DNA from: Candidatus Sulfobium mesophilum
GTDB taxonomy: Bacteria > Nitrospirota > Thermodesulfovibrionia > Thermodesulfovibrionales > UBA6898
Direction: 5' to 3'
Assembly (NCBI GenBank): GCA_900302705.1
Contig: OUUY01000001.1
Coordinates: 1 to 64,000 of the forward strand
DNA: 64,000 nucleotides
Shown: in pieces, positions 1 to 64,000 of the stretch
Position numbering within the stretch: the first letter of the stretch is position 1
Layout of the letters: each line of letters opens with the position of its first letter
Made by a program: the position numbers and the translations under genes
The notes under the pieces: generated by a model
What the model saw: only the letters and a program-made list of their open reading frames with translations
What the model was told of the DNA's origin: nothing
Database searches by the model: none

Positions 1-642
1 ACCAAAGCCTCCAGCTGAGACAAGCAAGGTGGTTATATCCGGATCGAGGCCAAGTTGCGCGCGCACCTCGCTTTTTTGCCTTTCCTCTCCGAAAACCGGA
101 TCTATTGGAATGCCTGTCACATAGATCGTTTCTTCGGGGACACCCAATGCGCTCATATACACCTTTGTTTCTTCGGCAGCTACAAAATAGTAATCGATGT
201 CTTTGTATAACCACATTGCGTGGGCATCTATATCGGTCACAACTACCCCGATTGGCACATCGATCATTTTCTTCTTCCTCAGATAAACAAGAATCTCTGC
301 AGGAAGGAAATGAGTGCAAACAGCTACGTCTGATCTTTTCTTTAGAAGAAGCTTTACCAATTTCCCTGAACTCAACATGTCAACTGCCAGGCGTCGTTTC
401 TGGAATTTCCAGGGATGATCCAGAGAGTCATAGACCCATCCAAGGATACCAGGGCGCTTATTAACAAGCTCTTTGTAGAGATCAGAATAAACGCGTCTGA
501 ATACGCGATTTGTATATTTGAGGACCTCGATTTGATTTGCGTCGGCGCCCATCGACCTGAACGCAGATACCAGCGCCTCGGCGGCGCGAATGTGACCTGC
601 TCCAGATGCCGAAGAATAAACAGTTGCTTTGCCTGGATTCAT
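1..642 (-). CDS. MGDG synthase/MurG-like glycosyltransferase, 3' part cut by window edge
   Basis: Translating the minus strand from the ATG at 642-640 gives 214 uninterrupted codons that run off the left edge. The N-terminus has the SSASGAGHIRAAEAL motif, the G-x-G-H-x-x-A signature of the MGDG-synthase/MurG (GT28, B-fold) N-domain. Further on are a VVTDIDAH stretch and a VTGIPIDPVF stretch that match the inter-domain region of UgtP/MGDG-synthase proteins, followed by LLVSAGGFG, which opens the nucleotide-sugar domain. The likely role is transfer of a sugar to diacylglycerol or another lipid at the inner membrane. A GTGAGG purine tract precedes the ATG. It follows the frameshifted small gene (667-937) by 24 bp on the same strand, so the two were probably co-transcribed. 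The acceptor and sugar cannot be told from half a protein. Confidence 0.82.
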   Translation of the reverse strand, partial: MNPGKATVYSSASGAGHIRAAEALVSAFRSMGADANQIEVLKYTNRVFRRVYSDLYKELVNKRPGILGWVYDSLDHPWKFQKRRLAVDMLSSGKLVKLLLKKRSDVAVCTHFLPAEILVYLRKKKMIDVPIGVVVTDIDAHAMWLYKDIDYYFVAAEETKVYMSALGVPEETIYVTGIPIDPVFGEERQKSEVRAQLGLDPDITTLLVSAGGFG

Positions 643-666
643 ATCCTCACTTTCTAAGTCCCTTTT

Positions 667-937
667 CATGCTCTCTTGCAAAACTCCCTCAGTTCATGCC
701 AGATATCATCAAATCCAAATGACTGCATCTTATCTTCGGCATCTTTAAAAAACCATCCCTCGACTTTGACTTTGAGAAGAGGAAAGATCGCGAGAATCCT
801 TCGACAGTTTGCAAGACATGGCCACCGCCAGCAATGCCGTTTATAAAGAGCGTGAATTCGTCGAATCTGGGTATTAGGTGCCCAAATAGATTCTTCGCGA
901 CTTTATTCTCAAGTAGTATCTTCTGTTGTTTCCCCAT
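667..937 (-). pseudogene. Small conserved-looking gene with one frameshift
   Basis: From the ATG at 937 the frame reads MGKQQKILLENKVAKNLF... up to about position 820. The coherent continuation then lies in another frame, beginning CLANCRRILAIFPLL and ending WHELREFCKRA with a stop at 669-667. Joining the two frames at the GGCGGTGGCCATG tract (about 817-829) restores a protein of about 89 residues; one missing base, for example in the G run, would explain it. I do not recognise the family. The protein is soluble-looking, with a CxxxC pair after the junction. It lies 24 bp upstream of the glycosyltransferase start on the same strand. The break could be a true mutation or an assembly error; the good coding quality on both sides favours a recent event or an error. 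Confidence 0.55.
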
Positions 938-1239
938 TAACTTTCATCTGTACCCCGCATGATTATACCACGAGTAAAAAGCGTTTGTTCCAGGAAGGAA
1001 CCGATGAGATATGCCAATATTAAACAAGCCCGTCGCTGGCCGGGTACGCTCCCTCGCTCGCGCGGGGTCGCTTCCCGTCAGCGGCAACACCGTAACCGCT
1101 ACTATGACTTGCTGCTCTACTGAGTACACCGACAAGGACCAAACAATTACTGTGAGCAAAGCTGAGGATTTCCGGCAGAATCATGCTCTTTCAGCATACG
1201 GCTGAACATCGTGAAGCGTACTAGAGGAGAAAAAAGGCA

Positions 1240-1700
1240 ATTGGTAGGAAGTTCCCTTTCTTCCCTTTCCCATTCAGTGAGATAGTTTTATAACGAATGA
1301 GATGAGGCATTGCGTTACTTATCTTATTTTCACTTTCAGGCGGCCAGACAGAGTTAAGGATAAGACGGGATACTTCTTTTTCATCTTGTCGTTCCTTATA
1401 AATCTCTATCGGTGAAATTTTCTTGGTATCTTTGCTAAGTTTATCTACCTAAAATCCGGTCTGAATTTTTGTAGATCTTTAATCAGAATATCAGCAGCTT
1501 CGTTGAACGGAGTTCCGGCTTTAAATTGATTTCTTTAAATTCCTATGCAGATTTCTAAAAGCAGGTCTGACTGAAATCGTATCTTTGAGAAGTGCGTGTA
1601 TCGCAATATATACATCCCATGCAGTTTTTCCTTGTCTTAGATAATTCCTTATAAGGTCTTTATCTCTAGCTGTCAGCGTCTATTTCATTTGCTTTACCAT
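1240..1700 (-). pseudogene. Degraded gene remnant, family unknown
   Basis: On the minus strand an ATG at 1700 is followed by six codons, an in-frame TAG (1682-1680), and then LTARDKDLIRNYLRQGKTAW continuing in the same frame to a TAA at 1523-1521. Downstream, two more coding-quality pieces lie in other frames: GTPFNEAADILIKDLQKF, then DKLSKDTKKISPIEIYKERQ reaching towards 1330. The pieces read as one decaying gene with an internal stop and frameshifts. I do not recognise the product; the charged helical composition would suit a small cytoplasmic or DNA-associated protein. Confidence is low because no family match can be run. Confidence 0.3.
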
Positions 1701-1965
1701 CTCCCTGCTGTTACTCAGTCAATCAGCGACAGGCCACCCGAAGTCGCGACTTTCGATCTCGTCAGATTATGTCCTGAAATTATTTGCTACAAAGGTCTTT
1801 TGTATCGCAGTTCAGTGTCTTGCACATGCTGTGAAGTGCGGCTTTTCATACCCGTGGGTATCTATAGACCATGCCTTTCCCAAGTAGGCACTCACGGGCA
1901 AGCCCGTGGAACTCTGACGTTCCGTTAGACGTGTCAGGTTAGGGAGCTTCAACAATATTGGGCAA

Positions 1966-2008
1966 AAGAGTTGGGAAATCACGAGAGGCAACGAACTTCC
2001 CAACTCTT
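1966..2008 (-). terminator. Hairpin terminator after the VWA/PEP-CTERM gene
   Basis: A perfect 12-bp inverted repeat (AAGAGTTGGGAA at 1966-1977 and TTCCCAACTCTT at 1997-2008, loop 19 nt) lies 28 bp past the stop of the minus-strand gene at 2037. On the minus strand the second arm runs into a short TTTT. The loop is long for a classical intrinsic terminator. Confidence 0.5.
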
Positions 2009-2036
2009 CTTTGCAAAAAAAAAGAACGGGTTTGAT

Positions 2037-2846
2037 TCAGGCTCTCTTGAGTCTCCTAGAGAAATACAAGATGCCAGCGAGGCCCGATGCGAGCAAGCCG
2101 AAGGTAGATGGCTCAGGTACTGGTGAAATTTCCTGGATAAGCTTGTCGCGTACGCCTGTCTGAAACGTATCGAACCCAGTAACCGGTATTACAAAAGCAC
2201 CAGGACCTCCGATAACGTTGGTCGTAGCATAGGCCACTGAATTTATAAGCTCGGTCCCAGTATTGCCAAAGAAGTCCCTGTCGTTGATTACCAGGGCGTT
2301 TATGGAATTAGTAATGCTCTGGCTCAGGAATGCATCTCGTGCCGCCTGGAGTGCTGCACAGACCGGATCAGTGAAACTGCAGGCATTGGTTTCCGAGCCA
2401 TCGCCGGACCAGTCGATGACGTTTCGAGTGCCATTGAAGTCGTTGTTGAACAGGGGGGACGTAAAATTTAAACCATTAACAATTCCAGTATTCCCAGAAA
2501 AGGGTCTTGAGAGTCCGGCGATGGAATTGCCAAAGGCGATGGCTGAGGCTTGACTGTCGATCAGTGTCCAAGGAAGAGCCTGCGTAGCAGAGTCGGAAAA
2601 ATAGACCAGGGTTGCTGCAATACTGCCGAATCCGCCGCTATTGACTATCTTGTCGATAACGGTAGCATCTTTAAACGCGTTTGCATACCCAGTTTGCTGG
2701 AGAGAAAAATCGGTGCTGTCGACACTGCCCGAAATGTCGACAAGAAGCGCCAATTCCAAGTCGACATTTGTTGCTGCAAAGACTGGTAAGACGGCCAAGA
2801 GGCTTAGCGATAAGAAAAGTAAAAATACGAGCCACAATTTACTCAT
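2037..2846 (-). CDS. VWA (DUF1194-like) protein with PEP-CTERM sorting signal
   Basis: This is a 269-residue secreted protein. Residues 1-24 form a signal peptide ending VFAA. The body starts with a von Willebrand A fold carrying a MIDAS-type DxSGS motif (LLVDISGSVDSTDF, about residues 35-48), as in DUF1194 proteins. The C-terminus has the tripartite PEP-CTERM signal: PVPEPSTFG, a hydrophobic helix LLASGLAGILYF, and a basic tail SRRLKRA. PEP-CTERM proteins are cut by an exosortase and are typically exported to the cell surface or EPS matrix. The gene stands alone on the minus strand and ends in a hairpin terminator. Upstream there is only a poor GG-N10-GC match, unlike the other PEP-CTERM genes here. 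Its ligand is unknown. Confidence 0.88.
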   Translation of the reverse strand: MSKLWLVFLLFLSLSLLAVLPVFAATNVDLELALLVDISGSVDSTDFSLQQTGYANAFKDATVIDKIVNSGGFGSIAATLVYFSDSATQALPWTLIDSQASAIAFGNSIAGLSRPFSGNTGIVNGLNFTSPLFNNDFNGTRNVIDWSGDGSETNACSFTDPVCAALQAARDAFLSQSITNSINALVINDRDFFGNTGTELINSVAYATTNVIGGPGAFVIPVTGFDTFQTGVRDKLIQEISPVPEPSTFGLLASGLAGILYFSRRLKRA

Positions 2847-2972
2847 TTTCTCTTACTCCCTTCAAGTAATTTAATGATTCAAGATTTTCCGTAAAGGCGG
2901 TCTGAAGTTGTTGCTTAATCAGGTCCCTTCATCACTAAACACGAAAGATGGAAGGCAAAACTCTATTTTTGG

Positions 2973-3236
2973 TTACCTGTATGGCAGACAGTACGAACGA
3001 TGAAACTGTTCCGTCCCCTCCTTCCCCTCGAAGTCTGCCAGCCTTGCCCAACCCATATTAACATGCCTGAATTTAATATATTGATATGATTGAACATTTT
3101 TTGAGCTGGGGTGAGCCTTGTAAATTTTATCGACAAATATACCAGTATATGTCTGAAGTCTTTTCAATTCTTCAGCTAAGCAGTCCTGGTGACCCTGATA
3201 TTTCATTAATGCAAGTTTGACGTATCGTCGAATCAC
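2973..3236 (-). CDS. Hypothetical protein, possibly 5'-truncated
   Basis: An 87-codon frame starts at a GTG (3236) with GAGATGAG just upstream. The same frame is open back to 3317 without an ATG, and that extra stretch also reads like protein (KADKLYFLSLKLPYFFARDE). This suggests that the original 5' end has been lost. The product is basic with many aromatic residues and has no recognised motif. It lies between the VWA/PEP-CTERM gene and the tRNA-like fragment at 3506, in a region with other remnants. It may be a relic. Confidence 0.35.
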   Translation of the reverse strand: MIRRYVKLALMKYQGHQDCLAEELKRLQTYTGIFVDKIYKAHPSSKNVQSYQYIKFRHVNMGWARLADFEGKEGTEQFHRSYCLPYR

Positions 3237-3409
3237 CTCATCTCTGGCAAAAAAATATGGCAGCTTCAGTGACAGGAAGTATAATTTATCGGCCTTGTGG
3301 ATTTGTGATGGAAGTAACTAAAATTGATGCCAAGATAAGAGACCCCAGGTTACCGCAGCGCCTCTTACTTTCTAACCGTTTTCTAACGGAATAACATCAA
3401 ATAGAGTAA

Positions 3410-3477
3410 AATGCCCATAAAATAGGCAGGGCTTATAGTGATCTAAATGCCTTGTTATCCCTATATTTATGGGCATT
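3410..3477. repeat. 12-bp inverted repeat beside the tRNA fragment
   Basis: AATGCCCATAAA (3410-3421) and TTTATGGGCATT (3466-3477) are perfect inverted arms around a 44-nt loop. The structure lies 28 bp before the tRNA-like fragment at 3506, inside the 480-bp gene-free stretch 3237-3717. A second small hairpin (CCGTT-TTCT-AACGG) lies at about 3377-3390. The repeat could be a hairpin terminator, a protein-binding site of a former integrative element, or a small non-autonomous element. Nothing else is visible in the gap. Confidence 0.45.
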
Positions 3478-3505
3478 CTCTTTAATCTATTTTATCCTTT
3501 TAAAT

Positions 3506-3551
3506 CTTCATAACCCAAAGGTCAGAGGTTCAAATCCTCTCCCCGCCACCA
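3506..3551 (+). other. 3' part of an initiator-type tRNA-Met; candidate attachment site
   Basis: The 46 bases match the anticodon loop through the CCA end of an initiator-type tRNA-Met. They have CTTCATAACCC (CAT anticodon), a variable loop AAAGGTC, a T-arm with AGAGG-TTCAAATC-CTCT, an acceptor strand CCCCGCC and an encoded ACCA. The bases upstream do not form the D-arm, the anticodon 5' strand or the 5' acceptor strand, so no complete tRNA is here. Partial tRNA 3' ends are classic products of integration at tRNA genes, which leave a displaced copy at the far end of the element. A degenerate second copy lies at 7562-7602. Confidence 0.7.
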
Positions 3552-3717
3552 GGTAAAATCAAGGTGCTGTGAAAGCAGGCCCTTTTTGTTAGCTTGTCTA
3601 AGCTATTTGTAGCCGATATCGTCTTCAAAGCCTCTCTCATCAAGCACTTACAGCGGTCGCTGTTTCAAGCAATGTGGTTTTTTATAACCGATATGAAGTA
3701 GTACCTTTCTGCGCTCA

Positions 3718-5328
3718 TCAACGTGCTTTTAGAATTTCTGTAATCGGGGCGCCATCGCTCAGCGGCAGTTTGACGCCTAACAAATCTGCAAATGTCGGCG
3801 CGAAGTCCATAATCGAGACAGTCCTCTTCATGCGGCCCGGCTTGATGCCCGGTCCGAATGCTATGAACAGGCCCTCAGGCCTGTGATCGCCGCTTCGACA
3901 ATAGGTGTTCGCCCCTTCGACTACCCCGATCTTATCTGAAAAGAGCCGTACCCTAGCTCCGTCGAGGGTTCCTGTGACCGTATTCCCTACTCTTTTCTCG
4001 TCATTCCACTCCACCAGAAGGTCAGGCAGATGGTCAAGGTATTTCCCCCGGTATAATTCGGAACACCTCTTTACACTTTTAACAGCCGGCTTTCCGGTGT
4101 CGAGATCAACAATATCCATCAGATCCTGCGCCAATTGATCACAAAAGACTTCTGCTTCCTCGCCGGGCTGCAGGAGACCTTCAGGCTCTCTCCCTGCCAC
4201 ATTCAATCGGATGCCACACACTGAAGCGCCGTTATGCATCAAAAAGCACTCGCTTTTTCTTGGTTCTATCCCGAAAAACATTGGGGAAGGCCGGCCTTGA
4301 TGCACGTCAATCCAGCCACGGAGGTTACGGCGGAGAGACTGTAGCCTTGCTCTGACACTTTTCGGCGTATGCCGCCATCCCCATGTGAGAACAGCCTCCA
4401 GTTTGTCCACTGTGTCGGGAGGCTTTTCTGCCGTAACTTCCATCGGGGTTCTGGCTACTTTCAAACGACAGAGAACATCGGGGAGCAGGAACTGCAAACC
4501 AAAGTAGTGGGCCATCCGATGCCCCGCGAGAAATATCACGATTGTCTCAGGGTCGATATGTGCAAGGATCTCTCCGATTGCGGTATCTATGGCAATGTAT
4601 ACATCTAGTATGGGATCCTCCGTCACAGACGCAGACTGAGTGATGGAAGCGATTTGCCTTTGGTCGTGCAGGTGCCAACATTGATGACCTGCACAATGGC
4701 CTTCGCTGAAAACCTGGCCAAAGAAGTCCCAACTGCCTTGTTTTAGATAATGCTTGGTGAGTTCGCCCTTTAATCGCGCACCCTGTACAAGCAGGTTTCT
4801 AAAAGCTGGAAACTCTTTCTGAGTCCAGCCGAAAGAGTCGCATGACCTTATCAGCGGGTGCGGTCCGAAACGCTCCAGAACGTCATGTTTTAGATGCTCC
4901 GGACGGGTGTGAAATCCATAAACACCGTCATGGCAGCCCCATTCGATCATCTGAATCCCGTTGAGTTCTTCAGAGATGCCGGACAAGGGTATGTCAAAGA
5001 CTGCTACTCTTTTTCCTGCACGACTGAGATGATTCCAGAATGGGTCGCACTTTACGAAGTCTCCGGGGCGGATATGCTCAAATTTATACGTGCCGGGAGT
5101 AAGTTGAATGAGACTATGAATGCCATGCTGCGCTGGAGTCACGCCGGTATAAAACGATGGCCAGGTGGAACCTTCGTAAAAACCCTCCAGACTCATCGTG
5201 TCCCCCACTAAGCCTCTGTTAAGAAGGGACCGAAAAGTAGGCAATATCCCGTCGGCTGCCCACTCCTGGATCAAAAACTTGTTACCGGCATCCATACCTA
5301 GAAAGAGGACCTTATTTACGGAAGACAT
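3718..5328 (-). CDS. Alkaline phosphatase superfamily / type I phosphodiesterase-like protein
   Basis: The protein is about 536 residues from the ATG at 5328; an upstream in-frame TTG at 5346 has less support. It belongs to the nucleotide pyrophosphatase/phosphodiesterase branch of the alkaline phosphatase superfamily. The N-terminal VLFLGMDAGN carries the first metal-binding Asp, GSTWPSFYTGVTPAQHGI holds the nucleophile Ser/Thr and the TGxxPxxHGI signature, and the C-terminal GDHRPEGLFIAFGPGIKPG holds metal ligands before DFAPTFADLLGV. Family members hydrolyse phosphodiesters or transfer phospho-groups to glycans or lipids. There is no signal peptide, so it is probably cytoplasmic. It begins 27 bp after the radical SAM gene on the same strand, implying one operon. 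The substrate is unknown. Confidence 0.8.
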   Translation of the reverse strand: MSSVNKVLFLGMDAGNKFLIQEWAADGILPTFRSLLNRGLVGDTMSLEGFYEGSTWPSFYTGVTPAQHGIHSLIQLTPGTYKFEHIRPGDFVKCDPFWNHLSRAGKRVAVFDIPLSGISEELNGIQMIEWGCHDGVYGFHTRPEHLKHDVLERFGPHPLIRSCDSFGWTQKEFPAFRNLLVQGARLKGELTKHYLKQGSWDFFGQVFSEGHCAGHQCWHLHDQRQIASITQSASVTEDPILDVYIAIDTAIGEILAHIDPETIVIFLAGHRMAHYFGLQFLLPDVLCRLKVARTPMEVTAEKPPDTVDKLEAVLTWGWRHTPKSVRARLQSLRRNLRGWIDVHQGRPSPMFFGIEPRKSECFLMHNGASVCGIRLNVAGREPEGLLQPGEEAEVFCDQLAQDLMDIVDLDTGKPAVKSVKRCSELYRGKYLDHLPDLLVEWNDEKRVGNTVTGTLDGARVRLFSDKIGVVEGANTYCRSGDHRPEGLFIAFGPGIKPGRMKRTVSIMDFAPTFADLLGVKLPLSDGAPITEILKAR

Positions 5329-5355
5329 AAGATTCTTCTTTCTCAAGGCCCTTGT

Positions 5356-6468
5356 TTAAGTCGAATACATCGAACTGCATCTCTTGCATCCAGCAAAGCA
5401 TTTATTCTTGAAGAGAACCGCCCGGAAGGCACGTGCTCTGTCATTGTTCCATATACGCTCGAGCTTGTTGTCGCGCACATTGCCGAGGACATAATCGTCT
5501 ATCCACTCATCGGGGCAGAACTTTACGTCTCCGTTCGGTTTGACAACAACTGCCACGAATGGAGCAATACATCTCTTTTTGATTGTGCCGCTTTCCGAGT
5601 AGTATTTCACGATAAGGTCGCCGGACAGGGAGGGAAAAGACGTAACGTTCCGCCAGGCTGCAAGCAAGGAGATTTCGCTTGAAAGCGACACGGCGTCAAG
5701 CACCCGCGAAGTTGGAATCAAATGGCTGGCAGCGCCGGACGCACAACATCCCAGTAATTGTTTTGTCGCAGCCTGATGGTCAGAGAGTTCTTTATGCGTG
5801 ATAAACCATAGGTGGTGTAAGCGGTAGCTGTCAACTCCGTCATTTGTTGTTCTTTTTAATTCATCAATTGTCTCTCTTACATGACCGATAATGGGTGCTG
5901 AGATAGTGATATTAACAGAGATCTTCGGCTTCTTGCTGCCTCTCCTCCTCTTGCAATCCGCAATTTCCCTTATGGCCGCAGTCACCTTCCGGAAAGTTCC
6001 TCTGCCTCTAATGCCGTCATGCAATCTTTCAGGGCCTCCTATCGAAAAATAGACGGTATCAACCCCGAGCGATACAAGAAGTTCGCTTTGTCCTTTATCC
6101 AACAAGGTTCCATTCGTTGCAAAGGATACCTGCAGTTGGTGATTTTTTATGTGCCTGAGAATCAGAGGAAAGTCATCGCGTATGAAAGGTTCCGAGCCCC
6201 CGATATAGAGGTGTGGGGTATATCGCGCCAACTGATCGACCAGGGTAAAAACTTCGCCGGTTGTGAGTTCGTCACCGTTGTACAGGTCCCCAACGCCGTT
6301 TTCGCCATGAAACCAGCATGTCGTACATCGTAAATTACAGCGATTGCTGAGTTCCAGATCGACCTGTTTCGGTCTGCGGCAATAAAACTTCGAGAGGACT
6401 GATGGAACGACTGCGCCAATGCGCCTCAATCGTCTCTCCTCGTGCAGCATCAATCCTCTGAGAGTCAT
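5356..6468 (-). CDS. Radical SAM/SPASM-domain protein
   Basis: This is a 370-residue radical SAM enzyme. The 4Fe-4S cluster motif CxxxCxxC is at Cys44, Cys48 and Cys51 (CNLRCTTC) in the context LELSNRCNLRCTTCWFHG. Later come the GG-containing strand YIGGSEPFIR and the FATNGTLL segment typical of the SAM barrel. The C-terminal 90 residues carry a SPASM-like cysteine set (CIAPF, GDVKFCPDEW, CFAGCKRC) that would bind one or two auxiliary clusters. SPASM enzymes modify peptides, proteins or small molecules by radical chemistry. The neighbouring phosphodiesterase suggests a joint role in lipid or glycan modification rather than RiPP maturation, since I see no precursor peptide nearby. Both genes lie between the two tRNA-end copies. 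Confidence 0.85.
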   Translation of the reverse strand: MTLRGLMLHEERRLRRIGAVVPSVLSKFYCRRPKQVDLELSNRCNLRCTTCWFHGENGVGDLYNGDELTTGEVFTLVDQLARYTPHLYIGGSEPFIRDDFPLILRHIKNHQLQVSFATNGTLLDKGQSELLVSLGVDTVYFSIGGPERLHDGIRGRGTFRKVTAAIREIADCKRRRGSKKPKISVNITISAPIIGHVRETIDELKRTTNDGVDSYRLHHLWFITHKELSDHQAATKQLLGCCASGAASHLIPTSRVLDAVSLSSEISLLAAWRNVTSFPSLSGDLIVKYYSESGTIKKRCIAPFVAVVVKPNGDVKFCPDEWIDDYVLGNVRDNKLERIWNNDRARAFRAVLFKNKCFAGCKRCSSMYST

Positions 6469-6653
6469 ATGGACATGCTCTGAAGTATGTTCACTGCTAT
6501 CTTGTCCCGCCTAATCCAGCATCCTGCTTATAATTCGAAGTATACTGCTTGATCCTGTGCATTTTTATTAATACATGTTTTCGACTTTGTGTCAAGGAAA
6601 AGCATCACGCGCCCTGACTATTTCGGATTGTAAATTTCCTATTCCGCCAGTCT

Positions 6654-7488
6654 CTATAGCTGTCGGTCGGAAGGCGGCAGGATATTCGCCCTTCCGTCTG
6701 TCTTTTCCACAATAAACTCCGCAATCTGTCGGTAATCCCCTCGGCGCAGAGCTTCAAGCATCTCCCCGGCTTTCACGCTGGAGATGCCGTCCGGGGAGGT
6801 TGATGATATTTCCGGCACGATGTAAATGTCTACCTTCTCTACATAGGTGGTCAGGTGGTTAAAAAATTCTTTCTGACATCTACCAATATATCCGCCGCCG
6901 ATCAGGATCCTGTTGGTCTTGATGTTGCGCAAGAAACTGAAGAGCGTCATCGTGGCATCGAGCGTGAGGACTCCGCTTAGGGATGTTTCGGAGAAAATGT
7001 AGCAGACGTTCGGTCTGCCGCCGGTAATAGTATTGAGATAGGAGGTGTAGGATCTTGGGGCATACTGTCTTTTTCATAATTGCCCGGGAGCACCAGGATC
7101 AGGAGGTCATCGGTCTTAGAAAGTCGGTGATGAAGCGCACTTCCTGTGACAACTGATACTCCAGAAGGTCATACTTCGCTTCGAAATAGGTGCTCCTGCG
7201 CTCATCCCTGGAAAAAAGAGCATAGGCGGTGTGTACTATTATTGTCACCGGTTTTCCGATGGCAGACGGTGGAAGCGTAGCTGCAGCGCTGAGTTCCCGG
7301 ATTGCAAGGGGATCCCATGTTGCGGGGTAACGATGCAGGAGCTCACTGAACCGTTTTGCGCCGATTTCCGAAACGCAGCTACCGCCAAGGGCCAGCAGTA
7401 CCAAGGCGAGCAGGAATAATGATGAGAAACGCTTCAGACAAGGCGCAGATAAACGGGTGCTCATGTTATAAAGATTCCTGAAGCACAA
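6654..7488 (-). pseudogene. Lipoprotein gene broken by two frameshifts
   Basis: Three adjacent frames join into one product of about 278 residues. The first (7488 to about 7120) gives a signal sequence with lipobox LALGGSC, then VTIIVHTAYALFSRDERRS and RFITDFL. The coherent continuation shifts to LSKTDDLLILVLPGNYEKDS near 7115. It shifts again near 7045 to YTSYLNTITGGRPNVCYIFS, then TLFSFLRNIKTNRILIGGGY, ending PPSDRQL. I do not recognise the family. The predicted protein is periplasmic or lipid-anchored with an alternating beta/alpha pattern. It lies between the two tRNA-end copies, upstream of the degenerate copy at 7562. Two frameshifts in one gene favour real decay over sequencing error. 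Confidence 0.6.
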
Positions 7489-7561
7489 GCACTAAATAAA
7501 ATATATTAACTGGAGATATGCAATAAAAGAGAGGACAGCAGATGAAGGCTTACACTCGAAA

Positions 7562-7602
7562 AATAACAAAGTCAGAGGTTGAAATTCCCTCCTCGCCACT
7601 CA
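7562..7602 (+). other. Degenerate second copy of the tRNA-Met 3' end
   Basis: AATAACAAAGTCAGAGGTT followed by GAAATTCCCTCCTCGCCACTCA aligns with 3509-3551 (ATAACCCAAAGGTCAGAGGTT...CCCCGCCACCA), with a few small indels and substitutions. The T-arm no longer pairs perfectly and the CCA end is disturbed. Same orientation and same end point suggest a mutated old attachment-site copy, which makes 3552-7561 a candidate small genomic insertion. The link is inference from sequence similarity only. Confidence 0.45.
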
Positions 7603-7637
7603 CTTTCTGCCGACCTCGGTGAGTAGCCTGTTATTGG

Positions 7638-9929
7638 CTACTCGGGAAGTTTGGGAAAGACTTCCTCAAGGGCCGCAACAACCTTCGGATCGTACCGCGA
7701 GCCGGCTCCATTTTTGATCTCTGCCAGTGCCTTGCTTCTCGTAATTGCATCATGATAGGGACGGTCCTCAATAAGTGCACAGAAGGTATCTACGACAGCG
7801 ATTACGCGTGAAATAAAAGGGATATCTTCACCCACCAGGCCGCCTGGATATCCGGTTCCGTCATATCTCTCATGATGGTGAAGAATAGCCTTCTTTACAT
7901 CGTCAGAAAACTCGAAACTGCTAAGAAGATCGATCGTCGTATAAGGATGCACTTTAATGGATCGCATCTCCGAGGAGGCCAGCTTTCTCTTCTTCATAAT
8001 TTCTTCGTCGATGGACATAAGGCCGAGATCGTAAATTACAGAGACGTAAAGGGCGGCCTTCTTCTCTTCCTCGGTTGCGGAGAGTTTATCAAGCATCCTG
8101 CTCACGAGACTTGGAGCCAGGCCGCCCTTTTTGAAATATCGTTTCTCTGCGCTTAGAAGGTTCTCAAATGAAGTAAGAAACTGTTTGGAGTCGCTCTCAA
8201 GGCTCCCGCCTTCGTAAACCTTCTTGATGAAATGAGAGAACCTGTCGCTCATCGCAAGCGAGATGTAATAATCATGAGCAGTAAATGGGAGTGCGCTCTT
8301 CTTGTTGTTCAGGTTGAGGACGCCGATGACTTTGTCATCGAGCCTCAGCGGCAATGACAGAAGTGAACGTGTATTGTATTGAGAGATGCTCCGTTTTCCG
8401 AACCGGGGATCCTTGTCGAGATCCTCAATGAAGAGGGGTTTGCCTTCAAGGGCGACCCACCCGGCTATCTGATCACCGACTTTCACCCTCGTCCTCAGGA
8501 CGATATCTTCACTTAGTCCCTTTGATCCCTTTATCTTGAGTTCACCGGTGAGTTCATCGGCCAGCATGACAGAGCAGACGTCAAGTCCAAGGGCCTCAGA
8601 AATAAGGTCGATGAACATTTCCGTGGTTGTGGCGAGAATTGCATCCCTTTTCTCAAGTGCGCTCTTGGAAATGCTGAGCGATATTACGAAGGATTCTTCT
8701 TCATTTCGCGCGTCAAGCTTCCAGTGGTGAAGCTCGGCAATCCTTCTGGCAAGATAGAACTTTAAGCGCCCGTTTGACTCCTGCGATTGATAAATATGTC
8801 GTGCGTCATGGAAGTAAGGGATAACTTCTTCAGGCAGCTTCCGCGAGACCGATATTGTGATTTTGACAACTTCATTCTGGTGTGCCGTGAACTCGATGTT
8901 ATCGCCGTTTTCGAGATAGTGACTAAGACCGTCTATGATGCTGAAGAAGAACTGGACAACCCTCTCCTTATCCACTACGACATCGGAAATGCTCTTTTCT
9001 ATGGATGTTTTCAATTTCAGGTTCTTCTTCTCGAGGATGTTCTTAAGGAATTTAGAATCGATGACTTCCTTAAGGAGAATTATGGGACTGATGATTGATT
9101 TCTTCATGATCCTGGTTTCGTCCTCAAGTCTCAGGAAGTCGAGAAGGTTTTCGATAAGGGTAGAAAGTTTGCCGACCTCATCCGATACAATTTTAAGGAA
9201 ATCCTCTTGCTCCTCCTGCGGTACTGTCCTGGATGATTTCCGGAGATAGTGGATGGATCCCGCGATAGAGTGCAGGGGGGTGCGGAGGTCATGAGAGATG
9301 CGCGTGAAGAACTCGCTTTTCATCACGTCCATCTCTATGAGTTTTCGGTTGATCTCCTCGAATTCCGAGGCTTTTGTTTTCAGTTGCGACATGAGAGAAG
9401 CGTTTTCGATGGCTGCGGCAGCCTGATTGGCGATGATCTTTACCAGTTCAAATTCGTCCTCTGTGAACTCAGTGCTGTCTTTCTTGTCGTTAATGTTGAG
9501 GATCCCAAGAAGTCTGCTCTTGATCATAATCGGACAGGAGATGAATGATCGCGTTCTGTAACGGTCACGCTTCTTGTCCCGAAACCGTTCGTCTGTGTCT
9601 ATGTCGTTGACGAGCACCGGCACACAGGTTTCGGCAACAATTCCTGCAATCCCTTCGCCTACTCTGGTGCGATAAGTGCCGAGAAACTCGATATCGATTC
9701 CCCGTGCCGCAAGAACAGTCAGTTCTCCGGCGGCATTCAGGATCATTATGGAACCTTTCTCGGCGTTCGAGTAGTTAATAGCTAAGTCGAGCATGAGGTT
9801 GGAGAGCGTGGCAATGTTGTCCGTCGTAACCATTGCCCCGGATATATCTTGAAGAATCGAGAATTTCTTCTCGAAAAGCTCCTCATTTCCCATGAGGTTT
9901 GAATTATAAACCATTTTCCCTTTCAGCAC
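7638..9929 (-). CDS. GAF-DHp-pseudokinase-GAF-(pseudo)HD-GYP sensor protein
   Basis: This is a 763-residue cytoplasmic protein with no membrane segment. Domains in order are GAF1 (about 37-176), a histidine-kinase dimerisation/phosphoacceptor helix pair (about 200-270) with an intact H-box ISHDLRTPL (His213), a degenerate ATPase domain (280-422), GAF2 (435-580) and an HD-GYP domain (614-760). In the ATPase domain the N-box Asn is lost (DKERVVQFFFSIIDGLSHYL) and no DxGxG motif is visible. In HD-GYP the HHHERYDGTGYP motif (684-695) and HPYTTIDLL are intact, but the canonical His-Asp pair is Tyr-Asp (YDLG, 633-634). It may therefore sense ligands and act by binding rather than by phosphorylation or c-di-GMP hydrolysis. 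The start is uncertain (GTG 9929 or ATG 9914). A strong sigma-54 promoter match lies 50 bp upstream. Confidence 0.85.
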   Translation of the reverse strand: MLKGKMVYNSNLMGNEELFEKKFSILQDISGAMVTTDNIATLSNLMLDLAINYSNAEKGSIMILNAAGELTVLAARGIDIEFLGTYRTRVGEGIAGIVAETCVPVLVNDIDTDERFRDKKRDRYRTRSFISCPIMIKSRLLGILNINDKKDSTEFTEDEFELVKIIANQAAAAIENASLMSQLKTKASEFEEINRKLIEMDVMKSEFFTRISHDLRTPLHSIAGSIHYLRKSSRTVPQEEQEDFLKIVSDEVGKLSTLIENLLDFLRLEDETRIMKKSIISPIILLKEVIDSKFLKNILEKKNLKLKTSIEKSISDVVVDKERVVQFFFSIIDGLSHYLENGDNIEFTAHQNEVVKITISVSRKLPEEVIPYFHDARHIYQSQESNGRLKFYLARRIAELHHWKLDARNEEESFVISLSISKSALEKRDAILATTTEMFIDLISEALGLDVCSVMLADELTGELKIKGSKGLSEDIVLRTRVKVGDQIAGWVALEGKPLFIEDLDKDPRFGKRSISQYNTRSLLSLPLRLDDKVIGVLNLNNKKSALPFTAHDYYISLAMSDRFSHFIKKVYEGGSLESDSKQFLTSFENLLSAEKRYFKKGGLAPSLVSRMLDKLSATEEEKKAALYVSVIYDLGLMSIDEEIMKKRKLASSEMRSIKVHPYTTIDLLSSFEFSDDVKKAILHHHERYDGTGYPGGLVGEDIPFISRVIAVVDTFCALIEDRPYHDAITRSKALAEIKNGAGSRYDPKVVAALEEVFPKLPE

Positions 9930-9975
9930 AAGAAAGTATGACTGCAGCTTGTTGATAGCTGCCTTATCAGATGTG

Positions 9976-9993
9976 AAGCAAAGTGCGTGCCTG
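9976..9993 (-). promoter_or_regulatory. Sigma-54 (-24/-12) promoter for the GAF sensor gene
   Basis: The minus strand reads AGGCACGCACTTTGCT, against the consensus TGGCACG-N4-TTGCW, with exact GG-N10-GC spacing (GG at 9991-9990, GC at 9979-9978). The start codon follows about 50 bp downstream, which fits a transcription start near 9966. Confidence 0.7.
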
Positions 9994-10286
9994 AGTGAAA
10001 CTCATTGATTTTTCAATGAATATTTTTTTTAATCATGGAATAATCCCTCTTTGTAAAGGACCACGACAGATTCAGTTATCACCTGTTACCATCAAGACAA
10101 CTTAAAAAAACTGAGAATTCAAGTTTCAAATGTCCCGTTTGCGATATGGCGAATGAAAACTATGGCGGAACATTTATTGTGTATGTTGGAGTTCTTGACA
10201 AATCAATGAAATTTAACGATTTCTGGAATAACAAAAGTTTTTCTTGATGAAAAAAGAGGGGGGCCGTTATATAATAATTTCAACTT
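9994..10286. other. Divergent intergenic region
   Basis: This AT-rich spacer separates the minus-strand sensor from the plus-strand GAF gene. A TTGACA hexamer lies at 10195-10200 without a convincing -10 partner. A TATAAT at 10270-10275 lies only 12 bp before the downstream ATG. I see no small ORF, RNA gene or strong operator. Confidence 0.4.
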
Positions 10287-11099
10287 ATGACTACAAGCGG
10301 CGGGGACAAAGCGAAGGAAAATGTGGACACCCAGGGTGAGCTCCAGACCTTATCCCTTTTTATGGAGCGTCACCCCAGCTTAGACTACTGCCTCGAGGAA
10401 CTGGCAGTCATGGCCGCTGACCTACTGAATACTGAAAATTGCTCGATCATGCTTCTCAGAAACGACGAGGGTACGAGTGATATCACGCTTCGTATATTTG
10501 CCCACTCGGGGCATCTTCCAAAGGAGGCATATGGCGAGGCAAGGAAGCTTAAAGAGGGAATCTCCGGCCATGTTGCCGCGACAGGGGAATCGGTATTTGT
10601 CGAGGATATTGATCAATCTCAGTTTGCTCCACTAAAAAGGGGAAGATACAAGAGCAAGGGTTTCATAGCGGTTCCGATTAAGGTCCGGGAAAAGGTAATA
10701 GGCGTAATCAACGCCAACACTCCGAAAAAGAAGCCGAACATCGAGAAAAAGGATCTGGAACTGCTCTCCGTTATCGCTCTTCTTATCGGCAAGTCAATTC
10801 AGGTTATTGAGCTTCAGAACCTGCTTGAGTCAAGATATGCGCAAATGGCTTTAGCAAGGAGCCGGGAAAGGGAAGGCGCTAATCTCAAGGTCTCCATTCG
10901 TCAAAGTCCGGAAAAGATCGCCAAGATCCTCGCCAAGAGCTTTTTTAGTGAGATGCTGAAGGCCGGTTTTGGCCCCGATCACATGATTAGTACTGCAACA
11001 GAGATCATCTCTCTACTCAATGAGAGATTAACGAAGCATGGTGACCGGTTCAGGCGCGGGGCTTCTGACCAAGCTGAAAAAGATCAAAAAAGTCGATAA
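10287..11099 (+). CDS. GAF-domain protein
   Basis: This 270-residue soluble protein has one GAF domain (about residues 22-180), recognisable by NTENCSIMLLRNDEG, GISGHVAATGESVFVEDID, the KSKGFIAVPIKV core and VIGVINA. These features closely resemble both GAF domains of the adjacent sensor. The C-terminal 80 residues are helical and charged (SPEKIAKILAKSFFSEMLKAGFG), with no recognised output domain. It is transcribed divergently from the sensor. A plausible role is to bind a small molecule or cyclic nucleotide and partner with the sensor or another regulator. Partnership is inferred from adjacency and shared domain type. No strong ribosome-binding site precedes the ATG. Confidence 0.75.
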   Translation: MTTSGGDKAKENVDTQGELQTLSLFMERHPSLDYCLEELAVMAADLLNTENCSIMLLRNDEGTSDITLRIFAHSGHLPKEAYGEARKLKEGISGHVAATGESVFVEDIDQSQFAPLKRGRYKSKGFIAVPIKVREKVIGVINANTPKKKPNIEKKDLELLSVIALLIGKSIQVIELQNLLESRYAQMALARSREREGANLKVSIRQSPEKIAKILAKSFFSEMLKAGFGPDHMISTATEIISLLNERLTKHGDRFRRGASDQAEKDQKSR

Positions 11100-11344
11100 A
11101 GTTTACACTTCTTCGGTTAATAAAGTCGTCACTTTAGTTATCGCCAGTTGGCCTAAACCAGCAATAAAAGGACGAGGCTCAGGTTAATTCTTTTAAATTA
11201 GCAACTTATGAGGAAAAGAAACCAAAGCCCCATGATGATGATAATACCTACCCTGTGAAAAGATTAGCGGGCTAAATCTGTCGGCAATCTTATCACTTTC
11301 GCTATTTCACTTTTATGTATCGCGAAAAATCAATAGGTTATGGC
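11100..11344. other. Intergenic region upstream of PEP-CTERM gene
   Basis: This 240-bp non-coding stretch lies before the sigma-54 promoter. GTTTACACTT at 11101-11110 matches, at 9 of 10 positions, the reverse complement of the AAGTGTAAAA decamer also found upstream of two other sigma-54 PEP-CTERM promoters in this window. Nothing else is evident. Confidence 0.35.
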
Positions 11345-11361
11345 TTGGCATGCAACTTGCT
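11345..11361 (+). promoter_or_regulatory. Sigma-54 promoter for PEP-CTERM gene at 11401
   Basis: TTGGCATGCAACTTGCT matches the -24/-12 consensus, with GG at 11347-11348, GC at 11359-11360 and exactly ten bases between. The ATG is 41 bp downstream and is preceded by a good GAGGAGGG ribosome-binding site. Confidence 0.85.
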
Positions 11362-11400
11362 CATTCAGTAATAGAATAAATATCTATCGAGGAGGGAATT

Positions 11401-12105
11401 ATGAGAAGGACTAGTAAACACTCAATAATCTTCATAGGATTGATCGTAGCTCTTCTGTTGACGCCAATCTGGGCATATGCAGTGATAGATACGACGAGCT
11501 TCGATCTCGGACTCGGTAACACTGCGATTTCAGGTTACACGGGGCCATACGCCCATGTCGAAGTTGACCTGAACACTACCACTACCGCAACAATCACATT
11601 TACATCACTAACGAACTCAGGGAATATATACCTCATGGGCGATGGAGGCTCGGTGGATGTGAATGTAAATGCGACCACTTGGACATTAAGCAACATAACT
11701 GGTTCTAACGCGGGGACTGGCTTCACTCCTGGCCCCTATAGCGACGGCGGAGCGGCAAATGCTATTAATGGCTTTGGGTCTTTCAATCAAACAATAGATA
11801 GCTTTGATGGTTTTACTCACTCATCCGACATGATAACTTTCGACTTGACAAATACTTCAGGAACTTGGACAGATGCATTATCGGTTCTAGCCGCCAATGA
11901 CCACGACGCTGCAGCAGCCGCTCACATCTTCGTTACAAGCAGCCCTGCCAACGCTAAAAACGGTGCATTAGCCACAGGCTTTGCGACTGGTAATGAAGGG
12001 GGCGGACCGCCGCCGTTCGAAACTCCGGAACCAAGTACGATAATCCTTATCGGTGCCGGACTGCTCTCCTTAGGGCTTCGCGGTAGGAAGTGGATGCAGA
12101 AATAA
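11401..12105 (+). CDS. PEP-CTERM surface protein
   Basis: This 234-residue secreted protein starts after GAGGAGGGAATT. It has a signal peptide (about 1-28, ending WAYA) and a Thr/Ser/Asn/Gly-rich beta-type body without a recognised domain (DLNTTTTATITFTSLTNSGN). The C-terminal sorting signal is TPEPSTIILIGAGLLSLGLR followed by the basic tail GRKWMQK. It is expected to be exported by Sec, recognised by an exosortase in the inner membrane, and delivered to the outer surface or EPS matrix. It is monocistronic, driven by a sigma-54 promoter and ends in a strong GC hairpin. The function of the body is unknown. Confidence 0.9.
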   Translation: MRRTSKHSIIFIGLIVALLLTPIWAYAVIDTTSFDLGLGNTAISGYTGPYAHVEVDLNTTTTATITFTSLTNSGNIYLMGDGGSVDVNVNATTWTLSNITGSNAGTGFTPGPYSDGGAANAINGFGSFNQTIDSFDGFTHSSDMITFDLTNTSGTWTDALSVLAANDHDAAAAAHIFVTSSPANAKNGALATGFATGNEGGGPPPFETPEPSTIILIGAGLLSLGLRGRKWMQK

Positions 12106-12135
12106 ACCAAGTTAACATCACAAATCCATAAAAGC

Positions 12136-12169
12136 AAAAGGAAAAGGGGCCATCGGCCCTTTTCCTTTT
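12136..12169. terminator. Bidirectional intrinsic terminator
   Basis: AAAAGGAAAAGGGGCC (12136-12151) pairs with GGCCCTTTTCCTTTT (12155-12169), with one bulged base and an ATC loop. The A and U tracts flank both sides, so it can end the plus-strand PEP-CTERM gene (stop 12105) and the convergent minus-strand subtilase gene (stop 12232). Confidence 0.85.
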
Positions 12170-12231
12170 CGCCAATTCAAACCTCAGATCTGTCGCCTTT
12201 GTCGTTTCACTCGGGAACCCTCAGCCCATCC

Positions 12232-14043
12232 TTATTTGTACAAGGTTGTCATGGTGGTACCAACATTATTCGCTGCATCATAGGCTTTCGCTACTACGGT
12301 ATGAGCGCCTTGCGAGACCTTCAAGGTGTTCCAGTTGTAAGTCAGGCTCATGCTTCCTGATATCGAACTTTTCAGGGCGCCGTCAATGTAGAGCTCGATC
12401 TTTGCGACGCCAACGTTGTCAGTTGCACTCGCCGTAATTGTCACTTTCTTATCAATGGTTGAACTGGCGGCGGGAGAAACGAACGACACCGTAGGGGGTG
12501 TGGTGTCCGAAGGACTGAGTGAAACGATTGCATTGCTTACAGAGGCCGAGATATGGCTGGACTGACCGACGTTGCCGGCGGCATCGTAAGCATAGGCAAC
12601 TATATCATATGTCCCATTTGAATAGGTGCTCGTATCCCAGGAAAAGCTGTACGGCCCTGTGGTGTCAGTTGCAAAGAGACCCCCATTGATATAAAGTTGT
12701 ACTTTTGTCACTCCTACATTATCACTCGCTGAAACATTGACCGTCGTTGTGCCGCTCACAGTTGCACCTGTGCTGGGGGTCACTATAGAGGCAGTGGGAG
12801 CAGTCGTGTCCACGAGAGGTTGAGCGTCAAACGCGGCGAGCACGCTCTTGTATGCATTGACCCTCCCGTAACCAAAGTACTGGTCAAATCCGGACGTGCC
12901 CAAATCGTCAGCATTTTCCTTGAGAATCTGTTCAACTTGTACGTTGGTCAATGATGGATTTGTGCCTATTACCAAAGCAGCAACAGCTGCAGCGATGGGT
13001 GATGAAAAGGATGTGCCACTCACTGACCCGTAGCTACCTCCATTCGTCGTCGTTAGGATCGAGGCCCCAGGAGCCGAGATGTCCACCCAGCTTCCGTAGC
13101 TGGAAAAGCTGGCGAGGCTGTCTGTCGATGCCGTTGCAGAGACAGCTACCACGTTCTGCCCCGAAGCCGGGAAATTGGGAGTGCTATTTGCAGAGTTGCC
13201 CGCAGCAGCAAAAATCAGGGCTCCCTTATTCCAGGCGTAATTGATCGCGTTCTGAAGAGTGGAAGAGCCGGTCGGGCTACCGAAGCTCATATTCAAGACC
13301 CTCACGCCCCTGTCAGCCGCCCAAGTGGTCGCTGAAGCCAAGGCAGACCATGTTGCATAACCAGTGGAGTCTGCAACCACCAAAGGCATGATGGTACTCT
13401 CCCAGGCAACCCCTGCGACACCGATGCCGTTATTCGCAATTGCAGCGGCAGAACCGGCAACTTTAGTTCCGTGACCGTAAACGTCGTGAGTATCGGTGTT
13501 GTTCGCTCTGAAGTTGTAGCCGCCTACCAGTTTTCCTGCGAGATCTGGATGAGCCGGGTCAACCCCTGAATCCAGGATTGCGATGGTGGCGCCGGCTGAC
13601 CCCCTGCTGACGTCCCATGCTTGCGGAGCAGATATCTTCACTAAATGCCACTCTGATGTGAAACTGGGGTCATTCGGTATCAGCATAGGCTCAATGAAGT
13701 AGTTGTTCTCAACGTAGTTGATGTGCGGATTGTGGGCCAGTGCAACCTTGACCTTTTCCAGGGCATGTGCCGGTACCTTTATTACCTTGACCCTGATCTG
13801 AGGTATCTCATCAAACTCCGTGGCTCCTTGCTCAGATAGTATTTGGGAAGATTTCGCCTCCGAAACCCCCGCCTTGGGCTGTACGAGCAATTCATCTTCG
13901 ACGAACGGGCTATGCCCCATACTAAAAGGCCCTGGAACCGCCAGATTTTCACCCCAGCTCCAGCTTGTCAGAAAAAGACAGAATATCCCTGCCAGGATAG
14001 CGAATGTTCCTGCCCTCACAACATGTTGTCCCTGCTTAAACAT
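12232..14043 (-). CDS. Subtilisin-like (S8) secreted serine protease with two Ig-like domains
   Basis: This 603-residue protein has a signal peptide (about 1-31) and a propeptide domain of the inhibitor type (LLVQPKAGVSEAKSSQILSE, about 52-112). The catalytic domain is about 125-405: Asp in ATIAILDSGVDPAHPDL, His in YGHGTKVAGSAAA, Ser in SGTSFSSPIAAAVAAL, and oxyanion Asn in IFAAAGNSAN. The C-terminal half carries two tandem Ig-like repeats sharing the SATDNVGVAKIELYIDGAL pattern, typical of secreted proteases and polysaccharide-binding proteins. No PEP-CTERM or type 9 signal follows. An AGGAGGTAAAGT ribosome-binding site precedes the ATG. It converges on the PEP-CTERM gene at 11401, and a role in maturing or turning over matrix proteins is possible but not shown. 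Confidence 0.93.
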   Translation of the reverse strand: MFKQGQHVVRAGTFAILAGIFCLFLTSWSWGENLAVPGPFSMGHSPFVEDELLVQPKAGVSEAKSSQILSEQGATEFDEIPQIRVKVIKVPAHALEKVKVALAHNPHINYVENNYFIEPMLIPNDPSFTSEWHLVKISAPQAWDVSRGSAGATIAILDSGVDPAHPDLAGKLVGGYNFRANNTDTHDVYGHGTKVAGSAAAIANNGIGVAGVAWESTIMPLVVADSTGYATWSALASATTWAADRGVRVLNMSFGSPTGSSTLQNAINYAWNKGALIFAAAGNSANSTPNFPASGQNVVAVSATASTDSLASFSSYGSWVDISAPGASILTTTNGGSYGSVSGTSFSSPIAAAVAALVIGTNPSLTNVQVEQILKENADDLGTSGFDQYFGYGRVNAYKSVLAAFDAQPLVDTTAPTASIVTPSTGATVSGTTTVNVSASDNVGVTKVQLYINGGLFATDTTGPYSFSWDTSTYSNGTYDIVAYAYDAAGNVGQSSHISASVSNAIVSLSPSDTTPPTVSFVSPAASSTIDKKVTITASATDNVGVAKIELYIDGALKSSISGSMSLTYNWNTLKVSQGAHTVVAKAYDAANNVGTTMTTLYK

Positions 14044-14718
14044 ACTTTACCTCCTTCTAAAATTGCTCTTTTTAGATATCAGATGTTGTCCATTATCTGA
14101 CATTTCCATAGATAAAATTCATCGTGTTACCAATGACTGTAGCAGGTTTGAGCCCGGTCGTATGTGACAGAAATCACACGTCACAGATTTCTTCATTCTC
14201 GGGTCCCTTTGCTCAATATGTTCCTTATTGTTGCGCATTTGATTTAGATTTCCGGGAAGTATAACTTCTTGAAAAGGAAATATTAATTAAAATAGAATTA
14301 ATTTTTTTTAATCGTCATTTAGATGCTGAAATACTGAAGAAAATCCCCCGGGCTGAGATTTGCAGGCTGACCAAGTCGAGGAATCTTATTTGTTACGGGA
14401 GAAGTCTTATTGGGAAACTATAGACTTCTGGATCGACTCACTTGCGGGGAAAGGCGAAAAATGGAATCATATTAAAATTTGCAATGCTCTGCTCTTTATC
14501 GGGACTCCAAAATGCGAATTTACCAAATTCACCATCCAGTTTGTGCGGAGATGCATTCGAACGGTTTCAGCGGCGCGTATTGCATCACCATTTTGGTGAT
14601 GCGCGCCGGTGCCTCGGAACAAAGTGAGACTGAGAGAGAATGTCGTCTTCGCACAAATGGTGACCTTTTTGATGGTGAATCGGGGTTGATCCGACAAAGG
14701 CTATGTCAAAAAACTTCT
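14044..14718. other. Intergenic region, 675 bp
   Basis: The stretch between the subtilase promoter side and the end of the ThiF gene has several short open frames on both strands that overlap one another and show no motif, so I regard them as non-coding. It contains an AT-rich hairpin with a T run near 14278-14312 and the long GC palindrome listed separately. Confidence 0.4.
14571..14608. repeat. Long hairpin/palindrome downstream of ThiF gene
   Basis: The inner arms GCATCACCA (14582-14590) and TGGTGATGC (14594-14602) pair around a TTT loop. The outer CGGCGCG (14571-14577) pairs with CGCGCCG (14602-14608). It lies about 110 bp beyond the end of the minus-strand ThiF gene and lacks a U tract, so it may be an mRNA-end-stabilising hairpin rather than an intrinsic terminator. 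Confidence 0.5.
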
Positions 14719-15624
14719 TCACAGTTGCTGTCCGTTGTCCTCAATATTCATTGATTGAGCTTTTTTTAAGATCATCCATTTCTTTAGTTTCTGAAGAGGG
14801 TTTCTGCCCCCCATCAGAATATAGCCCCGTTTAAATTTGCCCCTGAGAAGATCGATCTGAAGATAATGCGGCACAGGGTACACTTTATCTTTACCCGTGA
14901 TGATTTTTACTACTTCCGAAGCAATAAGAGACGCGGCGAGCGTGCAAGCTAGCGAAACAGCAGGTCCTGTCCTTTTAGCCAGGCTCACTTTCGACATATC
15001 CACATAACGGATGTGATAGGGATGAGGAGCAAGGCCGGCAGCAAATGCAGCCATCTTCTCCAAATATGTCATATCATCTGATATATTGAAATAATCATCA
15101 AATGACATACCCGTCGGCGAGAAGACTTCCAGAGTTGCTCCGAACCCAAGAGGAGCTGAAGTAAGTGCAATAATTCCTCTTTCTCTCGAGGCCCTGAATG
15201 CAAGCCTTCGTATGTCTATAGCAAAAAAATCGAGGCCATCGACAAAGATGTCTACCCCATCAAGGAAAGCGGATATATTATCACTATTAATCCCGTCATG
15301 AAACATCCTGACATCGGCATGACAATTTATATCTTTGACCATCTGCCCAAGGACACCAGCCTTATTTTGCCCCATAGTATGAGTATTTGCCCCGAACTGT
15401 CTGCTTATGTTGACGCGTTCGAAAATATCATTGTCCGCTATGTTAAATTTGCCTATGCCAAGACGAGCCAGAGTGAGAATATGAAGGCCGCCTACACCAC
15501 CGGCTCCTGCCACGGCAATTCGTGACTCAAGCATTCTTTTCTGTTCTGACTCGCTCAGAAGCCCAATATTTCTCGAAAATTCCTCCTCGATTAGTTTATC
15601 AATGTCAGTCGACGTGCTTGACAA
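14719..15624 (-). CDS. ThiF/HesA/MoeB-family adenylyltransferase
   Basis: This roughly 301-residue E1-like enzyme has a Rossmann ATP-binding loop AVAGAGGVGGLHILTLARLG (about residues 37-56), the acidic DNDIFERVNISRQFG segment with its conserved Arg, and the DIFVDGLDFFAIDIR region that contacts substrate. The usual paired CxxC zinc motifs of MoeB/ThiF are absent. Family members adenylate a carboxyl group, often the C-terminus of a small protein or peptide, or a carboxylate metabolite. The start is uncertain: a TTG at 15624 lies inside the end of the TolC-SPOR gene (20-bp overlap), implying translational coupling. It is the last gene of a five-gene minus-strand operon with a DevBCA-like exporter, so its product is probably an exported, activated metabolite. 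No ubiquitin-like partner is seen. Confidence 0.85.
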   Translation of the reverse strand: MSSTSTDIDKLIEEEFSRNIGLLSESEQKRMLESRIAVAGAGGVGGLHILTLARLGIGKFNIADNDIFERVNISRQFGANTHTMGQNKAGVLGQMVKDINCHADVRMFHDGINSDNISAFLDGVDIFVDGLDFFAIDIRRLAFRASRERGIIALTSAPLGFGATLEVFSPTGMSFDDYFNISDDMTYLEKMAAFAAGLAPHPYHIRYVDMSKVSLAKRTGPAVSLACTLAASLIASEVVKIITGKDKVYPVPHYLQIDLLRGKFKRGYILMGGRNPLQKLKKWMILKKAQSMNIEDNGQQL

Positions 15625-17347
15625 TGATAGAGTCCTTTATGGAGAATTTGTTGTTGAAGGCCACTGCCTCTTCTCTGCTCGTGAAGCCGATAATTCTAAT
15701 TTTATAGAAATTTTTCACCTTTTGAACCTTTATCTTCCTGGCATCTATTTCTCTACCTAGTTTCCTGCCAAACTCCGTGGCGTTTTGCCTCATCCGGAAA
15801 GAACCCACCTGGATGGCGTATGCGGCGTGAGGAGTGACTTCCGGGGCAACAGTCGGGACAGCATCATTGCTTTTTGTAACTGACTCCGCTTTGGAAACCT
15901 CCTCTGTTTCAATCGGGGCATCTGTTGAAACACCATTCTCAGAGGTTTTCCCATGATTGCCTGCTAAATTCTCTTTTGTTATTTTTGAGAGACCCTCAAA
16001 GTCAGGCTGGTAAAGTTCTTTGGCAGTGAACCATCCATTATTTTGCGTCGAGGTCGCTACTTCAAGGCGCGCCAAAGAAATGTTCAGGTCATTTACTGAG
16101 ATAATGTAATCGTTATATCCTTTGGCAAAATCTGCTTCAGTTTCAAGAAGGTCCGCCAGTTTAATTATTTTTTCAGCATATCTCTCAGTGGCTGTCCTGA
16201 ACCTTGATTCGGAGGTCTTCAGCTTTTTCTCGTGAAATTCTACTTCCTTCTCCTTCTCCTTGACTTCACGCCACGCCTCCTCGGCCTCTAACAAGACTGT
16301 TTTTGTGAGATCTTCGTGCTCATATTGCCGTTTTTGCTTCGCCGCTTCTGCTTTCTTTACGCTTGATTTCGTCTTGCCCCACTCAAAGATAGCCCAGTCA
16401 AGCTGGGCAGTCATCATCCAAACCTCAGGCCTTGTTATAGTGGTCTCTTTCTGCTTCGTTAGGCTGCCCTGAAGAGAAGCCTTCGGATAAAAATCGCTCT
16501 TAGCTATTTCGATATCCTCGCCCGCAGCGCCTATCTGCCTCATGGATATCTTGATCTCTTCCCTTTGGGCAAAGGCAGATTCCTTCACCTCTGGAAGAGA
16601 TACCACGAGAAACCCTCTCACGGGGTTCTCTTTAAGGGAGATCTCACCATCTTCTTTAAGATATATGAGCAGTTTGAGTCTGCTTAGGGCCAGGTCCTCT
16701 GCGTTTTTGACTTTAAATAGTTCCAGTTCAGCGGCGGCCAGGTCTGTCTCCGCAATAAGCACGTCATCTTTCTGGGCGTATCCCTCATTGTGCAATTCCT
16801 GTACTACCCTCAGCCGTTCACGCTTCGACGCGACTATCTTTTCGAGCGTTTTCCTGTAAAGCTGCTCCTTTAAGGCAGCGTAAAATGCCTTTTTCACATT
16901 AAACTCGAGCAATTTTTTCTGCCTTTCAACGCGGTAAATTGCCTCTTCGCCGAGTATCTTTGATTTGCTAAGCGAATGAGTCAGTTGGCCGCCCATAAAA
17001 AGGGGCTGATCAATGATCAGACTTGCACCGTAAAAATTCTGATTTTCGAGAGACTGTTCGACATCGACAGGGGGTATGCCTGGTGCAAAGACATCAGCCC
17101 TGGTAATAAATGCATCAGACTTGTCGCGAAGTGCATAGGCGCCCTTAATCTTCAGCGAAGGCAACAAACTCGCATGAGATATGATAACGTCTTCCGCCGA
17201 CGAAATAAGTTCTGTCTTTGATGCTTTAAGGCCGCTGTTGTTCTCTAACGCCATATCAATACACTTTTGAAGGGCCAGTTCTGACGAATATGCCCCCGAC
17301 GGCGGAAGTATGAAAAAGAGAAGAAGGAGGACGAACAACCTTTTCAT
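15605..17347 (-). CDS. TolC-family outer membrane channel fused to a C-terminal SPOR domain
   Basis: This 580-residue protein has a signal peptide (about 1-21). It has two outer-membrane-efflux repeats (ALQKCIDMALENNSGLKASK at the start, DLALSRLKLLIYL, later VWMMTAQLDWAIFEWGKTKS) with long coiled-coil helices, as in TolC. After residue 440 a low-complexity linker leads to a SPOR domain at the C-terminus (YAIQVGSFRMRQNATEFGRK, then FYKIRIIGFTSREEA). SPOR domains bind denuded peptidoglycan, so the channel may be tethered to the cell wall or septum. The fusion is unusual. The gene overlaps the adaptor gene by 4 bp upstream and the ThiF gene downstream. Confidence 0.88.
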   Translation of the reverse strand: MKRLFVLLLLFFILPPSGAYSSELALQKCIDMALENNSGLKASKTELISSAEDVIISHASLLPSLKIKGAYALRDKSDAFITRADVFAPGIPPVDVEQSLENQNFYGASLIIDQPLFMGGQLTHSLSKSKILGEEAIYRVERQKKLLEFNVKKAFYAALKEQLYRKTLEKIVASKRERLRVVQELHNEGYAQKDDVLIAETDLAAAELELFKVKNAEDLALSRLKLLIYLKEDGEISLKENPVRGFLVVSLPEVKESAFAQREEIKISMRQIGAAGEDIEIAKSDFYPKASLQGSLTKQKETTITRPEVWMMTAQLDWAIFEWGKTKSSVKKAEAAKQKRQYEHEDLTKTVLLEAEEAWREVKEKEKEVEFHEKKLKTSESRFRTATERYAEKIIKLADLLETEADFAKGYNDYIISVNDLNISLARLEVATSTQNNGWFTAKELYQPDFEGLSKITKENLAGNHGKTSENGVSTDAPIETEEVSKAESVTKSNDAVPTVAPEVTPHAAYAIQVGSFRMRQNATEFGRKLGREIDARKIKVQKVKNFYKIRIIGFTSREEAVAFNNKFSIKDSIIVKHVD

Positions 17348-18372
17348 TTAATAAATCTCACGGTTACCGTCATGCCATCTTTTAAGCCTGTGAAATCATC
17401 TAGCCTGATATAAATCCCCTGCGTATTGATGTCAAAAGACGCAGCAGGGTCGAAGGTCCTCTGGGCCTTCCTCCTTACAACAGAAAACACTTTGTAAACT
17501 TTACCGTGAAACACCTTGTCCCTATATGCATCTGCATAGACTTCGACAAACTGGCCGCTGTTGATTTTGCCTACATCCGTTTCTTCGAGTTCCGCCCGTA
17601 TTCTCAGCTTTTCCGGATTAACAAGCTTTAATATGGGAGTTCCGACGTCTACTGTCTCGTTATCGTCTTTGAAGCGCTCCGCAACGAGTCCATCGATAGG
17701 CGAAAGGATTGTGTAATCTTTTAAAAGAGCTTTGTCGTATTGCAATTCGGCACTAGCCTTACCGACCTTCGCCCTCGCCCCTTCTATCTCCTCTGATCTT
17801 GCCCCTTTCTGGAACTTCTGCAAGGCAGCTTTTGATTCGTTTAATCCCTCTGTTGCAACTTTCATCTTTTCCTCTGCCCTGTTCAGTTCAACAACAGTTG
17901 TCGCATTCCTGTCGTATAGTCGCTTTTGCCTTTCGTACTCGTCCTGCGCATTCAGATAGGTCGCCTCAGCGCTGTTGAACCTGCTCTTTGCCATTTCTAT
18001 ATCTTCAGTCCTGTAACCACGCTCCAATTCTTTCAAGTGTGCCTTTGTTTCATTAAGCGCCGCCTCAGATGCATTGATCCTTGCGGTGAGCGCGCTTTTG
18101 TCGAGAGTCACCAGAGGTTCTCCCTTCTTTACCATGTCCCCTTCGTCAGCGTTCATCTTCATTATCTCGCCTTTAACCTGACTGCTTATCTGCACATCTT
18201 CTTCACTTTCAACTATACCCTTAGCAGCCAGGAATGAACCCGTCGTCCGCTCGGGCGTCGGCGACTCTTTAGAGATATTTTGTCTAAAAAGCATTGGACC
18301 CAGGACGGCAAGCCCTATCGCCACAACAATAAGCGCAGTAATCAACAAAATGCCAAAGCGGTTGTTCTTCAT
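17344..18372 (-). CDS. HlyD/DevB-type periplasmic adaptor protein
   Basis: This 342-residue membrane-fusion protein has an N-terminal anchor (about 8-30) and a lipoyl half-motif KGEIMKMNADEGDMVKKGEP. It then has a long alpha-hairpin of alternating Lys/Glu/Ala helices, the second lipoyl half YTILSPIDGLVAERFKDDNE, and a beta-barrel domain (VEVYADAYRDKVFHGKVYKV). It bridges the inner-membrane ABC exporter and the outer-membrane channel encoded on either side. It overlaps both neighbours by 4 bp (18369-18372 and 17344-17347), so the complex is translationally coupled. The resemblance is to DevB of heterocyst glycolipid exporters and to MacA-like adaptors. Confidence 0.9.
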   Translation of the reverse strand: MKNNRFGILLITALIVVAIGLAVLGPMLFRQNISKESPTPERTTGSFLAAKGIVESEEDVQISSQVKGEIMKMNADEGDMVKKGEPLVTLDKSALTARINASEAALNETKAHLKELERGYRTEDIEMAKSRFNSAEATYLNAQDEYERQKRLYDRNATTVVELNRAEEKMKVATEGLNESKAALQKFQKGARSEEIEGARAKVGKASAELQYDKALLKDYTILSPIDGLVAERFKDDNETVDVGTPILKLVNPEKLRIRAELEETDVGKINSGQFVEVYADAYRDKVFHGKVYKVFSVVRRKAQRTFDPAASFDINTQGIYIRLDDFTGLKDGMTVTVRFIK

Positions 18373-19058
18373 TGCATCCCTCTTTTCATCCCAACAATTC
18401 TACCATCTTCCATTTCAATTGAAACATCAAAAAAATCCTGGATTCTCGTATCGTGTGTTGCCACTACGACACACTTATTTTGTTCCACCGCAAGCTTTCT
18501 GAGAATTTCCATGACTTTTCTGCCGTTTGTGTGATCAAGGTTTCCTGTTGGTTCATCAGCAAGTATGACAGGCGCATCGGTGGCAAGCGATCTCGCAATG
18601 GCAACCCTCTGCTTTTGTCCACCACTTAAATCTCTGGGCAGAAAATTCATCCTGTCTGAGAGTCCAACCATCGTGAGCATATCCCGCGCACGCTGATCAG
18701 CCGATTCGCCCGCCCCTTTCAATTTCAGGATGATCATGACATTTTCAAAGGCGGTAAGTGCCGGGAAAAGATTGAACCCCTGAAAGACGAAGCTTATATA
18801 TTTTCTTCTTATTTCAGGCAATTCGTTTTCGTCCATGGCTGTTGTTTCAACACCGAACATCTTGATTGAGCCGCTGGTGGGGCGAAGTATACAGCCTATC
18901 ATCGAAAGAAGAGTTGTCTTGCCGCTGCCTGAAGGACCAAAGAGGCCCACTATTTCGCCTTCCTTTAGCTCCAGGTTAATGGACGACACCGCATTTACCT
19001 GAAACCGGCCTTCGGTATATATTTTTGTCAAATCCTGTGCTACCACTGCAGTCTCCAT
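18369..19058 (-). CDS. ABC exporter ATPase, DevA/MacB/LolD type
   Basis: This 229-residue ATPase has Walker A GPSGSGKTT (about 41-49), the Q-loop FVFQGFNLFPALTAFEN, the signature LSGGQKQRVAIA, Walker B VILADEPTGNLD and the H-loop VVVATHD. The length and the SGxTxAFEN style are typical of the lipoprotein/macrolide/lipid exporter subfamily that works with FtsX-fold permeases. It lies 4 bp after the permease gene and overlaps the adaptor gene by 4 bp. Confidence 0.93.
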   Translation of the reverse strand: METAVVAQDLTKIYTEGRFQVNAVSSINLELKEGEIVGLFGPSGSGKTTLLSMIGCILRPTSGSIKMFGVETTAMDENELPEIRRKYISFVFQGFNLFPALTAFENVMIILKLKGAGESADQRARDMLTMVGLSDRMNFLPRDLSGGQKQRVAIARSLATDAPVILADEPTGNLDHTNGRKVMEILRKLAVEQNKCVVVATHDTRIQDFFDVSIEMEDGRIVGMKRGMQ

Positions 19059-19062
19059 GTCG

Positions 19063-20190
19063 TCAGCCCCTAAAAAGTATTGCCGGATCGATTCGTTTTA
19101 TCTTTCTTATGGAAACAAAGGCAGAGGAGAGACACATGACCAGCGCAAGTCCCAGAACAATCAAATTTGTCCACCATCTCACTACCATCACCAAATCGGT
19201 TGCCTCATATATCGGGACCGAAATCAACGTGATTACTAGACTTATGAGATAACCAAAGAGCGCATTAATGAGGGCCTGTGAGAATATGATCCGATAGATG
19301 TCTGTGTTGTTTGCACCCATGGCCTTGAGAGTGCCGAATTCTTTTATATGCTCCACAGTGGAGTTATAAATGGTCTGTCCTATTATAAGCATACCGATGA
19401 GAAAGCTTATGAGTATGGTTAGGAGGAATGCAAACCCGACGCCTGTCTCGATAGTCCAGTAGAGGCGGGTCTTTCGGCTGAAGTCATCTCTTGAATAGAC
19501 ATCGACTCCCTTCAGTCTTTGCTTTAACTTCTGGACAATGCTGTTCACAGAATTGCCGGGAGAAACCTTGGCGATCACAAAGACAGTGTTATCTGGACCT
19601 ATCCACCCAAGAAGACCCTGTACAAGCTTGTAAGATGTAAATATTATGGGGGCGGTGGTGAATGATCTGATGCCTTCTGAGATTCCCACAATCTGAAGCC
19701 TTCTAAAAAAGACTTCTCTGTAATCGCCGACTTTTATATTGCCGAGTCTTCTCATGGCAGATTCATCAACAATGGCGAAGTTGCCGTTCTTTACATCTCT
19801 GCTATCTCCGACTTTCATCTTCCAGGGGCCGCCAACACCTGTGTCAGGATCGTAACCTACCATCTCAATCTGTTCCATCCCCCCCTCTTTCTGTTTAATC
19901 ATGCTCCATGCTATAATCAATTTCTCGGCCCGCTGGACGCCTTCTACGGAGAGCACCTGCTGATAGATATATTCCGGAAAGGGCTGGGAAAAGTCGAAAT
20001 TTTTGCTATTCTTCGATGTAACCCATATGTCACCAGGTGTATTATCTATTATCACAGAGGACATTTCCATGAGACCAAGGTATATCCCCATCTGCGCAAA
20101 AATGAGGCTCACCGCAAAAACGACGCCGAGGAGTGTAATGAAGGATCTGACTTTGTCATAGAGGAGGATTCTCAAGGCCACGTAAAACAT
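19063..20190 (-). CDS. FtsX-fold ABC permease, DevC-like
   Basis: This 375-residue permease has the MacB/FtsX architecture: one N-terminal membrane helix (SFITLLGVVFAVSLIFAQMG), a periplasmic domain of about 210 residues (TPGDIWVTSKNSKNFDF and so on), and three C-terminal helices (FAFLLTILISFLIGMLIIGQ, LINALFGYLISLVITLISV, LIVLGLALVMCLSSAFVS). The motif FGTLKAMGANNTDIYRIIF is the cytoplasmic coupling segment of FtsX permeases. The N-terminal region resembles DevC, which exports glycolipids with DevA, DevB and a TolC homologue; that resemblance is from memory, not computed. It is the first gene of the operon, starting 94 bp from the divergent acyltransferase gene. Confidence 0.9.
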   Translation of the reverse strand: MFYVALRILLYDKVRSFITLLGVVFAVSLIFAQMGIYLGLMEMSSVIIDNTPGDIWVTSKNSKNFDFSQPFPEYIYQQVLSVEGVQRAEKLIIAWSMIKQKEGGMEQIEMVGYDPDTGVGGPWKMKVGDSRDVKNGNFAIVDESAMRRLGNIKVGDYREVFFRRLQIVGISEGIRSFTTAPIIFTSYKLVQGLLGWIGPDNTVFVIAKVSPGNSVNSIVQKLKQRLKGVDVYSRDDFSRKTRLYWTIETGVGFAFLLTILISFLIGMLIIGQTIYNSTVEHIKEFGTLKAMGANNTDIYRIIFSQALINALFGYLISLVITLISVPIYEATDLVMVVRWWTNLIVLGLALVMCLSSAFVSIRKIKRIDPAILFRG

Positions 20191-20284
20191 TGATAAATAA
20201 TACCATGAAGGGTTGGAATATACAAAAAAGAAAATTAAAAAAACTTAATTTGTAATTTGGGTGTGAATCCACTTATTATTAGGC

Positions 20285-20977
20285 ATGCGTGTGAAGAAAG
20301 CGACCTCTTATGACGAGTTGCTTGATGTTTATAGGTTAAGATACAAAGTTTATTGTCTCGAGAGAGGGTATGAACGGCCGGAAGACTACCCTGCCGGGCT
20401 CGAGACAGATATCTATGATCCTTACTCGCTTCATTTCGTTGCATATGTCAAGTCGGTACCCGTTGGAACAGTGAGATTAATCCTGCAAAACCCTCATGGC
20501 TTTCCCGTGGAAAGACATTGCAATGTCGATACAAGGTCCATCTGTCAGCATGGAGAAAAGGTCGCAGAGATTTCACGACTTGCGGTGAGTTCTGAAGCGA
20601 CGAAGGATATCTGCATCGAGAGGGGAAAAATTACGCTCGGCCTGATCAGGGAACTTTATTCTGCATCAAGGGAACTTGGAATCGGATGTCTTGTCTCAGC
20701 AATGAGTTTACCCCTTGAGAGGTTGCTTAAGAGATGCGGGCTGAAATTTCTGAAAGCGGGCCCTGCGGTAGATTATCATGGGTTAAGAACTCCCTACTTT
20801 GCAGCATGTGAAGATCTTGAGAGGGAACTTTTTAACAGGAGAAAAGATCTACTCGCTTTCTTCTTGCCGGAATCTGCGGATTTAGCAGTTCATGCCGCCT
20901 CGACGAATCTCTTTGGCGGGAGGCGCACCGAAGTCGGAGTGGGAGGATGGCTGATCTCTCCGCTTCTGCAGGAATGA
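20285..20977 (+). CDS. PEP-CTERM/exosortase system-associated acyltransferase (LuxI/FeeM-like fold)
   Basis: This 230-residue enzyme is related to acyl-homoserine-lactone synthases and N-acyl amino acid synthases. The N-terminus YDELLDVYRLRYKVYCLERG matches the R-x-x-V/Y-Y signature, followed by ERPEDYPAGLETDIYDPYSL. The middle has VGTVRLILQNPHGFPVE and EISRLAVS, the acyl-carrier-binding core, and the end has AGPAVDYHGLRTPYFA. The family is restricted to exosortase-bearing genomes. The expected chemistry is N-acylation of an amino-containing small molecule from acyl-ACP. It is divergent from the DevBCA/TolC/ThiF operon with a 94-bp spacer. It pairs with a second paralogue at 29777. No strong ribosome-binding site is visible before the ATG. 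Confidence 0.85.
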   Translation: MRVKKATSYDELLDVYRLRYKVYCLERGYERPEDYPAGLETDIYDPYSLHFVAYVKSVPVGTVRLILQNPHGFPVERHCNVDTRSICQHGEKVAEISRLAVSSEATKDICIERGKITLGLIRELYSASRELGIGCLVSAMSLPLERLLKRCGLKFLKAGPAVDYHGLRTPYFAACEDLERELFNRRKDLLAFFLPESADLAVHAASTNLFGGRRTEVGVGGWLISPLLQE

Positions 20978-21204
20978 CGCTCTATTTTTTTCTCTCCTGT
21001 GCGCTGATGCAACTTATTGGCTCTTTCAGTCCGATCTCTTACAAAATTTCTGCAACACTGTAAGTGAAAATGGTCCCCCGTATCTTGGGATGTTCACTGT
21101 AAACAGCACCTCATGCTACCTGTTCCTGAATTTCTTTGCAACTAAAGAGGACAGCTCATGTGAGAGCGTGTATGAGGTAAGGAATAGAGAGTTTTTTCAC
21201 CTTT

Positions 21205-21897
21205 TTATTTATATGACATGTCAATATCCTTTATTTTCCTCGCGGGAATTCCTCCCCAGATCTCGCCGATTCCTATACGCGAGCCCTTAGGGACCACCGC
21301 TCCCACTGCAACAATGGCGTCTTCCCCTATAGTAACTCCAGACATGATAACTGCATGGGCACCGATAGTCACGTTATTTCCAATTTTTATGCAAGAGTGG
21401 GCAAGCCGTTTACCATCTATAGCGTGAGGCATGAGTAGTGCATACTGACCTATAAGCGAATTATCACCAATGCTTACAAGGTGAGGATCATATATGATTC
21501 CTGCGCTATAAGTGTTATGGCCGAGCCGTGCACCGAGCGCGATATAGAAAAGTCTCATCAACGGCACAGGGACAAAGCCGCTGCGCATGATGGGATAGAA
21601 ATAAATCAGGTAAAAAAGAAGGTACACATGATAGCCAAACTCCTCCTTTGAATTGATCGCTATTTCACCTTCCTTCAGAGGCATGAGCAAGAGAAAGATG
21701 CGAAAAAAAACGAGGGCATAGAGATAAAAGAAAGCTAAGGCAATTACAGCCACGGTAAGGCCTCTGAAATCTCCTGAAGGGAGTATGTGCCCAATTAACC
21801 TTGTCGTAACAAAAGAAAATGCCACTGCAAAGGCAGAAAAGATAAGAAAAACCAAAACCTGTCCCAGCTTGATTTTACGAATTGCTCGCCTCCTCAA
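21205..21897 (-). CDS. Membrane-anchored hexapeptide-repeat acyltransferase
   Basis: This roughly 230-residue protein has two N-terminal membrane helices (VLVFLIFSAFAVAFSFVTTR and LTVAVIALAFFYLYALVFFR) followed by a left-handed beta-helix. Hexapeptide repeats run from about residue 130 (GARLGHNTYSAGIIYDPHLV, SIGDNSLIGQYALLMPHAID, IKIGNNVTIGAHAVIMSGVT, IGEDAIVAVGAVVPKGSRIG) and the IWGGIPARKI ending is typical of O-acetyltransferases. It probably adds an acyl group to a glycan at the membrane. The start is uncertain: the TTG at 21897 overlaps the only good ribosome-binding sequence (GAGGAGG), which would better suit a rare ATT start at 21882. It is the last gene of a three-gene glycan operon. 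Confidence 0.82.
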   Translation of the reverse strand: MRRRAIRKIKLGQVLVFLIFSAFAVAFSFVTTRLIGHILPSGDFRGLTVAVIALAFFYLYALVFFRIFLLLMPLKEGEIAINSKEEFGYHVYLLFYLIYFYPIMRSGFVPVPLMRLFYIALGARLGHNTYSAGIIYDPHLVSIGDNSLIGQYALLMPHAIDGKRLAHSCIKIGNNVTIGAHAVIMSGVTIGEDAIVAVGAVVPKGSRIGIGEIWGGIPARKIKDIDMSYK

Positions 21898-21932
21898 AAA
21901 TATTTAGCATTAGAAAATCTTGGAATTAATTG

Positions 21933-23087
21933 TCAATCAGTTGATGTTTCTCGCGACTCTAATAAAAGACCCTTATTTATCAATTCGGCCTCTGTCTTTT
22001 TGTAACGGTCTATTGGGAGTGGCTGTTTCCTCGCCCACTGAGCGAATATCCTGAGCCCTCTCTCGATGGGATATCTCGGTTTGAAATCAAAATCCCTTTG
22101 GATTTTGGTAATGTCGGCCCAGGCATGTCTGATGTCGCCGACTCTGTATTTCCCAGCAATTATGACCGGCACCTCTCTTTTCATTATCCTGAGAAGTAAA
22201 CGAGCGATATCCTCGACACTTGTGCCAATGCCGGAACCTACATTATATACTTCATAGATTTTAGAAAAACCTTTTTTCAGAGCAAGAACTATAGACTGAA
22301 CTGTATCTTCGACATAAATAAAGTCCCTCCGCTCATTGCCGTCTTCATAAATATAGATTGGATTGCCCGAAAGGAGCCTCGTCGAAAAAAGAGCAAGAAT
22401 ACCAGTATAGGGGTTCGTCAATGACTGGCCCGGGCCATATACGTTCTGAAACCTCAAAGCTATAGCAGGAATGCTGAAGCTTTCCGAAAATTGTCGTAGT
22501 AACTCTTCTTGATTATGCTTTGTTATTCCGTAAACTGATACAGGATTGGGCGTTTGTTCCTCGACCGAAGATAAGGGGCTTGCCAGTCTCTGGCACGTCG
22601 GACATTGAGGTTCCCAGATTCCTTTAATGAGTTTATCGGCCTTACGGAGGCTAGGATAGAAGAAACCACATGTGCCACATCTATATCTGCCCTCGCCATA
22701 TATAGCTCTTGAAGATGCAATAACCACTCCCGCGAGGGTATCACCGACCCTTGAAGCCTCCTCTAGCAATACTGCAGTCCCGAGTTCATTTGTTTTAACA
22801 TAGCGCGATATTTCATAAGCAGATTGACCAACGCCAGTTTCTGCAGCCAAGTGGACAATATAATTTACTCCTTCAAGACTTTCCCGCACTCTGCTCTTAT
22901 TGCAGACATCGCCCTTAATAAATTTTACATGGGGGGGAGGATTCCATCGTCCGGAACGATGCACCTGTTTTATGAGTGCATCAAGCACAACCACTTCCCA
23001 TTTGCGGCTCGACAAAGCATTGACAAGGTGGGTTCCAATAAAACCAGCTCCGCCGGTTATCAATATCCTTTTATTCCTTGAAGGCAT
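21933..23087 (-). CDS. NAD-dependent nucleotide-sugar epimerase with zinc-ribbon-like insert
   Basis: This 384-residue extended short-chain dehydrogenase has the NAD-binding GGAGFIGTHLV near the N-terminus and catalytic YGITKHNQEE (Y-x3-K) near residue 200. GPGQSLTNPYTGILALF and the YIYEDGNERRDFIYVEDTVQ loop are as in UDP-glucose 4-epimerase relatives. An insertion of about 40 residues with two CxxC pairs (CGTCGFFYPSLRK and CPTCQR) sits before the catalytic tyrosine. I recall this insert from dTDP-L-rhamnose 4-epimerase-type enzymes, but the substrate is not certain. It follows the GT1 gene by 11 bp and precedes the acyltransferase by 35 bp on the same strand. Confidence 0.85.
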   Translation of the reverse strand: MPSRNKRILITGGAGFIGTHLVNALSSRKWEVVVLDALIKQVHRSGRWNPPPHVKFIKGDVCNKSRVRESLEGVNYIVHLAAETGVGQSAYEISRYVKTNELGTAVLLEEASRVGDTLAGVVIASSRAIYGEGRYRCGTCGFFYPSLRKADKLIKGIWEPQCPTCQRLASPLSSVEEQTPNPVSVYGITKHNQEELLRQFSESFSIPAIALRFQNVYGPGQSLTNPYTGILALFSTRLLSGNPIYIYEDGNERRDFIYVEDTVQSIVLALKKGFSKIYEVYNVGSGIGTSVEDIARLLLRIMKREVPVIIAGKYRVGDIRHAWADITKIQRDFDFKPRYPIERGLRIFAQWARKQPLPIDRYKKTEAELINKGLLLESRETSTD

Positions 23088-23098
23088 ACCAGTTCTCC

Positions 23099-24331
23099 CT
23101 ATTGTTTCAAATTTCCATCCGCCCAGTTATCAATGAAACTTCTGAAAATCTTCGGCGCAATATAGTGAGCAATTTCCTCAGCAAGTTTCTGTGCCACAGC
23201 TTTGTACCCATCATCTTGAATCAGGCTATTGATAGCGCGCAGTATATTCGTTGATGAGGCATGCCCAGGTCTGATGAGAATGCCGGCACCGTTTTTCTCG
23301 ATTGACTCCATAGTATAAAACTGGTCAGCATTTGAGGGAAATCCAAAAACAGGTACACCCTGAGAGAGTGCTTGATAGGCTGTTGCGCTACCTCCGTTGC
23401 AGAGCACCAACGATGCCTTCTTAACGATATCGAGGCCGGGAAGGTAGTCAGCAGAAAATATATTTGTCGATGGTTCTATCTTTATTCTTCCGGCGGTTGC
23501 TACCACTCCGATATAGACAGTATCCTTCAAGGCTTCTAATATCTTTTTCAACACTCTTACGTCGCCCGAAGAACCCATAGTTATATAAATTAAGTGTTTG
23601 TCCTCTGGTAGTTTGCTCCACCAGTGGGGTGGGGCAATATCCGGCGACCAAATTACAGGACCGATATAACTGTGGTTCTGAGGAAGGTTTTTTGTAGGGG
23701 AGACCGATGGTATATCAGTATAAAGCGTCCATGTCCCGTAAGTGTACACATTCTTCAGATTTCCGACAGATGGAAGACCGTAAAAATTTCTCACAGCATT
23801 AAAAGAACGCGCGTGGTGCCAGAAGATAAGCGGAAGGAGTTTTGGAAGAAGTCTGCCGACCATGCCTATGCCAAAGATTTTGAGCATTACGTGTTCAGGA
23901 ACCGGAAAGGGCAGCACTGAATAGGGACTCCAGTGAGCATTAGAAAGGCAGATATAAGGAATTCCTAATAGGTCAGCTGTGACGCCGAGCGAAATACGGA
24001 AATCTCCAACGATTAAGTCCGGTGATAATTTGGCAATACACGACAACTCAAATTCTACATACTTTTTTAATTCATCAAAGTTATAGAGAGGCTTCCCCTC
24101 GCTTAAACGATCTAAAAAGACTTCTGATTGAATTGTATGGAGAAAATAATTGGACAGCCCACAATTTTCAAGCAACGAGTTGTACTTGTGGCCAGACGCA
24201 AAGGAAATATTATACTTGCTCCTATCAAGTGAATCAGCTAATAATAAGGGACGTACTATATGAGCTAAAGTCACTTCTTCTCCAACAAAGAGTATATGCT
24301 TCTTTTCTTTTACTCTTTTGTCGCTCGTCAA
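23099..24331 (-). CDS. GT1-family (UGT/MGT-like) glycosyltransferase
   Basis: This roughly 410-residue GT-B enzyme has an N-terminal acceptor domain that begins HILFVGEEVTLAHIVRPLLL with the typical H near the start. The C-terminal donor domain shows ITMGSSGDVRVLK, DYLPGLDIVKKASLVLCNGG, and then QALSQGVPVFGFPSNADQFY, the GT1 nucleotide-sugar signature. The product may be a glycolipid or a glycosylated natural product. The start is weak: a TTG at 24331 without a clear ribosome-binding site, and the frame is open upstream to a TAA without an ATG. A 5' truncation is therefore possible. It heads the operon with the epimerase and acyltransferase. Confidence 0.85.
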   Translation of the reverse strand: MTSDKRVKEKKHILFVGEEVTLAHIVRPLLLADSLDRSKYNISFASGHKYNSLLENCGLSNYFLHTIQSEVFLDRLSEGKPLYNFDELKKYVEFELSCIAKLSPDLIVGDFRISLGVTADLLGIPYICLSNAHWSPYSVLPFPVPEHVMLKIFGIGMVGRLLPKLLPLIFWHHARSFNAVRNFYGLPSVGNLKNVYTYGTWTLYTDIPSVSPTKNLPQNHSYIGPVIWSPDIAPPHWWSKLPEDKHLIYITMGSSGDVRVLKKILEALKDTVYIGVVATAGRIKIEPSTNIFSADYLPGLDIVKKASLVLCNGGSATAYQALSQGVPVFGFPSNADQFYTMESIEKNGAGILIRPGHASSTNILRAINSLIQDDGYKAVAQKLAEEIAHYIAPKIFRSFIDNWADGNLKQ

Positions 24332-24397
24332 GGATTCAGTTCGCTCATTCCGTTATAGATATTTTTCGGAGTCCGTGCATTTATTTAAGAAATCTTG

Positions 24398-24619
24398 CTA
24401 TGCTCCTGCTGCCATAATTCTAAGATGTAAAAGCAACTCAACAACATCGTCTTTGCGCCAACTGGCGTTCATAACAGATGGTCTATCCTCAAAGACGAGG
24501 CATGCGGAGTCTTTTGCATAAGCAATCCGCAAAGCAGCTGAGACGCAGGCCTGTGCACGACACGCATGGGAGTCGGCCTTCTCGCGCTGAAACCAGTAGT
24601 CGAAACCGAAAAGAAAATA
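24398..24619 (-). pseudogene. 5'-truncated gene fragment, family unknown
   Basis: A minus-strand frame open from 24619 to a TAG at 24400-24398 has coding-quality sequence (FDYWFQREKADSHACRAQAC and WRKDDVVELLLHLRIMAAGA) but no start codon after the preceding stop. It lies in the 380-bp gap between the GT1 gene and the next terminator. The rest of the gap (24620-24713) shows nothing. It is probably the tail of a lost gene. Confidence 0.3.
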
Positions 24620-24713
24620 TCAATAAGTAACATCACAAAACCATTCTACACAATTAAAAAATGGTTGTCTAGCGGAAGACGAGTCGAAGCGGATGACGAT
24701 TAGGTTGAAGAGT

Positions 24714-24749
24714 CGAAAAAAAAAACGGCGCACAGAGATGCGCCGTTTT
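24714..24749 (-). terminator. Intrinsic terminator of the PEP-CTERM gene at 24771
   Basis: AAAACGGCGCA (24722-24732) and TGCGCCGTTTT (24739-24749) form a perfect 11-bp stem with a 6-nt loop. On the minus strand the stem is followed by a run of T, starting 22 bp past the stop codon. Confidence 0.9.
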
Positions 24750-24770
24750 AAGGTAACTGTTCTTAAAAGC

Positions 24771-25634
24771 TTAAGCTTTGCGGCGGAATCTCAGAACACC
24801 AAGTCCTGCTAAGCCTGCTCCAAGAAGAACAAAAGTCGCTGGTTCGGGAACTGCTGAAAAACTAGAGGAGCCGTCATACTTGAGAGGGATTCCGGTTGAT
24901 GTGTTCGTTCCATCCCACATTACTGCCGGCGTAAAGAAAGGCGGCAGATTGAGAGTTCCGGTTCCTTCGATATCGAAGATGTGCTGGGTTGTTGCGTCGA
25001 TGTAAAGAGGGTCCCAGGAGTCAATGATATACCGAATATCGAACGACCCCGTTCCTAATTGACCTGGGACCGGCGAATCAAAACTTGCGGTTGCACTAGC
25101 CAGATGAGCGGTCAAGATAAGGGTACCGTCATCATACCCAGACACCGTCCCAGCTCCGTTTCCCGGCACCGCAGTTACCGCGTTGTTAAAATAGACTTGA
25201 AGCAAAGCGGTTGGATCAGCGCCACTGCTAAAGCTTGCAGTCTGATGCGTGCCGTCAAATGCCGTTTCAGTAATAACCGTCTCGGTCAGCTTTGTTTCAA
25301 ACGTCACCTGCTGCGTAACATTATTAAAGACTGATACCAGTAATTTGGTGCCGTTTGCAGACATTGCATCTACGCGTCCCTGCAAGATAAACGTGGTATC
25401 GTAAGGCGCGTCGGGCGTGGGAACTACCGCGGTAGGATCAAAGCCGACGGAAAGCCCTGTGTCAGTAAGGGAGGTCCAGAGGTCAGCGTAGGATGAAGTA
25501 TTGGTGTTGGTCAGAGTGAACGTGCCTGTACCGGTTGGATCGAACCCAATCATTGGCAGTGCAAATGCTGTCCCGTAAATGACAAACATCGAAATAATCA
25601 TTACTGACAGCAAAAAGAATCTTGTCTTTTTCAT
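24771..25634 (-). CDS. PEP-CTERM protein, possibly flocculation-protein (PepA)-like
   Basis: From the ATG at 25634 the protein has 287 residues: a signal peptide (MKKTRFFLLSVMIISMFVIY, cleaved near AFA-LP), a Thr/Gly-rich beta body (FDPTGTGTFTLTNTNTSSYA, VSVFNNVTQQVTFETKL), and the sorting signal VPEPATFVLLGAGLAGLGVL with tail RFRRKA. The arrangement (GTGTFT near the start, FTLTN repeats, DGTLILTA) reminds me of the flocculation-associated PepA family, but this is not tested. A second in-frame ATG at 25688 with an identical ribosome-binding site would add 18 residues. A consensus sigma-54 promoter lies about 50 bp upstream of it and a strong terminator follows, so the gene is monocistronic. 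Confidence 0.88.
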   Translation of the reverse strand: MKKTRFFLLSVMIISMFVIYGTAFALPMIGFDPTGTGTFTLTNTNTSSYADLWTSLTDTGLSVGFDPTAVVPTPDAPYDTTFILQGRVDAMSANGTKLLVSVFNNVTQQVTFETKLTETVITETAFDGTHQTASFSSGADPTALLQVYFNNAVTAVPGNGAGTVSGYDDGTLILTAHLASATASFDSPVPGQLGTGSFDIRYIIDSWDPLYIDATTQHIFDIEGTGTLNLPPFFTPAVMWDGTNTSTGIPLKYDGSSSFSAVPEPATFVLLGAGLAGLGVLRFRRKA

Positions 25635-25703
25635 TTGTTTCACCTCCTTTGTTTTTGGATTTAATCTGTTCATTAAATTCTTGCTCATTTGTTTCACCTC
25701 CTT
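25632..25703 (-). repeat. Duplicated ribosome-binding site plus start codon
   Basis: The 18-mer AAGGAGGTGAAACAAATG occurs twice on the minus strand, at 25703-25686 and at 25649-25632, exactly 54 bp apart and therefore in frame. Either ATG could initiate the PEP-CTERM protein. The downstream copy gives the conventional signal peptide. Confidence 0.85.
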
Positions 25704-25738
25704 GTGATTTCTTTTAGATTGTGTTCTGGCATAGGTGA

Positions 25739-25755
25739 AGCAACTGCCGTGCCAA
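25739..25755 (-). promoter_or_regulatory. Consensus sigma-54 promoter for PEP-CTERM gene at 24771
   Basis: The minus strand reads TTGGCACGGCAGTTGCT, a full match to TGGCACG-N4-TTGCW with GG-N10-GC spacing (GG at 25753-25752, GC at 25741-25740). The first ATG lies 52 bp downstream. Confidence 0.92.
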
Positions 25756-25846
25756 TTATTAATCTTTTGTTTTTTAAGGATAATTTATTGGACAATTTCC
25801 GTAGGGAGGGGGATGTAAGGTTTACCGACACAAAAAGGAGAAAGAG

Positions 25847-25856
25847 TTTTACACTT
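25847..25856 (-). promoter_or_regulatory. AAGTGTAAAA decamer upstream of sigma-54 promoter
   Basis: The minus strand reads AAGTGTAAAA about 95 bp upstream of the -24 element. The identical decamer occurs at 27721-27730 upstream of the next PEP-CTERM sigma-54 promoter, and a 9/10 match is at 11101-11110. Its position fits an enhancer-binding-protein site, but it is AT-rich and may be chance. Confidence 0.3.
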
Positions 25857-25882
25857 ATCGGCCATATAATTACAATTCATTA

Positions 25883-26590
25883 TTACAGTACCCTATTAAC
25901 GAAACTCTGCAGGCGGCCTGCTGGGATGGGGCCGCCATGAGATGTGAAGATGGTCGCTGTCAAAAGTTTCGCTACTACCTGAACGCTCTGCTTCCATTTC
26001 TCCTTATCTGCCACAAAGAGGGGACCTCTCGGCAGCTTGCGAAAGAGGAAGCCTCCCATGAGCAGGTCACCTACAATCGCTTCACCCCCCGGCAGAATCA
26101 CGGAAATTGAACCTTCTGTATGCCCCGGCGTAGTGATCACCCTTCCTTCGACACCGAATGCCGAAAGATCCATCTCCCCTTCAATAATAATGTCGGGAGT
26201 AAGCGCCCTTGTGCGAACCTCACTCCGCCGGGCAAACAGAGATTTTATAACCCAGCCGGCAAAGCCGGTAGGGTTTCCGAGGTGATCTATCCCCTTCTCA
26301 AGGTAACCGGCATCTTCTTTGTGGATGGCGATAGGGGCGCCTGTAGCCGACCGTAGTTCCGCAGCACTTCCGTGGTGGTCGATATGACCGTGGGTAAGGA
26401 TTATCAGTGATAAGTCCTTGGAGTCAATAGAGTTTTTCCCAAGATGGCCGAGTATTTTATCCGCATTGCCTGGATAGCCCGTATCGACTAGCACGGCCCT
26501 CTTGCCCCTTATGAGGAAAGAATTGACAATACCGAGTCTTAGCGGAATAACGGATGGAAGACCTATTCTTTCTACAGAGTTCCCTTTCAC
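25883..26590 (-). CDS. Metallo-beta-lactamase-fold hydrolase
   Basis: This 235-residue protein has the zinc-binding motif THGHIDHHG (HxHxDH) near residues 65-73. A downstream His is in TTPGHTEGSISVIL, an Asp in GEAIVGDLLMGG, and the last His in TIFTSHGGPI. The N-terminus (FLIRGKRAVLVDTGYPGNAD) is the classic opening of glyoxalase II-like and lactonase-like enzymes. It could hydrolyse thioesters, lactones or phosphodiesters. A quorum-lactonase role is tempting given the LuxI-like acyltransferases but has no direct support. It starts at a GTG and appears to be a single gene on the minus strand. Confidence 0.88.
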   Translation of the reverse strand: MKGNSVERIGLPSVIPLRLGIVNSFLIRGKRAVLVDTGYPGNADKILGHLGKNSIDSKDLSLIILTHGHIDHHGSAAELRSATGAPIAIHKEDAGYLEKGIDHLGNPTGFAGWVIKSLFARRSEVRTRALTPDIIIEGEMDLSAFGVEGRVITTPGHTEGSISVILPGGEAIVGDLLMGGFLFRKLPRGPLFVADKEKWKQSVQVVAKLLTATIFTSHGGPIPAGRLQSFVNRVL

Positions 26591-26670
26591 GGCTTATATT
26601 TTAGCGCTTTTCCCTTTTCTTACATATAATTACTTGGGCAATCAAACAGGCGAAATTCAACGACGCTGTC

Positions 26671-26730
26671 ATTCCGGCTTGTCAGGAATCCTCTTCCACT
26701 CTATTAGGAAGGATGCCGGACAGGCTGGCT
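26671..26730. repeat. REP-like imperfect palindrome
   Basis: ATTCCGGCTTGTCAGGAATC through GGAAGGATGCCGGACAGGC forms an imperfect inverted repeat of about 20 bp per arm around a short loop, the shape of intergenic REP elements. It occupies the middle of the 370-bp gap 26591-26959, which otherwise holds only the terminator at 26865. Confidence 0.45.
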
Positions 26731-26864
26731 TGACAACGCTGAGCGGATGTATTTTCCGTTCAATGGCAACTCTTGGTTTTGACTGTCGAGCATCGGAGGT
26801 GCCACTAGAAGTGTGATTCTTGCATCAAATGTAAGCATTAGCGACAAGGGTAATGGAAAGCAAA

Positions 26865-26898
26865 GCAAAAAAACAAGGCCCCGGGGTTACCGGGGCCT
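26865..26898 (-). terminator. Intrinsic terminator of the PEP-CTERM gene at 26960
   Basis: AGGCCCCGG (26876-26884) and CCGGGGCCT (26890-26898) form a 9-bp stem with a 5-nt loop. On the minus strand it is followed by TTGTTTTTTT. Confidence 0.9.
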
Positions 26899-26959
26899 CA
26901 TGCAGAAAGGTGAATGGGCCTAGGACCATATCACCCTTCTGGGTATGAATCTATTTCTG

Positions 26960-27598
26960 TTATCTCTTGATACCCTTCCTCACAAGCCCGACGCCCAGAA
27001 GTCCTGCACCGAGGAGAAGAAATGAGGAAGGCTCAGGTACCTGAGTATTATTTTGAGAACCGGGATCCGGGTCCGAATAATGACCGGCTAAGGTGGAATA
27101 ATCAATCTGGAGTTTGTCATTCCCGTTGGTTGTTTCGTTGAGCTTAACATTAAGGCTCCATGGGGTGGTGCTTTGCATCTCGTTTAAGACAGCATTGCTG
27201 ATTGTCCATGTATCGGGAACCCAATCATTAACGCTGCTACTTAATTGACCGATTAGGATATTTCCATTACTGTCAGCAAACCATAGCTCATAGGGTTCAA
27301 CGGTATGCGTGTTGCTATTACCTTTATGTCTTAACGTCAAGGTAGCACTATCAAGAACAAAGCCGGAAGTGTTCAATCCGGTCAGCGCGTGAGTGTATGT
27401 GTAATAGTCACTGATCTGATAATAAGTGTAACTATGACTGCCTTCCGTGGAAGAGAAATCGAGTGTATCAGTAAAAGTAGGATAAGTATTACTGAAAGTA
27501 TCAGTAATACTAGGAGTAGAAGCAGCGAATAACGCCTGCGCTGCCGATGATAATAAAATGACAAAAACAATGGCCGAGTATTTCAGTATCTTAAACAT
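26960..27598 (-). CDS. PEP-CTERM surface protein
   Basis: The ATG at 27598 follows GGAGGAAATACA and gives a 212-residue protein. It has a signal peptide (MFKILKYSAIVFVILLSSAA, cleaved near LFAA) and a beta-rich body with many Ser, Thr and Tyr (SHSYTYYQISDYYTYTHALT, LDSATLTLRHKGNSNTHTVE). The sorting signal is VPEPSSFLLLGAGLLGVGLV with tail RKGIKR. The body resembles small choice-of-anchor or lectin-like domains, but I cannot name a family. It is monocistronic with a sigma-54 promoter 50 bp upstream and a GC-rich terminator. It is probably an EPS-matrix or surface component. Confidence 0.9.
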   Translation of the reverse strand: MFKILKYSAIVFVILLSSAAQALFAASTPSITDTFSNTYPTFTDTLDFSSTEGSHSYTYYQISDYYTYTHALTGLNTSGFVLDSATLTLRHKGNSNTHTVEPYELWFADSNGNILIGQLSSSVNDWVPDTWTISNAVLNEMQSTTPWSLNVKLNETTNGNDKLQIDYSTLAGHYSDPDPGSQNNTQVPEPSSFLLLGAGLLGVGLVRKGIKR

Positions 27599-27646
27599 TG
27601 TATTTCCTCCGTGATCCAGTAAAATTGTGCGCTTGATCACAAGCGA

Positions 27647-27663
27647 AGCAAAACAAATGCCAT
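27647..27663 (-). promoter_or_regulatory. Sigma-54 promoter for PEP-CTERM gene at 26960
   Basis: The minus strand reads ATGGCATTTGTTTTGCT, with GG at 27661-27660, GC at 27649-27648 and exactly ten bases between. The ATG is 50 bp downstream. Confidence 0.85.
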
Positions 27664-27720
27664 GTTATAATATCTATATAAAACAAATACTTATCAGAAA
27701 AGATCTCTAAAGGCCATTCA

Positions 27721-27730
27721 AAGTGTAAAA
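27721..27730 (+). promoter_or_regulatory. AAGTGTAAAA decamer
   Basis: This is the exact second copy of the decamer at 25847-25856, here about 60 bp upstream of the -24 element and in the opposite orientation. It could be an activator-binding site. Confidence 0.3.
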
Positions 27731-27797
27731 TATGTCGACAGCAAATCATCTGAATCCCGTAGAGGGGCAAAAGGGAAAGGTCCTCTGGATAGCCTTT

Positions 27798-29624
27798 TTA
27801 CTCAACAGTTACGCTTTTTGCCAGATTTCTGGGCTGGTCGACATCACATCCCTTCATTCCCGCCACGTGATAGGCAAGTAGTTGAAGCGGCAGTACGGTA
27901 ACAAAAGGCAAAAAAGCTGGATGGGTGGAAGGTACGACGATGAGCTCGTCTGCCTTGTCTCTTACCGCGGCGGGGGCGTCCGTGATGGCTATTATCCTTC
28001 CTCCCCGCGCCTTCACCTCTTCCATGTTGGAAAGTACCTTTTCAATCAGATTGTCCAGAGGGGCCAGAAAGACAACCGGCACGCCTTTTTCAATCAGGGC
28101 TATGGGTCCGTGTTTCATCTCGCCCGCAGGGTAGCCCTCGCAAGGGATGTAGGATATTTCTTTCATTTTAAGCGCGCCTTCCAAGGCGATGGGATAGTTT
28201 ATTCCCCGGCCAAGATAGAGGAAGCCTTTGGTATTGACAAGGGTTTCAGCTATTTCTTTGATCCTGGCGTCTGTCTTGAGCGTCTTTTCGATAAGGTGAG
28301 GAATATCCTTGAGGATGTCCTTCAACGTTTGTATTTCCACAGGGTGGAGCTTACCTTTTTTTTGGCCCAAGGCGATGCTCAAAAGAGAAAGCGCTGCCAT
28401 CTGGGCGGTAAATGCCTTTGTGGATGCGACTCCTATTTCAACTCCCGCACGTGTGTACAACACGGCGTCGGCTTCCCTGGCGGCTGAGCTTCCCACGACA
28501 TTGCAGATCGTACACGCAAGAGCGCCTTTTTCCTTGGCTTCGCGCTGCGCCGCAAGGGTATCGGCGGTCTCACCCGACTGAGTGATGGTTATGAACAGAG
28601 TCCCCTTTGTTAATATGGGGTCCATGTATCGATATTCCGATGCAACGTCGACATTTACCGGCATACGCACAAATTTTTCGAGAACATACCTGCCCACCAG
28701 GCCGGCGTGATAGGACGTGCCGCAGGCCACGATATGCAACCTCCTAAGCTTTTTTGCCTGTTCAGATATGCCCAACTGCTCCAGTAAGCCGTCGGTATTG
28801 TCTATCCATTCTCTTATCGTATCGGCGACTGCCTTTGGCTGTTCATAAATCTCTTTCAACATAAAGTACTCGTAGCCTTCTTTTTCCGCCATGGACGACG
28901 TCCAGTTGATTTCTACGATCTTGTCTTGAATTGGTATAGTCTTCGCGGGGTGCAACGCACTGACCTCAATTCCCCCTGCTGTCAATTTGCAAATCTCGTT
29001 ATCACTGAGGTAGATAAATCTTCGCGTGTAGGGAAGCAGTGCGGGGATATCAGAGGAAAAGAAGAATTCTTCTTCGCCAAGGCCTACCACCAGCGGGCTG
29101 CCTGATCTTACTGCGTAGAGCGCTTCGGGATATTGATCGCATAGTACCCCGACTGCGTATGACCCTCTTAGACGTGCCGTTGTTTCTCGTATCGCATCCG
29201 GAAGCTTGAGGCCTCTCGAGAGATAACTGGAGATCATATGGGGGATAACCTCTGTATCAGTGTCCGAAGTAAATGTGAATCCCTCTTCGATGAGATTTGA
29301 CTTCAGCTCCCTATAGTTTTCGATTATTCCGTTGTGCACCACCACGATGCCTCCGGAGACATGGGGGTGAGCGTTTCTTGATGAGGGCGCCCCGTGAGTT
29401 GCCCATCGTGTGTGACCAAGCCCCACGGAGGCATTCGGTAATTGCTGTGGCAGAATGGCCTTAAGATCTCTTATCTTTCCTGCGGACTTGTAAACCTCCA
29501 GTCCGTTGCCGTTCTTGAATGCGATGCCGGCGGAGTCATATCCCCGGTACTCCAGACGCTTCAAGCCGTCAATGATGACAGGGAGTGCCTGTCCTTTACC
29601 TATATAGCCCACAATTCCACACAT
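27798..29624 (-). CDS. glmS: Glutamine-fructose-6-phosphate aminotransferase (GlmS)
   Basis: The ATG at 29624, preceded by CGGAGGAC, gives 608 residues, the usual GlmS length, and places the nucleophile Cys directly after Met (MCGIVGYIG). The glutaminase domain includes GHTRWATHGAPS and HNGIIENY. The isomerase half has two SIS domains (VACGTSYHAG, TQSGETADTL, STKAFTAQ, EGALKMKEISYIPCEGYPAGEMKHGP) and ends in the canonical PRNLAKSVTVE. It makes glucosamine-6-phosphate for UDP-GlcNAc. Its position next to the EPS locus suggests supply of amino sugars for polysaccharide. A longer upstream open frame exists but lacks support. Confidence 0.98.
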   Translation of the reverse strand: MCGIVGYIGKGQALPVIIDGLKRLEYRGYDSAGIAFKNGNGLEVYKSAGKIRDLKAILPQQLPNASVGLGHTRWATHGAPSSRNAHPHVSGGIVVVHNGIIENYRELKSNLIEEGFTFTSDTDTEVIPHMISSYLSRGLKLPDAIRETTARLRGSYAVGVLCDQYPEALYAVRSGSPLVVGLGEEEFFFSSDIPALLPYTRRFIYLSDNEICKLTAGGIEVSALHPAKTIPIQDKIVEINWTSSMAEKEGYEYFMLKEIYEQPKAVADTIREWIDNTDGLLEQLGISEQAKKLRRLHIVACGTSYHAGLVGRYVLEKFVRMPVNVDVASEYRYMDPILTKGTLFITITQSGETADTLAAQREAKEKGALACTICNVVGSSAAREADAVLYTRAGVEIGVASTKAFTAQMAALSLLSIALGQKKGKLHPVEIQTLKDILKDIPHLIEKTLKTDARIKEIAETLVNTKGFLYLGRGINYPIALEGALKMKEISYIPCEGYPAGEMKHGPIALIEKGVPVVFLAPLDNLIEKVLSNMEEVKARGGRIIAITDAPAAVRDKADELIVVPSTHPAFLPFVTVLPLQLLAYHVAGMKGCDVDQPRNLAKSVTVE

Positions 29625-29776
29625 GGCAGTGTCCTCCGGTAATACGTAACTGTAATTTAATGAAATGACTCGCCCTATACAGAAATAGATGCCACGAGCG
29701 AGCCTTCGGGTTTTTAAAATTGCTTGCAATAAGCTTGCCATTCTTTCTCATTTGATCCTTTTTGTAGTTATGTGTC

Positions 29777-30511
29777 ATGCCTGCTTATGATTTTGCATTG
29801 AAATATATCTTCTTTTGGGCTAACATGCTTCTTATGACGGGGGAGCTGGGAATTAGCGCAAGGAGGGTTTGCGGGGCTGATGAACTCCGCAGGGTTTATG
29901 CACTGCGATATCAGGTCTACTGTAATGAATGGGGTTTCGAGAGACCGGAGGATCATCCCGGAGGCATCGAGACGGATCAGTTCGATCCTCACTCCATGCA
30001 CTTTATAGAGACCTTTGCCGACGACAGGCTCATCGGCACCGTTCGCATTATTCTCGATTCTCCGGCAGGATTTCCGATCGAGAGTCACTGCAAACTGGAT
30101 ATAGACCTGAAAAATTTTGACAGGAGGCGAATGGGGGAGATATCGAGGCTGGCGATCAGCAAGGAAGTTAGGAGAAGGTCCGAAGACAGCATCATCTATG
30201 AGTCCGTACCGGGAAGTATGACCCTGGAGCAGACTGCCGGTGACAGGAGGAGGCGTCAGCTTTTTATAATGAATTTATACAAGTGTATTTATGCGGAGAG
30301 TAAGAGGCTGGGGATCACCCACTGGCTTGCGGTTATGGCAAAAGGCCTTCACCTTATTCTCAAAAGGGCAGGGATCGTGTTCTGTCCGATTGGAGCTGAG
30401 GTCTACTATCACGGGCAGAGGACTCCCTATATCGGTGTAATTAGCGAGATGGAGGAACAGGTGGCAAAGACGAATCCTGAGTTTCTCCGGGAGCTCAGTG
30501 AGGGACTCTGA
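29777..30511 (+). CDS. Second exosortase-associated acyltransferase (LuxI/FeeM-like fold)
   Basis: This 244-residue paralogue of the protein at 20285 has the same landmarks: DELRRVYALRYQVYCNEWGF, ERPEDHPGGIETDQFDPHSM, IGTVRIILDSPAGFPIE, GEISRLAIS and GAEVYYHGQRTPYIG. It carries an insertion of about 25 residues after the SRLAIS motif (RRSEDSIIYESVPGSM...). The ATG at 29834 (MTGELG) is an alternative start that removes an odd hydrophobic N-terminus. It is divergent from glmS. As with its paralogue, the expected activity is transfer of an acyl chain from acyl-ACP to an amine substrate. Two differing copies suggest two products or acceptors. Confidence 0.83.
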   Translation: MPAYDFALKYIFFWANMLLMTGELGISARRVCGADELRRVYALRYQVYCNEWGFERPEDHPGGIETDQFDPHSMHFIETFADDRLIGTVRIILDSPAGFPIESHCKLDIDLKNFDRRRMGEISRLAISKEVRRRSEDSIIYESVPGSMTLEQTAGDRRRRQLFIMNLYKCIYAESKRLGITHWLAVMAKGLHLILKRAGIVFCPIGAEVYYHGQRTPYIGVISEMEEQVAKTNPEFLRELSEGL

Positions 30512-30533
30512 TTTTTCGAAAAAGAGTCTTGCT

Positions 30534-30554
30534 GCGATAAAGATCCCTTATCGC
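30534..30554 (+). terminator. Weak hairpin after acyltransferase gene
   Basis: GCGATAA (30534-30540) and TTATCGC (30548-30554) form a 7-bp stem 23 bp past the stop. No U tract follows, so termination is uncertain. Confidence 0.3.
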
Positions 30555-30748
30555 TGATAATACCCGTTTCGTTAGAAAAAGTCTTAACGTTTTGTAGGCG
30601 TGTCTTTTACAACTTCCGACTTCTCCTTTTGACCCCTCCTTGTCAATGACCCCACAAGGCGTAGCCGGATGGAACAGGAAAAATCATTATTGTCATCGAA
30701 CGTCACTAGGTGTTTCTTTTGGATACAGTCTGAATTGACTGAAATATA

Positions 30749-30767
30749 ACAATTTTTAAAAAATTGT
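30749..30767. repeat. 19-bp perfect palindrome upstream of EPS-operon promoter
   Basis: ACAATTTTT-A-AAAAATTGT is a perfect AT-rich palindrome centred about 80 bp upstream of the sigma-54 -24 element at 30836. This is where an enhancer-binding activator would be expected. The rest of 30512-30818 shows no gene. Confidence 0.4.
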
Positions 30768-30833
30768 ATCCTTGGGAGACAACGGACCCGGTCCAATTTC
30801 GAATCACTAGCCCAATTTATGGCCATTTCTTCA

Positions 30834-30850
30834 TTGGCAGCGGACTTGCT
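30834..30850 (+). promoter_or_regulatory. Sigma-54 promoter of the EPS operon
   Basis: TTGGCAGCGGACTTGCT is a near-consensus -24/-12 element (GG 30836-30837, GC 30848-30849). It lies inside the longest reading frame of the next gene, so the true start must be downstream of it. Confidence 0.85.
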
Positions 30851-30881
30851 AAGCATACCTTCCGGTATGTTTCTGAGCGAT

Positions 30882-31253
30882 ATGAAAGATATACTGATAA
30901 TTGCCGAGGATGGGTTTTCGCGCGTCTGTCAGGCGCTTCTCGAATGCGAAGGATACCATCCAAAGAGTGTATCCGACGCTCAAGCCCTATGCCCGGAATG
31001 GCATAGCAAAAAGGTCGGGCTGATCATAGCCAACTATCCATTCAAGGAGTCCTTTGTAGATGAACTGAAAAGAAAAAATGCTTTTGTCCTTATCCTTACG
31101 GACCATATCAGCGGGGACCTCATAGAGACACTCGAAATACTCCCTAATTCTTTTTGTATGGTGAAACCCCTTGATTACCAGAAATTCAAAGGGGTCGTAA
31201 GAGAGGCTATGGAGGGGAACTTCAGTGATCGAGGAGGATATTGCATTGTTTAA
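30882..31253 (+). CDS. Receiver-like regulatory protein lacking the phosphoacceptor Asp
   Basis: From the ATG at 30882 the protein has 123 residues and starts MKDILIIAEDGFSRVCQALL, like a CheY-type receiver. The fold continues with the strand KVGLIIANYPFK, where the usual phosphorylated Asp is replaced, then FVLILTDH and the conserved Lys in FCMVKPLDYQKFKGVV. The upstream in-frame extension to 30819 contains the sigma-54 promoter and cannot be translated from it; ATG 30867 would leave almost no leader. It is the first gene of the EPS operon and overlaps prsT by 8 bp. A pseudo-receiver is expected to work by protein contact or ligand binding. I cannot say whether it controls transcription or the synthesis machinery. 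Confidence 0.7.
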   Translation: MKDILIIAEDGFSRVCQALLECEGYHPKSVSDAQALCPEWHSKKVGLIIANYPFKESFVDELKRKNAFVLILTDHISGDLIETLEILPNSFCMVKPLDYQKFKGVVREAMEGNFSDRGGYCIV

Positions 31254-34005
31254 GAGGTTGTCATTACTTTTCAGCATTGTTTTTCTTTTTGTAGGATGCG
31301 GCAATCAAACTAAAGACGGGCTGTTTGCAGAGGGGCGGAAACTACTCGATGAGGGCAAACCCATGCGTTCCATCGTGTATTTTAAAAATGCCCTGGAAAA
31401 GGATCAAAACTTTACGGATGCACGTTTTTATCTCGGGAAGGCCTACCGCAGCGCCGGAAAGTATGAACAGGCGGAGAAGGAATTTCTGAAGGTATTGAAA
31501 CAGGAGCCTTCAAAGAAAGAGACCCATTTAGAACTTGCCAGGGTCTATCTCAAGACAGGAAAGTCTGATGATGCACTCCGCGAGGGTAAGATCAGCCTTG
31601 AGTCAAACCCATCAGATGCCGATATACTAGCACTCTTAGGACAAGTTTTCCTCCAGAAGAATGATGCCAAGGAAGCTGAGGAATACCTCCAGAAGGCCTT
31701 GTCGATTAAGAGTGATTTGGCAGCTGCGAAGCTGACCCTTGCCGCTGTTTATCTCCAAAAAGGGGACCAGCAGGGCGCAAAATCACAGATTGAGCAGGTC
31801 ATCGCGCGGGATAACAAGAATACCCAAGCCTATTATATGCGCGCGGAGATCGAGAAAAAGGCAGGAGATAGTAATGCAGCAATCGCCTCCTATGCAAAAA
31901 TAGCTGAGATCGACCCATCAGATGCGAACGCTTCCTTTATGGTCGGCATGATGCACTTGGAGAAGGGTGACCTGAAAAAAGCTCGTGCGGTAGCTGAAGA
32001 CCTTAAGAAGAAGTTCCCCAAATTTTCGGATAGTGAAAGGCTCTTGGGGTTTATCGCATATCAGGAGAAAAAGTTCGATGACGCCATAACGTCTTTCCAG
32101 ACAGCGCTGAAAACAGGGGAGAATCCGGTCATATATTACTATCTGGGGTTGAGCTATTACAACAAAAGGCAGGTGGAACAGGCGCTTAGTCAATTCCAAC
32201 GAGCCCTTAATCTTTATCCGTCATTTATTCAGGCACGGCTTATGACGTCAGTAATTTTCCTTACTAAAAAGAGGGCGGACGATGCCCTTCGTGAAGCCCA
32301 GAAGGTTCTGGAAGCAGATGAGAAGAACGCCCTGGCACACAATATAGCAGGCAGCGCTTACATGGCAAAAGGAATGTACGAAGAGGCGATGGTTGAGATG
32401 AACAAGGCGACGGAGAGCGACCCTAATTATGTAAATGCATACCTGAAAAAGGGATTGTTCGAAATCAGCAGGGGCAAAGTGAGGGAAGCCGAGACCGAGT
32501 TGAAGGCGGCTGTGCAGATAGCGCCGAATGCGTTGAACACGCGGTTTCTTCTCTATTCGTATTATGTGAAAATGAAAGACTATGAAAAGGCTGTCAAGAC
32601 CCTCAAGGAAGGTCTCGACGGCACCAAGAAAGACGCCCCACTGTACAACAACATCGCTGTGACGCTACTCGCGAAAAACAGGTCAGGGGATGCGGAGGCC
32701 ATCGGGTATTTGAAAAAAGCGAAAGAGACAGATCCTGATTATTTGCCGTCATACTTCAGTGCTGCCACCTACTATGCGGGAAAGAGCCAGTATGACAAGG
32801 TGCTGAGCGAGTATGAGGCTGTTTTGAAGAAGGACCCGAAGAACCTCAAAGCGCTCCTCAGCATGGCCTCAACCTTTGAAGTTACCGGGAAGAATGAGCA
32901 GGCTTTTAGCTATTATGTGAAGGCGAAAGAGACCGGAAAGCCGGAGGGATTCGTGGCGCTTAGTGGTTTCTATTTCAGGAAGAAAGATCACGAAAAGGCC
33001 GTGAGCGTTTTGGATGAGGCGCTGAAAACCGACCCCAAAAATATTAGCGCAATGGAGCTGAAGGGGAAGATATATCTGGCTGACAAGAGATATAAAGATG
33101 CGCTGAGGACTTTTGAAAACGTCGAACGTACCAATCTTGAGAGGGGGACGAATCTCATTGTTTTGACCTACCTCGCCGCTCGTGACTATGACAATGCGAT
33201 AAGGAAACTCCAGGAGAGAACAAAAACGGCTCCCCAAAGGCTTGACCTGATGAACGAGACCGCGAGGATATACTGTCTGAAAGGTGATACGAACAAAGCG
33301 TTTGATATCGCTAATACGATCATAAAACAGAAGCCTGATTCTGCCTACGGATATACTGTGCTTGCCTATGTCTATGAACAGCAGCGGGAACTCGATAAGG
33401 CGATTGGCGCTCTCAAGAAGGGTCTGCAGGTGCAGGGAGATAACCCTCAGATAAGTTTGAAAATCGCTGAGCTCCACACGCGGAAGAAGGAGTTTGGTCT
33501 TTCGCTTAAAGATTATGAAGACATCCTGAAAAAACAGCAGGGTTACGTTCCGGCTCTTTTTGGCAGGGCGACCACCCTGGAGCTTATGGGAAAGAAAAAG
33601 GAGGCTATAAAGGGTTACAGTGACGTGCTTGAGAGATCTGAGAACCATGTGCTGGCCCTGAATAATCTAGCATTTCTGTATGCAGATGGTAACGGAAACA
33701 AAGCAGAGGCACTCAAGTTAGCAAACAAGGCTTTCGGACTCGCACCGAATGATGGAAGTGTAATCGATACCTTGGGATATGCGCTCCTCGTGAACGGTAA
33801 AATAAACGAGGCAACAAAGGCTCTTGAGAAGGCGATTACGCTTCTGCCGGACAACCCTTCCGTACGCTACCACCTTGCGCTTGCTTACAGACAGGCTGGT
33901 AAAAAAGATAAGGCAAAGGAACAGGTTGTCGCTGCTCTCGCGAAGAGTGATTTCTCAGAATCAGCTCAGGCAAAAAAGCTTCTTCAGGAGATCAACGGCA
34001 AATGA
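31246..34005 (+). CDS. prsT: TPR-repeat lipoprotein PrsT of the PEP-CTERM/EPS system
   Basis: The TTG at 31246, 9 bp after GAGGAGG, gives about 919 residues that open with a lipoprotein signal (MFKRLSLLFSIVFLFVGCG, lipobox FVGC). A GTG at 31225 is an alternative start with less support. More than twenty tetratricopeptide repeats fill the rest, for example DARFYLGKAYRSAGKYEQAE, EAEEYLQKALSIKSDLAAAK and NPSVRYHLALAYRQAGKKDK. The length and lipobox match PrsT, the long TPR lipoprotein of exosortase-linked EPS loci, thought to scaffold polysaccharide or protein secretion. It overlaps the sugar transferase gene by 4 bp. Confidence 0.9.
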   Translation: MFKRLSLLFSIVFLFVGCGNQTKDGLFAEGRKLLDEGKPMRSIVYFKNALEKDQNFTDARFYLGKAYRSAGKYEQAEKEFLKVLKQEPSKKETHLELARVYLKTGKSDDALREGKISLESNPSDADILALLGQVFLQKNDAKEAEEYLQKALSIKSDLAAAKLTLAAVYLQKGDQQGAKSQIEQVIARDNKNTQAYYMRAEIEKKAGDSNAAIASYAKIAEIDPSDANASFMVGMMHLEKGDLKKARAVAEDLKKKFPKFSDSERLLGFIAYQEKKFDDAITSFQTALKTGENPVIYYYLGLSYYNKRQVEQALSQFQRALNLYPSFIQARLMTSVIFLTKKRADDALREAQKVLEADEKNALAHNIAGSAYMAKGMYEEAMVEMNKATESDPNYVNAYLKKGLFEISRGKVREAETELKAAVQIAPNALNTRFLLYSYYVKMKDYEKAVKTLKEGLDGTKKDAPLYNNIAVTLLAKNRSGDAEAIGYLKKAKETDPDYLPSYFSAATYYAGKSQYDKVLSEYEAVLKKDPKNLKALLSMASTFEVTGKNEQAFSYYVKAKETGKPEGFVALSGFYFRKKDHEKAVSVLDEALKTDPKNISAMELKGKIYLADKRYKDALRTFENVERTNLERGTNLIVLTYLAARDYDNAIRKLQERTKTAPQRLDLMNETARIYCLKGDTNKAFDIANTIIKQKPDSAYGYTVLAYVYEQQRELDKAIGALKKGLQVQGDNPQISLKIAELHTRKKEFGLSLKDYEDILKKQQGYVPALFGRATTLELMGKKKEAIKGYSDVLERSENHVLALNNLAFLYADGNGNKAEALKLANKAFGLAPNDGSVIDTLGYALLVNGKINEATKALEKAITLLPDNPSVRYHLALAYRQAGKKDKAKEQVVAALAKSDFSESAQAKKLLQEINGK

Positions 34006-35384
34006 GCGTCATCTCCCGAAATCCCTCGGCGATTGCGAGCGGAATCCTCCTGACAGGTGATGGAGTTCTGGGCCTTGTTGCATTTTACATCAGTTTGTGT
34101 CTGAGATTCGGCGGTCTCTCCGAGGGCCAGGCTAAATACGAGCACCTGGGCTTCACGGTCGTTGTCTTCGTGATTACTCTTCTTTTTTGTTCTTTTTTCG
34201 TGGAACTCTACACGCAGGACAGAAATTTGAGCAATAAAGAAACGTTAGTGAGAACAGTGGCCTCATCATGTCTTGCTTTTGTTATTCTTTCCACTTTTTT
34301 TTATGTGTTTCCTTCTATTAAAATGTGGCGAGGCATGCTCGCATATTGCCTGGTCTCTTTTAGTGCCTTGCAATTTATCTGGCACCTTTTCTTCGGGCTT
34401 TTCCCAAGGCTTCCGGCGTTTGCGAAAGGAGTATTGATCTTTGGTGCAGGCGCGAGCGCTGAAAAATTGGGTGAACTTGTTCTCTCAACAAATCATAGCC
34501 ACATTCTCAGGGGATATGTTACCTGCGACACTGAGACATGCGTGGTTCCGGCGGCGTACATCCCTGAAGGGGGAAGCCTCTTGGAAACCGCCCGCAAAGA
34601 ACGCGCCCAGAAGATTGTCATTTCTCTCACGGAACGAAGGGGTAATCTCCCTCTGAAGGATGTACTGGACTGCAAGCTCAGCGGCATCGACGTTCTTGAC
34701 GCGCCTTCGTTTTATGAGCAGATGACGGGAAAACTCCTCATCGAGGAGATGAAACCAAGTTCTCTTATCTTCTCGGACGGCTTTAAGATAACCTCTTTCA
34801 AGATGCTATCCAAACGCGCCATCGATCTGGCCCTGGCTCTGGTCGGCTCTGTCGTGATTCTGCCATTCCTGCCTATTCTTGCCCTCCTTGTCAAGGCAGA
34901 CTCTCCGGGTCCCGTCTTATTCAGACAGACTCGGGTGGGTAAGGGGGAGAAGGATTTTGTGCTCTACAAGTTCAGGACTATGCGTGACGACGCTGAAAAA
35001 GGGACAGGCGCTGTCTGGGCTGAGAAGGAAGACTGCAGGATTACGCGCGTAGGCAAGTTCCTCAGGAAATCGAGACTCGACGAGGTGCCCCAGATCTATA
35101 ATGTACTCAAGGGGGATATGAGCTTTATCGGTCCGAGGCCGGAGAGGCCCGAATTTGTTGAGCAGTTAAAGAAGATTATCCCGTATTATTCAGAGAGGCA
35201 TTTTGTAAAGCCAGGCATCACAGGATGGGCGCAGATAAAGTACCCTTACGGTGCGTCGACGGAGGATGCCGTTGAGAAACTGAGATACGATCTTTACTAC
35301 ATAAAACATCTTTCCCTCTTCCTCGATTTCCTGATTGTGCTTGAAACAGTCAAAGTCGTTCTCTTTGGAAGGGGCAGCAGGTAG
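34002..35384 (+). CDS. Polyprenyl-phosphate sugar transferase, exosortase-EPS (EpsB) type
   Basis: This 460-residue initiating glycosyltransferase has four to five N-terminal membrane helices (GLVAFYISLCLRFGG, FTVVVFVITLLFCSFFVELY, AFVILSTFFYVFPSIK). A cytoplasmic Rossmann-like domain follows (VLIFGAGASAEKLGELV), and then the bacterial sugar transferase domain from about residue 265. This has KRAIDLALALVGSVVILPFL, the SPGPVLFRQTRVG motif, the YKFRTMRDDAE segment, LDEVPQIYNVLKGDMSFIGP and ITGWAQI. It transfers a sugar-1-phosphate from UDP-sugar to undecaprenyl phosphate, the first step of repeat-unit assembly. The start codon overlaps the prsT stop (ATGA). Confidence 0.93.
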   Translation: MSVISRNPSAIASGILLTGDGVLGLVAFYISLCLRFGGLSEGQAKYEHLGFTVVVFVITLLFCSFFVELYTQDRNLSNKETLVRTVASSCLAFVILSTFFYVFPSIKMWRGMLAYCLVSFSALQFIWHLFFGLFPRLPAFAKGVLIFGAGASAEKLGELVLSTNHSHILRGYVTCDTETCVVPAAYIPEGGSLLETARKERAQKIVISLTERRGNLPLKDVLDCKLSGIDVLDAPSFYEQMTGKLLIEEMKPSSLIFSDGFKITSFKMLSKRAIDLALALVGSVVILPFLPILALLVKADSPGPVLFRQTRVGKGEKDFVLYKFRTMRDDAEKGTGAVWAEKEDCRITRVGKFLRKSRLDEVPQIYNVLKGDMSFIGPRPERPEFVEQLKKIIPYYSERHFVKPGITGWAQIKYPYGASTEDAVEKLRYDLYYIKHLSLFLDFLIVLETVKVVLFGRGSR

Positions 35385-35392
35385 GAGGCTTT

Positions 35393-36268
35393 ATGAAAAT
35401 TCTTTTTTTGATGTTTTGCATTGCCGCCATAGTGTCTTTACCTGCCATAGGCAGTGCCGATGACTACATCATCGGAGACGGCGATGAACTCCAGATATCC
35501 GTCTGGGGTGAACAGCAGCTTGATGCAAAGGTGGTCGTCAGGCCCGACGGAAAGATAACTCTCCCGGGAATCGGAGATGCTGAAGCATCTGGCTTCGCGC
35601 CAATGGTACTTGGGCAGAAGCTCGCGGAGCGGCTTGAGGCCTTCGTGAAGAAGGCCATAGTCACCGTCACGGTGGTGAGGATGACAAACAATAAAATTTA
35701 CGTCTTTGGTGGAGGGGTAGCGCAAGGGCAGGGCAGCGGGAAGGAAGGCGAGGGTGCAGGAACGTCGGGGTCTACCCAATCTGTCTGGTCCGCAGGCGTG
35801 CATAACATGCCAGGGAGGACAACCCTCCTTAAATTTCTCACGGGCCTTGGAAACTTAAGAGGTGCCGACCTGGAGCATGCATATATCATCCGTGACGGAA
35901 AGAAACTCGATGTTGATTTCTATGCCTTGTTCATGAAGGCTGAACTGTCGAAAGACGTCGCGCTCAAGTCGGAGGACATGATCTTTCTGCCCGACAACAC
36001 TAACAACAAGATTTATGTCATGGGCGCAGTGAACGCCCCTAAAGCAGTGTTTTATTGGAAAGGAGTCAAGATTCTTGATGTGATCCTGGATGCGGGAGGA
36101 TTCACGAAATTCGCCAGCGAGAATAGTGTTGTTGTCATGAGACAGGATGCAGATCAGAAAAAAATCATTAACGTAAAAGTCAAGGACCTGATGAAGGAGG
36201 GTGATCTCGGACAGAACATCACCCTTTTGCCGGGGGACTTCGTTATCGTGAAAGAAAGCATTTTTTAG
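35393..36268 (+). CDS. Polysaccharide export protein (Wza/EpsE type)
   Basis: This 291-residue exported protein has a signal peptide (about 1-22, ending GSAD) and no lipobox Cys. A Poly_export/PES domain (YIIGDGDELQISVWGEQQLD, VVRPDGKITLPGIGDAEASG) is followed by SLBB-type segments (PGRTTLLKFLTGLGNLRGAD, NNKIYVMGAVNAPKAVFYWK, LPGDFVIVKES). A Gly/Gln-rich loop (AQGQGSGKEGEGAG) interrupts the first SLBB region. It forms the outer-membrane/periplasmic polysaccharide conduit. A GGAGG ribosome-binding site precedes the start, 8 bp after the sugar transferase stop. Confidence 0.93.
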   Translation: MKILFLMFCIAAIVSLPAIGSADDYIIGDGDELQISVWGEQQLDAKVVVRPDGKITLPGIGDAEASGFAPMVLGQKLAERLEAFVKKAIVTVTVVRMTNNKIYVFGGGVAQGQGSGKEGEGAGTSGSTQSVWSAGVHNMPGRTTLLKFLTGLGNLRGADLEHAYIIRDGKKLDVDFYALFMKAELSKDVALKSEDMIFLPDNTNNKIYVMGAVNAPKAVFYWKGVKILDVILDAGGFTKFASENSVVVMRQDADQKKIINVKVKDLMKEGDLGQNITLLPGDFVIVKESIF

Positions 36269-36287
36269 ATAGGGAAGGAGTCTCACA

Positions 36288-37871
36288 ATGGAATTACCGA
36301 CTGCCGAATTGAAGAAACATTTTAAAGTGGTGCTGAAGATGAAGACACTCTTTATTGTTCTCTCACTTTGCATCATGTCCGTCGTTATGTGGGGAAGTTA
36401 TTTTCTGCCGAAGAAGTACATGGCCGAAAGTACTGTCTTCATAGAGCACAATGTTATCAAGGAACTGGTGAAAGACATCGCAATCACTCCTTCAATGGAA
36501 GACAGGCTGAGGGTTCTGAGATATGCGATGTTGAGCAGGGGGCTGATACTGAGGGTCTTCAAAGACCTTGATCTTGATTCGAAGGCGAGGAATGATAAGG
36601 AGCTTGAGGACATGATCCAGGACTTCCAGCAGAGGACCTCTATCGCAGTAAAGGGAAACGATCTTTTTATCGTATCCATCCTCGATCAGAGCCCGAAGCT
36701 CGCCCGTGATTATGTCAACACCCTCGTTCGGCGCTATGTCGAGGAAAATACCACATCTAAGCGCGAGGAGGCTTATGGAGCCGGGAGATTCCTTAACGAG
36801 CAGATTGTGGCACAGAAAACAAAACTTGACAAGGCCGAGGACGCGATTATCAAGTACAGACAGGATAAGGGCATCTATCTGGCAGTTGACGAAAAGAGTA
36901 TCATCCATGACATCAAGTACTACAATGACCAACTGGAGGGCTTAAAGATAGAAAAGAACGAACTGAAAGCTACCAGCGGCAGTATCAAGAACCAACTCAA
37001 AGGGGTCGATCAATACTCTGTTTCAGTGATGAGGCATACCGAAAACAGAAGCGTGAAGGCTCTCGAAAATAAGCTCAATGCACTTCTCGTCAGATATACG
37101 GAGAACTATCCTGAGGTGGTCAAACTGAAAGCCGAGATTGAGGCATTGAAGAAACAGGGAACGGTACAGAAGGATGCCGATAAATCTGCGGAGCCGGAAC
37201 AGAGCACTATCAACCCCATCTACCAGGAACTCAAGCAGCGCGAACTTCAAACCGAGGCCGCTATCGAGGCCAACGACGCCAAACAGGGGCAGATCCGGGC
37301 AATGGTAGCATCCAGAGAGCGGGAGTTGAGAAATATCCCGGAGAGCAAGAGGAAGCTTATGGATCTGGAGCAGGAGAGAGATGCGTTTAAAGAACTGTAC
37401 GGTAAGCTCCTGAATCGACAGGGGCAATCGGATGTGTCTAAAGAAATGGAAGTGGCGGACAAATCGACGACATTCAGGATCGTAGACCCCGCTGTCCTTC
37501 CCCAGAAGCCGGCGAGTCCGAACAGGGTGAAGATTTTCCTTGCGGCGATTTTTCTGGGGCTCGCCGGAGGATTGGGAGGAGTCTTTGTTCGCGATGGCAT
37601 TGACACCTCCGTGAAACGGACAAAAACACTGAGAGACCTGGGTTATCAGGTTCTCGCGGTGATACCGAAGATCTACAACGAGGAGGCGGAGAAGGCGGTT
37701 ATTAAAAGAGACCGGAAGCTTTATGCGATTGCCGGATCCTATTTGGTCGTGCTCTGTGTGACAATGCTGCTGGAGATCGTTGGATTCAGCTACGTGGATG
37801 ATATCGTGAGTCTTGTTAATCTGCCCATGTTCCTTGATGGCATAAAACAGACAGCACGTGGAATATTTTAA
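36288..37871 (+). CDS. Polysaccharide chain-length determinant (Wzz-type), exosortase-EPS family
   Basis: This 527-residue inner-membrane protein has an N-terminal membrane helix (about 18-38) and a periplasmic region with the Wzz beta domain (YMAESTVFIEHNVIKELVK) and long coiled coils (about 150-400, rich in Lys/Glu/Gln). A Pro-rich stretch PAVLPQKPASPNRVK follows, leading to a second helix IFLAAIFLGLAGGLGGVFVR. A third helix, LYAIAGSYLVVLCVTMLLEI, sits near the C-terminus. No ATPase motif is present, since the kinase is encoded separately next door. It controls chain length together with the kinase and export protein. It starts 19 bp after the export gene. Confidence 0.93.
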   Translation: MELPTAELKKHFKVVLKMKTLFIVLSLCIMSVVMWGSYFLPKKYMAESTVFIEHNVIKELVKDIAITPSMEDRLRVLRYAMLSRGLILRVFKDLDLDSKARNDKELEDMIQDFQQRTSIAVKGNDLFIVSILDQSPKLARDYVNTLVRRYVEENTTSKREEAYGAGRFLNEQIVAQKTKLDKAEDAIIKYRQDKGIYLAVDEKSIIHDIKYYNDQLEGLKIEKNELKATSGSIKNQLKGVDQYSVSVMRHTENRSVKALENKLNALLVRYTENYPEVVKLKAEIEALKKQGTVQKDADKSAEPEQSTINPIYQELKQRELQTEAAIEANDAKQGQIRAMVASRERELRNIPESKRKLMDLEQERDAFKELYGKLLNRQGQSDVSKEMEVADKSTTFRIVDPAVLPQKPASPNRVKIFLAAIFLGLAGGLGGVFVRDGIDTSVKRTKTLRDLGYQVLAVIPKIYNEEAEKAVIKRDRKLYAIAGSYLVVLCVTMLLEIVGFSYVDDIVSLVNLPMFLDGIKQTARGIF

Positions 37872-37886
37872 GGAGGAACCCAAGAG

Positions 37887-38726
37887 ATGAGCAGAATAGA
37901 GAGAGCACTCGAAAAAGCCAATATGGTCCGTGATCGCGAGGAACCAGTCCTGCCCGAGCAGAGTGTGGGCCAAGCCGACATCACCGATGTCTTTGTCACG
38001 GATAATACAGAACTTCCGAAGAATCCCTATCTCGTGACTCTCAACGAACCAGACTCTCCGATTGCTGAGGAATACAAGAAACTAAAGTCGATGGTAGTAA
38101 AAATGACAAAACAGGGAAAATTCCAGAACACCCTGATGGTTACGAGCACTGTCGCCGAAGAAGGAAAGAGCATTACCGCTATGAATCTTGCCATAACTTT
38201 AGCGTGTGAATACGATCACACAGTCCTTCTCGTGGATGCGGACCTTCGGAGGCCTTCGCTCAGTCATCTTCTGGGCATCGAGACTTCGCCTGGGCTCTCG
38301 GACTGTCTTCTGAACGGGTTGGACATAAAGGACGCACTTGTAAAGACCGGCATCGGGAAGATGGTGTTCCTCCCATCAGGAAGTCATGTTTCAGATCCAG
38401 TAGAGCTATTGCTCTCACGGCGGATGCAGGAGCTGCTGAGCGACATCAAGCACCGATACGCGGATCGCTATGTGATTATCGATACGCCCCCTGTCCTGCC
38501 CTTCGCAGAAGTCCATTCTCTGGCTTCAGGCGTTGATGGGCTCATTTATGTCGTTAGGGAGGGCCTCGCCCCGCTAAATGGCATTAAGGAGGCGCTCGGT
38601 ATGCTTAAAGGCTGTAATGTATTGGGCTTTGTATTCAACGGCGTAGAGCTGGATATGATGGACGACTATCATCGTTACTACAATTATAGGAGGTATTACA
38701 GCCGTGGCGGCAACGGAAAAAAATAG
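37887..38726 (+). CDS. CpsD/CapB-type tyrosine autokinase of the EPS system
   Basis: This 279-residue BY-kinase has a Walker A-type loop TSTVAEEGKS (86-95), a Walker A' motif VLLVDADLRRP (113-123), a Walker B motif YVIIDTPP, and a C-terminal tyrosine cluster YHRYYNYRRYYSRGG that is the autophosphorylation target. The N-terminal MSRIERALEKANMVR segment is typical of the exosortase-associated branch. It binds the chain-length protein and cycles phosphorylation to drive polymer export. A strong AAGGAGG precedes the start. Its 3' end overlaps the beta-barrel gene by 23 bp. Confidence 0.94.
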   Translation: MSRIERALEKANMVRDREEPVLPEQSVGQADITDVFVTDNTELPKNPYLVTLNEPDSPIAEEYKKLKSMVVKMTKQGKFQNTLMVTSTVAEEGKSITAMNLAITLACEYDHTVLLVDADLRRPSLSHLLGIETSPGLSDCLLNGLDIKDALVKTGIGKMVFLPSGSHVSDPVELLLSRRMQELLSDIKHRYADRYVIIDTPPVLPFAEVHSLASGVDGLIYVVREGLAPLNGIKEALGMLKGCNVLGFVFNGVELDMMDDYHRYYNYRRYYSRGGNGKK

Positions 38727-39963
38727 CCTACTTACAGCGCTTTTCCTAGCGCTCTTTTTCACCTTTGCGCTTATGGAAGTACCCGCAGAGGCTGAGTATA
38801 GCGCTTCGGCCAGCCTCCGTGTCAGGGAGGAATACACCGATAATGTCGATCTCACATCGACGGACAAAAAAAGCGAATATATCACGACTATTAATCCGGA
38901 CATACGTCTGGACTATAAAGGCAAGATAACTAGCCTCTTGCTCAATGCCGGACTTAATTATTACTACTATGCGAACGACAGTCAAGGAGATCATTTGAAT
39001 TTTTATGGAGGACTGGACTCACGCACCCAGGTATACAAAGACATCTTTTTTTTAAATATCTTTGATCAGTATTCCCGAGTCACCATCGATCAGCGGAGAC
39101 CTGTCACTCAGGAAAACGTTACGGTCAATCTCACCGATTCGAACACTCTCAGAGCAAATCCTTACATCCTTTATCCTCTCGGTTCGACACTTAAGGCCAG
39201 GGTGGACTACCTGTACACCAACCAGTGGTACAGCTCTAATCAGGGGCACAATTATCAGGACCATACCTTCTCAGGGAGCCTCATTAAGGAACTGTCGGCC
39301 AGCACAAGTACATTTGTTACTTACAGTTACGATATGCACAGATACTCCGGCATTTCAAACTCCAGTATTTCAGACTATGACCGCCAGACCGGAAACTACG
39401 GCATAAAGTTCGAAAAGACCAGACTTTTAGTGGAAGGGTCGGTGGGCTATACCTGGTTTGATTTTACAGATGGACGAAAGACGAATGATATCGTGTGGAA
39501 TGCGGCAGTTCAATATAAGATAACCGAACTGCTGTCGCTGCGCGGAGAGTCTTCTCAGGATTTTACGGACTCCGTAGATGCGGGTCCCGTGCGCAGGCTG
39601 ACGGGAAGGGGTGTAATTGCGTATGGTGGGCAATTCCCTGTCAGCGTGGCGGTATTCAACACCAGGGATACCTATCTCCTATCGGACCGCACAGACCATT
39701 CGACAGGGGCAATTGCCACCGGCAGCATTCCTTTCTCATCAAAGATGACCGGGAATATATTTGCAAACTACACGCGTTTTAAGTTCCAGCCGGAAGATGA
39801 ACGGGTCGATCGTTACGGCGTCGGATTTTCCCTTGCCTATGCGATTCGGAAGGCGACGCTCTCGGCTGGCTATACCTATAACCGAAACGATTCCAACATC
39901 GACCAGAATGACTACACGAACAATGTTATCTGGCTTCAGATCAGGGTTGTTTACGACATATAA
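38704..39963 (+). CDS. Outer-membrane beta-barrel protein of the PEP-CTERM/EPS system
   Basis: This 419-residue protein starts at a GTG at 38704, preceded by AGGAGG, inside the kinase gene. A signal peptide (about 1-30, ending AEA) is followed by a long series of amphipathic beta strands with alternating polar and hydrophobic residues and frequent Tyr (ASASLRVREEYTDNVDL, SLLLNAGLNYYYYANDSQGD, VSVAVFNTRDTYLLSD). It ends with an aromatic-terminated strand VIWLQIRVVYDI. This matches the exosortase-EPS-associated beta-barrel family of similar length and position. It is likely an outer-membrane pore or assembly factor for the polysaccharide. Confidence 0.85.
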   Translation: MAATEKNSLLTALFLALFFTFALMEVPAEAEYSASASLRVREEYTDNVDLTSTDKKSEYITTINPDIRLDYKGKITSLLLNAGLNYYYYANDSQGDHLNFYGGLDSRTQVYKDIFFLNIFDQYSRVTIDQRRPVTQENVTVNLTDSNTLRANPYILYPLGSTLKARVDYLYTNQWYSSNQGHNYQDHTFSGSLIKELSASTSTFVTYSYDMHRYSGISNSSISDYDRQTGNYGIKFEKTRLLVEGSVGYTWFDFTDGRKTNDIVWNAAVQYKITELLSLRGESSQDFTDSVDAGPVRRLTGRGVIAYGGQFPVSVAVFNTRDTYLLSDRTDHSTGAIATGSIPFSSKMTGNIFANYTRFKFQPEDERVDRYGVGFSLAYAIRKATLSAGYTYNRNDSNIDQNDYTNNVIWLQIRVVYDI

Positions 39964-39968
39964 GAGAT

Positions 39969-41183
39969 ATGTACGAACAATTTTTCAGTCTCAAGACGAA
40001 GCCATTTGATTTGGTACCTAACCCTGACTTTCTCTTTCTGAGCAAATCTCATAAAAAGGCGAGGGTTTATCTGGATTATGGCATCAAGGAGAGGGCAGGG
40101 TTCATCCTTGTTACCGGTGAAGTAGGCTCCGGAAAGACAACCATTGTGCGGGATTTGATTAAGGGGTTGAACGGCAACTCTACATTGTCAAGGGTATTTA
40201 ACACAAAGGTTACCTCAGAGCAGCTAATGACGATGATCAATGAAGATTTCGGGCTGGACGTTCACAACAAGGACAAGATCAGCCTCCTCAGGGAGCTTAA
40301 CGATTTTCTGATAGACCAGTATGCGCGTAAGCGCCAGCCGATACTAATCATCGACGAGGCACAGAATCTTAGCCCGGAACTTCTCGAGGAGGTCAGGATG
40401 CTGTCCAACCTCGAGACGGACCGTACAAAGCTCCTGCAAATAATCCTTGTCGGCCAGCCTGAATTAACAAAAACGCTGGGACGTCCGGAATTGAGACAGC
40501 TCAGGCAACGCATAAACATACGCTGTCACCTTTTCCCTTTAACGGCGGAAGAAACCGAGGAATACATATTGCACAGGCTTGAGATAGCAGGCAACAGGGA
40601 AGCGATTAGGTTTGAAAAAGAGGTCATTGATGCAATTTATGGTTATAGCAGGGGCATCCCGAGGCTTATTAATATCATCTGTGATTTTCTTATGCTCTCC
40701 GCCTTTGCCGAGGAAACGAAGGTGCTTACCGCAGAGGTCGTAAATGAGGTCATCGGGGAGCTTGAAAGCGAAAACAGATACTGGCACGACGAGTCATCCG
40801 GCAATAATCCTTCGAAGTTGGAAGAATCAGCATTAATCGAGAATACAGAGCACAGTGCGAGGATGCTGAAGATTTCGAAGGAGAGGTTTCTTCAAATCAT
40901 CAAGGAAACGGTGACCAGGGTAGACAGTCTGACTGAAGAATTCTCCAAGCTGCAGATTTTCGAGAGGGGAAGAAACGAAATCCTTGACAGGTGTTCGACA
41001 GCAGAGGAAGCTCTCAACAATCATATTGCGCGTACGGATAGACAATTATCCAGGTTGTCTGCCGAGATGGAAGACTTATTCAAAAAAATGGAACTCCTAA
41101 GGAAGCAAATCGACATTATCCATCGCGTGCCGCCATCTTCGCAGAAGAAGAAAAAAGGGCTGCTTAGGAGGATTTTTTCATGA
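39969..41183 (+). CDS. ExeA-like AAA ATPase associated with the exosortase/EPS system
   Basis: This 404-residue protein has the typical N-terminus MYEQFFSLKTKPFDLVPNPD, Walker A TGEVGSGKTT (49-58), Walker B ILIIDEAQNL (125-134) and arginine-finger region SNLETDRTKLLQIILVGQPE. The winged-helix segment has YSRGIPRLINIICDFLML. The C-terminal 130 residues form a predicted coiled coil and end in a basic KKKKGLLRRIF tail. Family members resemble ExeA, which couples ATP use to secretin or export assembly. The 3' end carries the AGGAGG that drives the next gene and overlaps it by 4 bp. Confidence 0.92.
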   Translation: MYEQFFSLKTKPFDLVPNPDFLFLSKSHKKARVYLDYGIKERAGFILVTGEVGSGKTTIVRDLIKGLNGNSTLSRVFNTKVTSEQLMTMINEDFGLDVHNKDKISLLRELNDFLIDQYARKRQPILIIDEAQNLSPELLEEVRMLSNLETDRTKLLQIILVGQPELTKTLGRPELRQLRQRINIRCHLFPLTAEETEEYILHRLEIAGNREAIRFEKEVIDAIYGYSRGIPRLINIICDFLMLSAFAEETKVLTAEVVNEVIGELESENRYWHDESSGNNPSKLEESALIENTEHSARMLKISKERFLQIIKETVTRVDSLTEEFSKLQIFERGRNEILDRCSTAEEALNNHIARTDRQLSRLSAEMEDLFKKMELLRKQIDIIHRVPPSSQKKKKGLLRRIFS

Positions 41184-41767
41184 CCGTGACAGCTATTTCG
41201 TGTGATACAGTTCCTGACGCGATAGGTAATGGAAGAGGAAATTATGGAATGACTGCCGTCTTATCTCCCGCTTTGAGATGGTATGCGTTATACGTCAAGT
41301 CCAGGCATGAGTTTGTAACTCACGATGAGCTTCGCAAGAAGGGAATAGATGTGTATCTTCCCTCTGTTCGGAGGCTGAGACAATGGAAGGACAGGAAAAA
41401 AAGCATCGACTTTCCGTTGTTTGCAGGCTACCTCTTTGTCCGCATAGCGCCCTCGGCCGAAAGTTTCTTAAACGTGCTGAAAACGAGGGGAGCGGTGACA
41501 CTCCTTTCCCTGGTGCCAGGTACGCCCACGCCTGTGTCAGAAGAAGAGATTAATTCCCTGCGGATCCTACTTGAAAGTGGAGAGCAGTTTGATATTTACC
41601 CAAACCTGCAGGAAGGGGTCCGCGTGAGTATTAAAAGCGGTCCGTTAAAAGGTGCGGTGGGCGTTGTGAGACAGAAAGGGGCTCACTATACCGTTCTCGT
41701 CAATATAGAAATTCTGGGTAGAAGTATCGGCGTGTCCCTATGCGCCGACGATATAGAAGCACAGTAA
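41180..41767 (+). CDS. NusG paralogue (RfaH/UpxY/LoaP-type antiterminator)
   Basis: This 195-residue protein has an NGN domain (RWYALYVKSRHEFVTHDELR, DFPLFAGYLFVRI) and a KOW domain (EGVRVSIKSGPLKGAVGVVR). The start at 41180 overlaps the ATPase stop and has AGGAGG 7 bp upstream; the first 23 residues before MTAVLSPALRW are an unusual extension. Specialised NusG paralogues inside long polysaccharide operons bind RNA polymerase at a leader element and suppress termination and Rho. The 117-bp leader just downstream has a candidate element (41832-41856). It probably controls expression of the 22-kb glycosylation half of the locus. Confidence 0.88.
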   Translation: MTVTAISCDTVPDAIGNGRGNYGMTAVLSPALRWYALYVKSRHEFVTHDELRKKGIDVYLPSVRRLRQWKDRKKSIDFPLFAGYLFVRIAPSAESFLNVLKTRGAVTLLSLVPGTPTPVSEEEINSLRILLESGEQFDIYPNLQEGVRVSIKSGPLKGAVGVVRQKGAHYTVLVNIEILGRSIGVSLCADDIEAQ

Positions 41768-41831
41768 CGAAAGTTGTTGTTTAACAAAGCTGTTAGTTCA
41801 TTCTTCTCGGTTGCGTCTCTGTGACTGAGAA

Positions 41832-41856
41832 GGCGGAGCATTGCCAAAGGTTGGCA
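41832..41856 (+). promoter_or_regulatory. ops-like element and hairpin in the leader after the NusG paralogue
   Basis: GGCGGAGCATTGC (41832-41844) resembles the RfaH ops element GGCGGTAGCGTGC. It runs into a 6-bp hairpin, TGCCAA-AGG-TTGGCA (41842-41847 and 41851-41856). Both lie in the only sizeable gap between the machinery genes and the glycosylation genes, directly after the antiterminator gene. The functional assignment is inference. Confidence 0.35.
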
Positions 41857-41883
41857 TCTCACTCGCCCTAAAAAGATAAGAAT

Positions 41884-42693
41884 ATGGATAAATCAGGACA
41901 GATGCCTCTGACTCTCCTTTTCATCACTCAGGATGACCCCTTTTATGTAAGAATCTTCTTTGAAGAGTTCCTCTCGGCATATCCTCACAAGGAGGAAATA
42001 AAGGGTGTGGCAATGGGCGAGGCGCTGGGGAAAAAAAACACACTGGCGCTTGCGAACCAGATGTACAATTTTTATGGCGCTGCCGGCTTCTTCAGGGTAG
42101 GGGCAAAATACGCTCTAAACAAGATATTGCGCCACATCCCAGCTTCGATGGCAGGAAACGGCGGCTATAGCATCGGTCAGCTCTTTAAGCGCTATAAGAT
42201 ACCTGTGACGCATGAGGCCGACATGAGGTCTTCCTCCTTTCTTGATGCGGTGGAGAAGCTAAACGTGGACGTGATAGTCTCGGTTGCGGCGCCGGTTATC
42301 TTTAGGGAGCCCCTTATTCGGTTGGCAAAAAAGGGATGCATCAACATCCATAACGGAAAACTTCCGAAATACCGCGGCATGCTGCCTAATTTCTGGCAGA
42401 TGTACTATAACGAGAAAACAGCTGGCATTACCGTCCATGAGATCAATCCCAAAATAGACGACGGCAGAATCATTCTCCAAAGAGATGTCGACATTCTTCC
42501 ATCGGACACGCTCGATTCTCTTATAAAGAGGACCAAGAGGATCGGTGCCAGGGTGATGATTGAGGCGCTCGACGCAATCAGGTCGGACTGCGTTCAATAC
42601 AAAGAAAATAATGCGGTCGAAGGCTCTTATTTTTCCTTTCCGACCAGAGAAGATATAAGGGAGTTCAAGAGTCGTGGAAAACGGCTACTGTAG
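41884..42693 (+). CDS. Formyltransferase-family enzyme
   Basis: This 269-residue protein has the 10-formyl-tetrahydrofolate-dependent formyltransferase fold. The catalytic triad is visible as Asn154 and His156 in NIHNGKLPKYRGMLPNFW and Asp192 in NPKIDDGRI. It is shorter than methionyl-tRNA formyltransferase and lacks that enzyme's C-terminal domain. In this context it probably N-formylates an amino sugar nucleotide, as sugar N-formyltransferases do in O-antigen pathways. It is the first gene after the putative antitermination leader. Confidence 0.87.
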   Translation: MDKSGQMPLTLLFITQDDPFYVRIFFEEFLSAYPHKEEIKGVAMGEALGKKNTLALANQMYNFYGAAGFFRVGAKYALNKILRHIPASMAGNGGYSIGQLFKRYKIPVTHEADMRSSSFLDAVEKLNVDVIVSVAAPVIFREPLIRLAKKGCINIHNGKLPKYRGMLPNFWQMYYNEKTAGITVHEINPKIDDGRIILQRDVDILPSDTLDSLIKRTKRIGARVMIEALDAIRSDCVQYKENNAVEGSYFSFPTREDIREFKSRGKRLL

Positions 42694-42738
42694 TTTTCCA
42701 TTTTTAGGCTGCGGCAGCAATGCTGAGGAATATATAAC

Positions 42739-44721
42739 ATGAGTCAGGGAATATTCGGCGTCGTTGATTTCAGCAGAGTCATCGAGAATCCGGAAGAGCT
42801 CGCGAGCCGAGCCGGCCAGTTCCTGAGCGCCGGTGTTCAGGGAGGAACTGCGATTTCGCTCAGCCGGGCAGCGCATTATATTTTGGGAATGAAGCGCAAT
42901 GAAAACGGTTTCTTTAGCCGGCAGACTCAGGTCGCGGAGTGCAGAAATCCTGAAGCAAGTTGCGTCATCCATGGCGGGATCTATAATTATGAGGATCTTT
43001 TAAAAGAGCTTTCTGCCGCCAATATGTCCTGCAACGGAGATTTAGATCTGGCCCTCCATCTCTACCGGCGGCACGGGGCCGGGTTCGGCAAAAGACTTAA
43101 CGGTCTGTTTACCATAGCTGTTGTTGATCATCGGGAGAAGGCTTTCTTTTTGCTGAACGACCGATTTGGCCTTTCGCATCAGGTCTACTGGACGGTCATA
43201 AACGGCAGGCTTTTCTTTGCGACCCATCTGAAGACATTGCTCGCCTTTCCAGGAGTTACGCGAGAAGTTGATGTTGAGGCTATGAATCTCTTTCTCAAGT
43301 ATTCCTATATCAGTTCTCCCTGGACGATTTTCAAAGGAATCAGGAAACTTCCTCCTGGTCACCTGCTCAGGTTTAACCGAGGCGAGTGTCAGGTCGAGCC
43401 CTATTGGGATTTTGTTACACCTCAGGGACCCGCCTTGGAACTGCATGAGGCGGTTGATGCTTACAGGTCAGTCCTGAAAAAAGCTGTCGCCAGGAGGCTG
43501 GGACAAAACAGCGATGCCGGAATTCTCCTGAGCGGCGGACTTGACTCGAGTGCAAATGTGGCCCTTGCCGCTGAATGCGCAACCGGGAAGATAAAGACCT
43601 TCTCGATAGGCTTTGCAAACGCGGCCTTTGACGAGCGTCCTTACGCGAGAACCGTGGCCAGTCACTTCGGGACCGAACACTTCGAATATGCCATTACGGG
43701 CGAAGAAATAGAGGATCTTCCTCAGCTGGTCTGGAATATCGAGGAGCCGTACTTCGAGTTCGGCCTCTTTCTGACCTACCTCGGGATGGCCACAGCGAGA
43801 AAAGAGGTGGGCGCAATTATCGGCGGCGAGGGCGCGGATCAGTTGTTCGGTACGGGCGGCTTTGCAAAGGGGCTTCCGGTTGCCCTCCATTTTCTTTTTA
43901 AGAAAGCCGGATTTCTCAATGCCGCGAAAAAAGCGGGGGCAGCCTTTAAAACGAATTATTTTTACGATCATGACAACCTCGCCTTCAAGTTTCGCCTCCT
44001 TTGGAATCGCGCAACTGATTTAAATGACTGGTATTTCTACGGATACGATGAGCACGAGCTGCGCTTTATCCACAGAAACCCTCTTTTGGCCAAGGTGCCG
44101 AGACTCTTCCAGCCTGAATCGCTAAATGGCAAGGCCGAATTCCGGGACGTCTTCCTTGACACCCAGATAAATCAGGATCTGCGGCATTACGTTAATGAAA
44201 ACGTCATGGTGAAATCCGGCCGCATGGCAGACGCGCTCGACCTCGACCTGAGGGAGTCCTACCTTGATGCCGATGTAACGGATTTTCTGGTATCCCTTGA
44301 CTATCCGCTGAAGAGGAAAGGGGGACTCGCGGATCACCTTAGAGGGAGGGTCCAGACCAAGCATCTTCACCGCAAGGCAATGGAGGGCTTGCTTCCGAAA
44401 GAGATCATGCGCAAACCAAAACAGGGAGGTTTTGTTCCTGTAATGATCTTTCTGAATGAGAAAGAGAAGAGGGAGAAGATTTACCAGCGATTGGTTAACT
44501 CGAGGATTATAAAAGAATATTTCAGGGTTGATGTTCTTCGGAACCTTTTTGAACAGTATGAAACTCTCCAGGGGAAGAAAATTTATTGGCATAATTTCCA
44601 CAATTCCAAGGCGAACCGGATATTGTTTCTCCTGACCCTGGATATCTGGCACTCGCTCTATATCGAGAATGATCCCCTGGAGGCGAAGGTCACATCGCTT
44701 TCAGACTTCTTGTCGCAGTAA
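42739..44721 (+). CDS. Asparagine-synthetase-like protein without the glutaminase Cys
   Basis: This 660-residue protein has an N-terminal class II glutamine-amidotransferase-like domain (about 1-190) and a C-terminal asparagine synthetase domain with PP-loop SGGLDSS (265-271) and IGGEGADQLFG. The catalytic N-terminus is MSQGIFGVVDF instead of MCGI-G, so the obligatory Cys nucleophile is missing and glutamine hydrolysis is not expected. Some ATP-dependent amide-forming relatives such as beta-lactam synthetase also lost it. The enzyme may adenylate a carboxylate and use a free amine as nucleophile, for example to amidate a uronic acid or attach an amino acid in the EPS. A TGAGGAA ribosome-binding site supports the start. 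Confidence 0.88.
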   Translation: MSQGIFGVVDFSRVIENPEELASRAGQFLSAGVQGGTAISLSRAAHYILGMKRNENGFFSRQTQVAECRNPEASCVIHGGIYNYEDLLKELSAANMSCNGDLDLALHLYRRHGAGFGKRLNGLFTIAVVDHREKAFFLLNDRFGLSHQVYWTVINGRLFFATHLKTLLAFPGVTREVDVEAMNLFLKYSYISSPWTIFKGIRKLPPGHLLRFNRGECQVEPYWDFVTPQGPALELHEAVDAYRSVLKKAVARRLGQNSDAGILLSGGLDSSANVALAAECATGKIKTFSIGFANAAFDERPYARTVASHFGTEHFEYAITGEEIEDLPQLVWNIEEPYFEFGLFLTYLGMATARKEVGAIIGGEGADQLFGTGGFAKGLPVALHFLFKKAGFLNAAKKAGAAFKTNYFYDHDNLAFKFRLLWNRATDLNDWYFYGYDEHELRFIHRNPLLAKVPRLFQPESLNGKAEFRDVFLDTQINQDLRHYVNENVMVKSGRMADALDLDLRESYLDADVTDFLVSLDYPLKRKGGLADHLRGRVQTKHLHRKAMEGLLPKEIMRKPKQGGFVPVMIFLNEKEKREKIYQRLVNSRIIKEYFRVDVLRNLFEQYETLQGKKIYWHNFHNSKANRILFLLTLDIWHSLYIENDPLEAKVTSLSDFLSQ

Positions 44722-44751
44722 ATAGATCTGGTTGTTATAAAGAAATAGCTT

Positions 44752-45597
44752 ATGGGAGAACTGTTTTCAAATGGAAGTCGTGGGCCAGGTGTTCCGGTCC
44801 TGATGTATCACGAGATATCGAAGACCGAAGAGGGGAAAAAGAAAGAGCGAATTACGAACCCCGACTACTGTCTGCCAGTCCAGCTTTTCCGGGAACAGAT
44901 GAACTATCTTGCCAGTAACCGATATCAGAGTCTGTCCCTGCAGGAATTAATTGAGCTCAAGGGTCGACAAAATTACAGGAGTGTGGTTATAACCTTTGAT
45001 GACGGATGGCTGAATAACTATACGGACGCCTTCCAGATACTCAAGGAGCACGGTCTGTCGGCAACCATCTTCGTAGTTACCGGCTTTATCGGCCGGCCGG
45101 GATATATGAACTGGAATCAGCTGAAGGAGATGAGCAACGCCGGCATCTCGATACAGTCACACACGGCAAGCCACATGCCGCTTACTTTGCTCCCCGTGGA
45201 GAAAATCCGGCATGAGCTTTCAGCGTCGAAAATGAGCCTCGAAGACCATCTTGAAAGGAAGGTCGAGTTCCTGAGTCTCCCTCATGGTATGGGTAACCGG
45301 ATGGTGTATGCCCTGGCCCGAGAAATTGGTTACCGGGCCGTCTGTACGTCTGAGCCCGGCTACAGCCATATCTTTGGCTCCCTTTCGGTCCTCAGGCGGA
45401 TGAACGTCGCCGGTCGCTACGGGTTAGATGATTTCCGAAAAATAATCGAACAGGACAGAATGATGATAACATCTCTGATGATCTCTAAGGCCATGAAAAA
45501 CCTCGTTAAGAAGGTTTTTGGTTACAGGAGTTATCGCGCTATGTACCGTCTTCGCTACGGATTTGGAAGCAAAATCAAACAGTCAGGTCCGCAATAA
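44752..45597 (+). CDS. Polysaccharide deacetylase (CE4)
   Basis: This 281-residue protein has the NodB fold: VVITFDDGWLNNY (TFDDG at 81-85) provides the catalytic base and metal Asp, and IQSHTASHMPL provides the two metal-binding His. VEFLSLPHGMGNRMVYAL and RMNVAGRYGLDDF follow. There is no signal peptide, so it acts in the cytoplasm or on a membrane-bound intermediate. It would remove N-acetyl groups from sugars of the repeat unit. It lies in the operon between the asparagine-synthetase-like and ATP-grasp genes. Confidence 0.9.
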   Translation: MGELFSNGSRGPGVPVLMYHEISKTEEGKKKERITNPDYCLPVQLFREQMNYLASNRYQSLSLQELIELKGRQNYRSVVITFDDGWLNNYTDAFQILKEHGLSATIFVVTGFIGRPGYMNWNQLKEMSNAGISIQSHTASHMPLTLLPVEKIRHELSASKMSLEDHLERKVEFLSLPHGMGNRMVYALAREIGYRAVCTSEPGYSHIFGSLSVLRRMNVAGRYGLDDFRKIIEQDRMMITSLMISKAMKNLVKKVFGYRSYRAMYRLRYGFGSKIKQSGPQ

Positions 45598-45599
45598 CC

Positions 45600-46841
45600 A
45601 TGCCTTCCCTAAAGCAGACCGGCAATCAGAACCTACCGCCTGCCATTGTCATAGGCGTTGACGTAAGCGCACTAAATGTGGTGCGAAGCCTGGGACGGAG
45701 GGGCATCGACGTTTTTACCGTTGGCGCAGACCAGCACGATTACGGGGCGGTGAGCAGGTATGCCACATTCGTATCATGCCAAGATCTTAACGATGGACAA
45801 ACGCTTGTCTCTACCCTCCTGGCTCTATCCCGGAAGGTCGGGAGGCGGATGGTCCTTATCTGTACATCGGATCTTCACGTCCTCCACGTATCGCGTAACA
45901 GAGAAGCGCTGAAAGAGTCCTTTGCCTTTGTGCTTCCCGAGCATGAGGTGATAGAGACACTCATGGACAAGAGGCGGTTCAGTGTTCTGGCACGCAGCTC
46001 CGGATTTCCTGTCCCTGTGACATTGTTCTCAGGAAGCGCTGAGGAGTTGGAAAAAATAGCCGCTCAGGCGCCATACCCCTGCGCGGTCAAGCCCCTCTAT
46101 CGCACCGCCTTCTGGAGTCAGTTGGTGCCTCCTGAAAAGAAAGTGATGAGGGCGACGTCGCCCCGGGATCTGATTGAGAAGATCAGGACCCTTAGGGCGA
46201 TGGATCAGCACCTAATCATACAGGAGTGGATACCCGGCGGCGACGAAGAGGTCTACTTCTGCCTCGCATACCTGGACAGGGAGAGCAAGGCGCTGGCACT
46301 GCTTACCGGCAGAAAACTCAGACAGTACCCTCCGCTAACCGGCGTGACCAGTCTTGCTGAGACGATCAGAAACGATGATTTGGCTGATCTGACGAAGGAC
46401 GTATTGAGCAGCGCAGGCTGCACCGGCCTCTGCTCGCTCGAGTGCAAATACGATGCAGCAGAGGGCATATTTAAAATAACAGAACCTACAGTCGGGCGCG
46501 TAGACCTCCAGGAGGGCATCAGCGCCCCCGCAGGAGTCGATATACCATTTATAGCCTATCAGGATGCCGCTGGAATGTCCCCTTCAGTACAGAACAATTT
46601 TCGGGAGGGGCTCAAATGGATCAATGAACCCTTTGAGCTGAACTCATTCCTGTCCAGGTCACGCAACGGAAGGAAAGGGCTCCCTTTCCTTCATTACTAC
46701 AAGGGACCCCGGAGCTATGCGGTAACGGCAGCGGATGACCCCGGGCCATTTATGCGCTTTATGGCAGTCGCAGGGAGGAGAGGACTCCGCTATCTTACAA
46801 AGTCTCTGCGGCATCGGTCGGGGGAGCGCTCCCTATGTTGA
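45600..46841 (+). CDS. ATP-grasp enzyme, carboxylate-amine ligase type
   Basis: This 413-residue protein begins AIVIGVDVSALNVVRSLGRR, a nucleotide-binding strand-loop. The ATP-grasp fold follows, with FSVLARSSGFPVPVTLF, the Lys strand YPCAVKPLYR, the LIIQEWIPGGDEEVYF loop and the metal-binding region ALLTGRKLRQYPPLTGVTSL, then SLECKYD. Relatives ligate an amino acid to another carboxylate or amine. In an EPS locus with a FemAB-like transferase this suggests activation or attachment of an amino acid. The downstream gene starts within its last codons (7-bp overlap). Confidence 0.85.
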   Translation: MPSLKQTGNQNLPPAIVIGVDVSALNVVRSLGRRGIDVFTVGADQHDYGAVSRYATFVSCQDLNDGQTLVSTLLALSRKVGRRMVLICTSDLHVLHVSRNREALKESFAFVLPEHEVIETLMDKRRFSVLARSSGFPVPVTLFSGSAEELEKIAAQAPYPCAVKPLYRTAFWSQLVPPEKKVMRATSPRDLIEKIRTLRAMDQHLIIQEWIPGGDEEVYFCLAYLDRESKALALLTGRKLRQYPPLTGVTSLAETIRNDDLADLTKDVLSSAGCTGLCSLECKYDAAEGIFKITEPTVGRVDLQEGISAPAGVDIPFIAYQDAAGMSPSVQNNFREGLKWINEPFELNSFLSRSRNGRKGLPFLHYYKGPRSYAVTAADDPGPFMRFMAVAGRRGLRYLTKSLRHRSGERSLC

Positions 46842-47974
46842 CCATCGAAGAGATTACTAAGTTGGAAGATTTCATGAAGCTGGCACCGGAGTGGAACCTG
46901 CTATTGAAGGAGAGCGATTCTGACAACATTTTTCTCACCTGGGAGTGGGTATCAAACTGGTGGAATGTTTACGGAGAAGGCAAGAAACTCCGAGTCATGG
47001 CGGTAAGGGATGACACTAAGGGACTCGTAGCAATCGCGCCCTTATACGGCACCGAGAGAAGAGTCATGAAGGGCGTGGCTGTCAGAGAGATTCGGTTCAT
47101 CGGTACGGGCGGTGATGTAAGTCCCGACTATCTTGACGTTATTATAAAGCGCGGCATGGAGGAGGAAGTTATCGAAGCCCTCGTCAGGCATCTCTGTGCC
47201 GACCGCAAGTGGGACGTTGCCAGCCTCACCGATATACGCGCTGATTCCCCGAATCTCGAGCTGCTTAAAAATCTGGCATCAGGGAGCGGATTGCTGGTGA
47301 GGACGAAGCCATGTGCAGTTTGCCCGTACATAAAACTCCCTCCCTTCTGGGAAGAGTACCTTGGCGGGCTTAGCGCAAACATGCGCTATAACGTTAAGAG
47401 GAGGATGAGGAACCTTGAGAAGGCTTTTGCTGCTAGATATTTTTTATGGCAGGATACCGAAACTCTCACATCTGCTATGGAGTTGCTGGCAGCACTCCAT
47501 AGCCGGAGATGGGAGGAGAAGGGGACAAGCAGGAGTTTTTCGACTCCACAATACAATGCCTTTCATCAGGCCGTTGCGCTTGATTTTGCCAGGAAGGGGT
47601 GGCTTAACCTGAGCTGTCTTGAACTCGACGGCGAAATCGTAGGGATGTTTTATGACTACCGCTATGGCAATAAAATTTATTATTACCAGGCGGGATTTGA
47701 TCCTGAATTTTCCCGCTACAGCCCGGGATTGGCGCTGCGGGCATATGTGATCAGAGATGCTATAGAAGAGGGCTTTGAAGAGGTAGACCTCCTGAAAGGG
47801 GCCTACGATTTTAAGTACCTTTGGACACACAACGACCGCAGCACTACCACGCTTGCAGTCGGAAGGGGTACCCTGGCTGGAAGGCTTCACTTTCTCGAAG
47901 CCTTCGAAAAACCCCGTATGAAGGCCGCGATCAAGGAGACCCTGCCGGAGTCTCTTTTGAGGCTAGTAAGGTGA
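46835..47974 (+). CDS. FemAB/BioF2-like GNAT acyltransferase
   Basis: This 379-residue protein has a GNAT double fold: WEWVSNWWNVYGEGKKLRVM and LVAIAPLY in the N-terminal half, then MRYNVKRRMRNLEKAF, WLNLSCLELDGEIVGMFYDY and RYSPGLALRAYVIRDAIEEG in the C-terminal half. The last block is the acyl-CoA or aminoacyl-tRNA binding core. Such proteins are common in exosortase-type EPS loci and acylate amino sugars or amino acids. The start overlaps the ATP-grasp stop. A 25-codon frame (47979-48056) follows and looks non-functional. Confidence 0.83.
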   Translation: MLTIEEITKLEDFMKLAPEWNLLLKESDSDNIFLTWEWVSNWWNVYGEGKKLRVMAVRDDTKGLVAIAPLYGTERRVMKGVAVREIRFIGTGGDVSPDYLDVIIKRGMEEEVIEALVRHLCADRKWDVASLTDIRADSPNLELLKNLASGSGLLVRTKPCAVCPYIKLPPFWEEYLGGLSANMRYNVKRRMRNLEKAFAARYFLWQDTETLTSAMELLAALHSRRWEEKGTSRSFSTPQYNAFHQAVALDFARKGWLNLSCLELDGEIVGMFYDYRYGNKIYYYQAGFDPEFSRYSPGLALRAYVIRDAIEEGFEEVDLLKGAYDFKYLWTHNDRSTTTLAVGRGTLAGRLHFLEAFEKPRMKAAIKETLPESLLRLVR

Positions 47975-48045
47975 CATCATGGAGCTGCGTAGATCAAGTG
48001 CGGTCATGCGGGCCATTGCCGATGCTCCCCTTGGCGGGTTGATCG

Positions 48046-49092
48046 ATGGTCAGTAAATCAGCAAAGCAGCTCACGAGAGACTCGGTGTATGTCGCACTGT
48101 TTTATTCCGGTGCCGCCCGGTCACTAACAAAGATCGTGGCAGGATTGCGGAGGGAGCATCCCTGTGTCATCCTTGCTTACCACAGAATAGTTGATGATCA
48201 TTCATCATATCTCAACCGAGGACCTGCGATGCATCATCGCATGCGCGATTTTGAGAAAGAGATTGACTACTTCGGGAGGAACTTCGACATAGTGAGCATG
48301 GACGAGGTGGTTCAGCACGTAAGGGATGGCGCAGCATTCAGGCGGCCGAGTCTGGCGATAACCTTCGACGACGGATATCTCGATAACTACACCCTTGCTT
48401 ATCCTGTGCTGAAGAAGTACGGGGTGCCTGCCACGATTTATCTCACCACGGGCCTAATCGGGACAGAGGACCGGACCTGGCCGGATCAGATCGAGTACGC
48501 GCTCCTTACAACCGGGAAGAATACGGTGGAATTGCCGTCGTCACTGGGCAGAGGAACGATATCTTTAGGAACGCGCAAGGAAAAGGAGATGGCATGCCTT
48601 GAAATAGGACAGGCGTTCAAGCTCCTGCCGAACGACACGAGGAAGCGACTGTTGGAGGAGCTCTTTCATTCCCTCGGTCTGAATGGGCGAAATCCGGGTG
48701 ATACCGGCGGGAGGGTGATGCTCAACTGGGATGAGGTAAGAGAGATGGCACAAAACGGCGTTACCATCGGCTGCCATAGCCATACGCACCCCATCCTCAG
48801 CAGGATGCCGCTGCAGGAGGCCAAGGAAGAAATCCGCGTTTCAAAAGAGCTGGTGGAAGAGAACCTCGGCCGGGAAGCAACACATTTTGCCATTCCAAAT
48901 GGCGGCAGAAATGATTTCACAGAAGAACTCAAAGGCTATTGTCGTGAAATAGGTTTTGAGAGCGTGACAACCCTGATGCTCGGGACGGTCAACGGGTCAC
49001 ATGGCGATGCTTTCGCCCTGAGGCGTCTCGGTGCAATGAGTCCATTGTGGATGCTGGCTGGAATACTGATGCGACAGATGGTAAAGGGTTGA
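48046..49092 (+). CDS. Polysaccharide deacetylase (CE4), second copy
   Basis: This 348-residue protein carries AITFDDGYLDNYTLAYPVLK (catalytic and metal Asp), IGCHSHTHPIL (metal His) and THFAIPNGGRNDFTEEL. An insertion of about 70 residues with basic and polar content separates the first and second motifs, making it longer than the paralogue at 44752. An N-terminal hydrophobic segment (YVALFYSGAARSL) is too weak for a signal peptide. It probably acts on another residue or another stage of the same polymer. Confidence 0.88.
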   Translation: MVSKSAKQLTRDSVYVALFYSGAARSLTKIVAGLRREHPCVILAYHRIVDDHSSYLNRGPAMHHRMRDFEKEIDYFGRNFDIVSMDEVVQHVRDGAAFRRPSLAITFDDGYLDNYTLAYPVLKKYGVPATIYLTTGLIGTEDRTWPDQIEYALLTTGKNTVELPSSLGRGTISLGTRKEKEMACLEIGQAFKLLPNDTRKRLLEELFHSLGLNGRNPGDTGGRVMLNWDEVREMAQNGVTIGCHSHTHPILSRMPLQEAKEEIRVSKELVEENLGREATHFAIPNGGRNDFTEELKGYCREIGFESVTTLMLGTVNGSHGDAFALRRLGAMSPLWMLAGILMRQMVKG

Positions 49093-49175
49093 GCAATCGT
49101 AAGAGAGATAGTCTATGAACTCATATTGTCTTAGAAAAACAATCGAGACTGCAGGAAGAACAACAGAACTTTTCT

Positions 49176-50636
49176 ATGTCGTCGTCTAATTCAAGTCTTA
49201 AAGCCAAAATACTGGCAGGCACAGCCTGGACCTCGGTCGGTGTAGTCTCCGAAAAGGTGATTGGCATTGTCACTATAGCTTTTCTCGCACGGCTCCTTGA
49301 GCCGAAGGATTTCGGTACTGTCGCCATCTGCTCAATGCTCACAGGGATAGTCAGCACATTCACTGACATTGGGTTTCAGTCAGCTATCATCCAGCGGAAG
49401 GATAATGTCAACAAGGCTGCATCCACGGCTCATAGTATCACAATCATCATGTCTTTTCTCAATTTCGGGTTACTATTTCTATTAGCGAATCCGCTTTCGA
49501 CCTTTTATGGCGACAGGGCAATCGAAAATATCGCGCGAGTCCTGTCTCTTAATCTTGTCATTGGCTCCTTCACCCGGGTCCACAATTTCCTGTTTTCAAG
49601 GGAGCTGCAATTTGGGAAGAAGGCAGTATGCGAGACGGTCCCGAATGTTATCTACGGTTTTGTAGCGATCCCGTTTGCCTATTTCGGGTTCGGCGTTTGG
49701 AGCATTGTTTATGGTGAGCTCGCAAAGACCACAACACGAACGCTTCTCCTCTTCGCCCTGTCCCGGTGGAAGTTATCATTTAAGATCGACCCGAAGATTG
49801 CGCGGGAGCTCATCAATTATGGCAAGCATGTAATGTTCAATAATGTCCTGACCTTCGGCGCCGGGAATGTCGACAACGCTGTAGTAGGCAAATATATGGG
49901 ACTCGCCAGTCTCTCATTTTACAAAATTGCATACAACGCCGCGGCTCTGCCGGGAGACGTTCTCTATCAGATTATCGGGAGAGTCATTGTGCCGGCTTTT
50001 GCGAAGGTGCAGGATGATCTTGGCGCACTCACCCGTCAGTATTACAGAGTTCTGGAATACGCATCATATATTGTTCTTCCGGTATTCTGCGGCTTGTTCA
50101 TCTTAGCGCCGGAATTCATAAATATGCTGTATGGCCCTAAATGGCAGCCGGCAGTTGTGCTTTTTCGAGCCCTTCTGCTCTTTGGCTTCGCTAATGTACT
50201 GATGATGTTTTCAAACTGTCTTGTCCTGAGCACCGGCAGACCATCTCTGCTGCCGAAAATGACATTGACGAGGCTTATCCTTGTCGCAGTACTTCTTTTT
50301 ACCCTATTGAGGATTAATCTCCTCGCCCTCTGCGTTGGAGTGTCACTTCTGCAGGTGTTACTTTTTTTTGTCCAGGCGCTCTATCTCAGGCGACATTATC
50401 ATATCCCTGTCAGGATACATTTCGAGGCCATGCTGTCGCCGGCTATTTTCTCACTGGCAATGATAGCGAGCCTTTTGGGTTCCGTGGGGTTGCTGGAGGG
50501 ACTTCATCTGAATTCAATCACATCTCTATTTGTCAAAGTATCCATCGGTGCTTCCGTCTACCTATCATTCATGCTCTTCTTTAAATGGGAAATGATTCAG
50601 CGATTGTTTCTCACAAGACAGGAGCTGGGCAGGTAA
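49176..50636 (+). CDS. Oligosaccharide flippase (Wzx/MATE-like)
   Basis: This 486-residue integral membrane protein has about 12-14 helices and the Wzx-C/colanic-type pattern. The N-terminus AGTAWTSVGVVSEKVIGIVT is followed by FLARLLEPKDFGTVAICSML and DIGFQSAIIQRKD, then FAYFGFGVWSIVYGELAKTT. It flips undecaprenyl-linked repeat units to the periplasmic face for polymerisation by the Wzy-like protein at 54844. The upstream 83 bp gap carries no clear signal. Confidence 0.92.
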   Translation: MSSSNSSLKAKILAGTAWTSVGVVSEKVIGIVTIAFLARLLEPKDFGTVAICSMLTGIVSTFTDIGFQSAIIQRKDNVNKAASTAHSITIIMSFLNFGLLFLLANPLSTFYGDRAIENIARVLSLNLVIGSFTRVHNFLFSRELQFGKKAVCETVPNVIYGFVAIPFAYFGFGVWSIVYGELAKTTTRTLLLFALSRWKLSFKIDPKIARELINYGKHVMFNNVLTFGAGNVDNAVVGKYMGLASLSFYKIAYNAAALPGDVLYQIIGRVIVPAFAKVQDDLGALTRQYYRVLEYASYIVLPVFCGLFILAPEFINMLYGPKWQPAVVLFRALLLFGFANVLMMFSNCLVLSTGRPSLLPKMTLTRLILVAVLLFTLLRINLLALCVGVSLLQVLLFFVQALYLRRHYHIPVRIHFEAMLSPAIFSLAMIASLLGSVGLLEGLHLNSITSLFVKVSIGASVYLSFMLFFKWEMIQRLFLTRQELGR

Positions 50637-50669
50637 GGGTTTGACATGGGGAACTACGAGTACCATCAG

Positions 50670-50721
50670 ATGTCAAAAAGTGAACGTTGTTGTCCCAACA
50701 TACAACTGCGGACAACTGTGA
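50670..50721 (+). pseudogene. Vestigial 5' end of a GT2 glycosyltransferase gene
   Basis: ATGTCAAAAAGTGAACGTTG and what follows matches the start of the intact GT2 gene at 52740 (ATGCCAAATGTGAGCGTTG). After a one-base shift it reads VNVVVPTYNCGQ before a TGA at 50719-50721. Only about 17 codons remain, immediately before the real GT2 at 50762. It is probably the debris of a tandem duplication or deletion. Confidence 0.7.
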
Positions 50722-50761
50722 CCTTGAGAGAAAAATCGTTGTGCTCCAACATACGAAACAT

Positions 50762-51718
50762 ATGCTCGTAAGCGTAGTCATACCAGCGTACAATAGCGAG
50801 GCATTCCTTGAAAAGACATTGCAGAGTGTCTTTTCTCAGACCTTCAGAGACTTTGAAGTAATTTGCATTGACGACGGATCGACTGACAGCACGCCACAGG
50901 TCATCAGGAAGCACGGTCAGTCGGTGCGCTATGTCTATCAGACGAATCGCGGTGCAGCGGTCGCAAGAAACAGAGGGATAGGTATGGCCAGGGGGGAGTT
51001 CCTGGCCTTTTTGGATGCCGATGACCGATGGCTGCCGGACAAACTGGCACGACAGGTGAGATATCTCCAGGAAAATCGGGATGTCGCTATGGTCCACTCA
51101 AATGTCTGTGTTATCGACAGTCGGGACTCCATTACCAAACCATGTTTGCCAATTTCGGAGAGACATAGAGGCTTCCAGATATTTACGGAGCTGTACCTGG
51201 GCAACTTCATTGCCACGCCCTCAAGCGTAATGGTGAGGCGCAGTTGCCTTGACGCTGTCGGGAACTTCGATGAGACAATGCGTTGCTGTGAAGACTTTGA
51301 TCTTTGGCTGAGAATTGCGGCTAACTGTAAGATTGGATATCAGGACGTTGTCATGGTGAAATACAGGATGCATGAGACTAACGTCAGCAATGACAAGATG
51401 GCCATGAACATAACAGTGAAGAGAGTGATCGATGGGATAAAGGTCAAGTATCCGGAAAAGGTATCGAGCATACCAACGGAAAAAATGAGGAAGAGGGTTT
51501 TCGATCTAAACAGATGGATCGGACTTGGGTATTTTCGCCAATATGATCTTGCGTCTGCAAGGAAACATTTTCTCGGCGCGCTCAAGTGCAGGAGAACATC
51601 GATTCCCTTGTATATCTATCTCCTGTCGACATTCTTTGGAAAAGACATCATAGGAATGATCAGGAACGTGAAAAAAAGACGGAATTCTCACAGGAAAGGG
51701 ACGGTGGAGCTTGCTTGA
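50762..51718 (+). CDS. GT2-family glycosyltransferase
   Basis: The ATG at 50762 opens MLVSVVIPAYNSEAFLEKTL, the standard GT-A start; the longer frame from 50687 runs through the vestigial GT2 piece and is not used. The protein is 318 residues with VICIDDGSTDSTPQVIRKHG, ARNRGIGMARGEFLAFLDAD (DAD metal motif) and CCEDFDLWLRIAANC (acceptor-binding region). It adds a sugar to the lipid-linked repeat unit. The C-terminus has a helical extension. Confidence 0.9.
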   Translation: MLVSVVIPAYNSEAFLEKTLQSVFSQTFRDFEVICIDDGSTDSTPQVIRKHGQSVRYVYQTNRGAAVARNRGIGMARGEFLAFLDADDRWLPDKLARQVRYLQENRDVAMVHSNVCVIDSRDSITKPCLPISERHRGFQIFTELYLGNFIATPSSVMVRRSCLDAVGNFDETMRCCEDFDLWLRIAANCKIGYQDVVMVKYRMHETNVSNDKMAMNITVKRVIDGIKVKYPEKVSSIPTEKMRKRVFDLNRWIGLGYFRQYDLASARKHFLGALKCRRTSIPLYIYLLSTFFGKDIIGMIRNVKKRRNSHRKGTVELA

Positions 51719-51804
51719 GAACACTAAGGTTTCATGGAAAGTAATCGTAGTCGTGGCTATGCCTTCCCCCGAGAATCGTTTGGCCGGGTTCGTTTTTAGC
51801 GAAA

Positions 51805-52710
51805 ATGAGTAAGGTCAGCATTATCATTCCCACATATAACTGTGGCGGTTATATCAGTCAAGCGATAGAATCGTGCATGAACCAGACGCACAAGGACAGG
51901 GAAATAATTGTAGTCGACGATGGTTCGTCCGACAACACCTACGAAACAATAAAGCCCTATGAAGAATCGGGCTCGCTCAGATATATCTATCAGGAAAACC
52001 GGGGGCTACCGGGGGCGAGAAATACGGGGATACAGCATGCGCAAGGTGAGTTCGTAGTTTTCCTCGACGCCGATGACGAATTGGACGAGCGGATGATCTC
52101 GCTCTGCCTGGAGCAAGTTGAGAAGGAACATACAGATTGGTGCGTCTGCGACATCCTGAGAATCGAGAGAACCGGAACGAGCACGAAAGAGGAAGTGCAC
52201 AGCTCGAGGATACCGAAAGAAAATATAGAGGAGCGAATTCTACTGGATGATTTCATCAAAAGAGCTCCTTTATTCAGAAAAAGAACCCTTTTAGAGATCG
52301 GTCTATATGACGAAGACATGCGCATCAGGGAAGACTGGGATATCAATATCAGGATGATCCTGGGGAAAAAACCTTTCAGTTATGTGCCGGAGCCACTCTA
52401 TATCTATAAGATCAGGAGCGACAGTCTAATAAAATCGAGATACAGGAAGAGGTATGACTATACCTTGAAATTGTTGAAAAAGCATCATAAGAGCCTAGCC
52501 GATGGGAACGATGAGGGTGCTGCGAAGATCTACGCACAGAATCTCTGGAGGCTCGGGAAGCTCTACCTTACCGATTTGTATGCAGTGGGAGCGTTTATCT
52601 CCTGCCTCTTTGAAAGCACGAAATACGACTTCAGCATCAGAAGATTATTGCACCCCTTCTATTTCTATTTCATCAAGAATTTTGCCGGTCGGGACGCGCA
52701 GTCGAAATGA
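51805..52710 (+). CDS. GT2-family glycosyltransferase, tandem paralogue A
   Basis: This 301-residue protein starts MSKVSIIIPTYNCGGYISQA. It has IIVVDDGSSDNTYETIKPYE, ARNTGIQHAQGEFVVFLDAD and REDWDINIRMILGKKPFSYV, and ends in a helical C-terminal region. Its first 115 residues are nearly identical to the next gene, even at DNA level, and the rest is diverged, indicating recent duplication or gene conversion. Its stop overlaps a possible start of the next gene (ATGA at 52707). Confidence 0.92.
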   Translation: MSKVSIIIPTYNCGGYISQAIESCMNQTHKDREIIVVDDGSSDNTYETIKPYEESGSLRYIYQENRGLPGARNTGIQHAQGEFVVFLDADDELDERMISLCLEQVEKEHTDWCVCDILRIERTGTSTKEEVHSSRIPKENIEERILLDDFIKRAPLFRKRTLLEIGLYDEDMRIREDWDINIRMILGKKPFSYVPEPLYIYKIRSDSLIKSRYRKRYDYTLKLLKKHHKSLADGNDEGAAKIYAQNLWRLGKLYLTDLYAVGAFISCLFESTKYDFSIRRLLHPFYFYFIKNFAGRDAQSK

Positions 52711-52739
52711 GAGAGGTTCGGAAGAATGAGGGCAGTCAG

Positions 52740-53660
52740 ATGCCAAATGTGAGCGTTGTTATCCCAACATACAACTGCGGCCAATACATTCGCCAGGCTA
52801 TTGAGTCGGCGCTGTCGCAGACATACAAGGGCAGGGAGATTATTGTGGTCGACGATGGTTCGTCCGACAACACCTATGAAATAATAAAGCCCTATGAGGA
52901 ATCGGGCTCGCTCAGGTATATCTATCAGGAAAACCGTGGGCTGCCGGGGGCGAGAAATACGGGGATACAGAACGCACAAGGGGAATTCGTAGTTGTCCTC
53001 GATGCCGATGACGAGTTGGACGAGCGGATGATCTCTCTTTGCCTGGAGCAGGTGGAGAAGGAAAATACCGATTGGTGCGTCTGCGACATCATAAGGGTTG
53101 AGACCTATCGGGAAGACTTAAGAAAAGAAGTCTATAGGGCAAAACTCCCCCAAAACAACTATAAGCTGGCAATTTTGGCAGATGATTTTATAAGCAGGTC
53201 TGCCTTCTTCAGAAAAACGAGTCTATATGACATTGGGCTTTACCATGAGGATGTTCAGGTGAGGGTCGACTGGGAAATCAACATAAGGCTGATTCTGGCG
53301 GGAAAGCAGTTCAGCTACATGCCCGAACCGCTCTATATCTACAAGTTGCGAAGCAGCAGCCTTGTCAAGACACATGCAAAGAAAAAGTTTGATTATACAC
53401 TGCAACTCCTCAAAAAACACCATAAGAAGCTGGCGGACATGGGCGATAGAGAGATTGCACAGATATACGCGCAGAACCTCTGGCGGCTTGCGCGGGCATA
53501 TATGGCTGAATCCCGCGCGTTCGGGGCCGGCATCGGCTGCATCGTGGAGAGCATGCGATATGATTTCAGCATGAAAAGACTGATCCACCCCTTTTACCAT
53601 CATCTCATAAAACGATGGGCAAATCAGGATTCAGCAACGCGGGAGTTAGCTGATCGATGA
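52740..53660 (+). CDS. GT2-family glycosyltransferase, tandem paralogue B
   Basis: The ATG at 52740 follows GAGGGC and gives 306 residues starting MPNVSVVIPTYNCGQYIRQA; an upstream in-frame ATG at 52707 overlaps the previous stop but lacks a ribosome-binding site. The GT-A motifs are IIVVDDGSSDNTYEIIKPYE and EFVVVLDADDELDERM, then VRVDWEINIRLILAGKQFSY. The N-terminal half is close to paralogue A, while the acceptor half differs, so the two probably use the same donor but different acceptors. It overlaps the GT4 gene by 4 bp. Confidence 0.92.
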   Translation: MPNVSVVIPTYNCGQYIRQAIESALSQTYKGREIIVVDDGSSDNTYEIIKPYEESGSLRYIYQENRGLPGARNTGIQNAQGEFVVVLDADDELDERMISLCLEQVEKENTDWCVCDIIRVETYREDLRKEVYRAKLPQNNYKLAILADDFISRSAFFRKTSLYDIGLYHEDVQVRVDWEINIRLILAGKQFSYMPEPLYIYKLRSSSLVKTHAKKKFDYTLQLLKKHHKKLADMGDREIAQIYAQNLWRLARAYMAESRAFGAGIGCIVESMRYDFSMKRLIHPFYHHLIKRWANQDSATRELADR

Positions 53661-54844
53661 AAATGCTCTTTCTCACCGAACGGTTCCCGCCGAGCGAAGG
53701 AGGTTCCCGGGTCTATTACTATAACCTTTGTGCAAATTATAGGGACGGAGAAGTTGTAGTCCTGACTAAACATGTGGATGGGTGCGCTGAATTCGACCGT
53801 CATGCGCCGTTTAAAATCCTGCGACGCGGCAAGCCCATCCTCAACTGGAAGATAAAACAGTTGCCAAAACTCCTCCCACAGTTCGCCTGGACAGTAGCCG
53901 TAATGCTCAAGGAAAGAGTCGACGTTGTTCATTGCGGTGACTTTTTCCCTGGCGGGATTATTGGCCTTCTCGTCAAAAAGCTGCTGAGGAAACCTTATGT
54001 TTATTACGTCCATGGCGAGGGGTACTCGTGGTTCAATCAGTTCCGGTTTCAGCCTAAGATCAGGAGGATGATCCTGAGGAATGCTGACAGGATTGTTGCT
54101 GCCTGCAGCTACGCAGAGGAGGGTGTGAGAAGGGACCTTAACGGATACCACGACAGGATCGTCCGGATCAACCCCGGCGTAGACTACGGGAGATTTGACC
54201 CTGGTTGGAAGGATGAAGCGCTCCTGAAGGAGCTTGGGCTCGAAAATAAGAAAGTCATTCTCACCGTTGGCCGCCTCGTTGACAGGAAAGGGCAGGATAC
54301 GGTTATCAAAAGCATGCCAAGAATCCTGGCGGAGGTTCCCGATGCGATATACGTGATTGGAGGCCGTGGTCTTCATGAAGAGAAACTCCGGAGTCTGGCT
54401 GCAGAAATGAAAGTGGAGCACGCAGTGAAGTTTCTTGGTTTTATGCCGAATGACAGACTGCCTGCTTTATATAGCATCTGCGATCTCTTTGTCATGGTCA
54501 ACCGTGATACAACTGAACAAGGACCTGAGGGGTTCGGCATGGTTTTTACGGAGGCAAGCGCAGCCGGCAAGCCGGTCATCGGAGGCAAGAGCGGAGGGAA
54601 CATCGATTCGATCGTCGACGGATTTACGGGATACCGCGTTGACCCCCTCGACACCGGCGAAATTGCTAGCAAGATCACGACAGTTCTGAGGGATGATGTG
54701 CTGAGGCGCAACCTTGGAAGGAACGGGAGGGAATGGGTAGTGCAGAATTTTAACTGGCGGGAAAAGGCACAACAGATCGAGACTTTGAACCGGGATATCC
54801 TGAATACGGCGGGCAGAGTGCGGCACGCTATGGGAGGTGACTGA
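53657..54844 (+). CDS. GT4-family glycosyltransferase
   Basis: This 395-residue GT-B retaining enzyme has the N-terminal FLTERFPPSEGGSRVYYYNL with the GG loop and VYYVHGEGYSW. The donor domain has VILTVGRLVDRKGQDTVIKS and VKFLGFMPNDRLPALYSICD, then the E-x7-E-like motif FGMVFTEASAAGKPVIGGKS. It adds one sugar of the repeat unit at the cytoplasmic face. It is coupled on both sides: it overlaps the GT2 stop by 4 bp and the polymerase start by 1 bp. Confidence 0.93.
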   Translation: MKMLFLTERFPPSEGGSRVYYYNLCANYRDGEVVVLTKHVDGCAEFDRHAPFKILRRGKPILNWKIKQLPKLLPQFAWTVAVMLKERVDVVHCGDFFPGGIIGLLVKKLLRKPYVYYVHGEGYSWFNQFRFQPKIRRMILRNADRIVAACSYAEEGVRRDLNGYHDRIVRINPGVDYGRFDPGWKDEALLKELGLENKKVILTVGRLVDRKGQDTVIKSMPRILAEVPDAIYVIGGRGLHEEKLRSLAAEMKVEHAVKFLGFMPNDRLPALYSICDLFVMVNRDTTEQGPEGFGMVFTEASAAGKPVIGGKSGGNIDSIVDGFTGYRVDPLDTGEIASKITTVLRDDVLRRNLGRNGREWVVQNFNWREKAQQIETLNRDILNTAGRVRHAMGGD

Positions 54845-56280
54845 TGCTGAGATTGGGACTGAGTCAGTATATCCCGTATACCATCTACGGGCTTTCTTTT
54901 GTGGTTGCGCTAACGGCTTTTTTTTACCGGCGTGAGATTGGCATTCTTTTCATTGCCTTCTTTTTGCCGGTATACGTTGTTCTTCATAAAGCACTCACCT
55001 TAGATCTTCCGTTTGCGAACGACATTGTTGACTTTGTCCTTATCGGGATGATCCTGGGAGGGCTTGTGCAGTCCGGCCGGGAGGATCAGAAACCGGCAGT
55101 CGGTCAGTCCCCCCAAATTTGGCTTATCATTCTTTTTGTGGGGTACTCCCTGATAAGTTATTTGAGCGGCTCATTCTATCTGGGTGGAGACTTTATGTCT
55201 GATGTGAACTACCAGCGGCTCGCGGACTGGAAGAATTACATGATCGTACCGCTGCTCTACATCCTTACCTACTATACTCTCAGAGAACGAAAATGGAAGT
55301 ATGCATTGTTTCTGCTCCTCTTCGTATCTTTTATTGCGATGGATCTCAAGTTTAAAGAGACCTTCAGGTGGTTTCAGCATACGCGTTACGCTCATGAGAA
55401 CCGTGTTGACGGAACATTCGGTTTTCTCAACGGCAATGCCTTTGCCGCTTTTCATGTTATATGCACGCTTTTCCTGGTCTCCATGTTTCTCATGGACAGG
55501 CATTTCCGCAGGCGCATTGCCTACGGGCTCCTGATAGTGGGTGGCGTTTTTTGCATTTTGTACTCCTATTCGCGGGGAGCCTACGTCGGTTTTGCGGCCG
55601 GCCTTGTCTTTATCGCTCTTGTCAGATCGAGGAAACTCCTGATCCCGCTCTTCCTCTTCCTCCTGGTCTGGAAAGTGGTCGTGCCAAGTTCTGTTGTGGA
55701 CCGTATTGAAGGAACCTTCGTGGAAAATGACGGGAGGGCCGGTGTGATTTCAGTCGGTGGCACCAATCTGGAAACTGCTTATCGGAGCGAGATTTGGAAA
55801 GAAGCTCTTTCAATCTTTAGTGCTAATCCTGTGATGGGCACCGGCTTCCGCACGTTCTACGAAAAAACAGGCTGGGACACCCATAACCAGTATCTGAAAA
55901 CACTCTCCGAGCAGGGAGTCATAGGCCTCTTGATCTACCTGGTGCTGTATCAGCGGGCCTTTATGAGCGGATGGCGGCTATACAAGGGCGGGGACGAGGA
56001 TTTGCTGAGGGCCTTCGGCTTCTCATTTGTTTGTGCTGTTGTGGGCTCAATGGTTGTGAATTTCTTCGGCGACCGCTGGACCTATCTCCAAATTGGGGGC
56101 ATCTACTGGATAGCGTGGGCCCTGGTTGATCAGGAGAACAGCAGGATAGCCTTGGAGAGGCAAGTTGAAGGTTCAAGGTTGGAGGGAGAGGCAATGGAAA
56201 CGATAGGGGTCGAGGGTTCAGTCGCAGAAGCGAGGGTTCAAGGGTCCAAGGGTTCAAGCGAACTGCCACAGAATATATGA
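54844..56280 (+). CDS. O-antigen ligase/Wzy-like polymerase
   Basis: This 478-residue membrane protein has about 11 helices and the Wzy_C/O-antigen ligase domain in its second half (SRGAYVGFAAGLVFIALVRS, then a periplasmic loop with SIFSANPVMGTGFRTFYEKT, and DTHNQYLKTLSEQGVIGLLI). The His in DTHNQYL is the usual catalytic-loop residue. It polymerises or ligates lipid-linked repeat units. The last 40 residues (QVEGSRLEGEAMETIGVEGS and following) are not membrane-like and are encoded by GGTTCAAGG-type repeats that have spread into the gene. GGAGGTGACTG provides the ribosome-binding site. Confidence 0.9.
   Translation: MLRLGLSQYIPYTIYGLSFVVALTAFFYRREIGILFIAFFLPVYVVLHKALTLDLPFANDIVDFVLIGMILGGLVQSGREDQKPAVGQSPQIWLIILFVGYSLISYLSGSFYLGGDFMSDVNYQRLADWKNYMIVPLLYILTYYTLRERKWKYALFLLLFVSFIAMDLKFKETFRWFQHTRYAHENRVDGTFGFLNGNAFAAFHVICTLFLVSMFLMDRHFRRRIAYGLLIVGGVFCILYSYSRGAYVGFAAGLVFIALVRSRKLLIPLFLFLLVWKVVVPSSVVDRIEGTFVENDGRAGVISVGGTNLETAYRSEIWKEALSIFSANPVMGTGFRTFYEKTGWDTHNQYLKTLSEQGVIGLLIYLVLYQRAFMSGWRLYKGGDEDLLRAFGFSFVCAVVGSMVVNFFGDRWTYLQIGGIYWIAWALVDQENSRIALERQVEGSRLEGEAMETIGVEGSVAEARVQGSKGSSELPQNI
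56158..56262 (+). repeat. GGTTCAA-type degenerate heptad repeat inside coding sequence
   Basis: Segments AGTTGAAGGTTCAAGGTTGG, GTCGAGGGTTCA, GAGGGTTCAAGGGTCC and AAGGGTTCAAGC show a degenerate GGTTCAA/GGTTGAA period near the 3' end of the polymerase gene. It is the same composition as the intergenic repeats at 60366, 61724 and 61930. Confidence 0.6.
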
Positions 56281-56314
56281 GTTTGCTGGCTACCTTTTGT
56301 TATTGAGGTTCCGA

Positions 56315-57454
56315 ATGTTTGAAGTCATCTTCTGGTTATCTGTCTTGATCATCTTTTATACGTATGCCGGTTACAGCATGCTGATCGTTGCGCTTGCGGC
56401 GGTCTTCAGGAGGCCTGTAAGCCGTCGTGATATAGAACCGAAAGTCACTTTCCTTATAACCGCATACAATGAAGAGAAGTCCATTGCAGCTAAGCTCGAG
56501 GACACCCTTGGTCTCGACTATCCGGGGGGGAAGCTGGAGGTGATTGTGGCCTCCGATGGCTCCACGGACAGGACCGATGAGATAGTCGGGACGTTCCGGG
56601 ACAGAGGTGTGATCCTCCATCGCGTCGAGGGCCGGGTCGGAAAGACGGAGACACAGAACCAGGCAGTCAGGGTAGCGAGAGGGGAAATAATTATTTTTTC
56701 TGATGCAACGACCAGGTACAGCAGGGACGCTATCAGAAAAATTGTCAGAAACTATGCAGATCAGCGGGTAGGTGCTGTGAGCGGAAGATATGAATATGTG
56801 AATCCCACAGGAGCTGCAGTGGGTACCGGAACGGTTCTTTTCTGGAAATACGAGAACCTGATCAAGAGGCTGCAAACAAGGATACAGACTATCACAGGCT
56901 GCTGCGGTTGCATCTATTCCGTACGGCGGGAACTTTATGAACCATTGCCCCGGGATATTATCAGCGATCTTGTCGAGCCACTGAAGATTCTCGAGAAGGG
57001 TTTCCGAATTGCCTTCGAGCCGGAGGCTGTTGCATACGAAGAGACGACGGAGACCTCGAAGGAGGAATTCAGCATGCGTGTAAGGGTGATCTCGCGAGGG
57101 ATGAATGGCCTCTGGTATATGCGTAAGCTGTTCAACCCCCTGAGATATGGGTTTGTATCGTTTCAACTTTTATCGCACAAGGTGTTGAGATGGATGATAC
57201 CCTTCCTGCTGCCGCTACTCCTGTTAAGCAATCTTTTTCTCGTCGGGAAGCCCTTCTACACCATCTTCCTTGTCGGACAGGCCCTGTTCTATGTCGGGGC
57301 CTTCCTGGGGTATCTGCTCGACAGGTTGGGAAAGAGGGCAAGGATTTTCGCTTTGCCGCTCTATTACTGCGTTGTCAACGCCGCGTCGGTTGCGGCTCTT
57401 ATCAGGACTATCAGAGGCAAAAAGGCGGTTGTTTGGGAGACGGTCCGGCAATGA
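56315..57454 (+). CDS. GT2-family processive-type glycosyltransferase
   Basis: The ATG at 56315 has GAGG 8 bp upstream and gives 379 residues; the frame also opens earlier at a TTG (56297). There is an N-terminal membrane helix (VIFWLSVLIIFYTYAGYSML) and a GT-A domain with VTFLITAYNEEKSIAAKLED, VIVASDGSTDRTDEIVGTFR, IIIFSDATTRYSRDAIRKIV and SDLVEPLKILEKGFRIAFEP. Three or four C-terminal helices complete it (MIPFLLPLLLLSNLFLVGKP). The topology resembles cellulose/hyaluronan-synthase-like GT2 enzymes. It overlaps the methyltransferase frame by a few bases. Confidence 0.9.
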   Translation: MFEVIFWLSVLIIFYTYAGYSMLIVALAAVFRRPVSRRDIEPKVTFLITAYNEEKSIAAKLEDTLGLDYPGGKLEVIVASDGSTDRTDEIVGTFRDRGVILHRVEGRVGKTETQNQAVRVARGEIIIFSDATTRYSRDAIRKIVRNYADQRVGAVSGRYEYVNPTGAAVGTGTVLFWKYENLIKRLQTRIQTITGCCGCIYSVRRELYEPLPRDIISDLVEPLKILEKGFRIAFEPEAVAYEETTETSKEEFSMRVRVISRGMNGLWYMRKLFNPLRYGFVSFQLLSHKVLRWMIPFLLPLLLLSNLFLVGKPFYTIFLVGQALFYVGAFLGYLLDRLGKRARIFALPLYYCVVNAASVAALIRTIRGKKAVVWETVRQ

Positions 57455-57477
57455 TGGCGAAGGAGGGCAGCGAAGGC

Positions 57478-58314
57478 ATGGCATTACTGAAAAAAGACCT
57501 GCCTTCCGGCAGGAGTCTTGAACAGATCAGAAACCACTACGAAGTGGAGCGTGCCATCGCTGACAGCCTGAAAAAGGCGGATAGGGAAGAGAGGAAGGCT
57601 ATCTATGCCACTATGTATGATCTGCTGCTCGAAAAGGTGCCTGACCATCCGCGACTTACGATGCGCGAGAGTAAGGAGCTTACGGCCAGAGCGAACCACT
57701 CAAAGATGAACCTCGTGAAGCGGTTCCTTAATAAGTCGGCGGTATTTGTGGAGTTTGCGCCTGGTGATTGCCATTTTGCCACGAAGGTTTCAAAACGGGT
57801 CAGGCATGTTTACGGTGTCGACATCTCGGACCAGCGAGGTAAAAAACACGAAGCTCGCGGCAACTTCGAGCTCATCGTCTATGACGGCCACCACATTGAC
57901 CTTCCCGATGAAACGGCAGACGTTGTCTTTAGCGACCAGCTTATAGAACACCTGCACCCTGAGGAGGTGGTTGATCACTTCCGGCTTGCAGCGCGCCTCC
58001 TCCGGAAAGGCGGGGTGTATGTCTTCCGGACGCCCCACCGGTTTTCGGGGCCTCATGACATTTCAGGATACTTTTCGGACGAGTCCGAGGGGTTTCACCT
58101 TAAGGAATGGACTTACACTGAGTTGGGAGAGGTACTGAGGATGAGCGACTATAATTCGTGGCGCGGTCTCTTCCAGGTGAAAGGACTCTGTTTGGAAATG
58201 CCGTTCATAATCTTTACCATGATCGAGGGTATGCTGAAATTCCTACCGAGGCACTGGCAACGCTCGCTTACGCCACATGTTCTCAGGGGTATCGCGATAG
58301 CCGCTTACGTATAG
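57478..58314 (+). CDS. SAM-dependent methyltransferase
   Basis: The ATG at 57478 follows AAGGAGGG and gives 278 residues; in-frame ATGs at 57451 and 57454 that overlap the previous stop are alternatives, and the frame is open further upstream but only as a shadow of the GT2 gene. A class I methyltransferase core is visible: VFVEFAPGDCHFATKVSKRV (motif I), VYGVDISD, IDLPDETADVVFSDQLIEHL and AARLLRKGGVYVFRTPHRFS. It probably methylates a sugar hydroxyl or a lipid carrier-linked glycan. The first 95 residues are helical and unassigned. Confidence 0.85.
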   Translation: MALLKKDLPSGRSLEQIRNHYEVERAIADSLKKADREERKAIYATMYDLLLEKVPDHPRLTMRESKELTARANHSKMNLVKRFLNKSAVFVEFAPGDCHFATKVSKRVRHVYGVDISDQRGKKHEARGNFELIVYDGHHIDLPDETADVVFSDQLIEHLHPEEVVDHFRLAARLLRKGGVYVFRTPHRFSGPHDISGYFSDESEGFHLKEWTYTELGEVLRMSDYNSWRGLFQVKGLCLEMPFIIFTMIEGMLKFLPRHWQRSLTPHVLRGIAIAAYV

Positions 58315-58633
58315 TCGGTTCGATTAGCCTGGACACAATCTAATGGGCCTTTTGGGCACGGAAGATCAAACAATGTTAAGTCTGAGATCATTAATAGTAT
58401 GAAGAAAAACAGCTTTGAGGAGGATTAAGATGGACATCCTGGGTATATCCGCTTATTACCATGATTCCGCCGCGTGTGTTCTGAGGGATGATCTGCTCTG
58501 ACCGGACAGAGCGTAGTACGATTCATGAGCTGACGAAAAATGGAGCAGAATCTGGCCGCTTCGCCGCCCGTGCTGACTGGTATGAAGCCGTCAGAGTAAG
58601 GCAGGGGAAGCGGTTTTCGGGGAGGATGCAATT
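58315..58633. other. Rearranged intergenic region
   Basis: This 320-bp gap contains the NodU-like start (58430-58501). It also holds a frame in another register, running from about 58497 to 58635 and reading THELTKNG-like sequence (TIHELTKNGAESGRFAARAD), that has no start codon and may be the end of a second lost gene. No other intact feature is seen. Confidence 0.4.
58430..58501 (+). pseudogene. NodU-type carbamoyltransferase, only the first 23 codons remain
   Basis: After a good GAGGAGGATTAAG ribosome-binding site the frame reads MDILGISAYYHDSAACVLRD, the diagnostic N-terminus of NodU/CmcH-type O-carbamoyltransferases that are common in exosortase-type EPS loci. It then ends at DLL-stop. 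The expected continuation (GEIVAAAQEERF-like) is absent, so the gene was truncated by a deletion just after codon 20. The polymer has probably lost an O-carbamoyl group, or the function sits elsewhere. Confidence 0.8.
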
Positions 58634-58894
58634 ATGAGAAAGCCGAGGTCTCAGCACTGGCCATTTGTCGTAGCGGCCATCGTTTTCGTCCATCCGCGAG
58701 GTTTTCTCGTGACAGGTCCTTCAGGAGAGATTCTTGAACGCAGCGAGTTTGGCGGCACTGCCATGAACGATGATAAAAACAGGCCGCTGGGAGGAGTCGT
58801 GCGGTTCTATGAGTTGGAGCTAAGGCACGGTTTGCAAAAGTCGAGTGGGGCCTTCCGGTTTAGTAAAGTTAACACAGAAAGGGTAGCGAAATGA
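58634..58894 (+). CDS. Hypothetical protein
   Basis: This 86-codon frame is preceded by GGGGAGGATGCAATT and overlaps the next gene by 4 bp (ATGA), which argues that it is translated. It begins MRKPRSQHWPFVVAAIVFVH with a short hydrophobic stretch, then a polar, basic tail. I recognise no family. Given the deleted carbamoyltransferase just upstream, it may be a fusion of rearranged fragments. Confidence 0.4.
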   Translation: MRKPRSQHWPFVVAAIVFVHPRGFLVTGPSGEILERSEFGGTAMNDDKNRPLGGVVRFYELELRHGLQKSSGAFRFSKVNTERVAK

Positions 58895-60354
58895 GATTTT
58901 ATCCCCTTATGATGAGAACTGTCGTCCTGCCGGCGGCAGAGCTATTCACCGATGTCTCGATCTGGGAGCAGTTCAAGTCCATGATGAGGACCGAGAAGCT
59001 TTCATCTGACGAGATCGAAAGCTTTCAGCTTACGAAGCTCAGGAAGATGCTGAAGCATGCTTACGAGCATGTGCCCTTTTACAGAAAGAGGTTTGATGAA
59101 ATAGGTTTCAGGCCTGAGGACGTGAAGAGCGTTGAAGACATCCGGCAAATCCCGCCGACGACCAAGGATGACATTATGCAGCATTTCCCGGAGGAGATTA
59201 CGGCTCAGGGAATGGACAAAAGTAAATGGAAATACGTTGCCACGTCGGGTACCACGCGGCAGATCATGGGCATCCACGATTTCAGAAAGGCGAATCTGAA
59301 CTGGGCAGCCGGTCTGAGAGCGCACAAGCTAGCTGGCAACCATGACGTGGGTAAGAAATGGATGGAGATACCTCCTCACATGTGCACCAATATTTGCGGC
59401 GCAAATGACGGCCAGCAGCTTGGGAATTTTTTCACGAGAGAACTTTTCTCCAGTCTCTTTCAGGGCGACATCAGGGCGATGAAGGAGCATGTTTACCAGT
59501 ATGCCCATGCGCGGAGGCAGGCGCTCTACCGGAGGGTAACCATTCCATCATTCGGCTCTGAAGGCACGAACATACCCGAAAGGGAGATTGCCGGATATAT
59601 CGAGACCATCAGGAAATATGAGCCGTATCTCCTCGAAAGCCTGCCGCTTTATCTTTACACCTTTGCCAAATACATAGTACGCAAAGAGATCGAGCCCCCG
59701 AGGGTTGGCGTCATAAAGCCCTTTGGCGGCTCTCTAACGATGCATATGAAAGAGACTATCAGCGCTGCCTTTCATTGCCCGGTCTATGATACCTACGGAT
59801 GTAGCGAGACCGGTTTTATTGCCTGTGAATGCGATCGCCATGACGGTCTCCACGTCTTTGCAGACCTCTACTACGTCGAGGTATGCCGTGACGGGAAGCC
59901 CGCAAAACCGGGAGAACTCGGGAGGCTATACATTACGGATCTCGAAAACAGCGCGATGCCGTGGATCAGATACGACATCGGCGACGTTGGGCGGCGCTAT
60001 CCGGATGACCATGGATGCGGCAGGGCGTCAATGAGACTACAGGTTGAAGGCAGAGTGCAGGACACGCTCAAGAATTCAAAAAATGAGCTTTTCACGAGCG
60101 ATAGGGTTTTCGACTTTTTCCACAGTCGGGCGGAGATCGACAACTTTCAACTCATCGAGAAGACAGCCGGACGTTTTGAGCTGCTCTGCGTGCCTAGGGA
60201 GGGGGCGATGATCGACAAGGAGGAAATCTCTCGTGAATTCAAAGAGTTTTTTGATCCGGAGGCCAACATAAAGGTGTTTACCGCAAAGACGATCAAAGCC
60301 GAAGATGGGGGAAAGTTCAGGTTTGTGAAATCTAAAGGGTATGCGGAAATCTAA
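58891..60354 (+). CDS. PaaK-like CoA ligase/adenylate-forming protein
   Basis: This 487-residue protein of the phenylacetate-CoA ligase-like (AMP-forming) family is common in EPS loci. It has LKHAYEHVPFYRKRFDEIGF near the N-terminus, the phosphate-binding loop YVATSGTTRQ, YDTYGCSETGFIACECD, LYITDLENSAMPWIRYDIGD and a C-terminal lid region with RFVKSKGYAEI. It activates a carboxylate, perhaps an acyl or amino-acid substituent that the nearby GNAT or FemAB-like protein adds to the polymer. The substrate is unknown. Confidence 0.87.
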   Translation: MRFYPLMMRTVVLPAAELFTDVSIWEQFKSMMRTEKLSSDEIESFQLTKLRKMLKHAYEHVPFYRKRFDEIGFRPEDVKSVEDIRQIPPTTKDDIMQHFPEEITAQGMDKSKWKYVATSGTTRQIMGIHDFRKANLNWAAGLRAHKLAGNHDVGKKWMEIPPHMCTNICGANDGQQLGNFFTRELFSSLFQGDIRAMKEHVYQYAHARRQALYRRVTIPSFGSEGTNIPEREIAGYIETIRKYEPYLLESLPLYLYTFAKYIVRKEIEPPRVGVIKPFGGSLTMHMKETISAAFHCPVYDTYGCSETGFIACECDRHDGLHVFADLYYVEVCRDGKPAKPGELGRLYITDLENSAMPWIRYDIGDVGRRYPDDHGCGRASMRLQVEGRVQDTLKNSKNELFTSDRVFDFFHSRAEIDNFQLIEKTAGRFELLCVPREGAMIDKEEISREFKEFFDPEANIKVFTAKTIKAEDGGKFRFVKSKGYAEI

Positions 60355-60365
60355 ACGGACGGAAG

Positions 60366-60522
60366 AGGCAAGAGGTAGAAGGATGAAGAGGTAGAGGCAG
60401 GCGCGGGCTAAGGCCTCATGCCTCCAGCCTTTAGCTACAGCGATCCTTTTACGTTTTTACCTCTAGCCTTTAGTGAAACGAGCCTATTACCTTTTACGTT
60501 TTTACCGAATATATAAGAACAC
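60366..60522. repeat. Degenerate intergenic repeats with two copies of CCTTTTACGTTTTTACC
   Basis: The gap before the aminotransferase gene has purine-rich GGAAGAGGCAAGAGG-type units, then the complementary pyrimidine units. These include CCTTTTACGTTTTTACC twice, and GCCTTTAG and GAAACGAGCCTATTACC. The GAGCCTATT.CCTTTTACGTT unit recurs at 61978-62000. The two strands could fold back on each other. Confidence 0.65.
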
Positions 60523-60531
60523 GGAGGCGCT

Positions 60532-61719
60532 ATGAATGTTGATGAAATACGAGACGATTTTCCTTTTTTGAAAAGGCGTATCAAGGACAAGCCGATTCTC
60601 TACTTTGACAACGCGGCGACAACTCAAAAGCCGCGACAGGTAATCGATGGGCTTACGGATTATTACGAGAATTACTGCGCCAATATCCACCGCGGCGTTC
60701 ATACACTATCACAGGAGTCGTCAGAACTCTACGAGGAAGCAAGGAGGAAAGTTGCACGCTTTATAAATGCTGACGAACGTGAAATCATTTTTGTGAGGAA
60801 CTCAACCGAGGCGATCAATCTTGTGAGCGGCTCGTTGAAGGGCGATGGGAAGATACTGACGACTGTGGCAGAGCACCATTCGAACATGCTGCCCTGGGGA
60901 CGCGCAAGGAAGACCGAGTTTGTCGACATAGACAACGAGGGCAAGATAGATCTCGGAGATCTTAGGAAGAAGATCGACAGATCGACGTTACTGGTCGCAG
61001 TAACCCATATCTCAAACGTCCTGGGACTTGTAAACCCGGTGCAGGATGTAATCGAGGAGGCGAAGAGACACGGGGCGCTCTGTCTCATAGACGGCGCTCA
61101 GTCAGTTCCCCACATTCCTATTGATGTCAAGGAACTCGGCTGCGACTTCCTTGTCTTCAGCGGCCATAAAATGCTCGGTCCTTCAGGTATTGGAGTCCTC
61201 TATGTTAAAGAGGAGCATTATGACCGCATGTCCCAATATCTTATGGGTGGGAGCACAATTAAGGAGGTCCATCTTACAGGCTTCGTCCCAGAGGATGCGC
61301 CTATGTGCTACGAAGCGGGTACGCCAAATATTGAAGGAGCGATTGCGCTTGGGTATGCGATTGATTACCTCGAAGACGTCGGCATGGAAAATGTTCAAGC
61401 CCACGACAGGCGCCTCATCGCCCATGCTCTGGAGAGAATGAGAGAAATTAGTAACGTCAACATTTATGGAAGTACGAATGAGAAGGACAGACTCTCTGTA
61501 ATTACATTTAATGTTAAAGATGTGGGATGTCATGCAGTTGCCAAGGTCCTGAGCCTTCGGGAAAATATCATGATCCGCTCAGGGTTTCACTGCGCCCAGC
61601 CCCTCCATGACAGACTGGGAGTAGGCCCGACTGCACGGCTTTCGTTTTATCTTTACAACACCACGGACGAAATCGGTAAGGCGGTGGAACTACTCGGGAA
61701 AGTGGCACAATTTATCTAA
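60532..61719 (+). CDS. Class V aminotransferase, SufS/CsdA-type cysteine desulfurase-like
   Basis: This 395-residue PLP enzyme has the family landmarks YFDNAATTQKPRQVIDGLTD and ANIHRGVHTLSQESS, AEHHSNMLPW and LIDGAQSVPHIPIDVKELGC. The PLP-binding Lys is in FSGHKMLGPSGIGVLYV and the catalytic Cys loop is SGFHCAQPLHDRLG. By sequence it is a group II cysteine desulfurase, with no SufU/SufE gene beside it. Inside an EPS locus it could supply sulfur or act on a different substrate. Both flanks carry degenerate repeats, which suggests it may have been inserted. Confidence 0.9.
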   Translation: MNVDEIRDDFPFLKRRIKDKPILYFDNAATTQKPRQVIDGLTDYYENYCANIHRGVHTLSQESSELYEEARRKVARFINADEREIIFVRNSTEAINLVSGSLKGDGKILTTVAEHHSNMLPWGRARKTEFVDIDNEGKIDLGDLRKKIDRSTLLVAVTHISNVLGLVNPVQDVIEEAKRHGALCLIDGAQSVPHIPIDVKELGCDFLVFSGHKMLGPSGIGVLYVKEEHYDRMSQYLMGGSTIKEVHLTGFVPEDAPMCYEAGTPNIEGAIALGYAIDYLEDVGMENVQAHDRRLIAHALERMREISNVNIYGSTNEKDRLSVITFNVKDVGCHAVAKVLSLRENIMIRSGFHCAQPLHDRLGVGPTARLSFYLYNTTDEIGKAVELLGKVAQFI

Positions 61720-61723
61720 GAGA

Positions 61724-61782
61724 GAAAGGCTGAAGGTTAAAGGCTGAAGGATGAAGGGTAAAGGCCTAAGGATAGAGACTTA
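61724..61782 (+). repeat. AAGGCTGAAGG heptad-like repeat
   Basis: GAAAGGCTGAAGGTTAAAGG, CTGAAGGATGAAGGG and TAAAGGCCTAAGG follow the aminotransferase stop directly. This is the complement-sense partner of the pyrimidine repeats at 61950-62045. Confidence 0.65.
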
Positions 61783-61800
61783 ATATTTGAGGTCATTACT

Positions 61801-61947
61801 TTGAATGAAATCTCTCGCAGAAGAAAACTATTCGCTGAAGAAGAGGCTCTTAAGATTAGAACTCTCTGTGAGCAGATAGACCGAAAAATCAACGGACTCA
61901 TCAATTCTTTGAGGGGTAAACAAAAAAGGTTTGAGGTTGAAGGTTGA
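61801..61947 (+). CDS. Small coiled-coil-like ORF (48 residues)
   Basis: A TTG start at 61801 with GAGG 8 bp upstream opens MNEISRRRKLFAEEEALKIR, then TLCEQIDRKINGLINSLRGK, ending within the repeat block. The amphipathic helical composition looks protein-like. An overlapping ATG frame at 61805 is shorter. It could be a real small gene or a relic between repeats. Confidence 0.35.
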   Translation: MNEISRRRKLFAEEEALKIRTLCEQIDRKINGLINSLRGKQKRFEVEG

Positions 61948-62045
61948 AGGCTTTACCTTATGGCCTCTAGCGAAGCGAGCCTATTGCCTTTTACGTTATC
62001 GCCTCTGACCTTCATCGAAGCGGGCCTTTTACCTTCAACGATATA
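61930..62045. repeat. Degenerate repeat block before the deacetylase gene
   Basis: GGTTTGAGGTTGAAGGTTG is followed by the pyrimidine-strand units GCGAGCCTATTGCCTTTTACG, GCCTCTGACCTTCATCGAAG and GCGGGCCTTTTACCTTC. These partly repeat the block at 60366-60522. Purine and pyrimidine arms face each other, giving hairpin potential. Confidence 0.65.
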
Positions 62046-62050
62046 ACGAT

Positions 62051-62911
62051 ATGTCTATTTTGAACGCTCTCAGCTTTGACATCGAAGACTGGTTTCAGGT
62101 GGAAAACCTGAAAGGAGCCATAGCGCCTGATCAATGGGATGCCTGCGACCTCAGGGTTGTGCAAAACTCAAGGAAGATTCTCAGTCTCCTTGAGAAAAAT
62201 GGAACTAAGGCCACCTTTTTTGTCCTCGGGTGGATCGCTGAGAAATGCCCTGGTCTGGTAAAAGAAATCGCTGAGCAGGGCCACGAGATTGCCAGTCACG
62301 GATACGGCCACGAGCTTGTGTACAAACAAACGCCCAAAATGTTCCATAACGACATAAGCCGCTCCAAAGCTATTCTTGAATCGATCACAGGCAGGCAGGT
62401 TTTGGGTTACCGGGCACCTTCCTTTTCGATTACGCCTGAGACACCATGGGCGCTTGATATATTAAAAGACCTTGATTTTGTGTATGACTCGAGTATTTTT
62501 CCGACGTCATTCCACGACCGTTACGGCTTTAACGGGTCGAGCCGCTTTCCATTCCGGTTTGAAAATGGTTTGATAGAAATGCCGCTTTCGACGGTTAAAG
62601 TCAGGAAGGCTAACGTCCCTATAGCGGGAGGTGGCTACTTCCGACTTTATCCTTATTCTCTCTTCAGATATTGTTGCAAGAGACTGAACCGTGACGGCAA
62701 ATCCGTTGTCTTCTATCTCCACCCCTGGGAACTCGATCCGGAACAGCCGAGGGTGAACATCCGATATCAATACAGATTCAGGCACTATGTGAACCTCGGG
62801 AAAACGGAGAAAAGGCTGGCGCGTCTGCTTGCGGATTTTAGGTTTGGACCAATCGGTGATGTTGCGCTTCAATATTTTCCAGAACTCAAGCATGGTGGTC
62901 TGAATGCCTGA
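62051..62911 (+). CDS. Exosortase-system polysaccharide deacetylase (DUF3473 type)
   Basis: This 286-residue protein begins MSILNALSFDIEDWFQVENL, the FDIEDWF signature of the exosortase-associated NodB-like subfamily. Metal His are in EIASHGYGHELVYKQTPKMF, followed by GYRAPSFSITPETPWALDIL. The DUF3473 C-terminal part has ENGLIEMPLSTVKVRKANVP, GGGYFRLYPY and FYLHPWELDPEQPRV. It deacetylates the EPS, possibly on a membrane-bound intermediate. In related loci it is usually close to the exosortase gene, which suggests the exosortase lies beyond the right edge. It overlaps the next gene by 8 bp. Confidence 0.93.
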   Translation: MSILNALSFDIEDWFQVENLKGAIAPDQWDACDLRVVQNSRKILSLLEKNGTKATFFVLGWIAEKCPGLVKEIAEQGHEIASHGYGHELVYKQTPKMFHNDISRSKAILESITGRQVLGYRAPSFSITPETPWALDILKDLDFVYDSSIFPTSFHDRYGFNGSSRFPFRFENGLIEMPLSTVKVRKANVPIAGGGYFRLYPYSLFRYCCKRLNRDGKSVVFYLHPWELDPEQPRVNIRYQYRFRHYVNLGKTEKRLARLLADFRFGPIGDVALQYFPELKHGGLNA

Positions 62912-64000
62912 GAAAAGATTGCGCGATGACCAACGGATCATGATTATGTACATAATCGATACCTGCATTGCACCTCCCGGACGGCCCCAAAGGGGCGGAG
63001 CGGAGAAACAATTGCTTCTTCTGGCAGCCTCCCTGAACAAGGACCTGTTCAGGCCGATTATAGTTCAGCTGATCACAGCCCCCATGACATCTGTTTCTAT
63101 TGGCAAGATTGATGATGTCGAATTCATACACCTTCCTACCGAGCGTTTTTACTCCCTGAGCGGTCTTCGTCAGATTGCGCGTCTTTCCAGTATGGCAAGG
63201 GGAAAAAGTGTCAGCATCATACACACCTTTTTTGAAAAGGCAGAAGTTATGGGTTGGCTGGCCAAGAGACTTTCTGGCGTCCCCATATGGGTTACTTCCC
63301 GCCGCGACCTCGGATTCAAGAGAAAAAAGGTGTATGACCGCATCTTCAAGCTTGCCTCAAAGGACTGTACCAGCTGCATTGCCAACTGCCAGGCGATAAA
63401 GTGTCAGGTTATCGAGAAAGAAAACATCGATCCTGACAAGGTTGGTGTTATTTACAATGGGCTTGACACTGCCCCGTTCGAACATTCACTCAATGGAGCC
63501 GCCTTCAGAAAAGAGATTGGCGTCGATAGTAACACGCCGTTAATTGGCATGGTGGCAAACCTCAACTTCGAGATAAAGGGCCACCAGTATTTTATTGAAG
63601 CTGCCAAAAGGGTTCAGGTAAAGATTTCGAAGGCTCAATTCGTCCTTGTCGGTGACGGACAATTGCGCAGCAGGTACGAAGAGATGGTGCGTTCCTTAGG
63701 GATGCAGGGGAGCGTTCATTTTCTCGGAAAGCGGGATGATGTGGCAGAGATCCTGTCTCAGCTCGACGTGTCAGTACTCTGCTCAACGAGTGAGGGATTT
63801 TCAAATGTGATTCTTGAATCCATGGCTGCGGGTAAACCTGTGGTCGCCACGAATATCGGGGGTAACTCCGAGATGGTGGTTGCTGGTGTCACGGGGTATT
63901 TGGTGCCTCCCGCTGATTCAGGGTCTCTGGCTGAGGCAGTGGCTTCGCTCCTGAATGACCCGGACATGCGCCGTCGCATGGGAGAAAACGCAAAGAAGCA
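62904..64000 (+). CDS. GT4-family glycosyltransferase, cut by window edge
   Basis: The ATG at 62904 overlaps the deacetylase stop and opens MPEKRLRDDQRIMIMYIIDT, followed by CIAPPGRPQRGGAEKQLLLL, the GT4 acceptor-domain start. VGVIYNGLDTAPFEHSL, PLIGMVANLNFEIKGHQYFI, FVLVGDGQLRSRYEEMV, VHFLGKRDDVAEIL and TSEGFSNVILESMAAGKPVV (the E-x7-E motif) are all present. The 365 codons seen cover nearly the whole enzyme; only the C-terminal tail is missing. It resembles the sugar transferases often encoded next to exosortase genes. Confidence 0.9.
   Translation, partial: MPEKRLRDDQRIMIMYIIDTCIAPPGRPQRGGAEKQLLLLAASLNKDLFRPIIVQLITAPMTSVSIGKIDDVEFIHLPTERFYSLSGLRQIARLSSMARGKSVSIIHTFFEKAEVMGWLAKRLSGVPIWVTSRRDLGFKRKKVYDRIFKLASKDCTSCIANCQAIKCQVIEKENIDPDKVGVIYNGLDTAPFEHSLNGAAFRKEIGVDSNTPLIGMVANLNFEIKGHQYFIEAAKRVQVKISKAQFVLVGDGQLRSRYEEMVRSLGMQGSVHFLGKRDDVAEILSQLDVSVLCSTSEGFSNVILESMAAGKPVVATNIGGNSEMVVAGVTGYLVPPADSGSLAEAVASLLNDPDMRRRMGENAKK

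Follow-up and report, generated by a model that had tools for sequence, protein, structure and literature searches.

A putative N-acyl amino acid cyclisation pathway with its own exporter beside an exosortase locus in Candidatus Sulfobium mesophilum

The window analysed here, the whole stretch of 64,000 nucleotides, contains an exporter operon that ends in a gene for a ThiF-type enzyme, together with two genes for N-acyl amino acid synthases (NAS 1 and NAS 2); the operon and the NAS genes adjoin an XrtA/PEP-CTERM/EPS locus. With a nitroreductase (NTR) encoded on the same contig outside the window, these genes probably constitute a three-enzyme pathway (NAS, ThiF and NTR) that has its own exporter, a reading to which a probability of about two in three is given. 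Most likely, the encoded enzymes couple an amino acid with a fatty acid and then close the conjugate into a small reactive ring.

Layout and conservation of the exporter operon

The operon lies on the reverse strand. In the order of transcription it encodes a MacB/DevC-like FtsX-fold permease (positions 19063–20190; FtsX and MacB_PCD domains), a DevA/LolD-like ABC ATPase (18369–19058; ABC_tran, 120.2 bits), a HlyD/DevB-like periplasmic adaptor (17344–18372; HlyD_D23 and HlyD_3), a TolC-family outer-membrane channel (15605–17347; OEP, 163.6 bits), and a 301-aa ThiF-fold adenylyltransferase/cyclase with a TTG start (14719–15624; Pfam ThiF, 143.7 bits). The channel has a C-terminal SPOR domain (residues 507–575, 15623–15829 on the same strand; Pfam, 37.6 bits). 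The permease and ATPase genes are separated by 4 bp, the ATPase and adaptor genes and the adaptor and TolC genes each overlap by 4 bp, and the TolC and ThiF genes overlap by 20 bp. Across a divergent intergenic region of 94 bp (20191–20284) lies the forward-strand gene of the exosortase-associated NAS 1 (20285–20977; FeeM, 60.5 bits). Gene coordinates and domain searches confirmed the presence and position of these six genes as given in the first-pass annotation, and every domain named in them passes its Pfam cut-off.

The exporter had been described in that annotation as DevBCA/TolC-SPOR. The TolC-SPOR part was upheld by Pfam, but the adaptor (DevB TIGR02971, 73.7 bits; cut-off 129), the ATPase (DevA TIGR02982, 226 bits; cut-off 295.8), and the permease (DevC TIGR01185, 126.9 bits; cut-off 290.35) all fall below the curated cut-offs, and the exporter is therefore at most "DevBCA-like". 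It shares with the DevBCA-HgdD (TolC) heterocyst glycolipid exporter and with MacAB-TolC a separate ATPase, a MacB/DevC-type permease, an HlyD-type adaptor, and a TolC; in contrast to DevBCA-HgdD, its three inner-membrane and periplasmic parts do not reach the Dev cut-offs and its TolC is encoded inside the operon.

Comparative analyses indicate that the genes belong together, as had been proposed: the operon is conserved, and NAS genes are neighbours in the sister loci. The order permease, ATPase, adaptor, TolC, ThiF is kept in five other genomes (L020–L024) and occurs in all six clade members with uncut contigs, which rules out an accidental grouping. The window permease falls in a dedicated clade of nine members. 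With regard to the co-occurrence that had been expected of the ThiF, TolC-SPOR, and acyltransferase families, the ThiF and TolC order is conserved and NAS genes lie near the sister loci, but SPOR is not constant. It is present on TolC in two of six operons (the window and L024) and absent from those of L020, L010/L021, L022, and L023; it is thus an optional extension, and TolC-SPOR was rejected as a hallmark of the system. More broadly, 80 loci contain a ThiF of the NCBIfam family PRK08223, with NTR at 59, NAS at 53, and both at 42; no NTR could be seen at 21 of the 80, and some part of the exporter is missing from 44, with short contigs in many of these cases.

The three enzymes and their predicted product

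The window ThiF scores 390.6 bits against PRK08223 (cut-off 266; residues 12–293) and 330 bits against the ThiF part of PRK14851 (ThiF-NTR), and by these matches the PRK08223 ThiF is kin of the ThiF part in ThiF-nitroreductase fusions, 14 of which were seen. Its AlphaFold2 model has a pLDDT of 94, and its nearest solved families are TcdA, ThiF, and AclA, with TcdA nearest by profile comparison. TcdA itself acts on an N-substituted amino acid, which it activates and closes into a ring. The window enzyme scores below the equivalog cut-offs both for TcdA (ct6A dehydratase; 51.1 bits, cut-off 304) and for adenyl_thiF, the ThiF/MoeB of thiamine and molybdopterin synthesis (76.3 bits, cut-off 275.25). 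The predicted ATP-site residues are intact (G40–G46, D66, N72, R75, K88, D129/D132). Its only cysteines are C101 and C227, so that it has no Cys4 zinc site; a sulphur-carrier or ubiquitin-like role was rejected on the cut-offs, the absent Cys4, and the NAS and NTR partners. Among the genomes searched in the family of the source organism, this ThiF was found in its own genome only.

Both window NAS exceed the TIGR03694 cut-off of 111.95 bits (151.9 for NAS 1, and 183.9 for NAS 2, at 29777–30511 on the forward strand). The structure closest to the AlphaFold2 model of NAS 1 is FeeM (2g0b), and the LuxI/FeeM-type residues R19, D42, D45, R64, E95, and S97 are conserved. NAS 2, which was missing from the first-pass annotation, is the better orthologue of the sister-operon NAS: it is 47% identical to the NAS of L010 and falls in a clade with those of L020, L021, L024, and L035. 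NAS 1 was thus rejected as their direct orthologue. Its nearest relative (44%; weak tree support) is one of two NAS in G299 whose genes diverge from the exporter, and the divergent NAS/permease arrangement is found again in L119. In the phylum, NAS is present in 8/8 genomes with the ThiF and in 101 of 396 genomes overall.

The NTR, also missing from the earlier annotation, is of the FDO type (approximately C88:84767–85819); it shares a contig with ThiF, at a distance of about 69 kb. It scores 217 bits against the Rv1355c (TrzS) model and 214 bits against PRK14851. In trees, it groups with the NTRs of L020–L024 (99/96), as the window ThiF does with their ThiF enzymes (100/100), and L025, L026, L030, and L035 form the sister group of that clade in both trees. 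ThiF and NTR are thus co-inherited, judged by their trees and by the correlation between them (Mantel r 0.71; 0 of 2000 permutations). NAS, ThiF, and NTR are all encoded in the window genome, where NTR is remote; they are clustered in L020, L021, and L024, and fused in Nitratidesulfovibrio vulgaris. The fusion, WP_011787321.1, is a 989-aa FeeM-ThiF-nitroreductase single chain encoded at an XrtA/exosortase locus on the N. vulgaris megaplasmid, with FtsX, ATPase, and adaptor genes approximately 8 kb beyond it; PRK14852 has the same three-part layout. As a gene fusion, it shows that the three enzymes act jointly.

In the proposed pathway, one or both NAS would acylate the amine of an amino acid with a fatty acyl group, ThiF would adenylate the carboxylate left free and close the conjugate into a 5-oxazolone (azlactone) ring, and the flavin enzyme would desaturate the alpha-beta bond. 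The amino acids used by characterised NAS relatives are aromatic, and the ring may or may not survive. Against this reading, NTR lies outside the operon, and the desaturases published so far use O2, whereas some bearers, N. vulgaris among them, live anaerobically. The confinement of this ThiF to one genome of the family searched, and the loci that have no visible NTR or lack an exporter part, also count against it.

The producers of stieleriacine, kyonggic, and thalassotalic acids have the same enzymes and yield N-acyl dehydrotyrosines, with no oxazolone seen (PMC12479983), and the end product may therefore be linear. ThiF adenylation and the ring would then be transient, acidifying the alpha carbon for desaturation, and the final product would, as in stieleriacines, be an N-acyl (dehydro)amino acid, exported as a surfactant or signal. 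Consistent with this, cyclisation by TrzS must come before desaturation (PMC12856293), and the planctomycete locus L045 has a stieleriacine-like set in a row (DevBCA-like exporter, NTR, ThiF, methyltransferase). However, biochemistry has been published for TyzABC and TrzAS, and their isolated products are acyl-oxazolones (PMC10404671, PMC12856293). A linear end product is thus considered unlikely.

Cargo of the exporter

Together with TolC, the permease, ATPase, and adaptor would form a MacAB/DevBCA-like tripartite pump, and we infer that its cargo is the pathway product, which would be moved across both membranes either as the oxazolone itself or, after hydrolysis, as the N-acyl (dehydro)amino acid. 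The earlier proposal that the genes make, activate, and export an acylated small molecule is accordingly retained as the best reading. The further suggestion made there, that the product is a lipid signal or anchor for the PEP-CTERM surface, is a possibility. If ThiF were a mere operon neighbour, then the cargo could be something else, such as an EPS-linked glycolipid, or the pump could serve general efflux. DevBCA exports glycolipids (PMC6161253), most of the more remote FtsX relatives adjoin no NAS and no ThiF gene, and close exporter relatives (74–78%) in G299, G033, and G110, which also run against the pathway reading, occur in genomes with no PRK08223 ThiF, although each of these contigs breaks off short of the place where ThiF would be expected, as would fit loss or an assembly gap alike. 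Against a different cargo stand the gene order with ThiF in 6/6 uncut clade members, the two divergent NAS genes at the G299 exporter, and an approximately 15-fold enrichment of FtsX genes near PRK08223 ThiF (47 versus 3.1 expected). In the sister clade (L025, L026, L030), moreover, a second, different exporter is found upstream of ThiF; FtsX-type exporters around this ThiF family come in two forms at the same operon place, DevBCA-like with TolC or LolCDE-like with LolA and DUF1302. A different cargo is therefore rather improbable.

A RiPP or ubiquitin-like pathway, in which ThiF would activate the C-terminus of a peptide or protein and the pump would export the peptide, is highly improbable: AclA, the best fold match, is a ThiF-type enzyme solved with substrate bound, and RiPP pathways include ThiF-like enzymes (PMC12250964), but none of the genes checked around the operon was assigned to a beta-grasp or precursor-peptide family, the ThiF has two cysteines and no Cys4 zinc site, and its partners NAS and NTR are fused with ThiF in nature.

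Relation to known systems and significance

N-acyl amino acid synthases were reportedly linked to exosortases (TIGR03694) by Craig et al. in 2011; both window NAS qualify as such acyltransferases, and here they are tied to ThiF, NTR, and a dedicated exporter. The first-pass annotation had called the system undescribed, which does not hold for the enzymes: NAS, ThiF, and nitroreductase form a published route to acyl-oxazolones or N-acyl dehydrotyrosines (PMC10404671, PMC12856293, PMC12479983). As here, OxzAB (Pseudoalteromonas rubra), TyzACB, and TrzAS (Mycobacterium) combine a NAS-type acyltransferase, a ThiF cyclase, and a nitroreductase-fold flavin oxidase, whereas here a stand-alone ThiF ends an exporter operon and NTR is 69 kb away. 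The N-acyl dehydrotyrosine clusters have NAS, ThiF, and nitroreductase as well, and Massilia and Pirellulaceae members fall within the same ThiF family (L095, L096, L036).

The pairing of oxazolone-type enzymes with an exporter appears to be the new part. No exporter appears in the available parts of the Tyz and Trz accounts (PMC10404671, PMC12856293), and PMC12479983, in which the terms transporter, export, ABC, and TolC have zero occurrences, gives none for the N-acyl dehydrotyrosine clusters. Searches of the open literature turned up no exporter of oxazolones or of N-acyl tyrosines, and the passages covered describe no exit route from the cell for oxazolone products.

The analysis addresses the question of why exosortase bacteria retain N-acyl amino acid synthases. 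If the pathway reading is true, then many exosortase-linked acyltransferases are part of an oxazolone-type pathway that has its own exporter, and its product should therefore be sought at the cell surface. It is very doubtful, though conceivable, that the oxazolone, once outside the cell, serves as a reactive acyl donor, the azlactone acylating amines of the PEP-CTERM/EPS matrix (aminosugars or freshly exposed protein ends) in a non-enzymatic surface lipidation; if true, this would explain the presence of NAS genes alongside exosortases. The single-chain version of the enzymes makes a simple test case of N. vulgaris, a sulphate reducer that can be cultured.

The operon and its ThiF enzyme

The five-gene operon and divergent acyltransferase described in the first-pass annotation were all found. 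The operon lies on the reverse strand and encodes an FtsX permease (19063-20190), an ATPase (18369-19058), an adaptor (17344-18372), a TolC protein (15605-17347), and a ThiF enzyme (14719-15624), with one 4-bp gap followed by overlaps of 4, 4 and 20 bp. The acyltransferase, an N-acyl amino acid synthase (NAS; 20285-20977), diverges from the permease gene at a distance of 94 bp. Directly after the ThiF gene is a subtilase (S8) with Big_7 repeats (12232-14043, reverse strand), and a subtilase 58% identical to it adjoins the permease of the same exporter in another genome (L120:1829-3583). The window covers the opening 64 kb of contig C88 (106,945 bases), part of a draft, 84%-complete genome of 2.77 Mb; among named records, the other members of its order are metagenome bins of Nitrospirota.

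With 390.6 bits against a cut-off of 266, the ThiF protein is a member of NCBIfam PRK08223; it also aligns to the ThiF portions of PRK14851 (ThiF-nitroreductase; 330 bits) and PRK14852 (267 bits). The glycine-rich loop, D66, N72, R75, Q76, K88, and D129 are kept in an alignment of 46 sequences, and D132 nearly so. PDB matches to its AlphaFold2 model (pLDDT 94) were AclA, ThiF, PaaA, MccB, and MoeB, and its top profile match was TcdA, tRNA threonylcarbamoyladenosine dehydratase (E 7e-26). It contains two cysteines and thus no Cys4 zinc site. A small-molecule carboxylate activator or cyclase fits better than a sulphur-carrier activator; the putative cyclase role is by analogy with the characterised relatives TyzB and TrzS (PMC10404671, PMC12856293).

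TyzA/TyzC/TyzB and TrzA/TrzS convert acyl-CoA and Tyr or Trp into acyl-oxazolones through N-acylation, an ATP-dependent cyclisation carried out by ThiF, and an O2-dependent desaturation by a nitroreductase-fold flavin oxidase (PMC10404671, PMC12856293). Stieleriacine, kyonggic acid, and thalassotalic acid producers also carry NAS, ThiF, and nitroreductase, but gave linear N-acyl dehydrotyrosines (PMC12479983). The enzymes are therefore of an already known kind, and the proposal of an undescribed system holds at most for the exporter.

Partner enzymes and the XrtA/PEP-CTERM setting

The strongest single evidence in the neighbourhood comparison is WP_011787321.1 (989 aa; Nitratidesulfovibrio vulgaris DP4 plasmid, L143:11080-14049), annotated only as a ThiF family adenylyltransferase, which is a single polypeptide made up of NAS (FeeM, 43-198), ThiF (316-565), and a nitroreductase starting at 609, the layout of family PRK14852. 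Its gene sits within an XrtA/PEP-CTERM locus, and FtsX permease (39% to that of the window), ATPase, and adaptor genes lie approximately 8 kb downstream.

Within the available flank of 80 named ThiF loci, an FDO-type nitroreductase (NTR) was near ThiF in 59, NAS in 53, both in 42, and an exporter part (FtsX or LolA) in 36; 14 ThiF-NTR fusions were seen. Of 396 genomes of the phylum, 101 carry a FeeM-family NAS and eight carry ThiF; all eight also have the NAS (chance ~1.4e-5, by a hand calculation that ignores relatedness). A long-chain fatty-acid CoA ligase family occurs near the module in 14 loci (including L020:14361-15863) and is a possible acyl supplier for NAS.

The genome's own NTR (about C88:84767-85819) adjoins a PEP-CTERM-type response regulator and a histidine kinase. 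It groups with the NTRs of the sister operons L020-L024 (bootstrap/SH-aLRT 99/96). The window ThiF is likewise placed with the ThiF proteins of those loci (100/100), and for either clade the sister group consists of L025, L026, L030, and L035. NTR and ThiF distance matrices correlate at r = 0.71 (reached in 0/2000 permutations), a value to which host-genome relatedness contributes.

A second NAS (29777-30511) is 37% identical to the first and lies just ahead of prsT (31225). With the NAS next to the sister operons it shares 47% identity, and in the tree it falls with those of L020, L021, L024, and L035; the first NAS shares 44% identity with the one that, in genome G299, points away from the same exporter. 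The XrtA/PEP-CTERM EPS cluster (31225-41767) encodes PrsT, a chain-length determinant, a TIGR03016 outer-membrane protein, an XrtA-associated ATPase, and an UpxY-type antiterminator. Additionally, two PEP-CTERM proteins (24771-25697 and 26960-27640) flank a metallo-beta-lactamase-fold protein (25883-26590), all on the reverse strand.

Exporters at the ThiF locus

Six loci share the order FtsX-ATPase-adaptor-TolC-ThiF: the window, three Nitrospirota bins (L020, L021, L024), L022 (labelled Melainabacteria), and L023 (labelled Deltaproteobacteria). Such bin labels may be in error. The window permease clade has nine members, six with ThiF beside TolC; in the other three (G299, G033, G110), contigs stop before the ThiF place, and no ThiF was found elsewhere in these genomes. 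The exporter falls below curated cut-offs for DevBCA, to which it had been assigned, and is at most DevBCA/MacAB-like in its working.

In the sister ThiF clade, a different set, ATPase-FtsX-LolA-like-DUF1302, lies upstream of ThiF in L025, L026, and L030. A LolCDE-like exporter with a LolA-like protein and a DUF1302 outer-membrane protein accompanies the same enzymes in L025 (3507-7892), L026, L030, L056, L093, and L094. A Bdellovibrio plasmid has the row LolA-like-ATPase-FtsX-unknown-ThiF, and in betaproteobacteria (L052, L062, L073, L075, L076, L098) NAS-FtsX-FtsX diverges from ThiF-NTR. One row in a Planctomycetales bin (L045:5728-11938) holds a DevBCA-like permease, ATPase, adaptor, NTR, ThiF, and UbiE-type methyltransferase, like a stieleriacine cluster with its own exporter. 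Overall, 47 FtsX genes occur in 1.33 Mb around ThiF, where the FtsX density in 27 of these genomes would predict 3.1. Because the genes are linked with the exporter, its cargo may be the NAS/ThiF/NTR product.

Proposed pathway

Searches of the open literature, including text searches of the Tyz and Trz papers, turned up no mention of the exporter partnership, of two different exporters that occupy one operon position, or of the link to XrtA loci, including the single-chain fusion; these three features may be new. Most likely, NAS would N-acylate an amino acid, ATP-driven cyclisation and then desaturation would follow, and a tripartite ABC pump would export the product.
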